Translations under genes and position numbers: made by a program
Notes under the pieces: model-generated
What the model was told of the DNA's origin: nothing
Database searches by the model: none
Seen by the model: the letters and a program-made list of their open reading frames with translations, nothing else
Assembly (NCBI GenBank): GCA_947502145.1
Contig: CANMYO010000008.1
Location: 1-47,224, forward strand
Source of the DNA: an uncultured Paracoccaceae bacterium
GTDB taxonomy: Bacteria > Pseudomonadota > Alphaproteobacteria > Rhodobacterales > Rhodobacteraceae
Direction: 5' to 3'
DNA: 47,224 bases
In this document: positions 1 through 47,224 of the stretch, piece after piece
How positions within the stretch are numbered: position 1 is the stretch's first letter
Layout: each line of letters opens with the position of its first letter

Positions 1-143
1 TCAACGCATGCATCGCAATCGATGCATTCATCTGGGTGGATGACCAAAAAGTTTGGTCCTTCGTAGAAACAATCAACTGGGCAAACAGCCACACAGTCGG
101 TGTGTTTGCAGTTGATGCAGTTGTCGGTCACGACATACGTCAT
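1..143 (-). CDS. fdxA: 7Fe-type ferredoxin, N-terminal part (FdxA-like), cut by window edge
   Basis: Reading the minus strand from the ATG at 143-141 gives about 47 residues beginning [17 protein letters not shown], followed by [24 protein letters not shown]. This is the cysteine pattern of [3Fe-4S][4Fe-4S] ferredoxins of the FdxA family, small soluble cytoplasmic electron carriers. An AGGA ribosome-binding site lies 8 bases upstream of the ATG. The C-terminal half lies beyond base 1. It is co-directional with and 62 bases downstream of the radical SAM gene, so it could supply low-potential electrons to that enzyme, but ferredoxins of this family are general carriers and the pairing is only inference. 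Confidence 0.88.
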
Positions 144-157
144 CTTATTTGTCCTGG

Positions 158-186
158 AAAAAGGGCGACCCAGACGCTGAGCGCCC
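158..186 (-). terminator. Weak terminator-like hairpin between radical SAM gene and ferredoxin
   Basis: On the minus strand a GGGCG arm (186-182) can pair with CGCCC (167-163) across a 14-base loop, followed directly by five T (162-158). The arms are short and the loop is large, so this is at best a partial terminator. It may lower read-through from the aminomutase gene into the ferredoxin. Confidence 0.3.
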
Positions 187-205
187 GGGTCAGTCTCAGG
201 GAGAG

Positions 206-1639
206 TTACTCAGCAGCAGCGAGGTGTTCGCTTACCGTAGGGATATCGTACATTGAGTAGAGTTCCGCTTCATCGACGACGACGCGATCATCATACCCAC
301 TAAACCAAATAGCCTCTGGGTTTCTGCCCACGATAGTTACTTTCGCACGATTGGACGCATCGGCCGCTCCGCGGAGGAGCTTGAAGACGACAACACCGTT
401 TTCACCTCCCTTCACGCCTGGAACTGGCGTGTCGGTGATCGCGGCAACCTCTGTCTTTCCCTTATAGTGCGTGATCGAAAGGCGAGCGTGCGCTTCAACG
501 CCTGACAAGCCGCGCTGAGATTCATTGAGAATGGCCCAAGCGCGTTCGATCGGCACGTTGAATGCCTTGTGGCCAACGATGTCACGACCACAGAAGAAGT
601 AGTGGTTCTCAACGCCATTGCGCTTCAATTCCCGCTGAAGGATCCGCAATGCATCCGGGTCATCGTTGATGTCGGCGATAATTGGAGACTGATTTTCTAC
701 GACAATCCAAGGACGGCTGCGAAGCTCGCGGACAGCTTTCTTGGTTGCAGGCACCCACTGCAGGCCACCTCCGGGCTGATCCAAGTAGCCGCCGTCAGGA
801 TCCTTTTTCAGGAATTCGTCGGGGTGGTTGAAATGCACCATCATGCGTAAACTGATCTCAGGATACGCTTCATGAAATGCATCCAGCATCGCAAAGAAGG
901 TCTCATCGAAGCGTTCGGGATAGAACGCAAGTTCCTTTGTGCCAATTCGAATGTTCTCGATGCCAGCCTGTGCAAGGGCTGAAAGCCATTGCGCAATGTT
1001 CTTGTTGCCCAGCACCATTGGGTCGCCGCCTGACATCAAGGCTTCCCGCAGCTTCTCACGCCCTGTTTCAGGATGAATGCCACCATTTTCAGCAACAATA
1101 CGATTGTGCTCTTTGATGTACTCCACGACCTCCTTGATCTGCGCCAGACCCTTTGGAGCAACCGTCCCATCTGGACGTTCAACTTCTTTTTTGGCAATCA
1201 GCTCTTCGCGATAGCAGAATCGGCAGTGCGCAGAACAGGTCGATGCCACGTAGAGGAGCGCAAGCTCATATTTGTGGATCATGCCCTCGATCGGGCTGTA
1301 AGACATTTGTTTGCCGGGATCCTCGGCACCATCTAGGTCATAAGTCTCTTTGGGGCTGGCTTTTACAAGTGTCTGAAGAGACTTGGAGCGAATGGCCTGC
1401 TCAAAATAGTGGCGTGTGATCTTGATCGGCATACGAGCCTGGAGGTCTCGGTTCGTCCCATCAAGCTCCATGATCGCGTCTAACTCGTCTTGCGAGTAAA
1501 AGTCCTTCATGTCTTGCGGCGCTGTGCCTTCGACGAATTTCTTTAGGCCGTTGATGATCTGCCGATCGTACTTTCCATTGGTCACTGTCGACAAGAAGGC
1601 GGCTTCTTTCTCGGACGGCTCATACTTCGCAGGTAGCAT
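206..1639 (-). CDS. KamA-family radical SAM aminomutase, divergent subfamily
   Basis: A 477-residue cytoplasmic protein with the radical SAM cluster motif CSAHCRFC (C135, C139, C142), the CX3CX2C spacing of the lysine 2,3-aminomutase family, and long flanking similarity to it ([27 protein letters not shown]). The family moves an amino group between carbons 2 and 3 using S-adenosylmethionine and PLP. The usual PLP-lysine motif PGGGGK is not present as such; the C-terminal region has PGVKGGENG, which may be its equivalent. The substrate (lysine, glutamate, arginine or other) cannot be told. I place the start at 1639, where GGGAG lies 9 bases upstream, rather than at an in-frame ATG 36 bases earlier. 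A LysR gene is divergent from it. Confidence 0.8.
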
Positions 1640-1710
1640 GCATTTCTCCCTTGGCTGCGTTGTTTGATCCAACACCCGAGTATCGAATTTTGACTCAGGT
1701 CGGCGTAGCT

Positions 1711-1805
1711 AGTCGCCAATAGAGCTCTTTCCCCCCTGCCCTGACAAACGGCCATTACTCACCAACCCATGAGTAGGATTCATGGATAGCCAATTCTTGG
1801 CGACT
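1711..1805. promoter_or_regulatory. Nested inverted repeats in radical SAM / LysR divergent promoter
   Basis: The gap between the divergent radical SAM and LysR genes holds a perfect 9-base inverted pair, AGTCGCCAA (1711-1719) and TTGGCGACT (1797-1805). Inside it is a second palindrome, TACTCA (1756-1761), 8 bases, TGAGTA (1770-1775). LysR regulators commonly bind dyads in such gaps, so these are operator candidates. Confidence 0.45.
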
Positions 1806-1863
1806 TGTAGGAATGTAGGTTGCATGCCAATATTTTGGTTCGAAACAAGCCATCCAGGTTCAA

Positions 1864-2781
1864 ATGAACACGAGAAAGCTCAACGTACAGAGGCGCTACA
1901 TGCCTTCGCATTCTGTCTTGCGGAGCTTTGAGTGCGCTGCGCGCCACGGCAGTTTCACTCTAGCAGCCGAAGAATTAGATCTTACTCAAAGCGCCATAAG
2001 CCGCCAGGTTAAGGATCTTGAAGACGTTATTGGTGCCAGCCTGTTCAGGCGGGTCGGGCGGCGCGTTGTATTGACGAAAGCCGGGCAGCAACTGGCAGAC
2101 GATGTCGCAGTAGATCTGGAGAATCTTCAACAAACCATCATGAGAGCTATTTCGGCGGGCAAGCAAGGAACGGCAATACGAGTTGCGGTTCTCCCAGGCT
2201 TTGCAAGCCGATGGCTGATCCCACGGCTGCCAGAGTTCACCGAGTTGCACCCTGATATTGAGCTTAGCTTCTCAACCCGCCTAGAACCTTTCGATATGAC
2301 ACGGGAGCGGTTCGATCTTGCTGTTCACTTTGGAAACGAGAATTGGCCAGATACTGACATGCGTCTCCTCAGCAGTGAGACGATGGTTGCAGTGGCTGCC
2401 CCGTCTTTCATTGATGTACACAGCATCTCTTCGCTTGATCGGCTCGTCAGCGTACCTCTCCTGCATATGGAGACACGCCCCACTGTCTGGAGCCAGTACT
2501 TTGAAGAGGTTGGGCTGCAACACGACACCGCGCTTTCGGGTAAGTATTTTGATCAGTTTTCTATGGTTATCGCTGCGGCCGTCGCAGCATTGGGAGCTGC
2601 GTTGGTGCCAACCTATCTGATCGAGGGCGAACTGTCCTCAGGGAGACTTGTTCCATTGAGCTCTGCAACTGTGACGACACGCAACAGCTACTATCTTGTG
2701 ACACCTAGCAATCGGCGAAATCCAGAAGTTGACTTACTGTCAAACTGGATGGTGCAAGCCATTAACGAGCAAATTTTATGA
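1864..2781 (+). CDS. LysR-family transcriptional regulator (GcvA-like)
   Basis: A 305-residue regulator with an N-terminal winged helix-turn-helix (roughly residues 18-77, containing FTLAAEELDLTQSAISRQV) and a C-terminal periplasmic-binding-type effector domain (SRWLIPRLPEF, HFGNENWPD, LVPTYLIEGEL). It is transcribed away from the radical SAM gene and probably controls it, as divergent LysR genes often do. The upstream ATG is kept as start because residues 11-24 align with the N-terminus of the related LysR protein at 12.0-12.9 kb; an ATG at 1900 with an AGAGG site is an alternative. The two proteins share HxETRP, FDQF and TYLIExEL segments and look like paralogues. Confidence 0.85.
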   Translation: MNTRKLNVQRRYMPSHSVLRSFECAARHGSFTLAAEELDLTQSAISRQVKDLEDVIGASLFRRVGRRVVLTKAGQQLADDVAVDLENLQQTIMRAISAGKQGTAIRVAVLPGFASRWLIPRLPEFTELHPDIELSFSTRLEPFDMTRERFDLAVHFGNENWPDTDMRLLSSETMVAVAAPSFIDVHSISSLDRLVSVPLLHMETRPTVWSQYFEEVGLQHDTALSGKYFDQFSMVIAAAVAALGAALVPTYLIEGELSSGRLVPLSSATVTTRNSYYLVTPSNRRNPEVDLLSNWMVQAINEQIL

Positions 2782-2826
2782 TAACTTTTTGCCTGGCCGC
2801 ATCGACGCCGGTGGATGGCGCACTGT

Positions 2827-3741
2827 TCAGTGAAACCCTTTGTAAGCCAGCGTCTCGGATCTCAGCAGTGAGAGAAAAGTTTGTGTGGCCGGAGACAAGG
2901 TAGCCCCTTTGGGCCAAACAATACCTGTGTCCATCGATGGCATATCTTCTAAAAGATCTTTTCGTACGATCCGTCGACCTTCCAGCGACCAGGATCGGTA
3001 GACCATGTCGGAGATGATCGCGACTCCCATCTCATTGGCGATCATGCTTCTGAGTGCCTCCATCGAATAGCTGGTGAACATGACGTTCGGTGAGAAGTCA
3101 TATTTTTCCCAGACACGACGAATGGTGGATTCATGTTCGTCCATGGTGAGCAAGATATAGTTCTCTTCAGCAATGTCGTGGATGGAGACGGTTTCCTTGT
3201 CTACCAATGGATGTCGGCTCGACAACCAAAGCCTTCGCGGTGATGCGATGAGTTCTTCGACATGGAATGGCCCTGTTACCAACAGGTTTGAGACCAACAT
3301 GATGGCAACGTCAAAGTTCCCTTGTTGCAGGCCTTCTTCGATCTCTTTCCGCGAAACCTCAAAGACTTCGATGTGTATTTCTGGGTAGAGGTTTTTCAGC
3401 TTTCGCCAGATCGGTGGAAGAAAGTAAGCCGAGATCGCTTCGGTTACAGCGACTCTGACGCTGCCCGCCTCCTGCGGCTCTTGGTCAAACTCCAACTCCA
3501 CGGCATCTTCGACATGTTGCATGATCGAGTGACAATGCCGCAGAAACTTCTCTCCTTGCGATGTGAGATGCATTCCCTTGGACTGCCTAACAAACAGTTG
3601 GTAGCCCAGAAGATCTTCCAGCTTTCGTATCGCTATGGTGATCGACGACTGCGTAACATTGCAGACGTCAGAAGCCTTTGAAATTTGCCCCGTCTCCGCT
3701 GTAGCAATGAAATATTTAATCTGTCGTAGCGTGATATCCAT
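2827..3741 (-). CDS. LysR-family transcriptional regulator
   Basis: A 304-residue LysR protein with the helix-turn-helix at the extreme N-terminus (ITLRQIKYFIATAETGQI, then TQSSITIAIRKLEDLLG) and a C-terminal effector-binding domain. It belongs to a different branch from the GcvA-like proteins nearby. It is convergent with the upstream LysR gene (45-base gap) and divergent from the molybdoenzyme operon starting at 4089, so it is the natural candidate for that operon's regulator, responding to its substrate. The effector cannot be deduced. Confidence 0.85.
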   Translation of the reverse strand: MDITLRQIKYFIATAETGQISKASDVCNVTQSSITIAIRKLEDLLGYQLFVRQSKGMHLTSQGEKFLRHCHSIMQHVEDAVELEFDQEPQEAGSVRVAVTEAISAYFLPPIWRKLKNLYPEIHIEVFEVSRKEIEEGLQQGNFDVAIMLVSNLLVTGPFHVEELIASPRRLWLSSRHPLVDKETVSIHDIAEENYILLTMDEHESTIRRVWEKYDFSPNVMFTSYSMEALRSMIANEMGVAIISDMVYRSWSLEGRRIVRKDLLEDMPSMDTGIVWPKGATLSPATQTFLSLLRSETLAYKGFH

Positions 3742-3833
3742 GGGGAAAATCTATAACACACGCTATGATATAAAAAACATCAAAATCAATGGTGTGGTGA
3801 GAGACAGTCCAGTGTTATTGATTTTGCCAATAT

Positions 3834-3858
3834 TACTATTCAAAATATAAAAATAGTA
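3834..3858. promoter_or_regulatory. Palindrome in LysR / molybdoenzyme divergent promoter
   Basis: A perfect dyad TACTATT (3834-3840), 11-base spacer, AATAGTA (3852-3858) sits in an AT-rich stretch (about 3760-3870) between the divergent LysR gene and the molybdoenzyme operon. Its size and place suit a LysR operator. No experimental or comparative support is available. Confidence 0.4.
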
Positions 3859-3903
3859 TTGTGTTAACATTTGGTCAATCTGATCGCTAACGTGGAAATC
3901 GCG

Positions 3904-4001
3904 GTGGATCAGGACCATCTCGGCCATGTTGCAATCTCTGGGGGAGGAGATGTTAGGCAAGCCTGCGTAGCCGCAGGACTTGGTAGCTGACCACGATCCA
4001 C
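3904..4001 (+). other. Highly foldable leader upstream of the molybdoenzyme gene (candidate cis-regulatory RNA)
   Basis: The 347-base gap before the GTG start at 4089 holds no convincing gene. It has a closing helix GTGGATC (3904-3910)/GATCCAC (3995-4001) and a strong 10-pair hairpin, CAAGCCTGCG (3958-3967) with CGCAGG and CTTG (3972-3982), with one bulged A and a TAGC loop. Two mutually exclusive partners also exist for GAGATG (3947-3952): CATCTC (3916-3921) or ATCTC (3934-3938). Competing pairings are what a riboswitch or attenuator would show. A molybdenum-cofactor riboswitch is an obvious thought given the gene downstream, but I could not match its conserved core, so the identity is open. 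Confidence 0.4.
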
Positions 4002-4088
4002 GATCTTGCTGCATTGCCGAAAAACATGGCCCAAAATTCGTCCTACCGCTGTTTCCAGGCAAAATGAGAACGATGTCGGGAACACAGA

Positions 4089-7000
4089 GTGAGCACAGAA
4101 GTAAGCAAGCCAAATCAGCTAGCGAAATCGGGGTTTTGTGCACTGTGTAGATCACGTTGTGGAGCGACTTTTTTCGTAGAAGATGGCAAACTCGTGTCCG
4201 CCGGGCCAAACCCGGATCACCCTACCGGTTCGGCGTTGTGCCTGAAAGGGAAGGCTGCTCCAGAAATTCTCTACAGTCCGGACCGAATTCTGCAGCCGAT
4301 GAGACGCACCACCTCCAAGACTGACGCGGACCCAAAATGGGAGACGATTTCTTGGGAAGAAGCTCTTTCAGAAGTCGCAAGCAAGCTCTCAGCAATCAAA
4401 GATGAGTATGGTGCTGAAGCGGTCGCATTTTCCATAACCAGTCCAAGTGGATCTACCGTCAGTGACAGTATCGATTGGATCGAGCGGTTCATTCGAACCT
4501 TTGGCAGCCCAAATACTGCCTATGCCACAGAGCTGTGCAATTGGCACAAAGACCACGCCCACAAGTTCACATTTGGAACGGGTGTTCTCTACCCAGAGTA
4601 CACGAATTCAGACACCATTTTGCTATGGGGCTTTAACCCTAGTGCGGTCTGGCTAGATCAGGCAACGCAAATCGCTACAGCTAGAGCGCGAGGGGCAAAG
4701 ATCATCTCCGTCGATCCGCGCGACTCAGGTTTCGCAAGAGATGCCGACCACTGGTTACGGGTCTTGCCAGGGACCGACGGTGCTCTTGCGATGGGCCTGG
4801 CAAACATCCTACTCCAAAGAGAAGCATACGATGACGAATTCGTTAGGCTTTGGACAAACGCACCCTTTCTGGTCCGTCAAGACAACGGTCAGTTCCTCCG
4901 TGGAAAAGAACTCGGCGATGCCCATGGCGATGGGTATGTCATCATGGACAAGGACGGCGTGCCGAGAGTCCTGTCGGGCAACGTCACAGATGATAAAAAG
5001 TACCTGCTATCGGCGTTGTTGAAATGCGACGCAGACATTTCGCTCAATTCTGGACGCGTCACTTGTAGGCCAGCCTTCAGCCTTTATGAGGCTGCGTGTG
5101 CAGAGTTCGACCTCGCACGGGTGTCAGCTGAAACGACTATTGACCAAGACGAAATCTTGGCCGCGGCCGACACTCTCATAAGGGCCGATGCAATCGCGTA
5201 TTATGCCTGGACAGGCGTAGGGCAGCATGCGCACGCAACGCAAACCGACAGGGCTATTGCAACATTGATGGCTCTGAAGGGCTCGTACGACAAACCTGGC
5301 GGAAACGTCGCTTATACCAAGCACACCACAAATCCGGCAACCGGTTGGGATCAATTTCCCGATGGCCAGCTCGTAAAAGCAATAGGTCTCGACAAACGAC
5401 CAATTGGCCCCCCCTCTCAAGGATGGATTACCGCAGGTGATCTATATAATGCCATTACTGATGAGGACCCCTACCCGGTCCGCGGGTTGATGGTGTTCGG
5501 GGCAAATCTTGCGGTGTCCCATCCCGAGTCGATGCGGGCAAAAGAGGCATTGGAGCAGCTCGACTTCCACGTCCATTGCGATGCTGTTGAAACGCCAACA
5601 GCTCGACTAGCCGACATATTTCTTCCCATCAGCACAATGTGGGAACGAGAAGGTCTAAGGGTCGGATTTGAGGTTAGCCAGGACGCAGAAGAGCTTATCC
5701 AGCTGCGCCAGCCAATCGTTCCACCAATAGGCGACACAAGGTCTGACACGGAGATCGTTTTTGATCTGGCCTGTCGCATGGGAATGGGCGAGACGTTCTA
5801 CAATGGCGATATCGATGCTGCGTTAAATCACGTCTTGGAACCAACGGGACTGACCGTTGATGCACTACGGAAGGAACCCGACGGTATTAGACTGCCTCTC
5901 CGTTACGAGCCCAAGAAGTACGAGCATGCGAATGGAAACACACAGCGAGGGTTTGACACAGATACAGGTCGTGTCGAACTCTACTCAGAATTACTTCTTC
6001 GGTACGGCCACGATCCGCTTCCATCAATCGGCGCAGTTGGCCCTGAACTTGAACTAGATGAGCTCATCCTAACGACCGCAAAGAGCGGATATTATACACA
6101 TTCCGCGCAGCGGCATATTCCAACACTTCGACAACGGTCTCCTGAGCCAACCGTAGAAGTGTCCAGCGATTTTGCTCAGCGAAACAAGCTGGAACCAGGT
6201 GAAATTGCTCGCATCAAGACCGCCTATGGTGAGGTGCGAATGGTGCTCAAGATCAACGCCGCATTGCACCCGAGTGTTGCCGTTGCTTCGTACGGTTGGT
6301 GGCAAGCCAATCAAGAGATCGGAAAGCCTGGTTACGACGCGTTTTCGGCTGAAGGCGCGAACTACAACAACCTCATTTCTGGATCAGTTAGCGACCCTAT
6401 CAGCGGTGCCCCCGCGATGCGCTCGACACGGTGCTTTGTGGAGCCACTCAAGAATCTTGATCGACCAAAGGACGGATGGGAAGACTACGTCGACGCCACT
6501 ATTACGAATGTTCAAGATCTCGCGGATGGTGTGAAAGCAATCTCCGTATCGCCGAGAATTGCGAAGGCCCTTCCCGACTACTTGCCCGGTCAACACATCA
6601 CACTGAAGCTCAGAGACCCTGATACCGGGGCCGAAGTTATTCGCTGTTATTCATTGACCGGTCCAGCCAGGCAAGCAAACCGAGACAGCTATGATATCGC
6701 TGTGCGGAAGGTCGATGCCCCGGTTGGACAGCCTGACGTTCCAGATGGAAAGATGTCCGGAATAGTCCATAGCTCACTTCAGGTCGGCCACTCTGTTTGG
6801 CTGAAAGCGCCTTCCGGCCGGTTCGTTCCACCGATCACATCAGAACGACCAGTTGTTCTTGTCGCAGGCGGCATCGGAATAACCCCCTTCATCAGCTATT
6901 TGGAGAGCTTGCTGACAGTCGACGCTCCTCCTGTCGTTCACCTGGTCTATGCCAACCAAAACAGCTCCACGCATGCATTTGCGGAAAGAATAACCGAGCT

Positions 7001-7526
7001 TCAAACGGAGCTAGACACTCTTTCGGTCGTTAATGTTTACGGCAATCCTTTGGACGAGGATTTGCTACATTCGCGATGCCAGGCAACAGGGTTCGTTACG
7101 ATTGAACAAATCTTGCTGCCAACGTTCGGCACAGACCCAGAAATCTTCCAATGCGGCCCTCCCGCAATGATGGATTCTGTCGAGCATGGTCTGCGGAAAG
7201 CCGGGTTCCCAATGGACCGTTTGCACAAAGAGGCATTTGTCTCACCTGCGGCTACAAACGCACTCCCGAACGGACCGTTTAGCGTCACATTCGTGCGTTC
7301 CGGCGCAACCGTTGATTGGACGCCAGCCTCCGGGTCAATTCTGGAACTCAGTGAATCCTTGGGCCTGTCGCTTCAAAGTGGATGCCGTGCCGGCCAGTGC
7401 GAAAGTTGCACGCAAAAAATTCTGTCAGGTTCGACGATGTATCGCACCGACCTCGAATACTCCGAAGATGACCGCTGTTTGACCTGCCAAGCAGTGCCGA
7501 CAAGCGATCTAGTTCTGGACGCCTAA
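4089..7526 (+). CDS. Molybdopterin oxidoreductase fused to FAD/NAD(P) reductase and [2Fe-2S] ferredoxin
   Basis: A 1145-residue, apparently soluble cytoplasmic protein. Residues 1 to about 780 form a bis-MGD molybdoenzyme: an N-terminal [4Fe-4S] site C17, C20, C24, C51, and a probable Mo-ligand cysteine C150 in TELCNWHKDHAHKFTFG. Residues from about 795 form a phthalate-dioxygenase-reductase-type module with flavin motif RCYSLTG (from R852), nucleotide motif GGIGITP (from G927), and a plant-type [2Fe-2S] site C1099, C1104, C1107, C1133. One chain could therefore carry electrons between NAD(P)H and molybdenum. No signal peptide is seen. The start is a GTG with GGGA 9 bases upstream. It leads an operon with an OCD-family protein and a TRAP importer, which implies action on the imported compound. 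The substrate is unknown. Confidence 0.85.
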   Translation: MSTEVSKPNQLAKSGFCALCRSRCGATFFVEDGKLVSAGPNPDHPTGSALCLKGKAAPEILYSPDRILQPMRRTTSKTDADPKWETISWEEALSEVASKLSAIKDEYGAEAVAFSITSPSGSTVSDSIDWIERFIRTFGSPNTAYATELCNWHKDHAHKFTFGTGVLYPEYTNSDTILLWGFNPSAVWLDQATQIATARARGAKIISVDPRDSGFARDADHWLRVLPGTDGALAMGLANILLQREAYDDEFVRLWTNAPFLVRQDNGQFLRGKELGDAHGDGYVIMDKDGVPRVLSGNVTDDKKYLLSALLKCDADISLNSGRVTCRPAFSLYEAACAEFDLARVSAETTIDQDEILAAADTLIRADAIAYYAWTGVGQHAHATQTDRAIATLMALKGSYDKPGGNVAYTKHTTNPATGWDQFPDGQLVKAIGLDKRPIGPPSQGWITAGDLYNAITDEDPYPVRGLMVFGANLAVSHPESMRAKEALEQLDFHVHCDAVETPTARLADIFLPISTMWEREGLRVGFEVSQDAEELIQLRQPIVPPIGDTRSDTEIVFDLACRMGMGETFYNGDIDAALNHVLEPTGLTVDALRKEPDGIRLPLRYEPKKYEHANGNTQRGFDTDTGRVELYSELLLRYGHDPLPSIGAVGPELELDELILTTAKSGYYTHSAQRHIPTLRQRSPEPTVEVSSDFAQRNKLEPGEIARIKTAYGEVRMVLKINAALHPSVAVASYGWWQANQEIGKPGYDAFSAEGANYNNLISGSVSDPISGAPAMRSTRCFVEPLKNLDRPKDGWEDYVDATITNVQDLADGVKAISVSPRIAKALPDYLPGQHITLKLRDPDTGAEVIRCYSLTGPARQANRDSYDIAVRKVDAPVGQPDVPDGKMSGIVHSSLQVGHSVWLKAPSGRFVPPITSERPVVLVAGGIGITPFISYLESLLTVDAPPVVHLVYANQNSSTHAFAERITELQTELDTLSVVNVYGNPLDEDLLHSRCQATGFVTIEQILLPTFGTDPEIFQCGPPAMMDSVEHGLRKAGFPMDRLHKEAFVSPAATNALPNGPFSVTFVRSGATVDWTPASGSILELSESLGLSLQSGCRAGQCESCTQKILSGSTMYRTDLEYSEDDRCLTCQAVPTSDLVLDA

Positions 7527-7539
7527 AAAAGGAAAAAAA

Positions 7540-8502
7540 ATGTCAGGTCCAATCCTAATTGATCTCGAGCAAACGGCGAATGCGATGCCATTCGATGCTT
7601 TGGTTGAAGCGTTGCGCCAACAGTTTGATCGCGATGTCGAAACACCATTGCGTCACCAGCACCCGATTCAAGTTCTGGGTGAGCCGGAGGCCACTTTGCT
7701 TCTTATGCCCGTTTGGGACGTGGAAGGATTTGGTGGTGTCAAACTCGTCAACGTTCATCCAGGCAACAACACCCGAGGAATTCCAGCGTTGTCTGCAAGC
7801 TACTTGCTCTTCGACAGCAAAACTGGGGAGCACGTAGCATTTGTAGATGGTGGGGAGCTAACGGCCCGCAGAACGGCTGCTGCTTCTGCTTTGGCGGCGG
7901 ACTATCTCTGCCGCCAAGATTCGAATTCCCAACTCCTTGTTGGCGCCGGTCGCGTAGCCAGCAATCTGGCCTACGCTTATCGGGCAGTGAGACCTATCGA
8001 GCAGGTCCTAGTTTGGGACATCAATCCAGAATTCGCCGCAAAGCTAGCGACGCAACTCAGTCAGGATGGGTTTGATGCCGTTGTTGTTTCAGACCTCGAA
8101 GAAGCAACAAAACATGTCGACATCATATCCTGTGCGACACTCGCCTCTGATCCTCTCATTGACGGGCGTTGGTTGCGCCCGGGTCAACACCTGGACTTGA
8201 TCGGTGGCTTTACGCCAGACATGCGCGAGGCAGATGACACGGCAGTCAAACGCTCGCGTGTTTATATCGACACCGATGCTGCTTTGTCTGAAGCAGGTGA
8301 CCTGATCCGCCCGATTGAGAACGGAATACTATCAAGAGAACAGATCGCAGGCGATCTTTTCTCACTTTGCCGGAACGACGATCCCGGCCGTCAATCAAAC
8401 GAAGAAATCACGCTATTTAAGGCAGTGGGAACTGCCTTAGAGGACCTGGCAGCAGCGGCGCTAGCCTACAAGAACTTTTCTGGAACGTCAGGTCAACAAT
8501 GA
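7540..8502 (+). CDS. Ornithine cyclodeaminase / mu-crystallin family protein, possible cyclic-imine (ketimine) reductase
   Basis: A 320-residue OCD/mu-crystallin fold protein: GVKLVNVHPGN near residue 70, LTARRTAAASALAADYL near 105, nucleotide-binding LLVGAGRVA near 130, then DLIGGFTPDMREADD. Members either deaminate and cyclise ornithine or lysine, or reduce delta1-pyrroline- and delta1-piperideine-2-carboxylate with NAD(P)H. The sequence reads more like the reductase group, but this is a judgement by eye. It follows the molybdoenzyme by 13 bases with an AAAGGA site. A pipecolate-type oxidase and aminoadipate-semialdehyde dehydrogenase lie in the next operon, which makes delta1-piperideine-2-carboxylate reduction to L-pipecolate (or lysine cyclodeamination) attractive. 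Confidence 0.75.
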   Translation: MSGPILIDLEQTANAMPFDALVEALRQQFDRDVETPLRHQHPIQVLGEPEATLLLMPVWDVEGFGGVKLVNVHPGNNTRGIPALSASYLLFDSKTGEHVAFVDGGELTARRTAAASALAADYLCRQDSNSQLLVGAGRVASNLAYAYRAVRPIEQVLVWDINPEFAAKLATQLSQDGFDAVVVSDLEEATKHVDIISCATLASDPLIDGRWLRPGQHLDLIGGFTPDMREADDTAVKRSRVYIDTDAALSEAGDLIRPIENGILSREQIAGDLFSLCRNDDPGRQSNEEITLFKAVGTALEDLAAAALAYKNFSGTSGQQ

Positions 8503-8539
8503 TCCAGAATTCAAAATCCTCAACTCATGGGAGGTCAAT

Positions 8540-9631
8540 ATGACCAAAGTAAATCGAAGAAACTTCCTTGGAAAAGGCGCTATCGCAGCGGTAGGGGGTG
8601 CAGCAGCCACTACCCTAGCCACCCCTGCCCTTGCGCAAGACAGCATAGAGCTGCGGATGGTAACATCCTGGCCCAAGAACTTTCCTGGACTAGGGACCGC
8701 CGCCGTCAATTTCGCGGAGCGCGTAAAGAAGGCATCCGACGGCCGCATCACGATCAACATTTTGTCTGCGGGTGAACTTGTTGGCGCCCTGAAGGTGCAC
8801 GATGCCGTGCAAGAAGGCACCGCGGACATGTACCACTCTTCAGAGCAGTACTTCCAAGGGAAGTCCAAAGCGCTGGCTTTCTTTGCGGGTGTTCCATTTG
8901 GTTTCACAACAATTGAAGCCAACGCATGGCTCTATCATGGTGGCGGGCAAGAGCTTTGGGACGAGGTCTCTGCACCATTCAATGTCAAACCATTGGCATG
9001 TGGGAATGTCGGACACCAAATGGGTGGCTGGTACAAGAACCCGATCACGTCTCTAGACGACTTCAAAGGTCTGAAGATGCGGATCCCGGGCATTGGTGGC
9101 GACGTTCTCAAAGAACTCGGCGGCACACCGATCACACTTCCGGGCTCCGAGATCCTTCCTGCGCTTGAAGCAGGCACAATCGACGCGACCGAATGGGTTG
9201 GCCCATGGAATGACTTGGCCTTTGGTTTCTACAAAGTCACCAAGAACTACCACTTCCCCGGCTTCCACGATCCAGGTTCGATTGTCTCTGTCGGCGTCAA
9301 CAAGGAAAAATGGGACGCCATGAGCGAGGCAGATCGTGCTCTGCTTGAGTACTGTGCGATGGCAGAAAACGTATACAACGTTTCAGAATATGCGGCAAAG
9401 AATGCCACTGCTCTGGAAACCCTTGTGAACGAACACGGTGTGAACCTGGTCGAGTTCCCGCAAGAGGTTTATGATCGTGTCTCGGCAGCAATGCCTGACA
9501 TCATCTCATCAATTGCCGCAACTGACGCTGCCACTCAAAAGGTCGCTGACGGCTATCGTGAATTCCGCGAAAAAATCGTTCCATGGTCAGACATTGGCGA
9601 TGGTGCATACTACGCAAAACGCCGCGGATAA
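8540..9631 (+). CDS. dctP: TRAP transporter substrate-binding protein, TakP-like
   Basis: A 363-residue periplasmic binding protein of the DctP family. The N-terminus has a twin-arginine export signal (RRNFLGKG, R6-R7, then a hydrophobic alanine-rich stretch and AQD cleavage region). The body carries TSWPKNFPG, NAWLYHGGGQELW, MGGWYKNP, GLKMRIPG and IDATEWVGPWNDLAFG, which recall the 2-oxoacid-binding TakP group. Tat export suggests folding in the cytoplasm. It forms the importer with the next two genes. The ligand is probably a carboxylate; a 2-oxo or cyclic imino acid would suit the neighbours, but that is inference. Confidence 0.9.
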   Translation: MTKVNRRNFLGKGAIAAVGGAAATTLATPALAQDSIELRMVTSWPKNFPGLGTAAVNFAERVKKASDGRITINILSAGELVGALKVHDAVQEGTADMYHSSEQYFQGKSKALAFFAGVPFGFTTIEANAWLYHGGGQELWDEVSAPFNVKPLACGNVGHQMGGWYKNPITSLDDFKGLKMRIPGIGGDVLKELGGTPITLPGSEILPALEAGTIDATEWVGPWNDLAFGFYKVTKNYHFPGFHDPGSIVSVGVNKEKWDAMSEADRALLEYCAMAENVYNVSEYAAKNATALETLVNEHGVNLVEFPQEVYDRVSAAMPDIISSIAATDAATQKVADGYREFREKIVPWSDIGDGAYYAKRRG

Positions 9632-9653
9632 GCGCACAACGTCACAGACAGCT

Positions 9654-9680
9654 TTCACGCCGGGTTTTACCCGGCGTGAA
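9654..9680 (+). promoter_or_regulatory. Perfect 12-bp hairpin between TRAP binding-protein and membrane genes
   Basis: Arms TTCACGCCGGGT (9654-9665) and ACCCGGCGTGAA (9669-9680) pair perfectly around a TTT loop. No T-run follows, so it is not a classic terminator. It more likely protects the upstream mRNA or attenuates, giving more binding protein than permease. Confidence 0.7.
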
Positions 9681-9715
9681 GGCCATTGTGAGTATTCTTG
9701 ATTACGGACCCAAAG

Positions 9716-10243
9716 ATGAAACAAACGGAAAAAATCTCACAGGCTATTGACCGATTTAACGCCCGGCTTGGACGCACGATCGCTTGGCTCACGCTCGCGA
9801 TGGTCTTGGTGCAATTGGTCATTGTGATAATGCGATACGTCTTCGCGTATGGCTCTATCGCCTTGCAGGAATCCGTTTGGTACATGCATGGCATCGTTTT
9901 CATGGTCGCCGCTGGATCCACGTATCTCGCGGATGAGCATGTTCGGATTGATGTCTTCTACAACGCTGCTTCAAAAAAGTTCCAAGCTTGGGTAAACCTG
10001 CTTGGCATCATCTTTCTGATTTTTCCTGTCTGTATTGCGATTGTTTACCTGTCGTGGGGCTACGTTCTCAACAGCTGGAGTATCCGCGAGGGATCAATCG
10101 AGCTCACCGGACTTCCGTACATCTACCTCCTCAAAACTGTAATCTGGGTCTTCGCCTTCGTCCTCAGTCTTCAAGCTGTTTCGCAAGCTCTTAAGGCCAT
10201 CCAAATTCTACAAGGCGACGACGCCCAGGAAGACGTAAAATGA
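9716..10243 (+). CDS. dctQ: TRAP transporter small permease subunit (DctQ)
   Basis: A 175-residue inner-membrane protein with four hydrophobic segments in the DctQ arrangement (around LAMVLVQLVIVIMRYVFA, VWYMHGIVFMVAAGSTYL, LLGIIFLIFPVCIAIVYL and LLKTVIWVFAFVLSL). The segment YLADEHVRIDVFY is characteristic. DctQ subunits pair with the large permease in TRAP importers driven by an ion gradient. I chose the ATG at 9716; a TTG at 9698 is an alternative and neither has a good ribosome-binding site. The stop overlaps the next start as ATGA. Confidence 0.88.
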   Translation: MKQTEKISQAIDRFNARLGRTIAWLTLAMVLVQLVIVIMRYVFAYGSIALQESVWYMHGIVFMVAAGSTYLADEHVRIDVFYNAASKKFQAWVNLLGIIFLIFPVCIAIVYLSWGYVLNSWSIREGSIELTGLPYIYLLKTVIWVFAFVLSLQAVSQALKAIQILQGDDAQEDVK

Positions 10244-11853
10244 GTTTCATAACACCTGAATTAATGTGCATCGTTCTTGTGAGTCTGGTCGCAATCACGT
10301 TGCTGATGGGTTTTCCAGTCGCCTTCACGCTGGCTGGAGGGTCGCTCATTGTAACACTGATCGGCGCCGCATTGGGCGTCTATGATCCAACACTTCTGAT
10401 CGCATTCCCACAGCGCGTCTTCTCGATCATGACAAATGAGACGCTCATCGCCGTCCCGTTATTTGTCTTTATGGGGGTCATGCTTGAACGCTCAAAACTG
10501 GCTGAAGAACTGCTTGAAAACATGGCGCGTCTGTTCGGCGGAAGACCTGGCGGCATCGCCTACGCCGTGTGTTTGGTTGGAGCTTTACTTGCGGCATCAA
10601 CCGGCATTGCTGGTGCTACGGTCGTCACAATGGGTTTGCTATCCCTGCCCGTCATGCTCCGACGTGGCTATGATCCTTCCCTGGCCTGCGGTGTCATCAC
10701 TGCATCCGGGACCTTGGGACAGATCATTCCTCCATCAATCATTCTGGTCATCCTCGGAGATCAGCTGGCAATCGCATATCAAAATGCGCAGTTCGAACAG
10801 GGTATCTTTTCGCCTGATACGGTCTCAGTGAACGAGCTCTTCGCCGGCGCATTGTTCCCAGGCCTTCTATTGGTCGGTCTCTATATGAGCTTCATCTTCA
10901 TTCGAACCCTGATTAATCCCAACGTTGCACCAGCAATCGAAGAAGATACTGGCTGGTCCGAGCCCGGGTTTCTCCTTAACTTTATCGTCTCTTTAGTCGC
11001 CCCGATCTTGATGATCGTAGCAGTACTTGGCTCAATCCTTTCGGGCATCGCATCCCCAACAGAAGCTGCCGCAGTCGGTGGCAGTGGAGCCATTCTACTA
11101 GCAGCATTCAAACTCAACAAATCCGTGCAAAAATTGGTTCTGGCTGGTGTCGTGAGCTTTGCATTGATGCTGGGTCTTGCGATGTCATTCGATCTCAGAC
11201 TTCAGGTCGATGTGTTGGAAACTCGCGACATCATCGCGATCGTGATTGCCGGACTGGCCACCGTCGTTTTTGCGATTGCGATGTCGACGGCTGTCATAAC
11301 GACCTATCGCACGCTGTCGGAGAACGGAAAACCCGTACTCTTCGAAGTTATGGGCACGACGATGCGAATTTCATCGATGGTGTTCGTAATCTTGATCGGT
11401 GCCACCATGTTCTCTCTGGCTTTCCGTGGGTTTGGTGGAGATGAGTACATTGAGCACTGGCTCGAGTCTTTGCCCGGCGGAACCGTTTCAGCGATCATAG
11501 TGGTCATGCTCTTTATGTTCTTGCTTGGTTTCTTTTTGGATTACCTCGAAATCGTCTTCATCGTCGTTCCAATCGTGGCGCCAATCCTTCTTCAGATGGA
11601 AGTCGCGCCTGGTGTCCTAATGAGCCCGGTATGGTTGGGCGTAATGATGAGCGTGAACCTTCAAACGTCCTATCTAACTCCACCCTTCGGCTATGCACTC
11701 TTCTTCTTGCGAGGCGTTGCGCCGGCAGAGGTAACAACGCCGCAAATATACAAGGGGGTCATACCTTTCGTCGGGATTCAGCTATCGGCGCTTGTAATCT
11801 TGTGGTTCTTCCCTGGACTGACGACCTGGCTCCCAGGTCTGATCTACGAATAG
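10240..11853 (+). CDS. dctM: TRAP transporter large permease subunit (DctM)
   Basis: A 537-residue polytopic inner-membrane protein with about a dozen hydrophobic helices, the substrate-translocating DctM subunit. It has family landmarks such as MGFPVAFTLAGG, the segment ending GQIIPPSIILVILGDQ, SPTEAAAVG and LQTSYLTPPFGYALFFLRG. It is longer than the common DctM of about 430 residues, with an extra loop and helices in the middle (around residues 285-390), as in the mannitol/chloroaromatic-type branch. The start overlaps the dctQ stop by four bases, so the two are translationally coupled. Confidence 0.92.
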   Translation: MSFITPELMCIVLVSLVAITLLMGFPVAFTLAGGSLIVTLIGAALGVYDPTLLIAFPQRVFSIMTNETLIAVPLFVFMGVMLERSKLAEELLENMARLFGGRPGGIAYAVCLVGALLAASTGIAGATVVTMGLLSLPVMLRRGYDPSLACGVITASGTLGQIIPPSIILVILGDQLAIAYQNAQFEQGIFSPDTVSVNELFAGALFPGLLLVGLYMSFIFIRTLINPNVAPAIEEDTGWSEPGFLLNFIVSLVAPILMIVAVLGSILSGIASPTEAAAVGGSGAILLAAFKLNKSVQKLVLAGVVSFALMLGLAMSFDLRLQVDVLETRDIIAIVIAGLATVVFAIAMSTAVITTYRTLSENGKPVLFEVMGTTMRISSMVFVILIGATMFSLAFRGFGGDEYIEHWLESLPGGTVSAIIVVMLFMFLLGFFLDYLEIVFIVVPIVAPILLQMEVAPGVLMSPVWLGVMMSVNLQTSYLTPPFGYALFFLRGVAPAEVTTPQIYKGVIPFVGIQLSALVILWFFPGLTTWLPGLIYE

Positions 11854-11926
11854 TGGTGATCGACAAGCGCCAGCGACCTTCACATCGTGAAGCCAAAACA
11901 CAGTGAAACAACGCGGCGCACCAAGG

Positions 11927-11962
11927 CACCTGTGAGTGGGCACTCCCAACCGCTCACAGGTG
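11927..11962. terminator. Hairpin between convergent dctM and LysR genes
   Basis: CACCTGTGAG (11927-11936) pairs perfectly with CTCACAGGTG (11953-11962), with an inner TGGG/CCCA mini-stem (11937-11940 and 11945-11948). It lies between convergent genes, so it may end transcription from both sides. There is no clean T-run. Confidence 0.55.
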
Positions 11963-11999
11963 TTCTGTCTCGAATTGGACGACATCTGACAAGATATGA

Positions 12000-12899
12000 T
12001 CACACAACATACTGATCGGAAAATGTCCCCAACCAGTTTTGAAACAACTCACAAGGGAGATAGGACGCCTCGTTTTTCGGCCAGACAAAGTAGTAAGAGC
12101 CGATACTCAAAGGGTCCGCATTGCCGAGTTGAACAAGGCTGCCTTCTGCCAACTCACGTTCTATGAGATAAGTCGGGATAACTGCAGCGCCCAGGCCGTT
12201 TGTTGCTGCTTGAATCATGCTCGCAAATTGATCAAAAAGCATGCCTTGTTGCGGCTTGACCTGGAACCCCAACTTGTCCGCCCAAATCTCCCAAGCGTTC
12301 GGCCGTGTTTCCAGATGAAGAAGTGGTAGTTCGAAAATGTCCATGACATCGGAGCTTGGGAGATTTTCGCTCAAGGCTGGCGACGCAACCGCGACTACTG
12401 TTTCGGTCATCAGTTTCAGATATTGGACGTCTGGCCAATCCTTCGCTCCGAAGTGAACCGCTCCATGGAACGGTTCATTCGCAAAGTCGAAAGGGATCAC
12501 TCTTGTGCTCAAGTTGATCGTTACCTCGGGGTGTGCGGCAACAAAACCTGGCAGCTTTGGTGCAAGCCACCTGACGCCAAAGGCTGGAAGGATTGCCAGG
12601 TTTAGCTGTCCACCCGTTGGGTTCACCTTCAGTCTCAGACTCGCCGCCCCTATCACGTCGAGTGCCGTTCGAACTTCTTCGCTGTAGGTCTGCGCCGCAG
12701 GCGTCAGCAATATTTTCTTGCGATCTCGAACGAAGAGATCGCAATCAAGGTATTCCTCCAGAACCTTTAACTGCCGGCTGACCGCGCTTTGTGAAAGACC
12801 TAACTCCCGGCCGGTCTCAGAAACATTCTTGGTCCTCTCGAAGGACTCCAAAGCTCTAAGAGCGGAAATGGGAGGGAGAAAGCGCTTGGGTTGAGGCAT
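12000..12899 (-). CDS. LysR-family transcriptional regulator (GcvA-like)
   Basis: A 299-residue LysR protein with helix-turn-helix in residues about 12-70 (SALRALESFERTKNVSE, LGLSQSAVSRQLKVLEE) and an effector domain (FGVRWLAPKLPGF, HFGAKDWPD, HLETRPNAWEIW, VIPTYLIERELAEG). It is divergent from the aminotransferase gene at 13001 (101-base gap) and is therefore the likely regulator of the lysine/pipecolate-type operon. It resembles the LysR protein at 1.9-2.8 kb closely enough to be a paralogue. Confidence 0.87.
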   Translation of the reverse strand: MPQPKRFLPPISALRALESFERTKNVSETGRELGLSQSAVSRQLKVLEEYLDCDLFVRDRKKILLTPAAQTYSEEVRTALDVIGAASLRLKVNPTGGQLNLAILPAFGVRWLAPKLPGFVAAHPEVTINLSTRVIPFDFANEPFHGAVHFGAKDWPDVQYLKLMTETVVAVASPALSENLPSSDVMDIFELPLLHLETRPNAWEIWADKLGFQVKPQQGMLFDQFASMIQAATNGLGAAVIPTYLIERELAEGSLVQLGNADPLSIGSYYFVWPKNEASYLPCELFQNWLGTFSDQYVV

Positions 12900-13000
12900 A
12901 GGTATCAGCTTTTTGCATATATTAGCACATAAACGCGTTTCTCATATTCGGCTGCTACATGTCAAATACAAGGATAAAGTTGTTGTGGAGTCGCTGAAAA

Positions 13001-14191
13001 GTGCTGGAAAAGTCAGAACGAATTGAAAATATTGCGCTTTCAGAAATTGTGAGGATTTCGGAGTCCGCCTTGCAAATGAAAGCGCAAGGGCATGACATTA
13101 TTGCATTAAGTACTGGTGAACCTGACTTTCCAACACCTCATCACATCTGTGAGGCTGCGGCGCGCGCTATGGTGGACGGTCAGACTAAGTATCCGCCAAC
13201 TGCAGGCACTCCAGACCTTCGCACCGCTATTGCGGAAAGCTCATATCTTGCAAAGGTCGAAAACGTCATTGTGTCGACCGGAGCAAAGCAGGTCATCGCT
13301 AACACAATGCTCGCCACGCTTAACCCGGGCGATGAGGTGCTTATCCCCACTCCTTTTTGGACAAGCTACGCCGACATCGTGAAGTTGTCGGGAGGCCGCC
13401 CGCTGTTAACGGAATGCTCAGCTGAGCAAGGTTTCAAGATAACGCCGCAACAGCTTGACGAAGCCATTTCGCCCCGTACGCGTTGGTTGATGTTGAATTC
13501 ACCGTCGAACCCGACGGGTGCCGTTTACTCCCGCTCCGAGCTGGAAGAGCTTGCTAAAGTCCTTCGCAAGCACCCCAACGTCTGGATCATCTCGGACGAA
13601 ATTTATGCTTTGCTCTCCTACGTGCCTTTCACATCGTTTCGGGAGGCCGCACCAGATCTCGCTGACCGCATGATTGTGATCAATGGCGTTTCAAAGGCGC
13701 ACTCAATGACTGGCTGGCGCATCGGGTGGGGAATAGGTCCAGCCGAACTGATCAAAGCGATGACGGTCGTTCAGGGTCAAACAACATCCGGGGCATGCTC
13801 AATTGCGCAAGCTGCCGCTCTCGAAGCCGTTCAGGGTGACAATACACACCTTGCAGAGCGGTTGGCCATTTTCCGGTCACGTCGTGACCTCGTGGTGCGC
13901 AAGCTGAACGCGACCCCGGGCCTTTCATGCTCGGAACCAGACGGAGCGTTTTATGTCTTTCCGTCATGCGCCGGTCTGCTGAAGAGCCGGACCCCTGCAG
14001 GTCTCGTCATCGAAAACGACGCCGATTTCTGCGCGTTTGTACTTGCCACTAAAGGCCTTGCAATCGTGCCTGGACGGGCTTTCGGCCACTCAAACCACTT
14101 TCGTTTGTCATTCGCTTATTCGGAGGCTGACCTCGATGACGGCTGCGCCCGAATTCTAGAAGCCGTCAAACGGCTTTCACTGCCACACTAG
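13001..14191 (+). CDS. Class I/II PLP aminotransferase (possible 2-aminoadipate aminotransferase)
   Basis: A 396-residue fold-type I aminotransferase: PTPFWTSYADIV, SPSNPTGAVYSRSEL, ISDEIYALLSY and the PLP-lysine segment NGVSKAHSMTGWRIGWG. The region before VIVSTGAKQ is a few residues shorter than in common aspartate aminotransferases. It starts at GTG with GGAG 10 bases upstream and heads an operon with antiquitin-type dehydrogenase, FAD oxidase and DUF1338 enzyme genes. In that context the expected job is transfer of the amino group of 2-aminoadipate to 2-oxoglutarate, giving 2-oxoadipate. Specificity for aspartate, aromatic or other amino acids cannot be excluded from sequence. Confidence 0.82.
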   Translation: MLEKSERIENIALSEIVRISESALQMKAQGHDIIALSTGEPDFPTPHHICEAAARAMVDGQTKYPPTAGTPDLRTAIAESSYLAKVENVIVSTGAKQVIANTMLATLNPGDEVLIPTPFWTSYADIVKLSGGRPLLTECSAEQGFKITPQQLDEAISPRTRWLMLNSPSNPTGAVYSRSELEELAKVLRKHPNVWIISDEIYALLSYVPFTSFREAAPDLADRMIVINGVSKAHSMTGWRIGWGIGPAELIKAMTVVQGQTTSGACSIAQAAALEAVQGDNTHLAERLAIFRSRRDLVVRKLNATPGLSCSEPDGAFYVFPSCAGLLKSRTPAGLVIENDADFCAFVLATKGLAIVPGRAFGHSNHFRLSFAYSEADLDDGCARILEAVKRLSLPH

Positions 14192-14200
14192 GAGGATCAT

Positions 14201-15703
14201 ATGAAATACCAAGAAATTCTGGACGCCTGCCAGCTTACAAGCAAGCACACTACAGGAGGCACGTTGTCAGTCACTACGCCTGTCGACGGTAGCGAAATTG
14301 CACGCGTTCCAATGGACACCGTTCAAGATGCTGAAGCCGTGATAGCTAAGGGTGCCAAAGCATTCGAGACATGGCGGAATGTCCCTGCCCCACGTCGTGG
14401 TGAACTTGTCCGTCTGCTTGGTGAAGAGCTGAGAAATGAGAAAGAGAATCTCGGTCGCCTTGTTACCCTTGAATGCGGGAAGATCTACCAAGAAGGTCTG
14501 GGCGAAGTTCAAGAGATGATCGACATTTGTGACTATGCTGTCGGTTTATCTCGTCAGTTGCATGGGCTCACCATTGCTTCAGAACGCCCCGGACATTCGA
14601 TGCGCGAAACTTGGCATCCAATCGGTACTTGCGGCATCATTACAGCATTCAATTTTCCAGCTGCTCCTTGGTGCTGGAATGCTGCGCTGGCCCTAGTCTG
14701 CGGTGATCCTGTCATTGCAAAACCGTCAGAGAAGACACCCCTGACGCAGCTTGCTATTCAAATTATCTGCGAACGGGCTATGGCCCGGTTTGGTGATGAT
14801 GCCCCTGATGGGCTGATTCAAACTCTCATCGGTGAACGTGACATTGGTGAAATGCTCACGGCTTCGCCAGACGTCGCTTTGGTTTCAGCCACGGGATCCG
14901 TGCCGATGGGTAAAGCTGTTGCGGCTGACATGTCCAAGCGTTTGGGCAAGACGATCCTCGAGCTTGGTGGCAACAATGCAATGATCGTCGCCCCTTCTGC
15001 GGATCTCGAGATGGCAGTTCGTGCGATCGTTTTCTCGGCTGTTGGAACAGCCGGACAACGTTGCACTACTTTGCGACGCCTGATCGTCCATGAAGATGTG
15101 TATGACGAGCTGATCCCGCGACTGGCAAAAGTCTATGAAGGCCTCGCAATCGGTAGCCCATTGGATGACGGAACACTTGTTGGTCCGCTGATCGACGATG
15201 GAGCATTGAATGCTATGGAGCAGGCACTTGAGAAGGCCAAATCTCAGGGCGGTACAGTTCATGGTGGCGGACAGGCGCTGACAGAAACTTATCCAAATGC
15301 AGCATATGTGCATCCAGCGATTGCAGAGATGCCAGAGCAGTCTTCGATTATGCATACAGAGACCTTTGCGCCGATCCTTTATGCGGTAAAATACAAGGAC
15401 CTCAAAGACGCGATTGCGCTCCAGAACGCGGTGCCGCAAGGTTTGTCGTCCTGTATCTTCTCAACCGATGTTCGGGAAACCGAACAATTCTTGTCCGCTC
15501 AAGGTTCCGACTGTGGCATTGCCAACGTGAACATCGGCCCATCCGGTGCTGAAATCGGTGGCGCATTCGGTGGTGAGAAAGAAACAGGCGGCGGGCGCGA
15601 AAGCGGATCGGACGCATGGCGTGGCTATATGCGACGTCAGACAGCCACAGTGAACTACTCGCGTGAGTTGCCGCTCGCGCAGGGTATTTCCTTCGAGATC
15701 TGA
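14201..15703 (+). CDS. amaB: 2-aminoadipate 6-semialdehyde dehydrogenase, antiquitin/ALDH7 type (AmaB-like)
   Basis: A 500-residue NAD(P)-dependent aldehyde dehydrogenase. The catalytic cysteine is C288 in AGQRCTTLRRL and the general base E254 in ILELGGNN. The C-terminus GAEIGGAFGGEKETGGGRES, then YMRR, NYSRELPLAQGISFEI, is the hallmark of ALDH7 (antiquitin), whose members oxidise 2-aminoadipate semialdehyde, the open form of delta1-piperideine-6-carboxylate, to 2-aminoadipate. In Pseudomonas putida the same role is played by AmaB. It has a strong AGGAGG site and lies 9 bases after the aminotransferase gene, in one operon. Confidence 0.9.
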   Translation: MKYQEILDACQLTSKHTTGGTLSVTTPVDGSEIARVPMDTVQDAEAVIAKGAKAFETWRNVPAPRRGELVRLLGEELRNEKENLGRLVTLECGKIYQEGLGEVQEMIDICDYAVGLSRQLHGLTIASERPGHSMRETWHPIGTCGIITAFNFPAAPWCWNAALALVCGDPVIAKPSEKTPLTQLAIQIICERAMARFGDDAPDGLIQTLIGERDIGEMLTASPDVALVSATGSVPMGKAVAADMSKRLGKTILELGGNNAMIVAPSADLEMAVRAIVFSAVGTAGQRCTTLRRLIVHEDVYDELIPRLAKVYEGLAIGSPLDDGTLVGPLIDDGALNAMEQALEKAKSQGGTVHGGGQALTETYPNAAYVHPAIAEMPEQSSIMHTETFAPILYAVKYKDLKDAIALQNAVPQGLSSCIFSTDVRETEQFLSAQGSDCGIANVNIGPSGAEIGGAFGGEKETGGGRESGSDAWRGYMRRQTATVNYSRELPLAQGISFEI

Positions 15704-15711
15704 GTTCGAAA

Positions 15712-16977
15712 ATGACCAATCTCGCCCCCGTTGGACTTTGGGCACAAACTGCCCCAACCCACCAAACTTGGCCTGTATTGGAAGGCCAAATCGACGCTGA
15801 TGTCGTTATCGTTGGTGGTGGATTCACCGGTGTTTCAGCTGCGTATCACGCAGCTCTCGCCGGAGCCAAAGTCGTGCTGTTGGAAGCCCGCACAATCGGC
15901 TTCGGTGGTTCAGGGCGAAATGTGGGATTGGTCAACGCAGGTCTGTGGACTCCTCCTGATGAGGTCGAAGGCAAACTTGGGAAAGAAGCAGGAAGTAAGC
16001 TCAACAGCTATCTTGCAGGCGGCCCAAGTGTAGTCTTCGACCTCATCGAAAAACACCAAATTCAATGTGAAGCAACCCGCGAAGGCACGCTTCACTGTGC
16101 ACATTCTCCTTCTGGCTTCAAAGACCTTGAAAACAGATATGCGCAGCAAATCGCGCGCAATGCGCCAGTTAAACTTCTGGATGCCGAAGAGACCGAAAAG
16201 CGGACCGGAACGTCGAGCTACTTCGGATCTCTATGGGATGCTAGGGCTGGAACGATTCAACCCTTGGCATACGTACAAGGTCTTGCAGGAGCCGCGGCCG
16301 CGCAAGGTGTATCGATTTTTGAGAACACCTCCGCGCTGGCTCTCAAACAATTGCCAGGTGGGTGGGACATAACCACCGACCATGGCAAAGTGAGTGCGGC
16401 AAAGCTCATACAAGCGACGAACGCGTACGGAGTTGATGGCGCAAAGGATAACGCCATCATCCCTGCCCACTATTTCCAGCTGGCTACCACTCCTTTGCCT
16501 CAAAAGTTGCGAAACAAAATCTTGGCTGGAAAGGAAGGGTGCTGGGATACAGCATTGATCATGTCTTCCTTCCGTATGGACCAATCAGGTCGCTTGATCT
16601 TCGGCGGTCTGGGTAATTTGGAAGGCGTAGGTCGGCGTACCCACAAAAATTGGGCTCAACGCAAAGCTAAAAAGCTGTTTCCTGAGTTGGCCAACGTTCA
16701 GTTCGAACATGAATGGACTGGCCGGATCGCGATGACGTCGACTTACCTTCCAAAAATTGAAAGCCGTGGCCCGAACGGCCTTTCAATCTTCGGGTATAGC
16801 GGGCGCGGAATTTCCCCAGGAACCCTGTTTGGTAAAGCTGCTGCAAGCTGGGCCACGAGTATGCCTGAGTTGCCTGTCGAGATTACTTCGCCGGCGTCCG
16901 AGCCCGGGTCCCTCGCCAAGGGCGCTTACTATGAATTTGGGTCTATCATGACTCATTTGTTGAACGGTCGTATCTAG
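15712..16977 (+). CDS. FAD-dependent amine/imino-acid oxidase, DadA-like (L-pipecolate oxidase AmaA-like)
   Basis: A 421-residue flavoprotein of the DAO/DadA group. The dinucleotide-binding motif VVIVGGGFTGVSAAYHAAL begins near residue 30, followed by LLEARTIGFGGSGRNVG, and a second FAD segment FGYSGRGISPGTLFG is near the C-terminus. Relatives oxidise L-pipecolate (AmaA), D-amino acids or gamma-glutamylputrescine (PuuB). It starts 8 bases after the ALDH7-type gene. That enzyme consumes the product of pipecolate oxidation, delta1-piperideine-6-carboxylate, so pipecolate oxidase is the best guess. No membrane segment is seen; electrons probably go to oxygen or the quinone pool. Confidence 0.78.
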   Translation: MTNLAPVGLWAQTAPTHQTWPVLEGQIDADVVIVGGGFTGVSAAYHAALAGAKVVLLEARTIGFGGSGRNVGLVNAGLWTPPDEVEGKLGKEAGSKLNSYLAGGPSVVFDLIEKHQIQCEATREGTLHCAHSPSGFKDLENRYAQQIARNAPVKLLDAEETEKRTGTSSYFGSLWDARAGTIQPLAYVQGLAGAAAAQGVSIFENTSALALKQLPGGWDITTDHGKVSAAKLIQATNAYGVDGAKDNAIIPAHYFQLATTPLPQKLRNKILAGKEGCWDTALIMSSFRMDQSGRLIFGGLGNLEGVGRRTHKNWAQRKAKKLFPELANVQFEHEWTGRIAMTSTYLPKIESRGPNGLSIFGYSGRGISPGTLFGKAAASWATSMPELPVEITSPASEPGSLAKGAYYEFGSIMTHLLNGRI

Positions 16978-16997
16978 ACCAAAACAGGACCCCTCCC

Positions 16998-18386
16998 ATG
17001 ACTAACACATTCAAAAGCCCGAACGAGATTCGTGCGGAGTTTTCCGCCGCAATGTCAAAAATGTACAAATCCGAGGTACCAGCCTACGGAGCACTGGTTG
17101 ATATCGTCACTCAGATCAACGCCGACGTTCTTACCAGTGAAAACGCGCAAAAACTGAACTTCACTCCCGGTGAAGACACACAAAGGATCACACAAGAACG
17201 CCACGGTGCCATTCGTGTAGGAACTGCAGCCGAACTGAAAATGCTCGGTCGAGTGTTTTCCATCATGGGTATGATGCCAGTTGGTTACTACGATCTATCA
17301 GTCGCCTCTGTACCTGTACATGCAACAGCATTTCGTCCGATCGCACGTGAAGATTTGGCCGAAAATCCATTCCGCGTCTTTACATCCTTGCTGCGGCTCG
17401 AGCTCATTGAAGACGAAGAATTGCGTGAAAAGGCTCGCCTGACGCTCCAGAAACGCCGCATCTTTACCGATCGCGCCGTCGAACTTACCGAGCAGGCCGA
17501 ACGGGATGGTGGTCTCAACAACATGGATAGCCATCAGTTTGTCGCTGAAGTCTTGGAGACGTTCCGTTGGCACTCTAAAGCTTGCATCGACCCCGAGACA
17601 TTTGAAGCACTAAACGCATCGCACCGGCTCATCGCAGACATCGTTTCGTTCAAAGGGCCTCATATCAATCACCTAACGCCAAGGACCCTGGACATTGATG
17701 CGGCTCAGGCCGCTATGGTCGCGGCCAATCTACCAGCGAAGGCGATTGTCGAAGGCCCCCCACGGCGCGATTGTCCAATTCTGCTGCGTCAGACAGCTTT
17801 CAAAGCGCTTGATGAAGCTGTTGAGTTCCCGACCGATGGAGGGGGCTGGGCAACTGGCCATCATACCGCCCGATTTGGTGAGATCGAACAGCGGGGTGCC
17901 GCACTTACGCAAAAAGGGCGAGAGCTCTATGACCAACTGTTGGCCGAGGTGCGCTCTCAGATCTTACCCGCTGGTGATGGATCGAATACAGAGGCCTACG
18001 TCCAGACTTTGCAGGCTGTCTTTACGAGGTTCCCTGACACTTGGGAGCAACTGCATGAACAAGGCCTTGCCTTCTTCAAGTATATCCCGGGAGACAATGC
18101 CAGCGTCGACCCAGAAGGAAGTGTTGAAGAGTTATTGGCATCGGGTGCCGTGCTTCTGAGCCCTATTATCTACGAAGACTTCTTGCCTGTGAGTGCAGCG
18201 GGAATTTTCCAATCCAATTTGGGTGACGAGGCTAGACACGACCATCAAGCCGCTTCCAGCCGTACTCATTTCGAAGATGCACTTGGAAAGCCTGTCGCGG
18301 ACGAGTTTGATCTATATGCGACAACGCAAAGCGCGTCTCTGGCATTTTGCCGCGATCATCTTCGGCATCACCATAAGGTTGCCTGA
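16998..18386 (+). CDS. hglS: 2-oxoadipate dioxygenase/decarboxylase, DUF1338 family (HglS-like)
   Basis: A 462-residue DUF1338 protein. These Fe(II) enzymes convert 2-oxoadipate with oxygen to D-2-hydroxyglutarate and CO2, a step established for P. putida HglS. Probable metal ligands are H69 in ERHGAIRVG, H225 in GPHINHLTPRTLDID and E295 in ARFGEIEQRG, with R73 as the conserved substrate arginine; spacing matches what I recall for HglS. Its product is the substrate expected for the next gene, whose ATG overlaps this stop (TGATG). The context of aminotransferase, AmaB-like and AmaA-like genes strongly supports the assignment. Confidence 0.88.
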   Translation: MTNTFKSPNEIRAEFSAAMSKMYKSEVPAYGALVDIVTQINADVLTSENAQKLNFTPGEDTQRITQERHGAIRVGTAAELKMLGRVFSIMGMMPVGYYDLSVASVPVHATAFRPIAREDLAENPFRVFTSLLRLELIEDEELREKARLTLQKRRIFTDRAVELTEQAERDGGLNNMDSHQFVAEVLETFRWHSKACIDPETFEALNASHRLIADIVSFKGPHINHLTPRTLDIDAAQAAMVAANLPAKAIVEGPPRRDCPILLRQTAFKALDEAVEFPTDGGGWATGHHTARFGEIEQRGAALTQKGRELYDQLLAEVRSQILPAGDGSNTEAYVQTLQAVFTRFPDTWEQLHEQGLAFFKYIPGDNASVDPEGSVEELLASGAVLLSPIIYEDFLPVSAAGIFQSNLGDEARHDHQAASSRTHFEDALGKPVADEFDLYATTQSASLAFCRDHLRHHHKVA

Positions 18387-21316
18387 TGGGTCTTCAGGGG
18401 AAAGCCATTCCAGCTTCAGGAGCTCTGCAAAGCTTTGTAACGGCCTTGCAGAGCTCCGGATTCAAAGGCGAGGTCATGTTGGGGCACGACGTTCGTTCAG
18501 TGTTCTCAACCGACAATTCCGTCTATGAGCTTTTGCCACGCGCCGTGGTATTTCCCAAAGAGCCGGATGACCTCAATGTGGTGATGACGGTCGCTAAGAG
18601 CTGCGCCCTCCCAGTTGCTGCTAGGGGAGGTGGAACAGGTACCAATGGCCAATCGCTCACAGATCAAATTGTTGTCGACTGCTCCAAGTATTTGACTGCA
18701 ATTGAGAGCATTGATCCGGTTGCTCGCACCGCTGTTGTTCAGCCTGGTGTTATCCTGAACCAGCTAAATCAAGCCGCTGGTGAGTATGGTCTTTTCTTTG
18801 GTCCGACCGTTTCAACCGCGGCCCAAGCGACGCTCGGAGGAATGGTCGCAACCGATGCATCCGGTAAAGGTTCGCGGGTGTTCGGCAAAACCTCTGATCA
18901 CATTTTGAATATGGATGTGGTGCTGTCAGATGGCAGCGATTTCGCTGTCTCACCTCTAGATGATGCCGCTTTGGAGGAAGTGTGCCGTCCGGAAACGCTG
19001 CAAGGGTCGATTTGTCAGACTGTTCGTGACCTCTGTACGCTACACCGAGCTGAAATCGAACAACGATTTCCGGTCATGAACAGAGGTTTGACAGGATACA
19101 ATCTGCAAGAGGCCCTCCCCTCTTCCGGAGGGATGGTTCTTACAAAACTGCTGGCAGGTTCCGAGGGAACTCTGGCGCTTACCAAACGCGTGACGTTGCG
19201 CCTGTTGCCAAAAAAGTCGATGCGGGCCTTGATGGTTATTGCCTATTCCGATGCACTGGATGCGCTCGCTGATGCAAACCGAATAAACGACGCTGAACCC
19301 ACTGCGGTTGAGTTCATTGATGACAAGATCATCGCTTTGGCAAAAGAGGACGATGTTTGGACAGATATCTCGTCTGTTTTGGATACTGCACAAGGAACTG
19401 TCGTCTACGGCCTGAATTTTGTTGAGGTACAAGCAAGTAACCAGGAAGAACTCCACTGTAAGTTAGATGCGTTAAGGGCACTTGCTGGAACCAACCCACC
19501 TTCAGTACTGAGCAGCACAATCGTCGAAGACAGCCGGACGATTGCACAAATCTGGTCGCTGCGTTCGAAATGTGTGGGTTTGCTTGGGAGAATGGCACCG
19601 ACCAAACAGGGGACACCGTTCGTTGAGGATGCCGCTGTACCCGTCAAAAACTTGCGCGAGTTCGTTACTGGTTTTCGAGATATTTTGGACACTCACAACC
19701 TTGACTACGGAATGTTTGGACATGCCGACGTTGGCTGTGTTCATGTACGTCCCGCCCTCAACATGCGAGTTCCCGACGACGCCCAGATGATAAGGCGTGT
19801 TTCAGACGAGATTGAAGCGCTTGCGCGCCGGTGTGGCGGCGTCATTTGGGGGGAACATGGCAAGGGATTTAGAGGTGAATACGTGCCGAACGTATTCGGG
19901 CCAAAGCTCTATGACGTGATGTGCCAGATTAAGGCTGCGTTTGATCCGGACAATTTGCTGAATCCAGGAAAGCTGGCAGCGCCATCTGTCGATCAGCACC
20001 TCTCTGAGATAGATGGGGTCCCCTTTCGCGGAACTCTGGATGCACAGATCAAGCCTACCGATCTTGAGGCCTTCGACCATGCCGTGAAATGCAATGGAAA
20101 TGGTCAGTGCTTCAATCAGAGCGTCGATGACACCATGTGTCCTAGTTATAAGGCGACCAATGATCGGAGGTTCTCTCCGAAGGGTCGTGCGGCGCTTTTT
20201 CGTGCATGGCTGCGGCTCAGAAACTCAGACGATGCGGTCGCTGTCAAACAGGCGGCAGACGACCTGAACTTCAGTCTCCAGTACTGTTTGTCATGCAAAG
20301 CCTGCAGCACGCGTTGTCCGGTTAAGGTCGACATTCCAGAGATGAAATCTCGGTTTTACAACGAGTACTTTAAAAGTCGTTCGCGCCCCGCCCGACACAA
20401 GCTAGCACGACATATGGAAAGCATCCTAGCACCACTGTCGAAGATGCCTGCATTGGCGAATGTCGGATTGAAGGTCGCCTCACCAGTTTTAAGGGCTCTC
20501 GGGTTGACGGATATGCCAGCGTTTGACACGCCGTCCCGTCCAAGTCTTAAGAGGAACCCCAATGGCAAAAGCGTTCTTCTCATCCACGATACGTTCAACG
20601 GTAATTTTGATGGTGCCGTGTTGGAAGATGCCCACAAGGTCCTTTGTGACCTAGGCTACAACGTGTCGGTCCTATCCGGTTTGAAAAACGGGAAAGCGGC
20701 GGCTGTGCTTGGCTATGGGAAGGCTTTCCAGGAAACCGCGCGCGCGCGGTTCGCTCACCTCAATCGCATAGCTGAAAACTACGATGCGATGGTCGAGGTT
20801 GAGCCTTCCGTTTCAGCCATGCGAAAGGACGAATATCTGAAACTGGGACTATCATGCCCCAGCCTGAAATCGATTGATGAGTTTCTCGCCGATGAGCTGC
20901 GTGATGGCAGCATCGCGACCGAAGACCCAAACAGGTCCAACGTAATCTCCACTTTCATCGCGCATTGCACGGAACGATCGGCGGATCCGGCGGTTCAAGC
21001 ACGCTGGGTTCAGATTTTCCGGGCCGCTGGAACGGAACTCTCTGTCGTTGAGACGGGATGCTGCGGAATGGCCGGCTTCTTCGGACACGAAGTGGAGAAC
21101 CAAGTGATATCAAAAACTCTCTATGACCGGCATTGGTCTGCCTACGCAATGCGCGAAACGGACGTACTTCTAGCGACCGGCTTTTCTTGTCGATCGCAAG
21201 TGAAGCGTTTTGGTGGCGCCAAAGCGCAGCATCCTATCCAATACCTTGCGTCCTTGGACCTGCGCCCCGTCATTGCTCCTGACGATATTTTCCCTCCCCA
21301 AAAGCAAAGCACATAA
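18386..21316 (+). CDS. ydiJ: D-2-hydroxyglutarate dehydrogenase, FAD/Fe-S YdiJ type
   Basis: A 976-residue fusion. It has an N-terminal FAD-binding PCMH domain (ARGGGTGTNGQSL, GPTVSTAAQATLGGMVATDA), an FAD-oxidase C-terminal domain (FGHADVGCVHVRPALN, WGEHGKGFRGEYVP), a ferredoxin-like part with CNGNGQC and CLSCKACSTRCPVKVD, and a C-terminal CCG-type domain (ETGCCGMAGFFGHE). YdiJ-type enzymes oxidise D-2-hydroxyglutarate to 2-oxoglutarate, passing electrons to the respiratory chain. It is translationally coupled to the DUF1338 gene, exactly where the pathway requires it. D-lactate or glycolate oxidation is less likely because of the neighbours. Confidence 0.87.
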   Translation: MGLQGKAIPASGALQSFVTALQSSGFKGEVMLGHDVRSVFSTDNSVYELLPRAVVFPKEPDDLNVVMTVAKSCALPVAARGGGTGTNGQSLTDQIVVDCSKYLTAIESIDPVARTAVVQPGVILNQLNQAAGEYGLFFGPTVSTAAQATLGGMVATDASGKGSRVFGKTSDHILNMDVVLSDGSDFAVSPLDDAALEEVCRPETLQGSICQTVRDLCTLHRAEIEQRFPVMNRGLTGYNLQEALPSSGGMVLTKLLAGSEGTLALTKRVTLRLLPKKSMRALMVIAYSDALDALADANRINDAEPTAVEFIDDKIIALAKEDDVWTDISSVLDTAQGTVVYGLNFVEVQASNQEELHCKLDALRALAGTNPPSVLSSTIVEDSRTIAQIWSLRSKCVGLLGRMAPTKQGTPFVEDAAVPVKNLREFVTGFRDILDTHNLDYGMFGHADVGCVHVRPALNMRVPDDAQMIRRVSDEIEALARRCGGVIWGEHGKGFRGEYVPNVFGPKLYDVMCQIKAAFDPDNLLNPGKLAAPSVDQHLSEIDGVPFRGTLDAQIKPTDLEAFDHAVKCNGNGQCFNQSVDDTMCPSYKATNDRRFSPKGRAALFRAWLRLRNSDDAVAVKQAADDLNFSLQYCLSCKACSTRCPVKVDIPEMKSRFYNEYFKSRSRPARHKLARHMESILAPLSKMPALANVGLKVASPVLRALGLTDMPAFDTPSRPSLKRNPNGKSVLLIHDTFNGNFDGAVLEDAHKVLCDLGYNVSVLSGLKNGKAAAVLGYGKAFQETARARFAHLNRIAENYDAMVEVEPSVSAMRKDEYLKLGLSCPSLKSIDEFLADELRDGSIATEDPNRSNVISTFIAHCTERSADPAVQARWVQIFRAAGTELSVVETGCCGMAGFFGHEVENQVISKTLYDRHWSAYAMRETDVLLATGFSCRSQVKRFGGAKAQHPIQYLASLDLRPVIAPDDIFPPQKQST

Positions 21317-21322
21317 GAACTG

Positions 21323-22732
21323 ATGGCAAGCAAATTCCTACAAGACGTTGAAGCAATGTTCGACGAAGCTGCAAAGAACCTCGACCTATCCGAAGGTGTC
21401 GCAGAGAAAATCCGCGTCTGCAATCATACTTACGGCACACGATTTGGCGTAAGGCTGCGCGGAAGAATGTATACGTTCTCAGGGTGGAGGGCTGTACACT
21501 CTGCACATAACAGCCCCGCCAAAGGTGGCATCCGCTATGCTCCTTCTGTTGATCAACATGAGGTAGAGGCGCTCTCAGCCCTTATGACCTACAAATGCGC
21601 CCTCATGGGGCTCCCGTTTGGTGGCGCAAAAGGAGCACTCAGGATTGATCCCAACGAATGGACCGAACTTGAACTCGAAAAAATCACACGTCGCTTTGCT
21701 CAGGAAATGATCAAACACGGTTTCCTGGGCTCGGCAGCCAACGTGCCCGCACCAGATATGGGAACAAACGAGCAAACAATGATGTGGATCGCAGACGAAT
21801 ACCGTCGCCTGAGACCAGACGACATCAATGGTATGGCCTGTGTGACCGGGAAGCCTCTTGCCGGAAATGGTATCGAAGGGCGAACAGAAGCGACAGGTCG
21901 TGGTGTTCAGTTTGCAATTCAGACGTTCTTTGAAACAATCGAAGACGCACGGAAGGCAGGTTTTGAAGGCGACGATCTAAAAGGACGCACAGTTGTTGTC
22001 CAAGGGCTTGGGAACGTCGGATATCATGCGGCAATGTTCTTGAGCGAGGAAGACGGCTGCAAAATCGTTGCTGTCATTGAACGCGATGGTGTTTGCCGCA
22101 ACAAGGATGGTCTTAATATCGAAGAATTGAAGAGCCATTTGTCGGAAACCGGAGGTGTCAAAGGGTTCCCGGACAGTGAATTTGATGCCGATGGGAGCAA
22201 AGCGCTCGAAGACCAGTGCGATATCCTCATCCCGGCGGCAACTGAAGCCGCAATCCACGAGGGCAACGCGGCGCAAATCAAGGCAAGACTCGTCGTCGAA
22301 GCCGCGAACGGGCCAACAACGTTCGAAGCAGACAAGCAGCTCGGCCGAAACGGTGTGGTTGTCATCCCTGACCTATTCGCCAATGCAGGTGGAGTGGTTG
22401 TGAGCTACTTTGAATGGGTGAAGAACCTAACCCACATCCCCTTCGGCCTCATGGAGCGTCGCCACAGTGAAAAAGACCACCGAATTCTTGCTCGATCGCT
22501 GGAAATGATGACCGGCCAGAACATACCCAAGGAGGTCGAACCGGAGTTTTTTCGCGGCCGACATGAGATCGATCTTGTTCGATCCGGCCTCGACGACATG
22601 ATGCGAGGCACGTATGCGCAGCTCTCGCAGAAATGGAACGACCAAGATGATCCGTCTCACAATCTGCGAAGTGCCGCATTTTCACTATCGATCAACAGGG
22701 TTGCCGAAGCATATCGTGCTATCGGTCTTTGA
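21323..22732 (+). CDS. gdhA: Glutamate dehydrogenase
   Basis: A 469-residue Glu/Leu/Phe/Val dehydrogenase: substrate-binding segments PAKGGIRYAP and MGLPFGGAKGAL (catalytic-site lysines), then the Rossmann motif VVVQGLGNVGYHAAMF. Length and motifs fit glutamate dehydrogenases rather than the shorter leucine dehydrogenases. It lies 6 bases after the D-2-hydroxyglutarate dehydrogenase gene and closes the operon. It would interconvert glutamate and 2-oxoglutarate plus ammonium, regenerating the amino acceptor for the aminotransferase encoded at the head of the operon. The gene symbol is by family only; coenzyme preference is not determined. Confidence 0.88.
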   Translation: MASKFLQDVEAMFDEAAKNLDLSEGVAEKIRVCNHTYGTRFGVRLRGRMYTFSGWRAVHSAHNSPAKGGIRYAPSVDQHEVEALSALMTYKCALMGLPFGGAKGALRIDPNEWTELELEKITRRFAQEMIKHGFLGSAANVPAPDMGTNEQTMMWIADEYRRLRPDDINGMACVTGKPLAGNGIEGRTEATGRGVQFAIQTFFETIEDARKAGFEGDDLKGRTVVVQGLGNVGYHAAMFLSEEDGCKIVAVIERDGVCRNKDGLNIEELKSHLSETGGVKGFPDSEFDADGSKALEDQCDILIPAATEAAIHEGNAAQIKARLVVEAANGPTTFEADKQLGRNGVVVIPDLFANAGGVVVSYFEWVKNLTHIPFGLMERRHSEKDHRILARSLEMMTGQNIPKEVEPEFFRGRHEIDLVRSGLDDMMRGTYAQLSQKWNDQDDPSHNLRSAAFSLSINRVAEAYRAIGL

Positions 22733-22851
22733 GAGGTTGATACCCCAATAGGTCAGAGCGCTTAAACTTGGAAGGCCAAGCTCGTTTCCATGGATATCTG
22801 CGAGAGATCTGCAAAAGAAACAAATTCAGTTTCAGAAAAACAAACGTGAGA

Positions 22852-23114
22852 CTAGAAGCAAGACAGGTCGCGTTCTTCGGCACTCAATGAGGTGCTCCCA
22901 ATTTTCTGGACGCCTGCCTGTTCATTTTTGCGCTGTTTCACTTCGTAGTCAACTGGCGAAAGCATGCCATTACTGGTGTGCTAGCGTGTCGAGTTGTAGA
23001 ACATCTCGATGTAGTCGAACACGTCCTGTCTTGCTGCGTCGTGTGTGACGTAGGTTCGCCACCTGATCCGCTCGCATTTCAGCAGGTGGAAGAAGCTTTC
23101 TGCATCAGCTTTCG
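22852..23114 (-). pseudogene. IS3-family transposase C-terminal remnant with in-frame stop
   Basis: Minus-strand translation from 23114 gives MTKADAESFFHLLKCERIRW, RTYVTHDAARQDVFDYIEMFYN, then STR, a TAG stop (22983-22981), and in the same frame HTSNGMLSPVDYEVKQRKNE ending at a stop near 22852. This is the end of an IS3-type (OrfB) integrase domain, with the ESFF catalytic glutamate region and the NGMLSPVDYE tail. The N-terminal two thirds are missing and the fragment runs into the 3' end of the AraC gene. It accounts for the 372-base gap after the glutamate dehydrogenase gene. Confidence 0.8.
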
Positions 23115-24136
23115 TCATTCAGCCGACGATACCTCTGGGGGTTTTGCCCTGTCCATGATCTGAATGCCCGTGAGAATGCGGATAGCTCTGAGTAGCCCAA
23201 CCGAAAAGCAACCTCCGTCAAGGGTAGGTCTTTGTTTTTGAGAAAATGGAGAGCGAGTTCTTGCCGTGCCGCTCGCATGAGATCGTTAAATGTTAGGTTC
23301 CTTGTCTTCAGCTGCTTCTGAAACCCCGCCTCCGGCAATCCGAGAGCATTCGATACCTCAGAAACTGTCGGAGCACGATCGTCCATCAATGACTTGATCT
23401 GTTCTCGTACACGAGCGGCAAAGTCAATTACGTCCTCATGAAGGTTAGATCGCGACTTAAGAAAAGGTTCCATAACTGAAAATAAGTATGGGTCTTGTTC
23501 CGGCATTTGAGCGTCAAGGTCAGAGCGGCGGAAAGCGAGCGAATTTGTTCTTCGTCCAAAATGGACCGAAGAACCAAAAAAACTCTCATGGTCAAGAATA
23601 TGATCTGGTCGATCGTGCTCAAATTTTACTTCAAGCGGGGACCAGTTTCTTCCCAGTGCATGTCGAAAGATGTTCACAAAAACGCCCAGCGACAGTTCTG
23701 CGTCTTGCCTCCGATTCTCAATCCTTTCATCGAAGATCCGGTAGTTTAGCCACAAAATTCCGCTGTCCTGGACTAGTTGGAGATTTGTCTGGCCCTGATG
23801 CGCAGGGAAGTACTGCTCCAAGCACTTGAGGGTGGCAGACAACGTTGGGCAGCTTATTGCGGCGAAACCCAAAGCACCCAGCTGTTTGGGCATATAGCGA
23901 GAACCAAACTCCAAGCCAAAGTTGTCATATCCGGTTTGCTTGGCTGCCTCGTCCACAAGACTACAAAATTGCTTTAGTTTCAGTTCGTTATAAGGGCTAT
24001 CTAAAGCGTCTGTGCGTATCGCCGCATTCCCAAAAATGCGATCGACGTCTCCATTGTGGCGTCCGATAGCATCGGTAATCCCTGCCGCAGCGGAGGCAAG
24101 GACGCGAGGAGCCGATGATAGACTTGAAGTTTGCAC
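23105..24136 (-). CDS. AraC-family transcriptional regulator (OruR-like)
   Basis: A 343-residue regulator with an N-terminal arabinose-binding-like domain typical of OruR/ArgR-type AraC proteins (GLEFGSRYMPKQLGALGFA, LEVKFEHDRPDHI) and a C-terminal double helix-turn-helix of about 80 residues (VSEVSNALGLPEAGFQKQL, LTEVAFRLGYSELSAFSRAF, WTGQNPQRYRR). Its last codons overlap the IS3 remnant, so the very end may have been replaced by insertion-sequence DNA, though the DNA-binding domain is complete. It is divergent from the polyamine-type ABC operon (217-base gap) and is the probable regulator of it. Confidence 0.87.
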   Translation of the reverse strand: MQTSSLSSAPRVLASAAAGITDAIGRHNGDVDRIFGNAAIRTDALDSPYNELKLKQFCSLVDEAAKQTGYDNFGLEFGSRYMPKQLGALGFAAISCPTLSATLKCLEQYFPAHQGQTNLQLVQDSGILWLNYRIFDERIENRRQDAELSLGVFVNIFRHALGRNWSPLEVKFEHDRPDHILDHESFFGSSVHFGRRTNSLAFRRSDLDAQMPEQDPYLFSVMEPFLKSRSNLHEDVIDFAARVREQIKSLMDDRAPTVSEVSNALGLPEAGFQKQLKTRNLTFNDLMRAARQELALHFLKNKDLPLTEVAFRLGYSELSAFSRAFRSWTGQNPQRYRRLNDES

Positions 24137-24226
24137 ACCGCTCCCCTTCTACTATTTTGACTTCCAACATTTCGTCTAAGGCTGAAGAGCGATTTCAGCC
24201 AGAGAACGCTAACCGGCACTGAGTGG

Positions 24227-24245
24227 ATGCCCGACTTCGGTCACT
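24227..24245 (+). promoter_or_regulatory. Shared 19-base element upstream of polyamine-type ABC operon
   Basis: ATGCCCGACTTCGGTCACT lies 109 bases before the ATG at 24354. It matches 18 of 19 bases of an element at 33476-33494 in front of the ribose-type ABC operon. Its GCCCGACTT core recurs before the microcompartment operon. A common operator is inferred. Confidence 0.5.
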
Positions 24246-24353
24246 CGTTAATGTCAAACTTCTCTCCATTGTTGTCAAGCGCTGCGCAGAAAACCTCGAT
24301 TTTCTGCTTCTCCAACAAAAAGACAAAAATACTCAACAAGGAGACCAGAGACT

Positions 24354-25484
24354 ATGACAATCAACCGACGTCAATTTACCGCGGGGATGATGGGTGCGAC
24401 CGGGCTAGCAGCGCTTGGGCCAACTTCAGCTCTCGCCAACCGCAACGACCAAATGAATATTCTGTGCTGGGAAGGGTATAACTCTGACGAAGTTCTTAGC
24501 CCTTTCCGTCGGGCCAACGGTGGCTCAACGGTCCGCGCAGAAAGCGGGACCTCTGATCCTGACATGATCAATAAACTTCGTGCGGGCGAAGTGAACGTTT
24601 GGGACCTTATCAATGTGAACCAACCATGGGCCAAGGCACAGTTGTACCCAGAAGGACTAATCAAACCGCTGAACAAAGAACGTTTCCTGCCCTATTTCGA
24701 GAATATGTTGCCGGAGTTCCAGGCGCCCTACCCGCTTGCCTTCGCTGATGACGGCGAACTGATCGGCATGCCACAGCGCTACGGTCCCTTCAGCTTCGTC
24801 GTGAACACAAACAAGATCAGCGTTGACATGGCAGAGGACCAGGGCTGGGATCTGTTCCTTGATGCAGCAATGAGCGGTCGGTACGGTGTCCTCACCTACG
24901 ATAACTGGAACATCATGCACATGTGCATGACAGCGGGTATCGACCCATTTGAAGCAGTCGAGGGCGATAATCTTCAGAAATTCAAGCAGACCGCAGATGC
25001 GATTTTTGCGGGTGCTGCTTTGAAGACTGACGACCTAGTTGCAATGAACACTGCTTTGATTAACGGCACAATCGACGCTTATTTCACAGGCGGTACATAC
25101 ACAGCTTCTCCTGCGCGGTTTGACGGCGCGACTAACGTTCGTGCGATCACACCAAAGCGCGGACCTGTCGACGGCAAAGGCGGACTGGTTTGGGTTGAAT
25201 TGACCTCTGCTGTCAACAATCCTGATCCATCAACGCTCGCCGAGGACTTCCTTGAATTCGTCCAATCACCAGAGATCTCGAAGGCAGTCGCATTCGCGGA
25301 AGGCACCTACAACCCTGTATCTCAAATGGGCGATGAAAAGGTCATGAGCCTATTCAACGCAGATGAGCTTGATGCCATCCAATGGGACTCGTTGAGTGAC
25401 GACCTTTCGCGCTCCTCCGACTATCGGGTGGTCGCTTCTTACGACGAATTGAACGAACTCTATAACGCTGCAAAGCGCGGATAG
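24354..25484 (+). CDS. ABC transporter substrate-binding protein, spermidine/putrescine (PotD) type
   Basis: A 376-residue periplasmic binding protein with a twin-arginine export signal (NRRQFTAGMMG, R5-R6, then ALGPTSALA). The body has the PotD-type start MNILCWEGYNSDEVLSPF and family segments GMPQRYGPFSFVVNTNKI and VWVELTSAVNNPDPSTLAEDF. It begins the operon for an importer of the polyamine/opine family (four genes). The ligand is likely a small cation such as a polyamine or amino alcohol; the linked dehydrogenase and kinase favour an amino alcohol, but this is inference. An AAGGAG site lies 10 bases upstream. Confidence 0.87.
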   Translation: MTINRRQFTAGMMGATGLAALGPTSALANRNDQMNILCWEGYNSDEVLSPFRRANGGSTVRAESGTSDPDMINKLRAGEVNVWDLINVNQPWAKAQLYPEGLIKPLNKERFLPYFENMLPEFQAPYPLAFADDGELIGMPQRYGPFSFVVNTNKISVDMAEDQGWDLFLDAAMSGRYGVLTYDNWNIMHMCMTAGIDPFEAVEGDNLQKFKQTADAIFAGAALKTDDLVAMNTALINGTIDAYFTGGTYTASPARFDGATNVRAITPKRGPVDGKGGLVWVELTSAVNNPDPSTLAEDFLEFVQSPEISKAVAFAEGTYNPVSQMGDEKVMSLFNADELDAIQWDSLSDDLSRSSDYRVVASYDELNELYNAAKRG

Positions 25485-25502
25485 AGGACAGTTCAAACTC
25501 TG

Positions 25503-25536
25503 GCTCCGGTGTGACCTAGCGCGGACGCACCGGAGC
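25503..25536 (+). promoter_or_regulatory. Hairpin between ABC binding-protein and ATPase genes
   Basis: GCTCCGGTG (25503-25511) pairs with CACCGGAGC (25528-25536), and the stem extends two more pairs inward including a T-G wobble, leaving a 12-base loop. No T-run follows, so it is more likely an mRNA-protecting or attenuating hairpin than a terminator. Confidence 0.6.
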
Positions 25537-25574
25537 TAATCCATTCCAACCAAGCAGTATTTTGGAGGGCCTTC

Positions 25575-26675
25575 ATGGCGTCCGACACTATTTTGACGCT
25601 GAAGCAGATTACCAAAAAATTTGGTAGCTTCACGGCGCTTCACCCAACCGATCTTGAAATTAAAGACGGGGAGTTCTTCACGATTGTAGGGCCATCTGGC
25701 TCAGGAAAAAGCACAATGATCCGGCTCCTAGTCGGCATTGATGAGCCCACAAGTGGGCAGATTTGGCTCCGTAATCAACAGATCGAGCATATGCCGGCAA
25801 ACGAGCGCCCGACTTGCATGGTGTTCCAATCGTTGGCTTTGTTCCCACATCGCACCGTGGGTCAAAATATTGAGTTTCCGCTTAAGATCCGTGGTGTTGA
25901 TCCGTCGGAAAGAAAGGCAAAAGCACTAGAGCTTCTAGAGTTGTTGCGGCTACCTCAAGGCTACTACAGCAAGCGCGTTACGCAATGCTCAGGTGGTGAA
26001 AAACAACGTGTCGCACTTGCTCGTGCCTTGGCCTTCGACCCAGAGATCCTGTTCTTCGACGAGCCTCTTTCGGCACTTGACTACAGGCTGCGCAAGACCC
26101 TTGAGAAAGAACTCAAAGAACTACACGCCCGCACCGGGACGACATTCGTTTACATCACCCATTCACTGGAAGAAGCGATGGTGATGTCGGATCGCATCGC
26201 CATCATGAAGGCTGGGCGGTTTGAACAAATTGCAACATCTGACGAAATCTATGCCAAACCCGTTAGTCGCTTCGTTGCGGAGTTCATGGGCGAAGTGAAC
26301 CTTTTTGAAGTTGAAGGCACATCATGCGGGTCGCTCCATGGTCATGGAGTTGAGGTACACCTCAATGGTCAAGCATCAGAACTTGGCTGCGCCCTCGAAA
26401 AAGGGATGCGTGGCACCTTAATGGTTCGGCCAGAGTTTGTCCGCTTTCTCAACCCTGGTGATACGTGCGACTACGTTGTCCGTGGCATACTGCGAGCTGA
26501 ATTCGCGCTTGGTTCTAGAATTCAATATGAAGTCGAAACGTCAAGCGGCGCGCGTTTGACGATCGAAAAACTTCGTGAAGACCGCTTCATGGGCAGTGTC
26601 GATGACGAGGTTACGCTTGGATGGGATGCTGAGAACTCTCACATGATCAGAGAGGACCTCCATGCAACAGCTTGA
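25575..26675 (+). CDS. ABC transporter ATP-binding protein, PotA type
   Basis: A 366-residue ATPase with Walker A GPSGSGKST (near residue 40), signature CSGGEKQRVALARAL, Walker B EILFFDEPLSALD and the switch histidine in YITHS. About 110 C-terminal residues form a TOBE-type regulatory region, as in PotA. It energises the importer made with the flanking genes. GGAGG lies just upstream of the start. The 3' end overlaps the next gene by 14 bases. Confidence 0.92.
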   Translation: MASDTILTLKQITKKFGSFTALHPTDLEIKDGEFFTIVGPSGSGKSTMIRLLVGIDEPTSGQIWLRNQQIEHMPANERPTCMVFQSLALFPHRTVGQNIEFPLKIRGVDPSERKAKALELLELLRLPQGYYSKRVTQCSGGEKQRVALARALAFDPEILFFDEPLSALDYRLRKTLEKELKELHARTGTTFVYITHSLEEAMVMSDRIAIMKAGRFEQIATSDEIYAKPVSRFVAEFMGEVNLFEVEGTSCGSLHGHGVEVHLNGQASELGCALEKGMRGTLMVRPEFVRFLNPGDTCDYVVRGILRAEFALGSRIQYEVETSSGARLTIEKLREDRFMGSVDDEVTLGWDAENSHMIREDLHATA

Positions 26676-27516
26676 TCGCAAACTCGGGTTTTTCAGCGCT
26701 CTACCGATGTTCGTCGTATTGGCGGTGAGCTTTTTGGCGCCTCTCGTCGTTGTCGTTCTCTTTTCCGTGATGCCGCAGAAGGTTTTCGATTTAGCGCATG
26801 TCCCGGATTTCTCGTCGTTCCCCTACTTCTTCGAACAAGGCTACTATAAATCGTTGCTCTGGTCGCTTGGCCTCGCATTCTGTTCGACTGTCATCCTTTT
26901 TATCGTTTGCTGGCCGCTGGCATATGGCATGGCGAAGGTCTTTGGGCGTTTCACTTTGGTGATCACGATTGCCGTCGTGATGTCACTTTTCGTTTCCGAA
27001 AACATCCGGTTGTTTGGTTGGGTTCTGACGCTGATGAAAGGTGGACTGATTGATGGCCACCTCCAGGCTTGGTTTGGAGTCGGCATAGACGGGGCACTCT
27101 ACAACGTGCCTATCATCGTATTCGGTCTCGTGTATGTCTATTTCCCATTCATGTTGTTCCCGCTGGCACAAGGGATCTCGATGGTTCCTGACGATGCACG
27201 CCAAGCTGCATCTGATCTAGGTGCAACGCGCTGGCAGATTCTCAAAGAAGTGGACCTTCCACTTGCGGCTCCCGGCATTATGGTAGGCTCCCTTTTGAGT
27301 TTTGTTCTGGCTGCCGGTGCCATAGCCGAGTCCAAGCTTCTCGGTGGGCAGAAAATTATCGTAATCGCCGATGAAGTCGAGACCGCCTTCACCTACGGGC
27401 AAAACTGGCCACTTGGTTCGGCACTTGCCGTCATCCTAATCGCAGTGATCGGTGGATTTGCGATCTTTGGAATCAACTTGATCAACATAGATCAGATCAT
27501 GGGGAAAAAGCGCTGA
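26662..27516 (+). CDS. ABC transporter permease, PotB type
   Basis: A 284-residue inner-membrane permease with about six hydrophobic helices and the cytoplasmic EAA loop (PDDARQAASDLGATRWQILK, then EVDLPLAAPGI) that contacts the ATPase. It belongs to the binding-protein-dependent permease superfamily of spermidine/putrescine importers. The start lies inside the end of the ATPase gene (14-base overlap), and the stop overlaps the next start as TGATG, so translation of the three is coupled. Confidence 0.9.
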   Translation: MQQLDRKLGFFSALPMFVVLAVSFLAPLVVVVLFSVMPQKVFDLAHVPDFSSFPYFFEQGYYKSLLWSLGLAFCSTVILFIVCWPLAYGMAKVFGRFTLVITIAVVMSLFVSENIRLFGWVLTLMKGGLIDGHLQAWFGVGIDGALYNVPIIVFGLVYVYFPFMLFPLAQGISMVPDDARQAASDLGATRWQILKEVDLPLAAPGIMVGSLLSFVLAAGAIAESKLLGGQKIIVIADEVETAFTYGQNWPLGSALAVILIAVIGGFAIFGINLINIDQIMGKKR

Positions 27517-28316
27517 TGAAAACGTCTGCTACAACTCGCTTCGCGCTCTATGCATATGGCATTCTCGCGCTGATTTTCCTCTACCTCCCAATCGTCGCGA
27601 TCGGCTTTGCATCTGTATCTAAATCTAGGTACCTGACTTTCCCGATTAACGAATACGCCACGCAATGGTACGGCCGGGCCCTAGAGAGCCAAACAGTCTC
27701 CGACTTGCTCGTCACCTCGCTAAAAATTGCAGTGATCGTGACCATCGTCTCTATGGTGGTTGGGTTTTTTGGTGCTCTCGCCTTTGCCCGATACGAGTGG
27801 AAGTATCGAAGTCTCTTTCAGAAGATCATCTTGTTGCCGATTTTCTTCCCCCAGGCTGTGCTCGGGCTATCTCTTCTGATGTGGTTCAACGCGATTGGCG
27901 TCTTGCCTTCTTGGAAGACGGCAGTGGTTGCGCATTTGGTTTGGATTGCTCCGATCTGCACTCTGATCGTTGCCATCCGTGCCTATAGTTTCGATCCCGC
28001 CCTCGAGGAGGCGGCACGCGACATGGGTGCTTCGACTTTCGTCATTCTCAAAGAAGTCACTTTCCCTCTCTTGATGCCCGGTGTCGTGTCAGCCGGCCTC
28101 TTCGCCTTCTTGCTCAGCTGGGGGAACTTCCCCCTTTCGCTCTTCACGACGGGCGTAGACTCGACGTTGCCTGAGTGGCTCTACGCAAAAATGGTTTCCG
28201 GTTACTCACCACTTGTCCCGACCGTCGGCATCATGTCGGTCGTGGCATCCTTCATCGTTCTCATGCTTGCACTCTTCCTGCCGCGCCTTTTGCGTCGGGG
28301 CAGTGAAGCCAGCTGA
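27516..28316 (+). CDS. ABC transporter permease, PotC type
   Basis: A 266-residue inner-membrane permease with about six hydrophobic helices and an EAA loop (ALEEAARDMGASTFVILKEV, then TFPLLMPGV). It pairs with the preceding permease to form the channel of the polyamine-type importer. It overlaps that gene by one base and is followed after 11 bases by the dehydrogenase gene, so importer and catabolic genes are one transcription unit. Confidence 0.9.
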   Translation: MKTSATTRFALYAYGILALIFLYLPIVAIGFASVSKSRYLTFPINEYATQWYGRALESQTVSDLLVTSLKIAVIVTIVSMVVGFFGALAFARYEWKYRSLFQKIILLPIFFPQAVLGLSLLMWFNAIGVLPSWKTAVVAHLVWIAPICTLIVAIRAYSFDPALEEAARDMGASTFVILKEVTFPLLMPGVVSAGLFAFLLSWGNFPLSLFTTGVDSTLPEWLYAKMVSGYSPLVPTVGIMSVVASFIVLMLALFLPRLLRRGSEAS

Positions 28317-28327
28317 CGGAGGTATCA

Positions 28328-29107
28328 TTGCTTACACCTATCGCAGGAAAGAGCGTTATTGTGACCGGAGGCTCAAAAGGCATCGGTCGGGGTATTGCCG
28401 AACTCTTCGCAAGTAAGGGGGCCAAGGTGACAATTGCATCCCGGTCCAGTGAAGCTGCTGGCACGGCATGCTCGGCCATACTGGCCGCCGGAGGCACTGC
28501 TCGGCACGTACCAACCGATGTGAGCGAGTGGAACGATGTAAACGACCTCGTGAAGAACACGATACAAACTTATGGTGGCGTTGATGTTCTTTGCGCCAAT
28601 GCCGGTGTCTTTCCTCAAACGAAGATTGTGGATATGGAGCCGGACGACTGGGATCACGTTCTGTCGACAAATCTGAAATCATCCTTTCTTTGTGTGAAGG
28701 CTTGCATCCCCGCCTTTGAGGCCGCTGGTTCAGGTCGCGTGATTCTGACTTCTTCGATCACGGGCCCAGTAACTGGTTTTCCTGGCTGGTCTCACTACGG
28801 AGCCTCCAAATCAGGGCAACTTGGCTTCCTAAAAACGGCAGCGATGGAGCTTTCAAAGTACAACACAACAATCAATGCAGTCATGCCAGGCAATATCTAC
28901 ACCGAAGGGTTAGATGGACTGGGGGAAGAGTATCTCGATACGATGGCTTCTTCGATCCCAATGAAACGGCTGGGCGACGTCGCGGACATAGCGAATGCCG
29001 CATTGTTCTTTGCCTCCGATGAAGCGGGATACATCACTGGTCAACAATTGATCGTCGATGGCGGCCAGATCCTCCCAGAGTCCCTTGAAGCCATTGATGA
29101 AATCTGA
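28328..29107 (+). CDS. Short-chain dehydrogenase/reductase (possible amino-alcohol dehydrogenase)
   Basis: A 259-residue classical SDR: cofactor motif VTGGSKGIGRG, NAG in LCANAGVF, active-site serine in TSSITGP, and the YGASK catalytic pair, ending ITGQQLIVDGGQILPESLEA. The start is TTG at 28328, supported by GGAGG five bases upstream. It reversibly oxidises an alcohol with NAD(P). From memory the C-terminal motif recalls the SDR of the mycobacterial RMM locus, characterised as an (S)-1-amino-2-propanol dehydrogenase, which interconverts aminoacetone and aminopropanol. Together with the kinase downstream this supports an amino-alcohol role, but 3-oxoacyl or sugar substrates cannot be excluded. 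Confidence 0.8.
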   Translation: MLTPIAGKSVIVTGGSKGIGRGIAELFASKGAKVTIASRSSEAAGTACSAILAAGGTARHVPTDVSEWNDVNDLVKNTIQTYGGVDVLCANAGVFPQTKIVDMEPDDWDHVLSTNLKSSFLCVKACIPAFEAAGSGRVILTSSITGPVTGFPGWSHYGASKSGQLGFLKTAAMELSKYNTTINAVMPGNIYTEGLDGLGEEYLDTMASSIPMKRLGDVADIANAALFFASDEAGYITGQQLIVDGGQILPESLEAIDEI

Positions 29108-29128
29108 GCGGTCACCGAAAGAGAAAAA

Positions 29129-30133
29129 ATGACACAGACAGCTGAAAACACAATCGCCACATCCAATGTGCTCGACATTGTTGCAAATGACTCTCTTCAA
29201 CTTTGGGATCTGCCCGCCGGATCACGAGCACGGCTAATCAACGTATCTGAGAATGCAACCTACATGGTTGAAGCGCCTAACGGTGCGCGCCATATCTTGC
29301 GCGTCCACAGAGAGAATTATCATACCGAACGTGCCATTGAATGCGAGTTGGCCTGGGCCAAAGCCATGCGCGTTGAAGGTTTTGTACAGACCCCAGCCAA
29401 TATCCTAGGGAAAGATGGGAATGCGATCCAAACCGTTTTTGACCCGCGCCTCCCTGCCCCTCGATTCATGGTTATGTTCGAATTCGTGTCGGGTAAGGAA
29501 CCAAATCCAGACGAAGATCTCGTTGGCCTGTTTGAACACTTGGGGGAAATCGCGGCGCAAACCCACAATCACTCCCTACAGTGGCAACGGCCTCATGATT
29601 TTGAGCGCCTAACGTGGAACACAGAGACTGTGTATGGTACGAAGCCAACATGGGGTGACTGGCGTAATGGACCCAATGTGGGACCTGACGACAGGAAAGT
29701 TCTAGAGGCTCTTGAAGAAGTAGTTGTCCAAAGACTCTACGCCTTCGGCCAGAGTAACGACCGATATGGACTTATCCATGCGGACATGCGTCTCGCCAAC
29801 TTGCTGATCGATGGTGACACAACCGTTGTGATCGACTTCGATGACTGCGGGATCGGCTGGTACCTCTACGACTTTGCTGCAGGAATTTCGTTCATGGAAG
29901 ACCACCCTCAGGTGCCCGCTCTGAAGGAAGCTTGGGTGCTTGGATACCGAAAGTTCCGCGAGTTGCCTGAGGCTGACTACAATGAAATCGACACTTTCAT
30001 CATGCTCCGTCGTGTTGCTTTGCTAGCTTGGATGGGCACACATCCCGAAGTCGAAGTTGTCAAAGAGCTTTCGGGCGAGTTCTGTAAGAATACCGTCATT
30101 TTGGCGAAAGCTTACTTAGAGAAAATGAGCTGA
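29129..30133 (+). CDS. APH-fold kinase (possible amino-alcohol / homoserine-type kinase)
   Basis: A 334-residue aminoglycoside-phosphotransferase-fold enzyme. The nucleotide-binding lobe has HILRVHRENY; the catalytic loop is LIHADMRLANLL and the metal-binding segment VIDFDDCGIGWYLYD. Such proteins phosphorylate small alcohols: homoserine, choline, ethanolamine, aminopropanol, or antibiotics. Its place after an importer and an SDR argues for a catabolic kinase. It differs from the two kinases at 38.6-40.5 kb, so the window has three. The next gene starts 3 bases after this stop. Confidence 0.82.
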   Translation: MTQTAENTIATSNVLDIVANDSLQLWDLPAGSRARLINVSENATYMVEAPNGARHILRVHRENYHTERAIECELAWAKAMRVEGFVQTPANILGKDGNAIQTVFDPRLPAPRFMVMFEFVSGKEPNPDEDLVGLFEHLGEIAAQTHNHSLQWQRPHDFERLTWNTETVYGTKPTWGDWRNGPNVGPDDRKVLEALEEVVVQRLYAFGQSNDRYGLIHADMRLANLLIDGDTTVVIDFDDCGIGWYLYDFAAGISFMEDHPQVPALKEAWVLGYRKFRELPEADYNEIDTFIMLRRVALLAWMGTHPEVEVVKELSGEFCKNTVILAKAYLEKMS

Positions 30134-30136
30134 CCA

Positions 30137-30817
30137 ATGCGGGTTGGCATTTTGCTGGCAGGTCACTTGAGTGGCAATCTGCGGCGTAAACATGGTTCCA
30201 TGGCTGACATGTTCATCAGGCTCTTTGACGGCCATGGGATCAGCTTTGAAGTTTATCCTGTTGTTGACGGCGTCTTTCCGGCAACGGTCACCGATTGTGA
30301 TGCATGGCTGACCACCGGATCGGCCCATGGGGTCTACGATGCGCTGCCTTTCATGGACGAACTCTCAGCCTTCTTGCGGCGAGCATTTGATTTCGCTGTT
30401 CCACAGGTCGGAATCTGCTTTGGCCATCAAATCCTTGCTCATTCGTTTGGCGCAACGGTGAGGAAATCATCTGCTGGCTGGAATGCTGGGGCCATTGAAT
30501 ACACCATCAACGTCAAGACGATGTGCCTGAACGCAATGCACCAAGATCAGGTTGAAACAGTCCCGATTGGTGCCGAAGTAATTGCAAGTTCTGAACATTG
30601 TAAGATTGCGGGACTTCGATACGGGGATCGGGCCATCAGCTTCCAACCCCATCCAGAGTTCACATCTGAATTCATGAAGGACCTCGTTCAAAGTGATGCA
30701 CGCCTGCCAAAGGATACGGTTAGCGTTGCTTTGAATTCAATGAGAAGTGAGCTTCATGAGAAGATACTCGCAAGGGAGATCGTGTCATTTCTCAAAAACG
30801 GAGTTCGGCGCAAGTGA
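30137..30817 (+). CDS. Class I glutamine amidotransferase-domain protein
   Basis: A 226-residue stand-alone class I GATase domain. The nucleophile is C94 in QVGICFGHQIL, and the His/Glu pair lies in FQPHPEF. Proteins of this shape either hydrolyse glutamine for a partner or hydrolyse gamma-glutamyl amides. It ends the polyamine-type ABC operon. One possibility is removal of a gamma-glutamyl group from a gamma-glutamylated amine, as in the putrescine and isopropylamine pathways, but no gamma-glutamyl ligase is visible in the window. Confidence 0.78.
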   Translation: MRVGILLAGHLSGNLRRKHGSMADMFIRLFDGHGISFEVYPVVDGVFPATVTDCDAWLTTGSAHGVYDALPFMDELSAFLRRAFDFAVPQVGICFGHQILAHSFGATVRKSSAGWNAGAIEYTINVKTMCLNAMHQDQVETVPIGAEVIASSEHCKIAGLRYGDRAISFQPHPEFTSEFMKDLVQSDARLPKDTVSVALNSMRSELHEKILAREIVSFLKNGVRRK

Positions 30818-31013
30818 CGACCAAAGTCGTGACTGACCATACGTTGCAGCCGAGTCTTCGTTGGAGTTTCGAACACCCTGGTTTGGACCATAGGTTTTCG
30901 CTATCCTGCTGAGCTGCGTAGGACTTGAAATGTCAAACCTTGGCTGCAAACTGTCAAGCTTTTCTAGAGCGGCGCTGTATCAAACTCACAAACAATAAAA
31001 CTAAGGTAGCGCA

Positions 31014-31595
31014 ATGCTCTTAAATGAACTCCTGGCGACCAATCGCAAGCCCAAAACTAAGTATCTTACCAATGTTGGAATCGCCGTCTTGGCATCATTC
31101 TTGATAACGGTAGGCGCCAAGCTCTCGGTTCCGTTTTACCCTGTCCCAATGACCATGCAGACATTCGCGATCATCGGTCTGGGTTTGGTGCTCGGCCCAA
31201 AGCTCGCGGTTTCAGCCGTCTTGCTTTATCTTGCGCAAGGCGCATTCGGCATGCCTGTTTTCAGCGGCACGCCCGAGAAAGGTATCGGGATCGCATACAT
31301 GGTCGGCCCGACAGGAGGATATCTGTTTGGCTTTATCTTGGCCGCAGGACTTGCTGGCACGCTCGCGCAACGCGGATGGGAAAAAAGTGTCGTCACAGCG
31401 TTCATTGCCGCCGTACTGTCCTCGGCCATCATCTACGTACCGGGATTGCTTTGGTTGGGTGCGATTGTTGGGTGGGATAAGCCTGTTCTCGCATTTGGAA
31501 TGTACCCTTTCTTACTCGCTGATCTCTTGAAGGCTGGTCTTGCTGCAATGTTTTTCCCAGCAATGTGGAAATTCATCTCCAGGGAAGACGCGTGA
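31014..31595 (+). CDS. bioY: BioY, biotin-specific ECF transporter S component
   Basis: A 193-residue inner-membrane protein with about six hydrophobic segments and the BioY landmarks VPFYPVPMTMQTFAIIGLG, YLAQGAFGMPVFSG and GPTGGYLFGFILAAGLAG. It is the biotin-binding S subunit of an energy-coupling-factor importer. No EcfA/EcfT genes follow here; solitary BioY can work alone or share a module. The 196 bases before it show no BioR-type TTAT-ATAA palindrome that I could find. Biotin is the cofactor of propionyl-CoA carboxylase, which would be needed downstream of a propionaldehyde-forming pathway; that link is speculation. Confidence 0.9.
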   Translation: MLLNELLATNRKPKTKYLTNVGIAVLASFLITVGAKLSVPFYPVPMTMQTFAIIGLGLVLGPKLAVSAVLLYLAQGAFGMPVFSGTPEKGIGIAYMVGPTGGYLFGFILAAGLAGTLAQRGWEKSVVTAFIAAVLSSAIIYVPGLLWLGAIVGWDKPVLAFGMYPFLLADLLKAGLAAMFFPAMWKFISREDA

Positions 31596-31691
31596 GAACG
31601 GGACAACAGTCGACCAAAGCGTGAGCACATCGATGCCACTAGATCACGGTGAAAGTTGTCGCGTTGCAACGCCGTATACAGGAGAAGTTCC

Positions 31692-32165
31692 ATGTCAATC
31701 ACCGAAGGAGAACTCGCGAAAGAGCGTATCATTTGGGGCGACGCGCTGATCGCGATTTCGAATGCCTTTGAGGATGACGGGATCGACGCTGCACTTGCGG
31801 TTGCCGAAGGCGCGTTGGATGCTGCGTATGGCTACAGCCTTGGGCCGGTTCTCTTCAAACCGACGATGGCCAGCGGTGAGCAGACTTTCCGTCCGACGCG
31901 GCATGGTGCCTTGGCCTACTTCGTTGGTCATGATGACGCATACCCGCTGGATGGCGGCTTTGGGATCAAAGGCTGGCGGTCTGTCACGTCTGAGACATCT
32001 GCATCTTTCATCGAAGGAAATGTTGGCATGTGGATGGGCTGGGTAACTTTTACGGACAAGGACGGGAACGTGACCAAAGTCGACAAGACCTTTGGTTACA
32101 AGAAGGATGCGGAAGGCACGTTACGGATCGTGCTCCATCACTCATCCTTGCCTTATCAGCCTTAA
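31692..32165 (+). CDS. Small NTF2-like/SnoaL-type protein, function unknown
   Basis: A 157-residue soluble protein. The start at 31692 is set by an AGGAG site 8 bases upstream, giving MSITEGELAKERIIWGDALI. The helical N-terminal part followed by strands with WMGWVTFTDKDGNVTKVDKT and a C-terminal LRIVLHHSS suggests the NTF2/SnoaL cone fold, often seen in small hydrolase, isomerase or binding proteins. No catalytic set is evident. It lies 96 bases after bioY on the same strand and may be cotranscribed. I do not know a function. Confidence 0.6.
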   Translation: MSITEGELAKERIIWGDALIAISNAFEDDGIDAALAVAEGALDAAYGYSLGPVLFKPTMASGEQTFRPTRHGALAYFVGHDDAYPLDGGFGIKGWRSVTSETSASFIEGNVGMWMGWVTFTDKDGNVTKVDKTFGYKKDAEGTLRIVLHHSSLPYQP

Positions 32166-32208
32166 ATCTGTGCCCTAGTTCACGACATAGGGGCCTAGGC
32201 CCACTTCA

Positions 32209-32400
32209 TCAAAGGACCGTTCGAAAACGCAATGAGAACCAAACAAACTTCTTATGACCCGTGCCCAAACATGCATCTCGTAGTCGTCCATTGACACTTT
32301 CCACAAAGGCTTCTGCCTTGGCTTTCCCGGTGCAATATAACCTATCCTTGCACTCGGCCTGACAAGATACGTCGGACCTACGCTTGGGCGCTTTTTCCGT
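32209..32400 (-). pseudogene. Frameshifted IS3-type transposase fragment
   Basis: On the minus strand one frame reads YIAPGKPRQK and an overlapping frame reads AFVESVNGRLRDACLG. Together these match the IS3-family integrase segment (IAPGKP, then AFxESFNGRLRDECL) that holds the catalytic glutamate. A frameshift separates them and no start or full domain remains, so this is debris. A GGGCCTAGGCCC palindrome lies at 32191-32202, at its downstream edge. It fills the 295-base gap between the NTF2-like gene and the DeoR gene. Confidence 0.6.
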
Positions 32401-32460
32401 ACACAGTCCGGCCAACCGGAACCAGGAGTGGAAAATCTGGCTAGTTTCAGATGCCGTACG

Positions 32461-33234
32461 TTAGCTCGGCAACAATATATCGACCGAGGCTTTTTCGAGC
32501 GCCATTCGTATACGGTCATTTGGACGTTTATCTGTAATCAGAGACATCTTAGGTGACCACTCACCATACTGGGCAAGTGACGTCGCTTCGAACTTCGTAC
32601 TGTCAAGGAACATGTAGGTGCGTTCTGCGGCGGCGATCATCGCACCATAGACCTCGCCAGGCTCCAGCAAAGCGTAAAGCCCATGTTCATTCACACCGGA
32701 CGCACCCACGATAGCTTTATGGGCTGAAAACTTAGAGATAGCCCGCAAAGTGTTCGATCCGACGGTCAGCCCTTCATCCGGATTTAAATTTCCGGGAAGT
32801 AGCTCTACGCTAACATACTTGTTTTTCGATGCGATGGTTGCGAACGGCAGCGAGTGGGTAACCACGGTTACTGGGAACTCTATCGCCGACATTGCCAGAG
32901 CCAATCGCATCGTTGTGGATCCTCCACCAACCATCAGAAGATCGTTCGGTTCGATCAGAGCAAGAGCGATTTGCGACATCAAGTCGCGTTCTTTGATCAT
33001 CAGGTTCTTACGTTCGTCTATGCCAGGAACTGTGTTTGAGAGGCCAACCGCTCCTCCAAAGGTGCGTGAGATTTTCCCTTGTTTTGCAAGTTCCGCCAAG
33101 TCGCGTCTGATCGTTTCCTGCGACACACCAAGACGATCCGCGAGTTCTTGCACCTTCATCTGCGGAAAAACCTGAAGTTCAGTGACAATCTTTGCTTGTC
33201 GAACCTTCTTCTTTGGAAGGGATTTTTCCAACAT
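32461..33234 (-). CDS. DeoR-family transcriptional regulator
   Basis: A 257-residue DeoR protein. It has an N-terminal helix-turn-helix (MKVQELADRLGVSQETIRRD, then LAELAKQGKISRTFGGAV) and a DeoRC sensor domain of the phosphosugar-binding type (LLMVGGGSTTMRLALAM, AIVGASGVNEHGLY, FLDSTKFEATS). The usual DSGTTT sensor motif is replaced by VGGGSTT. It is divergent from the ribose-type ABC operon. DeoR proteins usually answer to phosphorylated metabolites; here a phosphorylated amino alcohol made by the linked kinases is a reasonable guess. It shares the VGGGxTT variant with the DeoR protein at 40.6-41.3 kb. Confidence 0.87.
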   Translation of the reverse strand: MLEKSLPKKKVRQAKIVTELQVFPQMKVQELADRLGVSQETIRRDLAELAKQGKISRTFGGAVGLSNTVPGIDERKNLMIKERDLMSQIALALIEPNDLLMVGGGSTTMRLALAMSAIEFPVTVVTHSLPFATIASKNKYVSVELLPGNLNPDEGLTVGSNTLRAISKFSAHKAIVGASGVNEHGLYALLEPGEVYGAMIAAAERTYMFLDSTKFEATSLAQYGEWSPKMSLITDKRPNDRIRMALEKASVDILLPS

Positions 33235-33303
33235 TTCCTACCTCGAGTTGAATAACCACATGCCCAAACTGCGGTCTCTTTTGTGGGTTTCAGCCTCCTG
33301 TTT

Positions 33304-33317
33304 GCCCGATTTCGGGC
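33304..33317. promoter_or_regulatory. Palindromic operator candidate in DeoR / ABC divergent gap
   Basis: GCCCGA-TT-TCGGGC lies in the 365-base gap between the DeoR gene and the binding-protein gene. The gap holds no gene. It also has a direct repeat TATATGGT at 33401-33408 and 33461-33468. The GCCCGA arm equals the start of the shared 19-base element, so this may be another site for the same regulator. Confidence 0.4.
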
Positions 33318-33475
33318 AGTATTGGCCAGTAAAGTTTTAGATTCTGCCCCAGCCCTCAGTAGTAAGTAACGCGTCGCACGTCAGATTTTCCCGTAATTTC
33401 TATATGGTTACAAGATTTCAAGACTGTGGCGAAAAAGCAGTTGATCGGTTAGAATGTTTGTATATGGTCATTAAA

Positions 33476-33494
33476 ATGCCCGACTTTGGTCACT
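33476..33494 (+). promoter_or_regulatory. Shared 19-base element upstream of ribose-type ABC operon
   Basis: ATGCCCGACTTTGGTCACT lies 105 bases before the ATG at 33600. It differs from the element at 24227-24245 at one position, and the distance to the start codon is almost the same (109 there). Conservation between non-homologous neighbours suggests a common operator rather than shared descent. Confidence 0.5.
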
Positions 33495-33599
33495 ATAGGC
33501 GAATCAGACCGAAGGGGCATGAGGGTGGAGAATGCGTTCATTCAAATGGTCGGTGATCCGCTTGCTATAGAACCAAAATGTTCAACAGGAGATCTCTAA

Positions 33600-34631
33600 A
33601 TGTCCCAATATACAAACCAAAAGACACGGCCGACATTCTCTGTCGTCGTTGCAACAATCGCTGTTCTGTCAGTTGCAGTACCGGCAGCAGCAGAAGACAT
33701 CGCCAGTATTACCATGGAAGAAGTCGCGGCACCGGCATCTGCCGCTTGTGACGGCGGCAAGACTTACCAAATCGCCTACAGTCATTCGGTTTCCGAAGCG
33801 GCAATTGTGCGGCAGGTGCGCCGTTTTGCCGACGAGCGCGCGGCAGAGCTCGGCTGCGTGGAAGTACTTCATGACAACACACAGGCGAACAACCTCGAAA
33901 GCCAGTTGAACGCCGTGAACAGCTGGATCACCCTCGGCGTTGACGCCATCGTCGTAACGCCGATTGATCCGACCGCACTTGCGCCTCTGCAAAGCCAGGC
34001 ACAAGAAGCTGGCATCAAGTGGCTCACTTATCTAGGTGAAATGGACGGTTCTGACGGCTTTGTTGGCTTCAATCACAGCCAGTCCGGCCAGCTTGTCGCC
34101 AATGCAGCCGTTGCTTGGGTTGAAGAAAACAATGTTGAAAATCCTGAGGCTCTCGTGACCACGCTGACTGGCCTCCCGCTGCTCTCGCCGCGCTGGACGG
34201 AAGTCGAGCGCATCTTTGAAGAGAACGGTATCACAATCGTTGCTACCCAGGATTCAGCGGATGAGGCCAGCGGCCTTCAAATCGCAGAAACCGTTATCAG
34301 CCAATACCCTGGTCTCGACATCATGATCGGCCTGAACGACAACTCAGCAGTGGGCATGGCACGTGCCGCGAAAGTCGGCGGTTTGAATGAAGATGAACTC
34401 TTCATTGCTGGTCAGGACGGCGACGTCGGTGGCCTCCAAGCTGTAAACGAGGGCGGTGCCTATCGCGGTTCAGCGGCCATTCTCATCAACACGCTCGGTG
34501 CAAACATCGTCAATCAGGCGCTCAATGCGATCAACGGAAACGGGCCGACTTCGGCGTACACACCGACCGTATGGGCATCGAAAGATGATCAAGAGCAGTT
34601 GGATGCCCTGATCTCTAACTACGACGAATAA
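33600..34631 (+). CDS. ABC transporter substrate-binding protein, ribose/galactose (Peripla_BP_4) type
   Basis: A 343-residue periplasmic protein with a Sec-type signal peptide ending near AVPAAAED and the RbsB-like fold: QIAYSHSVSEAAIVRQVRRF, AIVVTPIDPTALAP and DIMIGLNDNSAVGMARAAK. It begins a three-gene sugar-type importer. Members of this family also bind non-sugar polyols and amine compounds. The operon continues into an amidase and amino-alcohol-type kinases, so the cargo may be an amide or glycoside of an amino alcohol. AGGAG lies about 7 bases before the start. Confidence 0.88.
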   Translation: MSQYTNQKTRPTFSVVVATIAVLSVAVPAAAEDIASITMEEVAAPASAACDGGKTYQIAYSHSVSEAAIVRQVRRFADERAAELGCVEVLHDNTQANNLESQLNAVNSWITLGVDAIVVTPIDPTALAPLQSQAQEAGIKWLTYLGEMDGSDGFVGFNHSQSGQLVANAAVAWVEENNVENPEALVTTLTGLPLLSPRWTEVERIFEENGITIVATQDSADEASGLQIAETVISQYPGLDIMIGLNDNSAVGMARAAKVGGLNEDELFIAGQDGDVGGLQAVNEGGAYRGSAAILINTLGANIVNQALNAINGNGPTSAYTPTVWASKDDQEQLDALISNYDE

Positions 34632-34638
34632 GTCGTAG
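34619..34638 (+). promoter_or_regulatory. Hairpin spanning the binding-protein stop codon
   Basis: CTACGAC (34619-34625) pairs with GTCGTAG (34632-34638) around a GAATAA loop that contains the stop codon. No T-run follows. It lies between the binding-protein and ATPase genes, the same position as hairpins in the other two importer operons of this window. Confidence 0.5.
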
Positions 34639-34650
34639 ACGAGGGGAAAG

Positions 34651-36171
34651 ATGATGTTGAATACTTTGGTTGCCGTCGCTGATCTGCGCAAATCCTACGG
34701 AAGCGTCGAAGTTCTCAAAGGTTTGGATTTGGAGTTCAAAGCAGGCGAAATCCATGCCTTCCTTGGTGCAAACGGCGCGGGAAAGTCGACGTTCCTTGGA
34801 TGTTTGAGTGGCGCAGTGACCCCTTCCTCCGGGGAGATCACGCTCGACGGACAGGCGTTCGACGCTCTCAGACCGCGTCAGGCACTCGATCATGGTGTCG
34901 GCATCATCTACCAACATTTTCAGGTTTTCGAAGGCCTGAGCGTGGCCGAGAATATCTTTCTCGGCCGCGAACTCAAAAAGTTCGGCTGTGTCGATAAGTC
35001 AGCGCAAATTGCTGAAGCACGGACGATCCTGCAAAGACTTAGTGTCTCGATCGACCCGCGCACGATGCTTGATGATCTCAGTACGGGCGAGAGGAAGATC
35101 ATTGAGATCGCGCGTGCACTCAACGTGCATCCAAAGCTCTTGATACTAGACGAACCAACAGCGGCGCTCGGCGAAAAGGAAATGGCGGCGCTGCATGATG
35201 TTGTACGTCAGCTGGCGCACAGTGAGGGCCTTGGAATCGTCTACGTCACTCACCTTCTGGACGAAATTGATGAAATCGCAGACGTGGTCACGGTGCTGCG
35301 AAATGGAAGTGTCATCTGGACGAAACAGAAAGAAGACACAAACCCGACCGAACTTGCCGAAGCCATTGCGCCGTCCTCATCGGCAATGAAACTCTCAGCA
35401 CCAAGTATACGCAAAAATGGTCCTGCTAGCATTGAGCTGGAAGACTACTGTTCGCCGTTCACAGGTCCGATCAATCTCTCTGTCCGTCCCGGTGAGGCCA
35501 TTGGGATTTATGGACTACTGGGTTCCGGCCGCACCGACCTGCTGGAAAGCCTTTTTGGAGCGCGGGCACACACTGGCGGGTCCCTCAAGCTCGGTGGTCG
35601 ACCGACGCAGATCAAGAATCCTCTGGCAGCCATGGACAAAGGCATTTCCCTTGTCGCCAGCGACAGAACCGAACAGAGCTTATTTGGTACGTTGTCTGCA
35701 ACGGACAACCTGCTGATGCCGCACTACGGCAGAAGCATCCTTCCATCACTGATCCGCAAACCAAAACGAGAAAGAGAACTATTCTCCGATTTGGCAAGCC
35801 GTTTGTCAGTCCATCCCCCCAATCCCGCTCTGCTTGCAAGCCACTTCAGCGGCGGTAACGCACAGAAGATCGTGCTGGGTCGCTGGCTTCTCAATCAAGA
35901 CGCCGATAACCAGATCATCTTGCTCGATGAGCCAACCCAAGGTGTCGATATTGGCGCGCGCAATCAACTTTATGAAACGTTGAGGCAAGCGTTGAACCAA
36001 GGCGCATGCGTCCTCTTCGCGACCTCGGATCCAACGGAAATTCTCACCCTCGCAGATCGCACCCTCGTCTTAGGTTACGGACGCCAGGTCGCCCTGATCG
36101 ATAGCCCAAAGAACGAGCATGAGCTTGTTGAGCTCGCTCACAGAACATCCTCCGCCATCCACGCGGCTTAA
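34651..36171 (+). CDS. ABC transporter ATPase with two ABC domains, RbsA/MglA type
   Basis: A 506-residue duplicated ATPase. The first domain has Walker A GANGAGKST, signature LSTGERKIIEIARAL and Walker B LLILDEPTAALG. The second has the degenerate P-loop GLLGSGRTDLLES usual in RbsA, signature FSGGNAQKIVLGRWL and Walker B IILLDEPTQGVD. It energises the ribose-type importer. Two adjacent ATGs (34651, 34654) follow GAGGGG; the second is better spaced. The permease gene starts 2 bases after the stop. Confidence 0.92.
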   Translation: MMLNTLVAVADLRKSYGSVEVLKGLDLEFKAGEIHAFLGANGAGKSTFLGCLSGAVTPSSGEITLDGQAFDALRPRQALDHGVGIIYQHFQVFEGLSVAENIFLGRELKKFGCVDKSAQIAEARTILQRLSVSIDPRTMLDDLSTGERKIIEIARALNVHPKLLILDEPTAALGEKEMAALHDVVRQLAHSEGLGIVYVTHLLDEIDEIADVVTVLRNGSVIWTKQKEDTNPTELAEAIAPSSSAMKLSAPSIRKNGPASIELEDYCSPFTGPINLSVRPGEAIGIYGLLGSGRTDLLESLFGARAHTGGSLKLGGRPTQIKNPLAAMDKGISLVASDRTEQSLFGTLSATDNLLMPHYGRSILPSLIRKPKRERELFSDLASRLSVHPPNPALLASHFSGGNAQKIVLGRWLLNQDADNQIILLDEPTQGVDIGARNQLYETLRQALNQGACVLFATSDPTEILTLADRTLVLGYGRQVALIDSPKNEHELVELAHRTSSAIHAA

Positions 36172-36173
36172 CG

Positions 36174-37199
36174 ATGTCCGACTATGCCCATTCACTGCGG
36201 AGCTTTTCGGCATCGCGCAAACCAGACAACGAAACAGGTACCACCGTGAACGAACAACGAAAAAAAATTGACTGGGTGGAATTCTCAATATCTGCCGCCC
36301 TGCCACTGGCCGTTGTGCTGATCGCACTCTTCTTCTACGCCAACTCGCCAGTGTTTTTCAGCGCTCGCAATTGGATCAATATCTCGGTCCAGATTGCAGC
36401 TGCGATGACAATCACAATTCCCGCAGCCATGCTTTTGATGTCAGGCCGTGTGGATCTTAGCGTCGGCTCGCTAATGGCACTTTGCGGAGTTGTAGCCGGT
36501 CTTTCCTTTGAAACCATGGGAGTTCCTGGTGCGGTCGCATTCACAATTTGCATCGGGATTTTCGCGGGTCTCTTCAACGGTGTATTGATCGCAGTTCTGG
36601 GGATGGATGCGATCATCGTGACACTCGGATCGTTCACATTGTTTCGCGGCATCGCGCAATGGTTCGCTCCCAACCCAGTATTTGGTTTTCCAGAGGCCTT
36701 TCTTATTCTTGGATATGGGCGATGGTTTGGTCTCCCCTATCTGACCTGGATCATGATCGGGGTCTTGGTTACAGGACTTCTAGTGATGAGATTTCTGCCT
36801 ATTGGCAGGCGCATCATTGCAATCGGGATCAATGATCGTGCTGCGTTCCTTGTCGGTGTGAGGGTCAAGTGGACGGTGTTGCTGCTCTACATTGCCGTAG
36901 GCGTTGCTTGCGCTCTTGCCGGTCTGATGACCATCGCACGGATCAATTCCGCACCCTCTGCATCTCTCGGCGTCGACTTTGAAATTCTCGTTCTGACCGC
37001 AATTCTGCTAGGCGGCGTGCCCTTTAAAGGTGGGAAGGGCTCGCTCCTGCGCGTCGCTCTGGCCGTCGTTCTGTTGGGCATGCTCGACAACGGACTCGTT
37101 TTGATGAATGTCCAGACAGAGGCCGCATTAATGATCAAAGGCGGTGTCCTGATCTTTGCTGCAGCGCTTGATCTTATCCGCACCCGTCGCGCGGGTTGA
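36174..37199 (+). CDS. ABC transporter permease, RbsC type
   Basis: A 341-residue inner-membrane permease of the ribose/xylose branched family with about 8-10 hydrophobic helices. Landmarks are MLLMSGRVDLSVGSLMALCG and ILLGGVPFKGGKGS. It completes the importer with the two upstream genes. The annotated ATG has no obvious ribosome-binding site and probably depends on coupling to the ATPase stop 2 bases away; the first 35 residues are hydrophilic, so a later start is possible. Confidence 0.9.
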   Translation: MSDYAHSLRSFSASRKPDNETGTTVNEQRKKIDWVEFSISAALPLAVVLIALFFYANSPVFFSARNWINISVQIAAAMTITIPAAMLLMSGRVDLSVGSLMALCGVVAGLSFETMGVPGAVAFTICIGIFAGLFNGVLIAVLGMDAIIVTLGSFTLFRGIAQWFAPNPVFGFPEAFLILGYGRWFGLPYLTWIMIGVLVTGLLVMRFLPIGRRIIAIGINDRAAFLVGVRVKWTVLLLYIAVGVACALAGLMTIARINSAPSASLGVDFEILVLTAILLGGVPFKGGKGSLLRVALAVVLLGMLDNGLVLMNVQTEAALMIKGGVLIFAAALDLIRTRRAG

Positions 37200-37212
37200 A
37201 GGAGAGATCGCC

Positions 37213-38604
37213 ATGCACATTCAAGAATTTGCCCACCTTTCATTGCGCGACCTGCAATCCTTATTGTCCAAGCGGGAAGTGAGTCCTGTCGAGGTAACTG
37301 ATCTTGCACTAGACCAAATCGAGGAGACCAACGGCACGATCAACGCCCTCTTTGGCGTGCGAGCAAATGCTGCTCGCTCCGAAGCAAAGGCCGCCGAAAA
37401 ACGCTATCTGGACGGCACGCCGCATAGCGATTTCGACGGTATCCCGGTCACGATCAAAGACAGCGTGAACGCCGAAGATATGAAATGGTATCATGGTTCC
37501 GCTATCCATGGCGACGGCGTTCTGGCGACGAAAGATTCACCACCAGTGAAACGCTTGAAGCAAGCCGGTACAATTATCCTCGGCAAAGGGGCTATGCCTG
37601 ACTTCGGTTTGAGCGCATCTGGAGTGAGCGGATCCCACGGCATTGTACGAAACCCTTGGGGATTGGCTTGGAACACAGGTGGGTCAAGTGCCGGAGGTGG
37701 TGCGTCTATAGCTGCTGGAATTGGGATGATGTCTGTTGGTTCGGACATCGCCGGATCTGTACGTCTGCCAGCAGCACATTGCGGACTTGCAGCTTTAAAG
37801 CCCACTCAGGGCGTCATCCCGCATGCTCCGGCATCAACTGTCAGATCTGCAGGTCCAATCACACGATACGCAGCCGATCTCGACGCTTGGGCGACGCTGC
37901 TCTCTGGTCCAGACGATGCGGATCGCTATTCGATGCCCTACGCTGCGGCAAATGAAATCGATCAAGTTATCGTCGGTGTGACCGCTGACTTTGGGTTCGG
38001 CCCTCACGTAGAGTTCGTTGTTCGCAAATGCGTCGAAAGAGCCAAGCGCGCTTTGGGTTCGATCGTTGGCAAGGTTGCCGATGTCGAGAAACGCGCAGAC
38101 TTTGACCTTTATTTGCCGATCGACAACTCTCTTAAGCTGCGAGGTTGGCAGGAATACCTTGGTGCAAACGAAGAGCTGCGTTCCAAGACCCCTGATCAAT
38201 TGTTCAAATGGTTCAAGGAAGTTGAGCACTGGTCGTCGACAGACATTCGTGAAATCGACGCTGGCATTGAACGCGGTGTAGCGTTTTGCGTTGACCTCCT
38301 AAGTGACGTTGACATCTTGCTGACCCCAGTGATGCCTGTGGTCAACTTTCCAGCAGAAGATCGCGGGGTGGACCCGGCGATGCCCTTGCGTCACACCACC
38401 TTCACTGCACCATTCAATCAAGCAGGCAATCCGGCCGTCTCGATCTGCGGTGGTTTTGATGAGCGCGGACTCCCAATTGGCATACAGCTCGTTGGAAGAC
38501 GGCTCGATGACGCGCGCGTCATCGCATTAGCTGCTATGCTTGAAAAAGAATTGAACATTTTTGGCAATGATGGACAGAAGTGGCCAACGAACCCGATTGC
38601 CTAG
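37213..38604 (+). CDS. Amidase-signature-family hydrolase
   Basis: A 463-residue amidase with the Ser-cisSer-Lys machinery: lysine in VTIKDSVNAEDM, the glycine/serine loop NTGGSSAGGGASIAAG and the nucleophile in GSDIAGSVRLPAA. Family members hydrolyse amides, carbamates or allophanates. The start at 37213 has AAGGAG 8 bases upstream; an ATG 57 bases earlier lies inside the permease gene and is unlikely. Placed between an importer and two amino-alcohol-type kinases, it could release an amino alcohol from an N-acyl or gamma-glutamyl conjugate. The substrate is not determined. Confidence 0.87.
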   Translation: MHIQEFAHLSLRDLQSLLSKREVSPVEVTDLALDQIEETNGTINALFGVRANAARSEAKAAEKRYLDGTPHSDFDGIPVTIKDSVNAEDMKWYHGSAIHGDGVLATKDSPPVKRLKQAGTIILGKGAMPDFGLSASGVSGSHGIVRNPWGLAWNTGGSSAGGGASIAAGIGMMSVGSDIAGSVRLPAAHCGLAALKPTQGVIPHAPASTVRSAGPITRYAADLDAWATLLSGPDDADRYSMPYAAANEIDQVIVGVTADFGFGPHVEFVVRKCVERAKRALGSIVGKVADVEKRADFDLYLPIDNSLKLRGWQEYLGANEELRSKTPDQLFKWFKEVEHWSSTDIREIDAGIERGVAFCVDLLSDVDILLTPVMPVVNFPAEDRGVDPAMPLRHTTFTAPFNQAGNPAVSICGGFDERGLPIGIQLVGRRLDDARVIALAAMLEKELNIFGNDGQKWPTNPIA

Positions 38605-38622
38605 AAGACTTGGAGAACAGCC

Positions 38623-39573
38623 ATGACAGATGGAGAAAAGGAAGAACGCGAGCTGGTCTCACGGCACCGGGCCGAAGAGGCTCTGGGTGCAGTGCCAACG
38701 TCGTTTGAAAGCCCTCTGACCGTTCTTGCCTCCCCTGCCTGGCGAGGTGTGGAGGGAGATGTCTGGCACGCCCAAAATGGCGATAAGTCGGTCATCCTCA
38801 AGCACTACCACGCTGACACATCGTTCTACGTCGATACTGGGAGTGCAATTCAGGCTGCTGTTGAAGCTGCAAAACTGGGTGTTGGGCCGACGGTCATCAA
38901 GCACTGGGTTTCAGATCACATAATCGCCTTTGAGGATCTTGCCTCGCCCTGGCGAGCGGGCGGACTTCACGACGCCGCCTCCGAGAAAACGCGAGCGGCA
39001 GTCATCGCTGCGAAGCAGACTTTTCAGAACGGCGCCAAGCTCGACAAGACCTCCGATATCTTTTCAGAGATTGAAGCCCTGTGTGGAATTGTCGACGACC
39101 AGAGAATTCGAACACATAACGACTTTCAGGTGTTCAGGGATTTCATGTCAGACGCCCAGGACAAAATTGGGGCGTTGGGCAAAGACGTCAAGCCATGTCA
39201 CCGGGATGGTAATACAGCCAATCTCATGATCAGAGAAAATCACGAGGTACAACTCATTGATTTCGATCTCGCAGCCAATTGCGACCCTTTTGAGGACATT
39301 GGATGTTACATGGCTGAGTTCTTTGAATGTGAAGCTGATGCGCGTCCAGGTTTTGAAGAATGGCATGGCAGTTTCGATGAAGGCCTGTTCCAGCGGGCAG
39401 TAATCTATGGTTTGGCTGATGACATGCGGTGGGGTCTCATTGGTTCAATCCTTGCTGCAAACTCCCCGCGCACGAGCCTAGAGTTCGGCAAGTACGCTTC
39501 CTGGCGCTTCTTGCGGCTGGAGATGCAGGTAAAGCGGTCGCTAGCCAACAACCGCATTCGTTTGGCAGCGTAG
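38623..39573 (+). CDS. Choline/ethanolamine-kinase-like APH-fold kinase (first of tandem pair)
   Basis: A 316-residue APH-fold kinase with nucleotide-lobe lysine in SVILKHYHAD, catalytic loop PCHRDGNTANLM and metal-binding segment LIDFDLAANCDPFEDIGCYM, close in pattern to choline and ethanolamine kinases. A GGAG site lies upstream. It follows the amidase by 18 bases and precedes a second kinase by 13. The likely job is ATP-dependent phosphorylation of an amino alcohol (ethanolamine or 1-amino-2-propanol) to the ester that the class III PLP phospho-lyase gene at 41563 would cleave. The histidine-arginine-aspartate loop is intact, so it looks active. Confidence 0.83.
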   Translation: MTDGEKEERELVSRHRAEEALGAVPTSFESPLTVLASPAWRGVEGDVWHAQNGDKSVILKHYHADTSFYVDTGSAIQAAVEAAKLGVGPTVIKHWVSDHIIAFEDLASPWRAGGLHDAASEKTRAAVIAAKQTFQNGAKLDKTSDIFSEIEALCGIVDDQRIRTHNDFQVFRDFMSDAQDKIGALGKDVKPCHRDGNTANLMIRENHEVQLIDFDLAANCDPFEDIGCYMAEFFECEADARPGFEEWHGSFDEGLFQRAVIYGLADDMRWGLIGSILAANSPRTSLEFGKYASWRFLRLEMQVKRSLANNRIRLAA

Positions 39574-39586
39574 AGGGACTTCTAAG

Positions 39587-40510
39587 ATGAGCGATAAGAT
39601 ACAACAGCAACTAGACGACGCCATCCGCGCCGTTCCTGGCTGGTCCCCTGAATCTGTGGAGGTCAAACCCCTCGTAGGCGGCCTGATGAACTCAAACTGG
39701 CTTGCGATCCACCAGGGCAAGACCCATTTCATGAAGGTCTATGGCATCGGCTCAGAAGCTTTCGTAAACCGAGATCAGTCAATAGCGGCGTCACGGCAGG
39801 CACATGAATTGGGAATATCACCAGAAGTGCTTCACTATGATCCCAAATCGGGTCTGGAAGTTGTGGAGTTTCTGACGGAGCACCGGGCTTCGACGAATGC
39901 CGACTTTGCGCGCAAAGACTTTCTTGAAGCCGCTATGGATCTATATTCTAAGTTCCACGGTGGTTCACCTCTCGCGACGACCAAAGATATCTTTGAGATG
40001 ACCGACGAGCATTTCGAACAAGGTAACGAGCTTGGTGCGATGCGGCCGACAGACTTCCCTTGGCTCAAAAAGCAGTACCAAAAGGCTAAAGACGCCTTTT
40101 TTGCGTCTGGCCTAGATCTGGTCCCATGCCACAGCGACCCTATGCCGGGAAACTTCATGGTGAAGCTAGAGAATGATCAGATCACCGATATGCAACTCAT
40201 CGACTTTGAGTTCGCTTCAAATAATGAGCGAGCCTATGAGATCGCTGTTTTTCTGGCTGAGGTCTTTGTCGACGAGAAGACCTCGCTTGAACTAATCGAG
40301 CGATACTATGGTGAAGTCCGCCCAGAAATTGTTGCTCGAATTTGGGTGGCGCGTGCTGTTGCAGACATGAAATGGGGGTCTTGGGCAGTTCAGCAGCGCC
40401 AGCTTTCCGACTGGGACTTCGACTATCAGAAGTATGGCATCTGGAAGTATGCACGTGCGCGCATGCTATTTGATGATCCTCGGTGGGACGATTGGCTAAG
40501 GACGATTTAG
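39587..40510 (+). CDS. Choline/ethanolamine-kinase-like APH-fold kinase (second of tandem pair)
   Basis: A 307-residue kinase with the choline-kinase-like N-terminus PLVGGLMNSNWLAI, catalytic loop PCHSDPMPGNFMV and metal-binding segment LIDFEFASNNERAYEIAVFL. It is only distantly related to the gene before it, so this is not a fresh duplication. The two could form a heteromer or serve different substrates or stereoisomers of the same amino alcohol. The usual residue between His and Asp differs (HSD here, HRD in the first kinase). It ends the operon; a convergent DeoR gene ends 53 bases further on. Confidence 0.83.
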   Translation: MSDKIQQQLDDAIRAVPGWSPESVEVKPLVGGLMNSNWLAIHQGKTHFMKVYGIGSEAFVNRDQSIAASRQAHELGISPEVLHYDPKSGLEVVEFLTEHRASTNADFARKDFLEAAMDLYSKFHGGSPLATTKDIFEMTDEHFEQGNELGAMRPTDFPWLKKQYQKAKDAFFASGLDLVPCHSDPMPGNFMVKLENDQITDMQLIDFEFASNNERAYEIAVFLAEVFVDEKTSLELIERYYGEVRPEIVARIWVARAVADMKWGSWAVQQRQLSDWDFDYQKYGIWKYARARMLFDDPRWDDWLRTI

Positions 40511-40563
40511 TTCAGGACGTTTCGAACTTTCCGTCAAACCGTGATTGAGCAGCTCTTAGTATC

Positions 40564-41331
40564 CTACTGAACAGCGTTTGGTGTGAAGATTTCTGCTTCC
40601 GCTGTTTCGATTGCGGTTTTTAGAATTTCAGGCGGTTCGACTTCTGAAACTAAAGTGATGTTAGGCCCCCAGGCCGCGTATTCAATCAAGGCGGACTTTT
40701 CGAACTTACTACTGTCAGCCAAGATCAATGTCCGAGCCGCGCGCTCTGACATCATCTGGTAAATGCGACCGGCTGGAATCGTGGCATCACTTGGACCGGC
40801 AGCCGTTAGCCCGGAAGCACCAAGTATCGCTTTTGACCCTCGGAACCGCAGTAACGCTTCGATTGTTTCAGAGCCTTCGACCATCCCCTCGCTTCCATTG
40901 TATTCACCCGGGAGCATGTGCGTCTTAATGTTTGAGCTGCCCCCTAGCGCCAGAGCGACATTGAATGATGGCGTAATAACCGTGCAGGGCTCGTTCTTAA
41001 CTGCAAGCGCACGTGCAAAGTAGCGCGTCGTGATCCCTCCCCCAACCAATAACACCTCATTTGTCTCGAGCATGTCGACGGCCATTCGAGCGATTAGCTC
41101 ACGCTCAGCTACCTGAAGGTGCTCACGTTCACTTAGTGCAGGCTCCTTGGAGATAATTCTGACGGCCCCGCCATAAGTACGATTGATTAGCCCGCGCTCT
41201 GTGAGTTCGGAGAAGTCCCGCCGAATTGTCTCAGAAGAGACGTCGTACCGCGTTGCAAGTTCGTTTACGCGGAGCGCCGGTTCTCGCTCGAGGTCTCGGA
41301 CGATGGCCTCATGTCTATCGATTTTGTTCAT
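40564..41331 (-). CDS. DeoR-family transcriptional regulator
   Basis: A 255-residue DeoR protein with N-terminal helix-turn-helix (LRVNELATRYDVSSETIRRD, then LTERGLINRTYGGAV) and a DeoRC sensor domain (LLVGGGITTRYFARAL, AILGASGLTAAGPSD, LADSSKFEKSALIEY). It is divergent from the microcompartment operon (231-base gap) and is its likely repressor, probably released by a phosphorylated intermediate. It carries the same VGGGxTT sensor variant as the DeoR protein at 32.5-33.2 kb, which suggests related effectors. Confidence 0.88.
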   Translation of the reverse strand: MNKIDRHEAIVRDLEREPALRVNELATRYDVSSETIRRDFSELTERGLINRTYGGAVRIISKEPALSEREHLQVAERELIARMAVDMLETNEVLLVGGGITTRYFARALAVKNEPCTVITPSFNVALALGGSSNIKTHMLPGEYNGSEGMVEGSETIEALLRFRGSKAILGASGLTAAGPSDATIPAGRIYQMMSERAARTLILADSSKFEKSALIEYAAWGPNITLVSEVEPPEILKTAIETAEAEIFTPNAVQ

Positions 41332-41454
41332 TTGGCCTCCTCGTCAGAATTACTTTTAGCTTTACCAGCCTTGATGTTGCAAGTCCCACACCTGACTGCA
41401 GAGAATCAATGCCCTCTGTGAATCGCAACCAATCTGTGGATGCATCTTTGTGGA

Positions 41455-41522
41455 AAGTCGGGCTAAACATCAACAAAATATAGCCAAATTTAGGTGAAAT
41501 AGATTTCGCTTGTGCCCGACTT
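41455..41522. promoter_or_regulatory. Inverted GCCCGACTT pair in DeoR / microcompartment promoter gap
   Basis: AAGTCGGGC (41455-41463) and GCCCGACTT (41514-41522) are exact reverse complements 50 bases apart in the divergent gap. The 9-base word is the core of the 19-base element found before both ABC importer operons. They are candidate operators for one of the DeoR proteins. Confidence 0.5.
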
Positions 41523-41544
41523 ACAAATATGTTTGTTGTAAGTC
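41518..41544 (+). promoter_or_regulatory. Perfect 9-bp inverted repeat next to microcompartment operon start
   Basis: GACTTACAA (41518-41526), a 9-base spacer, and TTGTAAGTC (41536-41544) end 18 bases before the ATG at 41563. The left arm overlaps the GCCCGACTT word. It could be a repressor operator at the promoter or an mRNA hairpin near the ribosome-binding site. Confidence 0.55.
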
Positions 41545-41562
41545 AGTCAGAAAGGGAACGCC

Positions 41563-42840
41563 ATGTTCGATTACAGCGCTTTTTCATTTGCAGATAAGGA
41601 AGAGCTTTACGCGAAGGCGAAGAAGTTCTGGAATCCTGGCAAGGTAGACTTCTGGCGCGGTGAAGGTATCGATCTGGTGATCGATAGGCGCGAGGGTTAC
41701 TATCTCTATGATATCGAAGGCCGCCGGCTGATCGACCTGCACATCAATGGAGGAACCTTCAACTTCGGTCACAGCCATCCCGAGCTCGTCGAGACGCTAA
41801 AGCTGGCGCTCGACCATTTCGACATCGGCAACCACTGGTTCCCATCTGCAGCACGAACCGCATTCGCAGAAGAGTTCCTCAAGACAGCGCCGGGTATGGA
41901 CTACTGTGTCTTTGGCGCAGGTGGTGCGGAAGCCGTCGAGCTGGCCATCAAGAGCGCACGCTACGCCACCCAGAAGCGACGGATTGTCTCCATCATCAAA
42001 GGGTATCACGGCCACTCTGGTTTGTCGGTTGCAACAGGCGATGACCGGTTTAGTAAGATTTTCCTGGCCGATCGCCCCGAAGAATTTGCCCAAGTCCCCT
42101 ACAAAGACCTCGATGCGCTTGAAGCAGAGCTTAAGAAAGGCGACGTCGCAGCCTTCATCCTTGAAACGATCCCCGCAACATATGGCTTTCCAATGCCCAC
42201 GGCAGAGTATTTGCAAGGCTGTGCCTCGCTTTGCCGCAAATACGATGTCATGTACATCGCGGACGAGGTGCAAACCGGCCTGATGCGGACCGGGCATATG
42301 TGGGGCTGGCAGGCCTACGGCATTCAGCCAGACATTTTCGTCTCTGCAAAAGGCATTAGTGGCGGAATCTACCCGATCAGTGTTGCCTGCATGACGGACC
42401 GCTGTGCCGCTTGGCAAAAGGAAGACGGGGCCGCCCATATCACGACCGCCGGTGGCTCAGAGCTCGGCTGCGTCGTTGGACTGAAAGTCCTCGAAATGCT
42501 CCAGCGGCCCGAGATCGTCGCGAACGTTCATGCCGTGGCCCAGTTTTTTGCGGACGGTCTGGGCGAGATCCAAGCCCAAAACAGCGACATCTTTGGCGGC
42601 ATTCGCCAGAAGGGCGTCATTCTCGGCCTCGAATTTGAGCACCCGGAAGGTGCCGTATACGCGTCGAAGGCTCTTTATGAGCACGGCGTCTGGGCCATCT
42701 TTTCATCCCTCGACAAACGCGTTCTGCAATTCAAGCCAGGTGTCGTACTCGATGCTCCGCTTTGTCAGGAAATCCTGGATCGTTTCAGTGCTGCAATGCC
42801 GACGCTTCGCAAGAAGCTCGCATCTGCACCGAAACATTAA
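41563..42840 (+). CDS. Class III PLP enzyme, probable amino-alcohol-phosphate phospho-lyase of the microcompartment
   Basis: A 425-residue class III aminotransferase-fold protein with cofactor aspartate D234 (IADEVQTGLMRTG) and PLP lysine K263 (SAKGISGGIYP). This fold includes true transaminases and ethanolamine-phosphate or aminopropanol-phosphate phospho-lyases, which eliminate phosphate and ammonia to give acetaldehyde or propionaldehyde. The co-occurrence of two amino-alcohol-type kinases upstream and an acylating aldehyde dehydrogenase 15 bases downstream favours the lyase. No encapsulation helix is obvious at either end. It opens the microcompartment operon. Confidence 0.82.
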   Translation: MFDYSAFSFADKEELYAKAKKFWNPGKVDFWRGEGIDLVIDRREGYYLYDIEGRRLIDLHINGGTFNFGHSHPELVETLKLALDHFDIGNHWFPSAARTAFAEEFLKTAPGMDYCVFGAGGAEAVELAIKSARYATQKRRIVSIIKGYHGHSGLSVATGDDRFSKIFLADRPEEFAQVPYKDLDALEAELKKGDVAAFILETIPATYGFPMPTAEYLQGCASLCRKYDVMYIADEVQTGLMRTGHMWGWQAYGIQPDIFVSAKGISGGIYPISVACMTDRCAAWQKEDGAAHITTAGGSELGCVVGLKVLEMLQRPEIVANVHAVAQFFADGLGEIQAQNSDIFGGIRQKGVILGLEFEHPEGAVYASKALYEHGVWAIFSSLDKRVLQFKPGVVLDAPLCQEILDRFSAAMPTLRKKLASAPKH

Positions 42841-42855
42841 AGCGGAGGCCGCGTG

Positions 42856-44391
42856 ATGTCTGGAAGCGATACCACACCTAGAATGTTGACCCCTGATGTC
42901 GCGGCAGCGCGCGCAGGTCAGATGTTGAATACCGCTCGCTGGGCGGCAGACAGCTTTGCAAAAATGGACAACGAGACTGTTCGGATGGTGGTCAAGGCGA
43001 TGTCCGAAGCAGGTTTCGCCAAGGCCAAGGACTACGCAGAATGGGCCGTCCGCGAGACCGGCTACGGGCGGGTCGCGCACAAGATCATGAAGAACGAAGG
43101 CTGCTCACGCGGAATCTTCGAAAAGTATGGCGATCTTGACTTCGTCGCTCCGCGGATCAGCCATGAAGCCAAAACGGTCGAACTGGCCCGCCCCGCAGGC
43201 GTCGTCTTTGCACTTACACCCGTCACAAATCCCGTCGCCACCGTCTACTTCAAAGCTCTTCTCGCCGTGATGACGCGCAACGCGATTGTCATCTCCCCTC
43301 ATCCCGGCGCCAAGGAAGTCTGCGCGGATGCTGTCAGAACGCTTGCCGTCGCTGCTCAATCCGCAGGCGCGCCTGCGGGCCTGATCCAGGTGGTCGAAGA
43401 ACCGACGATCCCGTTGATCGATCATTTCATGACCAGTGACGACGTCGACTTGATTGTTGCGACAGGCGGTCCCGCAGTCGTGAAAGCGGCATACCGCTCC
43501 GGCAACCCCGCCATCGGCGTTGGGTCAGGCAATGCGCCTGTTCTGGTTGATGACACCTGTGATCTGCGCAAAGCGGCGAAGTACATCGTCGACTCCAAAG
43601 GCTTCGACAATTCTATTCTTTGCACGAACGAAAGTACCATCCTTGCGTTCGAGAGCGTGGCCGATCAACTGCTCCAGCAGCTAAAAAACGCTAGAGCACA
43701 TGTCTGTAAACCCCAAGAAGTCGAAGCCCTGCGGAAGCTACTTTTCACCGACAGTGGCTTCAACGTCGACATGATCGGAAAGGACGCCAGCCTGATCGCG
43801 GAAGCTGCGGGTTTCCGCGCACCAGGTGCGGAAATTCTGGTTGCCCCCGTTGAGCTCATTCAGCCTGAGGAAACTCTCGTTCGTGAAAAGCTCTGCCCCG
43901 TCCTCGCATTTGGACGTGTTGACGACATCAACCAAGGTATTGCCGCAGCGCGATCTGTCATGCGCAAATCTGGAAAGGGCCACTCTGCCGTCATTCACTC
44001 GACCGACGAGAGACGCATCCTTTCTTACGCAAACGCCGTCCCTGCATTGCGTATCGTTGTCAACGTAGGCTGTTCGCTAGGTGCTTCTGGTTTTGAAACG
44101 CATCTCGGTCCAAGCATGACTATTGGCACAGGCTTTGCAGGCGGATCATCCGTAGGCGCTAACCTAAAGCCCGAAAACTTCATTAACATGGCCCGGATTG
44201 CCTACAATAAATCGGACGCCGAGCCGTTCGGGGTCTTTGAAGGTCTTGCTCGCGATACCGTGGCAGCACCCCTACCCGCCATTCACACCTTCCCTTCCAC
44301 TGCGCCTTCAGCGCCGCAAGCCGGTGGCGAGATGCGCGCCGAGTTGCGCCAGCTCATCCAAGAAGAGCTCAAAGCAATCCTAACGGCCTGA
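42856..44391 (+). CDS. CoA-acylating aldehyde dehydrogenase of microcompartment type, with C-terminal encapsulation helix
   Basis: A 511-residue enzyme of the EutE/PduP-like group that oxidises acetaldehyde or propionaldehyde with NAD and CoA to acyl-CoA. The catalytic cysteine is C256 (DNSILCTNES), and GVGSGNAPVLVDDTCD and VGCSLGASGFETHLGPSMT are typical. After residue 470 comes a Pro/Ala/Ser-rich linker (PAIHTFPSTAPSAPQAGG), then an amphipathic helix MRAELRQLIQEELKAILTA, the form of a shell-targeting peptide. I chose the ATG at 42856 over a GTG three bases earlier because GGAGG is better spaced. It is the signature enzyme of the locus. Confidence 0.9.
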   Translation: MSGSDTTPRMLTPDVAAARAGQMLNTARWAADSFAKMDNETVRMVVKAMSEAGFAKAKDYAEWAVRETGYGRVAHKIMKNEGCSRGIFEKYGDLDFVAPRISHEAKTVELARPAGVVFALTPVTNPVATVYFKALLAVMTRNAIVISPHPGAKEVCADAVRTLAVAAQSAGAPAGLIQVVEEPTIPLIDHFMTSDDVDLIVATGGPAVVKAAYRSGNPAIGVGSGNAPVLVDDTCDLRKAAKYIVDSKGFDNSILCTNESTILAFESVADQLLQQLKNARAHVCKPQEVEALRKLLFTDSGFNVDMIGKDASLIAEAAGFRAPGAEILVAPVELIQPEETLVREKLCPVLAFGRVDDINQGIAAARSVMRKSGKGHSAVIHSTDERRILSYANAVPALRIVVNVGCSLGASGFETHLGPSMTIGTGFAGGSSVGANLKPENFINMARIAYNKSDAEPFGVFEGLARDTVAAPLPAIHTFPSTAPSAPQAGGEMRAELRQLIQEELKAILTA

Positions 44392-44398
44392 GGTAACA

Positions 44399-45010
44399 AT
44401 GCCCGATCTACGATCCTTTATCTTTATCGATCAACTGCAGCCACAAACCTTGGCGTATGTCGCAACATGGATGCGCGGCAGCCTGCCGAGGTCGCGGATG
44501 GCTGCACAGATCATCGAAATTGCGCCCGGTCTCGACATCGAGGCCCTCACTGACACCGCCCTTAAGAGCGCTGATGTCAAAGCCGGACTTCTCGTCGTTG
44601 AGCGCCAATTCGGCACGTTGGAATTTCACTCACGGAATACGGCCGAAGTGCAAGCAGCAGCTGACGCGGTGCTCCAAGAGCTCGGCGTCAGCCGGGAAGA
44701 CGTCGCGCCACCCAAAATCTTGGCATCCAAAATCGTGACCCGCGTCGATCATCAACACGCATTTCTGATGAACCGTAATCGCATGGGGTCGATGATTCTC
44801 GGTGGAGACAGTCTCTATCTTCTCGAATGTCAGTCGGCGTCTTACGCCATGCTAGCGTGTAACGAAGCCGAGAAAGAAGCGAACATCAAAGTCATCGATT
44901 ACCGCATGATCGGCCCAAATGGTCGTCTCTATCTTGCTGGCGATGAGGCCGAAGTTCGTAACGCCCGTAATGCAGCAGAAGCAGCCCTTCGCACTGCAGG
45001 GGCACATTGA
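44399..45010 (+). CDS. BMC-T shell protein (tandem BMC domains), RMM type
   Basis: A 203-residue protein with two fused BMC domains (about residues 35-100 and 115-200), forming pseudohexameric trimers that tile the facets of a microcompartment shell. It shows AAQIIEIAPGLDIEALTDTA, GLLVVERQFGTLEFH, then DHQHAFLMNRNRMGSMIL and AMLACNEAEKEANIKVIDYR. From memory it is strikingly close to a BMC-T protein of the Mycobacterium smegmatis RMM locus. It starts 5 bases after the dehydrogenase stop; its own stop overlaps the next ATG (TGATG). Confidence 0.92.
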   Translation: MPDLRSFIFIDQLQPQTLAYVATWMRGSLPRSRMAAQIIEIAPGLDIEALTDTALKSADVKAGLLVVERQFGTLEFHSRNTAEVQAAADAVLQELGVSREDVAPPKILASKIVTRVDHQHAFLMNRNRMGSMILGGDSLYLLECQSASYAMLACNEAEKEANIKVIDYRMIGPNGRLYLAGDEAEVRNARNAAEAALRTAGAH

Positions 45011-45528
45011 TGAGCGACCTGCGCCATATGATCCGCGAGATCCTCACCGATGAGATCCAAGCACTTCGGGCTTCTATGGGCAGCGCTTTACAGGTGCCAG
45101 TTGTCCGTGAGCCAGTTGCTGTCTCAAGTGACTACGAACTAAATGCGTTCGCGCGTCATATGATTTCGATTGCAGATAATCCTGCACAGCGCGCCGAGTT
45201 TTTGACCGGGCGTTTGCAATTCACAATGAACGCCGGTCGCTCTGTTGCTTCGCAATACATCCCGCCAACGGTTGCACCGGCAACAGCACCGCCGATGGTC
45301 ACCGCACCTGCACCTTCCTCAACGCCTCGTCCGATGCCATCGCTCCAACCGGCGGGGGCAACAGGTGTGCGGCAAACCTTCGATAAAGGAATTCTGACAG
45401 AAAAGGACGTCGAGAGGCTCCCTCAGGAAACCCGCGCACTCACATTGGGACAAACCGTCCGTCTTACACCGCTGGCGAATGACGAACTGCGGAGACGGAA
45501 TATCAAGATCGAAAGGAAAGCCGCATGA
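45010..45528 (+). CDS. Microcompartment-associated protein with N-terminal encapsulation-like helix, function unknown
   Basis: A 172-residue protein in three parts. Residues 2-20, SDLRHMIREILTDEIQALRA, form an amphipathic helix much like the C-terminal helix of the aldehyde dehydrogenase. The middle (about 90-118) is Pro/Ala/Thr-rich and probably disordered. The C-terminus has LTEKDVERL followed by LTLGQTVRLTPLANDELRRR and NIKIERK, a small motif (T-P-x-A-x-(D/R)-E, then I-x-I) also seen in other microcompartment proteins such as EutT/EutQ-type. It could be a cargo adaptor or scaffold. A gene of this kind lies at the same place in RMM loci as I recall. The ATG overlaps the previous stop; the end overlaps the next start by four bases. 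Confidence 0.78.
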   Translation: MSDLRHMIREILTDEIQALRASMGSALQVPVVREPVAVSSDYELNAFARHMISIADNPAQRAEFLTGRLQFTMNAGRSVASQYIPPTVAPATAPPMVTAPAPSSTPRPMPSLQPAGATGVRQTFDKGILTEKDVERLPQETRALTLGQTVRLTPLANDELRRRNIKIERKAA

Positions 45529-45761
45529 TCCAAGGCAAAGTCACAGGACAAGTCTGGTCATCCAGGCACCTCGAAACTCTTCCGAAAGGCGCCCTCCTCG
45601 AAGTCGAGGTGGCAGGCAACAAGATTGTTGCATTTGATCCGCTCGGTTGCGCACCCGGAGAGAACGTTTTGATCACCACAGGATCGGTCGCGGCCGGTCA
45701 CTTCACGGAGTTCAAAGCACCAATAGATGCACTCATCATCGGGTCCATCGACGACACGTAA
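45525..45761 (+). CDS. BMC-P shell vertex protein (EutN/CcmL family)
   Basis: A 78-residue EutN/CcmL-family protein: [20 protein letters not shown], then [20 protein letters not shown] and a C-terminal [13 protein letters not shown]. Such proteins form pentamers that cap the vertices of icosahedral shells. The usual DxVGAGxGE turn reads DPLGCAPGE here, so a cysteine and proline replace glycines. It is the only vertex protein in the window. Its start overlaps the preceding stop as ATGA. Confidence 0.9.
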
Positions 45762-45798
45762 CCGGGCGACGCCCAACTACCCACTAAGGAGAACCAAA

Positions 45799-46083
45799 AT
45801 GGCTAACCAAGCTATCGGTATGATCGAAACGAAGGGCTATGTCGCTGCGCTTACAGCTGCAGACGCCATGGTGAAGGCGGCAAACGTGACCATCGTTGCC
45901 AAGAACGAAGTTGGCGGTGGTCTCGTCTCCGTTGTCGTCAAAGGCGATGTTGGCGCGGTCAAGAGCGCAACAGAAGCGGGTGCCGAGGCAGCCAATTCCA
46001 TCGGCGAGGTCGTTTCCATGCATGTGATTGCCCGTCCTCACGAAGACCTTGGCAAGCACTTTGAAGCTGCGAAACTGAAGTAA
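45799..46083 (+). CDS. BMC-H shell protein (PduA/EutM family)
   Basis: A 94-residue single-domain BMC protein that forms hexameric facet tiles: [20 protein letters not shown], then the pore loop [20 protein letters not shown]. The pore has three glycines where PduA has GSG, so the channel lacks the pore serine. The C-terminus [14 protein letters not shown] is short. The start at 45799 has AAGGAG 7 bases upstream; an earlier in-frame ATG at 45727 lies inside the vertex-protein gene and is rejected. Good translation signals fit its being the most abundant shell part. Confidence 0.95.
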
Positions 46084-46111
46084 GTAACGACGCCCGAGAA
46101 AGGCCGACACC

Positions 46112-46738
46112 ATGACTGAACTGCGAGTGTATTTGCCGATCGAAGATCTGCAGCCTCAATTTGCGGCCTATCTTGCGACACCACTGCGCGCGCGGGGCTA
46201 CCCTCCCTTCGAAGGTCAGCACAGTCTGATCATTGAGGTGGCCCCGGCGCTCTCGATTCACCGGATCGTCGATCTCGCCCTGAAAGAGTCGCCCGATCTG
46301 GAACCTGGGATCTTGTTCACTGAACGAAACTTTGGCCTTCTTGAGCTTCATGCCGACAACATGGATGAACTTGAGAATGCCGGACAAGCCATCCTGAATG
46401 GTCTCGGCGCAAAGGCCGAGGACCAGTTGGCACCAAAGGTCCTCTTCCATGACATTATCGAAGACCTGTCGGATCAACATGCCATCATCCTCAACCGGTC
46501 GCGCGATGCCTCGATCCTGGTCCCGGGCGTCTCTCTGCTCATCTACGAGATGGCCCCTGCCCTTTTTGCATGCGTTGCGGCCAACGAGGCAGAACGTGCA
46601 GCACCAAATGCTGTGATCAACGACGTTCAAATGATGGGTGCGTCTGGTCGGATATTCATGTCGGGGAGCACTGAAGACATGAAGAACGCACGTGACGCTA
46701 TCACGCAAACGCTCGAGGCGGTCAAAGGACGAAGTTAG
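46112..46738 (+). CDS. Second BMC-T shell protein (tandem BMC domains)
   Basis: A 208-residue tandem-BMC protein: TELRVYLPIEDLQPQFAAYL, then HSLIIEVAPALSIHRIVDLA, GILFTERNFGLLELH, and the second domain DQHAIILNRSRDASILVPG with ALFACVAANEAERAAPNAVI. It is paralogous to the BMC-T protein at 44.4-45.0 kb (same layout, LQPQ and DQHA segments) but clearly diverged, so the shell has two kinds of trimer tile. It ends the operon, with a strong terminator 50 bases downstream. Confidence 0.92.
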   Translation: MTELRVYLPIEDLQPQFAAYLATPLRARGYPPFEGQHSLIIEVAPALSIHRIVDLALKESPDLEPGILFTERNFGLLELHADNMDELENAGQAILNGLGAKAEDQLAPKVLFHDIIEDLSDQHAIILNRSRDASILVPGVSLLIYEMAPALFACVAANEAERAAPNAVINDVQMMGASGRIFMSGSTEDMKNARDAITQTLEAVKGRS

Positions 46739-46787
46739 AAAGATCGCTGTGAAATTTCTCCCTGGCCCTCCTCCCGGGTCGACTATG

Positions 46788-46839
46788 GTTGATGGCCAAT
46801 GACGAATTACCTCTTCCCGTTGGTCATCAACTTTTTTTT
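46788..46839 (+). terminator. Rho-independent terminator closing the microcompartment operon
   Basis: GTTGATGGCCAA (46788-46799) pairs with TTGGTCATCAAC (46820-46831) with one G-U wobble, followed at once by eight T (46832-46839). This is a textbook intrinsic terminator 50 bases after the last shell gene. Confidence 0.9.
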
Positions 46840-46874
46840 GCCTAAGCGCACCACACTGTCATTCAGATCAACAT

Positions 46875-47224
46875 TTAGAAGGGCGCAGATTGTACTTTTT
46901 GGGTTTCGCGAAACCGGCAAAGACAAATCTCGATGAGAACCAAGTCAAAGAGGTCAAATGTTTGCAGACGAGTGCCAGCATAAGATGGCGAGTATTGGTG
47001 CAGATTGAACTGCTGAAGCGACGGAACTCGTGAGTTTGACTGCAGGCCCACGCTTCCCTGAGCTCGAGAGTATTCATTTAGGTTTTTGAAATTACATGCG
47101 CCGAATTCTGCGCCTCGATTTTTATCTTCGACTGCACCGGATTTCGGCTCGTCCTTGTGATTGTCGAGGATCGATAGCGCGCGTTCCGTGTCGTTGAATG
47201 GGATGACGATCACATCGTCCAGAG
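46875..47224 (-). CDS. Unrecognised open frame running off the right edge
   Basis: After the terminator no recognised gene remains. A minus-strand frame is open from the window edge to a stop near 46875 (about 115 residues), starting LDDVIVIPFNDTERALSILD. Those first 20-odd residues look protein-like; the rest (RAQGSVGLQSNSRVPSLQQF and onwards) is low-quality and could be out of frame. It may be the end of a gene lying outside the window, a decayed gene, or chance. No function is proposed. Confidence 0.25.
   Translation of the reverse strand, partial: LDDVIVIPFNDTERALSILDNHKDEPKSGAVEDKNRGAEFGACNFKNLNEYSRAQGSVGLQSNSRVPSLQQFNLHQYSPSYAGTRLQTFDLFDLVLIEICLCRFRETQKVQSAPF

Follow-up and report, generated by a model that had tools for sequence, protein, structure and literature searches.

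The DNA of an uncultured Paracoccaceae bacterium analysed here, a stretch of 47,224 nt referred to as the window, carries the genes of a bacterial microcompartment (BMC) of the RMM (Rhodococcus and Mycobacterium microcompartment) type in two same-strand modules that stand 11 kb apart. Which substrates would the encoded protein-shelled organelle process, and which of the surrounding genes belong to the locus? Small amino alcohols are very probably the substrate class, and the locus is likely to be an alphaproteobacterial RMM1-type BMC in two modules, predicted to act on aminoacetone or 1-amino-2-propanol. The BMC type is already known and appears here in its alphaproteobacterial form. A sequence-only reading had recognized an RMM-like operon in an alphaproteobacterial context. 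RMM has precedents in Alphaproteobacteria: the available parts of two papers report RMM2 in Paracoccus yeei TT13 (PMC8156839) and an RMM cluster in Proteobacteria (Ravcheev 2019, PMC6620236), and our comparison adds 17 other alphaproteobacterial RMM loci, with fetched stretches of 4.7 to 31 kb. The core operon and its regulator are arranged as follows.

40564-41331, minus strand: DeoR2, regulator transcribed away from the core operon (PF00455)
41563-42840, plus strand: AT3, class III PLP enzyme, likely an amino-alcohol-phosphate phospho-lyase (PF00202, Aminotran_3, E 1.9e-75)
42853-44391, plus strand: acylating aldehyde dehydrogenase (AldDH) with C-terminal encapsulation-type helix, GTG start (PF00171, Aldedh, E 5.9e-27)
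44399-45010, plus strand: BMC-T, double-stacking type, MSM0275-like (PF00936, E 1.4e-10)
45007-45528, plus strand: conserved RMM protein of 173 aa (alignment of 11), made up of an encapsulation-type helix at the N-terminus, a linker and a domain at the C-terminus; TTG start
45525-45761, plus strand: BMC-P, MSM0273-like (PF03319)
45799-46083, plus strand: BMC-H, MSM0272-like (PF00936)
46112-46738, plus strand: BMC-T, double-stacking type, MSM0271-like (no Pfam match; solved match 5suh)
46787-46839, plus strand: intrinsic terminator of the core operon (15-pair stem and U8, z -3.45)

All genes from the PLP enzyme to the second BMC-T (41563-46738) were found on the plus strand where the sequence-only reading had placed them, and the gaps of 12, 7, -4, -4, 37 and 28 bases agree with the tight coupling it described. 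The strong terminator claimed for the operon end is also present, none of 200 shuffles being equally stable. A simple scan with a loop limit of 8 did not list this site; it returned 8 terminator-like sites against 6.9 expected and 2 promoter-like sites against 3.2 expected.

The shell proteins were compared with natural solved chains. The best matches are 5l39 for the first BMC-T (267.7 bits, runner-up 166.3), 5l37 for BMC-P (79.3 bits, runner-up 22.8), 5l38 for BMC-H (124.5 bits, against 106.1 for the runner-up single-domain chain) and 5suh for the second BMC-T (293.4 bits, runner-up 138.9), the margins being wide for three proteins and closer for BMC-H. The latter also scores 162.9 bits against a tandem-fusion construct, over two stretches. 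Both BMC-T proteins are CcmP-like in NCBIfam (209.6 bits with a cut-off of 340 for the first, 176.2 bits for the second). Because all four shell proteins match the corresponding members of the Mycobacterium smegmatis RMM shell set best, we place the locus in the RMM group, as the earlier reading had done. Judged by sequence, the shell set appears complete, with BMC-H, BMC-P and two double-stacking BMC-T.

Among the enzymes by which RMM loci are recognized, the AldDH and a class III aminotransferase-like enzyme are both in the locus, and the phosphotransferase (aminopropanol kinase) and the SDR lie at 28328-30133. The dedicated pathway that had been claimed for 41563-46839 is therefore only partly contained in that interval: the shell, the PLP enzyme and AldDH are there, and the other two pathway enzymes are sited in the upstream module.

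23105-24136, minus strand: AraC/QhpR-type regulator, divergent from the importer (PF12625, PF12833)
24354-28316, plus strand: potD-potA-potB-potC, polyamine-type ABC importer of the RMM locus (PF00005 in potA, PF00528 in potC)
28328-29107, plus strand: SDR, likely (S)-1-amino-2-propanol/aminoacetone dehydrogenase, TTG start (solved relatives 6ci8, 6ci9)
29129-30133, plus strand: APH0, APH-family kinase, likely (S)-1-amino-2-propanol kinase (solved relative 6ef6)
30137-30817, plus strand: class I glutamine amidotransferase, accessory, 3 bases after APH0 (PF00117, E 8.6e-14)

The SDR finds its best solved relatives in 6ci8 (E 9e-92) and 6ci9 (E 2.9e-91), and APH0, whose catalytic motifs are intact, in 6ef6 (E 1.8e-79; runner-up 6.8e-14). 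We take these chains, which bear generic names in the search table, to be the M. smegmatis RMM (S)-1-amino-2-propanol enzymes, and this closeness would support the amino-alcohol breakdown proposed earlier. The SDRs of four actinobacterial RMM loci are 54-56% identical to it, those of L174-L177 and L179 58-62%, and those of the remaining alphaproteobacterial loci that extend that far 70-76%. Homologs of the pot genes (48-78%) stand in this block wherever another alphaproteobacterial RMM locus reaches it; potA is PotA-like in NCBIfam, below the cut-off, and potD and potB, which have no Pfam match at E<=1e-10, are named by place. The AraC regulator scores above the NCBIfam cut-off for QhpR (278.1 bits, cut-off 250), and its homologs (41-43%) lie between SDR and APH0 in five other RMM loci (L174-L177, L179). 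For the glutamine amidotransferase, the RMM loci fetched hold no homolog except one 24% match at the edge of L176.

We propose that the Pot-type importer would bring a small amine into the cytosol, where the SDR would reduce aminoacetone to (S)-1-amino-2-propanol and APH0 would phosphorylate the latter. AT3, in the shell, would then eliminate phosphate and ammonia to give propionaldehyde, and AldDH, which its C-terminal helix would bring into the shell, would yield propionyl-CoA, with the helix-tagged 173-aa protein as an adaptor in the shell module.

Comparison with other loci shows how regularly these parts occur together. The blocks potDABC-SDR-APH0 and AT3-AldDH-T-HYP-P-H-T are both represented, wholly or partly, on a single stretch in 12 of the 17 alphaproteobacterial loci, in two relative orders (A and B); the other five are cut by contig or fetch ends and present no contrary order. 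The comparison with known RMM loci that the earlier reading had proposed shows an unchanged core order in four actinobacterial loci, where the kinase and SDR come after it; a fifth locus ends within the kinase. None of the 12 complete alphaproteobacterial loci lacks the SDR, and 4 of 5 actinobacterial ones have it (the fifth being cut before it); the kinase lies in the PLP-enzyme block in those 12 and in all 5. Two Firmicutes loci whose shells are of other types (L015, L079) also have a kinase gene next to the PLP enzyme.

The linkage to the kinase bears on the reaction of AT3. Its PLP lysine (Lys 263) is present and the catalytic motif intact, and the order-A loci carry enzymes 69-71% identical to it, compared with 56-59% in order-B and actinobacterial RMM loci and 24% for the enzyme of Rhodococcus jostii RHA1. 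Against solved chains it scores 105.8 bits with the ethanolamine-phosphate phospho-lyase 6tor, less than with many aminotransferases, 171.4 with 4ppm and about 144-157 with ornithine aminotransferases; since AT3 is not specially close to 6tor, the predicted lyase activity rests on the linkage to the kinase. The available parts of Axen 2014 (PMC4207490) and Ravcheev 2019 (PMC6620236) propose instead a transaminase, which would convert aminoacetone or 1-amino-2-propanol to methylglyoxal or lactaldehyde for oxidation by AldDH, with the kinase acting elsewhere. Although AT3 does score best against true aminotransferases, we consider this route highly improbable, as the kinase sits with the PLP enzyme across alphaproteobacterial, actinobacterial and two Firmicutes loci. 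The lyase route is favored because it accounts for the kinase and the transaminase route does not.

AldDH retains its catalytic cysteine (Cys 257) and an intact catalytic motif; its best NCBIfam matches are acylating types, below their cut-offs, and its solved relatives are acylating dehydrogenases. It is unusually divergent, with 44-53% identity to the RMM loci compared and an end branch of 0.94, and its tree conflicts with that of AT3 (AU p 0.011 against grouping AldDH with order A, for a group picked after viewing the AT3 tree and with a long branch involved). Therefore, its aldehyde could differ.

The same organelle might be fed with a C2 substrate, ethanolamine being imported, phosphorylated by APH0, converted by AT3 to acetaldehyde and by AldDH to acetyl-CoA, as a B12-free stand-in for ethanolamine ammonia-lyase. 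EutB (PF06751) has no match in the genome, with the control detected in E. coli; acetylating acetaldehyde dehydrogenases are the nearest relatives of AldDH; ethanolamine-phosphate phospho-lyase is itself a class III enzyme, according to the available part of PMC8154272; and near the R. jostii RMM locus, which shows no SDR match in 25 kb, an ethanolamine permease is annotated. However, ethanolamine would leave the widely retained SDR without a role, and the kinase and SDR match best the chains taken here to be 1-amino-2-propanol enzymes, so that we regard this substrate as unlikely. EUT2-type metabolosomes likewise have an acetylating-type AldDH that is tagged C-terminally (type I in the available part of PMC8217296), but the window differs in its RMM-type shell and in the missing ammonia-lyase. 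RMM2, as in the P. yeei host, belongs to the same group and carries a diol dehydratase, which none of the Pfam-profiled window ORFs encodes; PF02286 gave no match in the genome, but neither did its positive control.

The tail motif of AldDH, [LI]R.[LIM][IVL].EEL, is found in 24 of 28 AldDH rows (19/22 and 5/6 in two sets); the exceptions are L004, L015 and L079, with other shells, and L179, one letter off. In searches limited to the C-terminal motif, it occurs in 1 of 27 AT rows, that of R. jostii, and in none of 18 kinase rows (one cut short) or 18 SDR rows (one cut short, two not orthologs). Among the proteins tested, the motif thus marks AldDH and the R. jostii PLP enzyme, and a similar helix stands at the N-terminus of the 173-aa protein. 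The AlphaFold model of this protein (pLDDT 78.4, pTM 0.34) bears out the helix tag noticed earlier, with a helix at residues 2-25 that is confident to about residue 20. It has no Pfam or NCBIfam match and no Foldseek PDB match at E<=0.001, and we see it as a conserved adaptor candidate for which neither fold nor family search found a described relative.

The locus closely resembles RMM1 (AUM) of M. smegmatis/Mycolicibacterium. The two have in common all four shell proteins and the unnamed helix-tagged protein, as well as the kinase, the SDR, the class III PLP enzyme and an acylating AldDH that bears the C-terminal tail motif; the core gene order is identical in the RMM1 loci L043, L047, L054, L057 and L059. 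Where the RMM1 literature describes an amino-acid permease and GntR (available parts of PMC4207490 and PMC6620236), the window has a Pot-type ABC importer and AraC and DeoR regulators, and its modules are separated by another operon. Permease and GntR are absent among the window ORFs profiled by Pfam (9698-10243 is unprofiled), and we treat both as peripheral rather than defining. The importer and AraC/DeoR occupy their place in other alphaproteobacterial loci as well. The R. jostii locus on pRHL2 (NC_008270) has the same AldDH-T-HYP-P-H-T order, with the shell and AldDH 44-72% and HYP 27% identical to the window, a kinase (39%) and a partly duplicated shell block. Its PLP enzyme belongs to another, PRK06148-like subfamily, and its end repeats the block that forms the tail of the AldDH there. 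Because this locus shows no SDR match in 25 kb, the SDR is not universal in RMM.

The self-contained operon between the modules comprises a regulator, a sugar-type importer, an amidase and two kinases.

32461-33234, minus strand: DeoR1, regulator of the intercalated operon, outside the RMM core (PF00455/PF08220; divergent from 33600)
33600-37199, plus strand: sugar-type (ribose-type) ABC importer, with binding protein, ATPase and permease (PF13407, PF00005, PF02653)
37213-38604, plus strand: amidase-signature hydrolase, intercalated (PF01425, E 2.3e-70)
38623-39573, plus strand: APH1, APH-family kinase, intercalated (PF01636, E 5.7e-07)
39587-40510, plus strand: APH2, choline/ethanolamine-kinase-like APH, intercalated (PF01633, E 1.2e-19)

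The permease is AraH/RbsC-like in NCBIfam, below cut-offs. APH2 (best solved relative 3dxq, E 6e-26) occurs in 8 of 295 family genomes, including its own, and homologs of APH1 (27-55%) adjoin it in all 8 other loci fetched around APH2. The ribose-type importer, the amidase and the two DeoR proteins that the sequence-only reading linked to the core are all present, but the importer, amidase and DeoR1 fall outside the conserved locus, because not one of the 17 comparison loci from Alphaproteobacteria, at 4.7 to 31 kb fetched, shows a homolog (>=35%) of the binding protein, amidase or APH2. The nearest matches there come from L179 (amidase, 24%) and L175 (a piece of the ATPase, 34%). DeoR2 is 42-46% identical to the DeoR adjoining AT3 in six order-A loci; as DeoR1 reaches 39-41% to the same six, this match rests on place as well.

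Adjacency might suggest that this operon feeds the core, the Pot-SDR-APH0 block being an unrelated neighbor. In another genome, G215, the amidase-APH1-APH2 trio (62, 55 and 66%) is indeed followed by a class III PLP enzyme of its own, which shares 47% identity with the tail-bearing enzyme in the R. jostii RMM locus. Yet the Pot-SDR-APH0 block is contiguous with the core in so many other loci, and the intercalated genes in none, that we give this arrangement hardly any credence. The genome has no close copy of the G215 PLP enzyme (best 32%), so that AT3 next door is a candidate lyase for the amidase-kinase arm. A dual-input BMC, in which the importer and amidase would free an amino alcohol from an amide, APH1/APH2 would phosphorylate it, and AT3 and AldDH in the shell would finish, is possible but doubtful, the second arm being unseen in the other RMM loci. 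If true, one organelle would process two substrates, each supplied by a kinase arm under its own regulation.

We return to the two-module RMM1-type reading. Since an AT3 ortholog is absent from all 5 congeners, the locus counts as accessory, and the use proposed for it is a prediction. Mallette and Kimber reportedly noted that RMM enzymes need several non-overlapping cofactors, so that the shell passes all of them or most enzymes lie outside. Our results bear on this question: importer, SDR and kinase travel together, as do PLP enzyme, AldDH, helix-tagged protein and shell, and in the window the two modules stand under different regulators. This split layout hints at which steps occur inside the shell. 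The modules and the tail motif suggest a testable partition, in which the kinase and SDR would act outside the shell and the lyase and AldDH inside.

The window carries a genuine RMM-type microcompartment locus in an alphaproteobacterial form, which is composed of two parts and is larger than the flagged interval, 41563-46839. The features concerned are as follows (L-numbers denote compared loci, G-numbers genomes, and C8 and C10 contigs of the window's genome):

23105-24136, AraC-type regulator, divergent from potD
24354-28316, Pot-type ABC importer, potDABC
28328-29107, short-chain dehydrogenase (SDR)
29129-30133, APH-family kinase (APH0)
30137-32165, amidotransferase, BioY and carbonic-anhydrase-family gene
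32461-40510, self-contained operon: DeoR1 (32461-33234, reverse strand), sugar-type ABC importer, amidase, kinases APH1 and APH2
40564-41331, reverse strand, regulator DeoR2
41563-42840, class III PLP enzyme (AT3)
42853-44391, acylating aldehyde dehydrogenase (AldDH)
44399, BMC-T
45007-45528, helix-tagged protein of 173 aa (HYP), followed by BMC-P and BMC-H
46112, BMC-T
46787-46839, terminator

All genes that the sequence-only reading had described in the flagged interval were found where it had placed them; they are closely spaced, and their family assignments are convincing. The core operon ends in a 15-pair hairpin followed by eight U, the stability of which was reached by none of 200 shuffles. 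A chance cluster of open reading frames is ruled out by the E-values of the profile matches, and a decayed locus by the intact motifs. The promoter scan returned 2 promoter-like sites versus 3.2 expected, and comparison of AT3 with its solved relatives gave no choice between lyase and transaminase. The G+C content at 42001-46000, in the core operon, is 0.56-0.57, compared with 0.50-0.55 across most of the contig.

The RMM type that had been proposed for the shell holds, as all four shell proteins match the M. smegmatis RMM set when compared with all solved chains. The BMC-T at 44399 matches the RMM shell protein MSM0275 with 267.7 bits (runner-up 166.3), the BMC-T at 46112 matches MSM0271 with 293.4 bits (138.9), and BMC-P matches MSM0273 with 79.3 bits (22.8). 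BMC-H scores 124.5 bits against MSM0272 and 106.1 against the next single-domain chain; its 162.9 bits against a tandem-fusion construct are summed from two stretches. Judged by these matches, the shell set is that of M. smegmatis RMM.

The same reading had taken the flagged interval for a complete shell with a dedicated amino-alcohol pathway. The shell, AT3 and AldDH are indeed there; a phosphotransferase and a short-chain dehydrogenase, which the part of PMC4207490 concerned with RMM counts as further genes of the locus, lie outside it, at 28328-30133. The best solved relatives of the SDR, in the search of upstream proteins, are 6ci8 (E 9e-92) and 6ci9 (E 2.9e-91), and that of APH0 is 6ef6 (E 1.8e-79; next 6.8e-14). 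We take these three structures to be the (S)-1-amino-2-propanol enzymes of M. smegmatis, the search table bearing generic names only. APH1 and APH2 were rejected as the RMM kinase, since APH0 is the ortholog and the two match it only over short stretches and weakly (E 0.031 and 1.1).

The arrangement was compared by tblastn with 17 other alphaproteobacterial RMM loci, from which repeats had been removed; L056/L106 and L071/L172 were each entered as one locus, and percent identities derive from local BLAST on automatically trimmed ORFs or from tblastn matches. The full gene set, each gene at least partly, lies on one stretch in 12 of the 17; among these, L003 and L071 have a potD truncated at the edge of the fetched sequence, and L110 has an AT3 truncated at the edge of its contig. 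The remaining five loci break off where the contig or the fetched sequence ends. Two orders recur. Order A runs DeoR (opposite strand), AT3, AldDH, T, HYP, P, H, T, potD, potA, potB, potC, SDR, kinase, and is found in L023, L078, L104, L108 and L114, in L110 and L113, each cut at one end, and in L039, a fragment of such a kind. Order B places potDABC, SDR and kinase before AT3 and the remaining core (L003, L056, L071, L174-L177 and L179; L173 is the core alone, cut by the contig end). An AraC gene 41-43% identical to that of the window stands between SDR and kinase in L174-L177 and L179. In the window, AraC and potDABC-SDR-kinase are followed, after 11.4 kb, by DeoR and the genes from AT3 to BMC-T. 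The layout is thus order B carrying an intercalated segment.

DeoR2, the neighbour of AT3, shares 42-46% identity with the DeoRs of order A; because DeoR1 scores 39-41% with the same proteins, the link of DeoR2 to order A also rests on position. The concatenated-core tree places the window with order A with a support of 100, and in the import-module tree the nodes placing it have a support of 34-45 (15 of 23 rows used for this pair of trees; L039, L054, L103, L111, L015, L079, L140 and L004 left out). The window AldDH is 44-53% identical to the compared RMM AldDHs, the six order-A enzymes in the matrix being 68-89% identical among themselves. In the AldDH tree (22 rows; L039, L103, L111, L015, L079, L140 and L004 left out) it falls outside both orders, and forcing it into order A was rejected with p 0.011, on a long branch and with a group chosen from the AT3 tree. 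Replacement or fast evolution of this AldDH is possible, and therefore a changed aldehyde is possible as well.

The AldDH tail motif occurs in 24 of 28 AldDH rows (19/22 + 5/6) and in none of 20,000 shuffled AldDH ends. It is present in one of 27 AT rows (R. jostii), in none of 18 kinase rows (L054 is cut short, the other 17 reach their end) and in none of 18 SDR rows (15 orthologs with a complete end; L113 cut short, L140 and L004 non-orthologs). The call of a tag leans on this motif conservation because the helical-moment ranking, in which the AT3 and SDR ends are high too, did not decide. In R. jostii pRHL2 (L103, 15735-17342), the class III PLP enzyme has the AldDH-tail block at its own end; BMC-T, HYP, BMC-P and BMC-H each occur twice in that locus, with identical protein accessions.

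HYP has a helix at its N-terminus that resembles the AldDH tail; its motif was found by pattern in 12 of 16 rows, the misses being L003 (undetermined letters), L047 and L057 (start trimmed) and L103. The AlphaFold model (pLDDT 78.4 overall, pTM 0.34, alignment of 11 sequences) has an N-terminal helix confident to about residue 20, a small domain at 32-73, a low-confidence linker at about 80-117 and a C-terminal domain at 121-170. Foldseek against the PDB gave no solved relative at E<=0.001 (best E 0.17). By inference, we propose HYP as an adaptor candidate.

Homologs of the binding protein, amidase and APH2 of the intercalated operon, at >=35% identity, are found in none of the 17 other RMM loci, within the 4.7 to 31 kb fetched for each; the nearest matches are an amidase at 24% in L179 and an ATPase piece at 34% in L175. 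The ribose-type importer was rejected as the RMM importer, with a homolog in 0/17 loci as fetched. Counting the window's own, 8 of 295 family genomes have an APH2 ortholog (E<=1e-40), and APH1 adjoins APH2 in all 8 loci of the 7 other genomes. Two of the eight APH2-bearing genomes, the window's and G215, have an amidase match at E<=1e-60. In G215, a class III PLP enzyme comes after the amidase-APH1-APH2 trio; it shares 47% identity with the one of the R. jostii RMM locus, and its own nearest copy in the window's genome reaches 32%. These findings are the grounds for reading the intercalated operon as a second feeder of the same shell, a reading that is suggestive only. The APH1-APH2 pair recurs beside importers and hydrolases in L141 and L143, with an AstE/AspA-type protein on the opposite strand in the former and an adjoining M20 peptidase gene in the latter; perhaps the pair and these neighbours form an import-hydrolyse-phosphorylate module for some substrate. 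Between BioY and DeoR1, 31686-32165 encodes a metal-independent carbonic-anhydrase family protein (NF047901, 194.8 bits; cut-off 350).

Elsewhere in the window, 13001-22732 is a distinct catabolic operon with a class I aminotransferase, an aldehyde dehydrogenase, an FAD oxidase, a 2-oxoadipate dioxygenase/decarboxylase (HGLS, PF07063, E 2.7e-155), an FAD-linked oxidase and a member of the glutamate dehydrogenase family; the gene content resembles an aminoadipate/lysine breakdown pathway. The window is the complete contig C8 (47,224 bases) of a 4.03-Mb genome in 22 contigs, whose host, to judge by the members of its family, is an alphaproteobacterium from the Rhodobacter group. Its final 77 bases, 47148-47224, are identical to the end of contig C10 (28403-28479), within a class III aminotransferase-like reading frame; the assembly breaks at this repeat.

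None of five congeners has an AT3 ortholog (best-scoring matches 31-32%), and 28.2-47.2 kb of the window gave two matches only, of 46-50 bases, against them. BMC-P is present in 16 of 295 family genomes, and the RMM core in 7 of these 16, own included, the remaining ones being assessed on 3.2-kb stretches, G215 excepted. BMCT1 at E<=1e-30 was found in 11 of 385 class genomes, eight with AT3 and three with a distant shell only. By these genome counts, the RMM locus is rare and accessory. BMC-H alone is a weak type marker, as at least 80 BMC-H loci span other BMC types too. The distant RMM-like shells of L111 (G215:C31), L180, L181 and L182 have BMC-T1 at 53-57%, BMC-H at 70-72% and AldDH at 38-42%, and the sequence fetched around them shows neither AT3 nor SDR nor RMM kinase; genes for an AMP-ligase, a thiolase-like protein and a TRAP transporter neighbour the G215 shell. 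These four may represent another BMC type with an RMM-like shell. In the Firmicutes loci L015 and L079, AT3 and APH0 homologs (41-52%) lie beside BMC-H genes, with an SDR at 54% in L015 and an AldDH without the RMM tail motif: similar enzymes, different shell.

The RMM locus of the window is of a kind already known, and its subtype is most likely RMM1. In their passages on distribution, Axen 2014 (PMC4207490) confines RMM to Actinobacteria, and Ravcheev 2019 (PMC6620236) lists 11 gut genomes with the aut cluster, from Actinobacteria, Firmicutes and Proteobacteria. PMC8156839, in the part bearing on RMM, gives the proposed conversion of aminoacetone to propionyl-CoA and reports RMM2 in Paracoccus yeei; in the corresponding part of Sutter 2021 (PMC8217296), RMM1 and RMM2 share one BMC-Tdp colour group. 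Among the titles and abstracts returned by searches free of importer terms, none deals with an alphaproteobacterial layout of this sort. With the two-part layout and the tail-motif pattern, the question of inside or outside the shell becomes testable.
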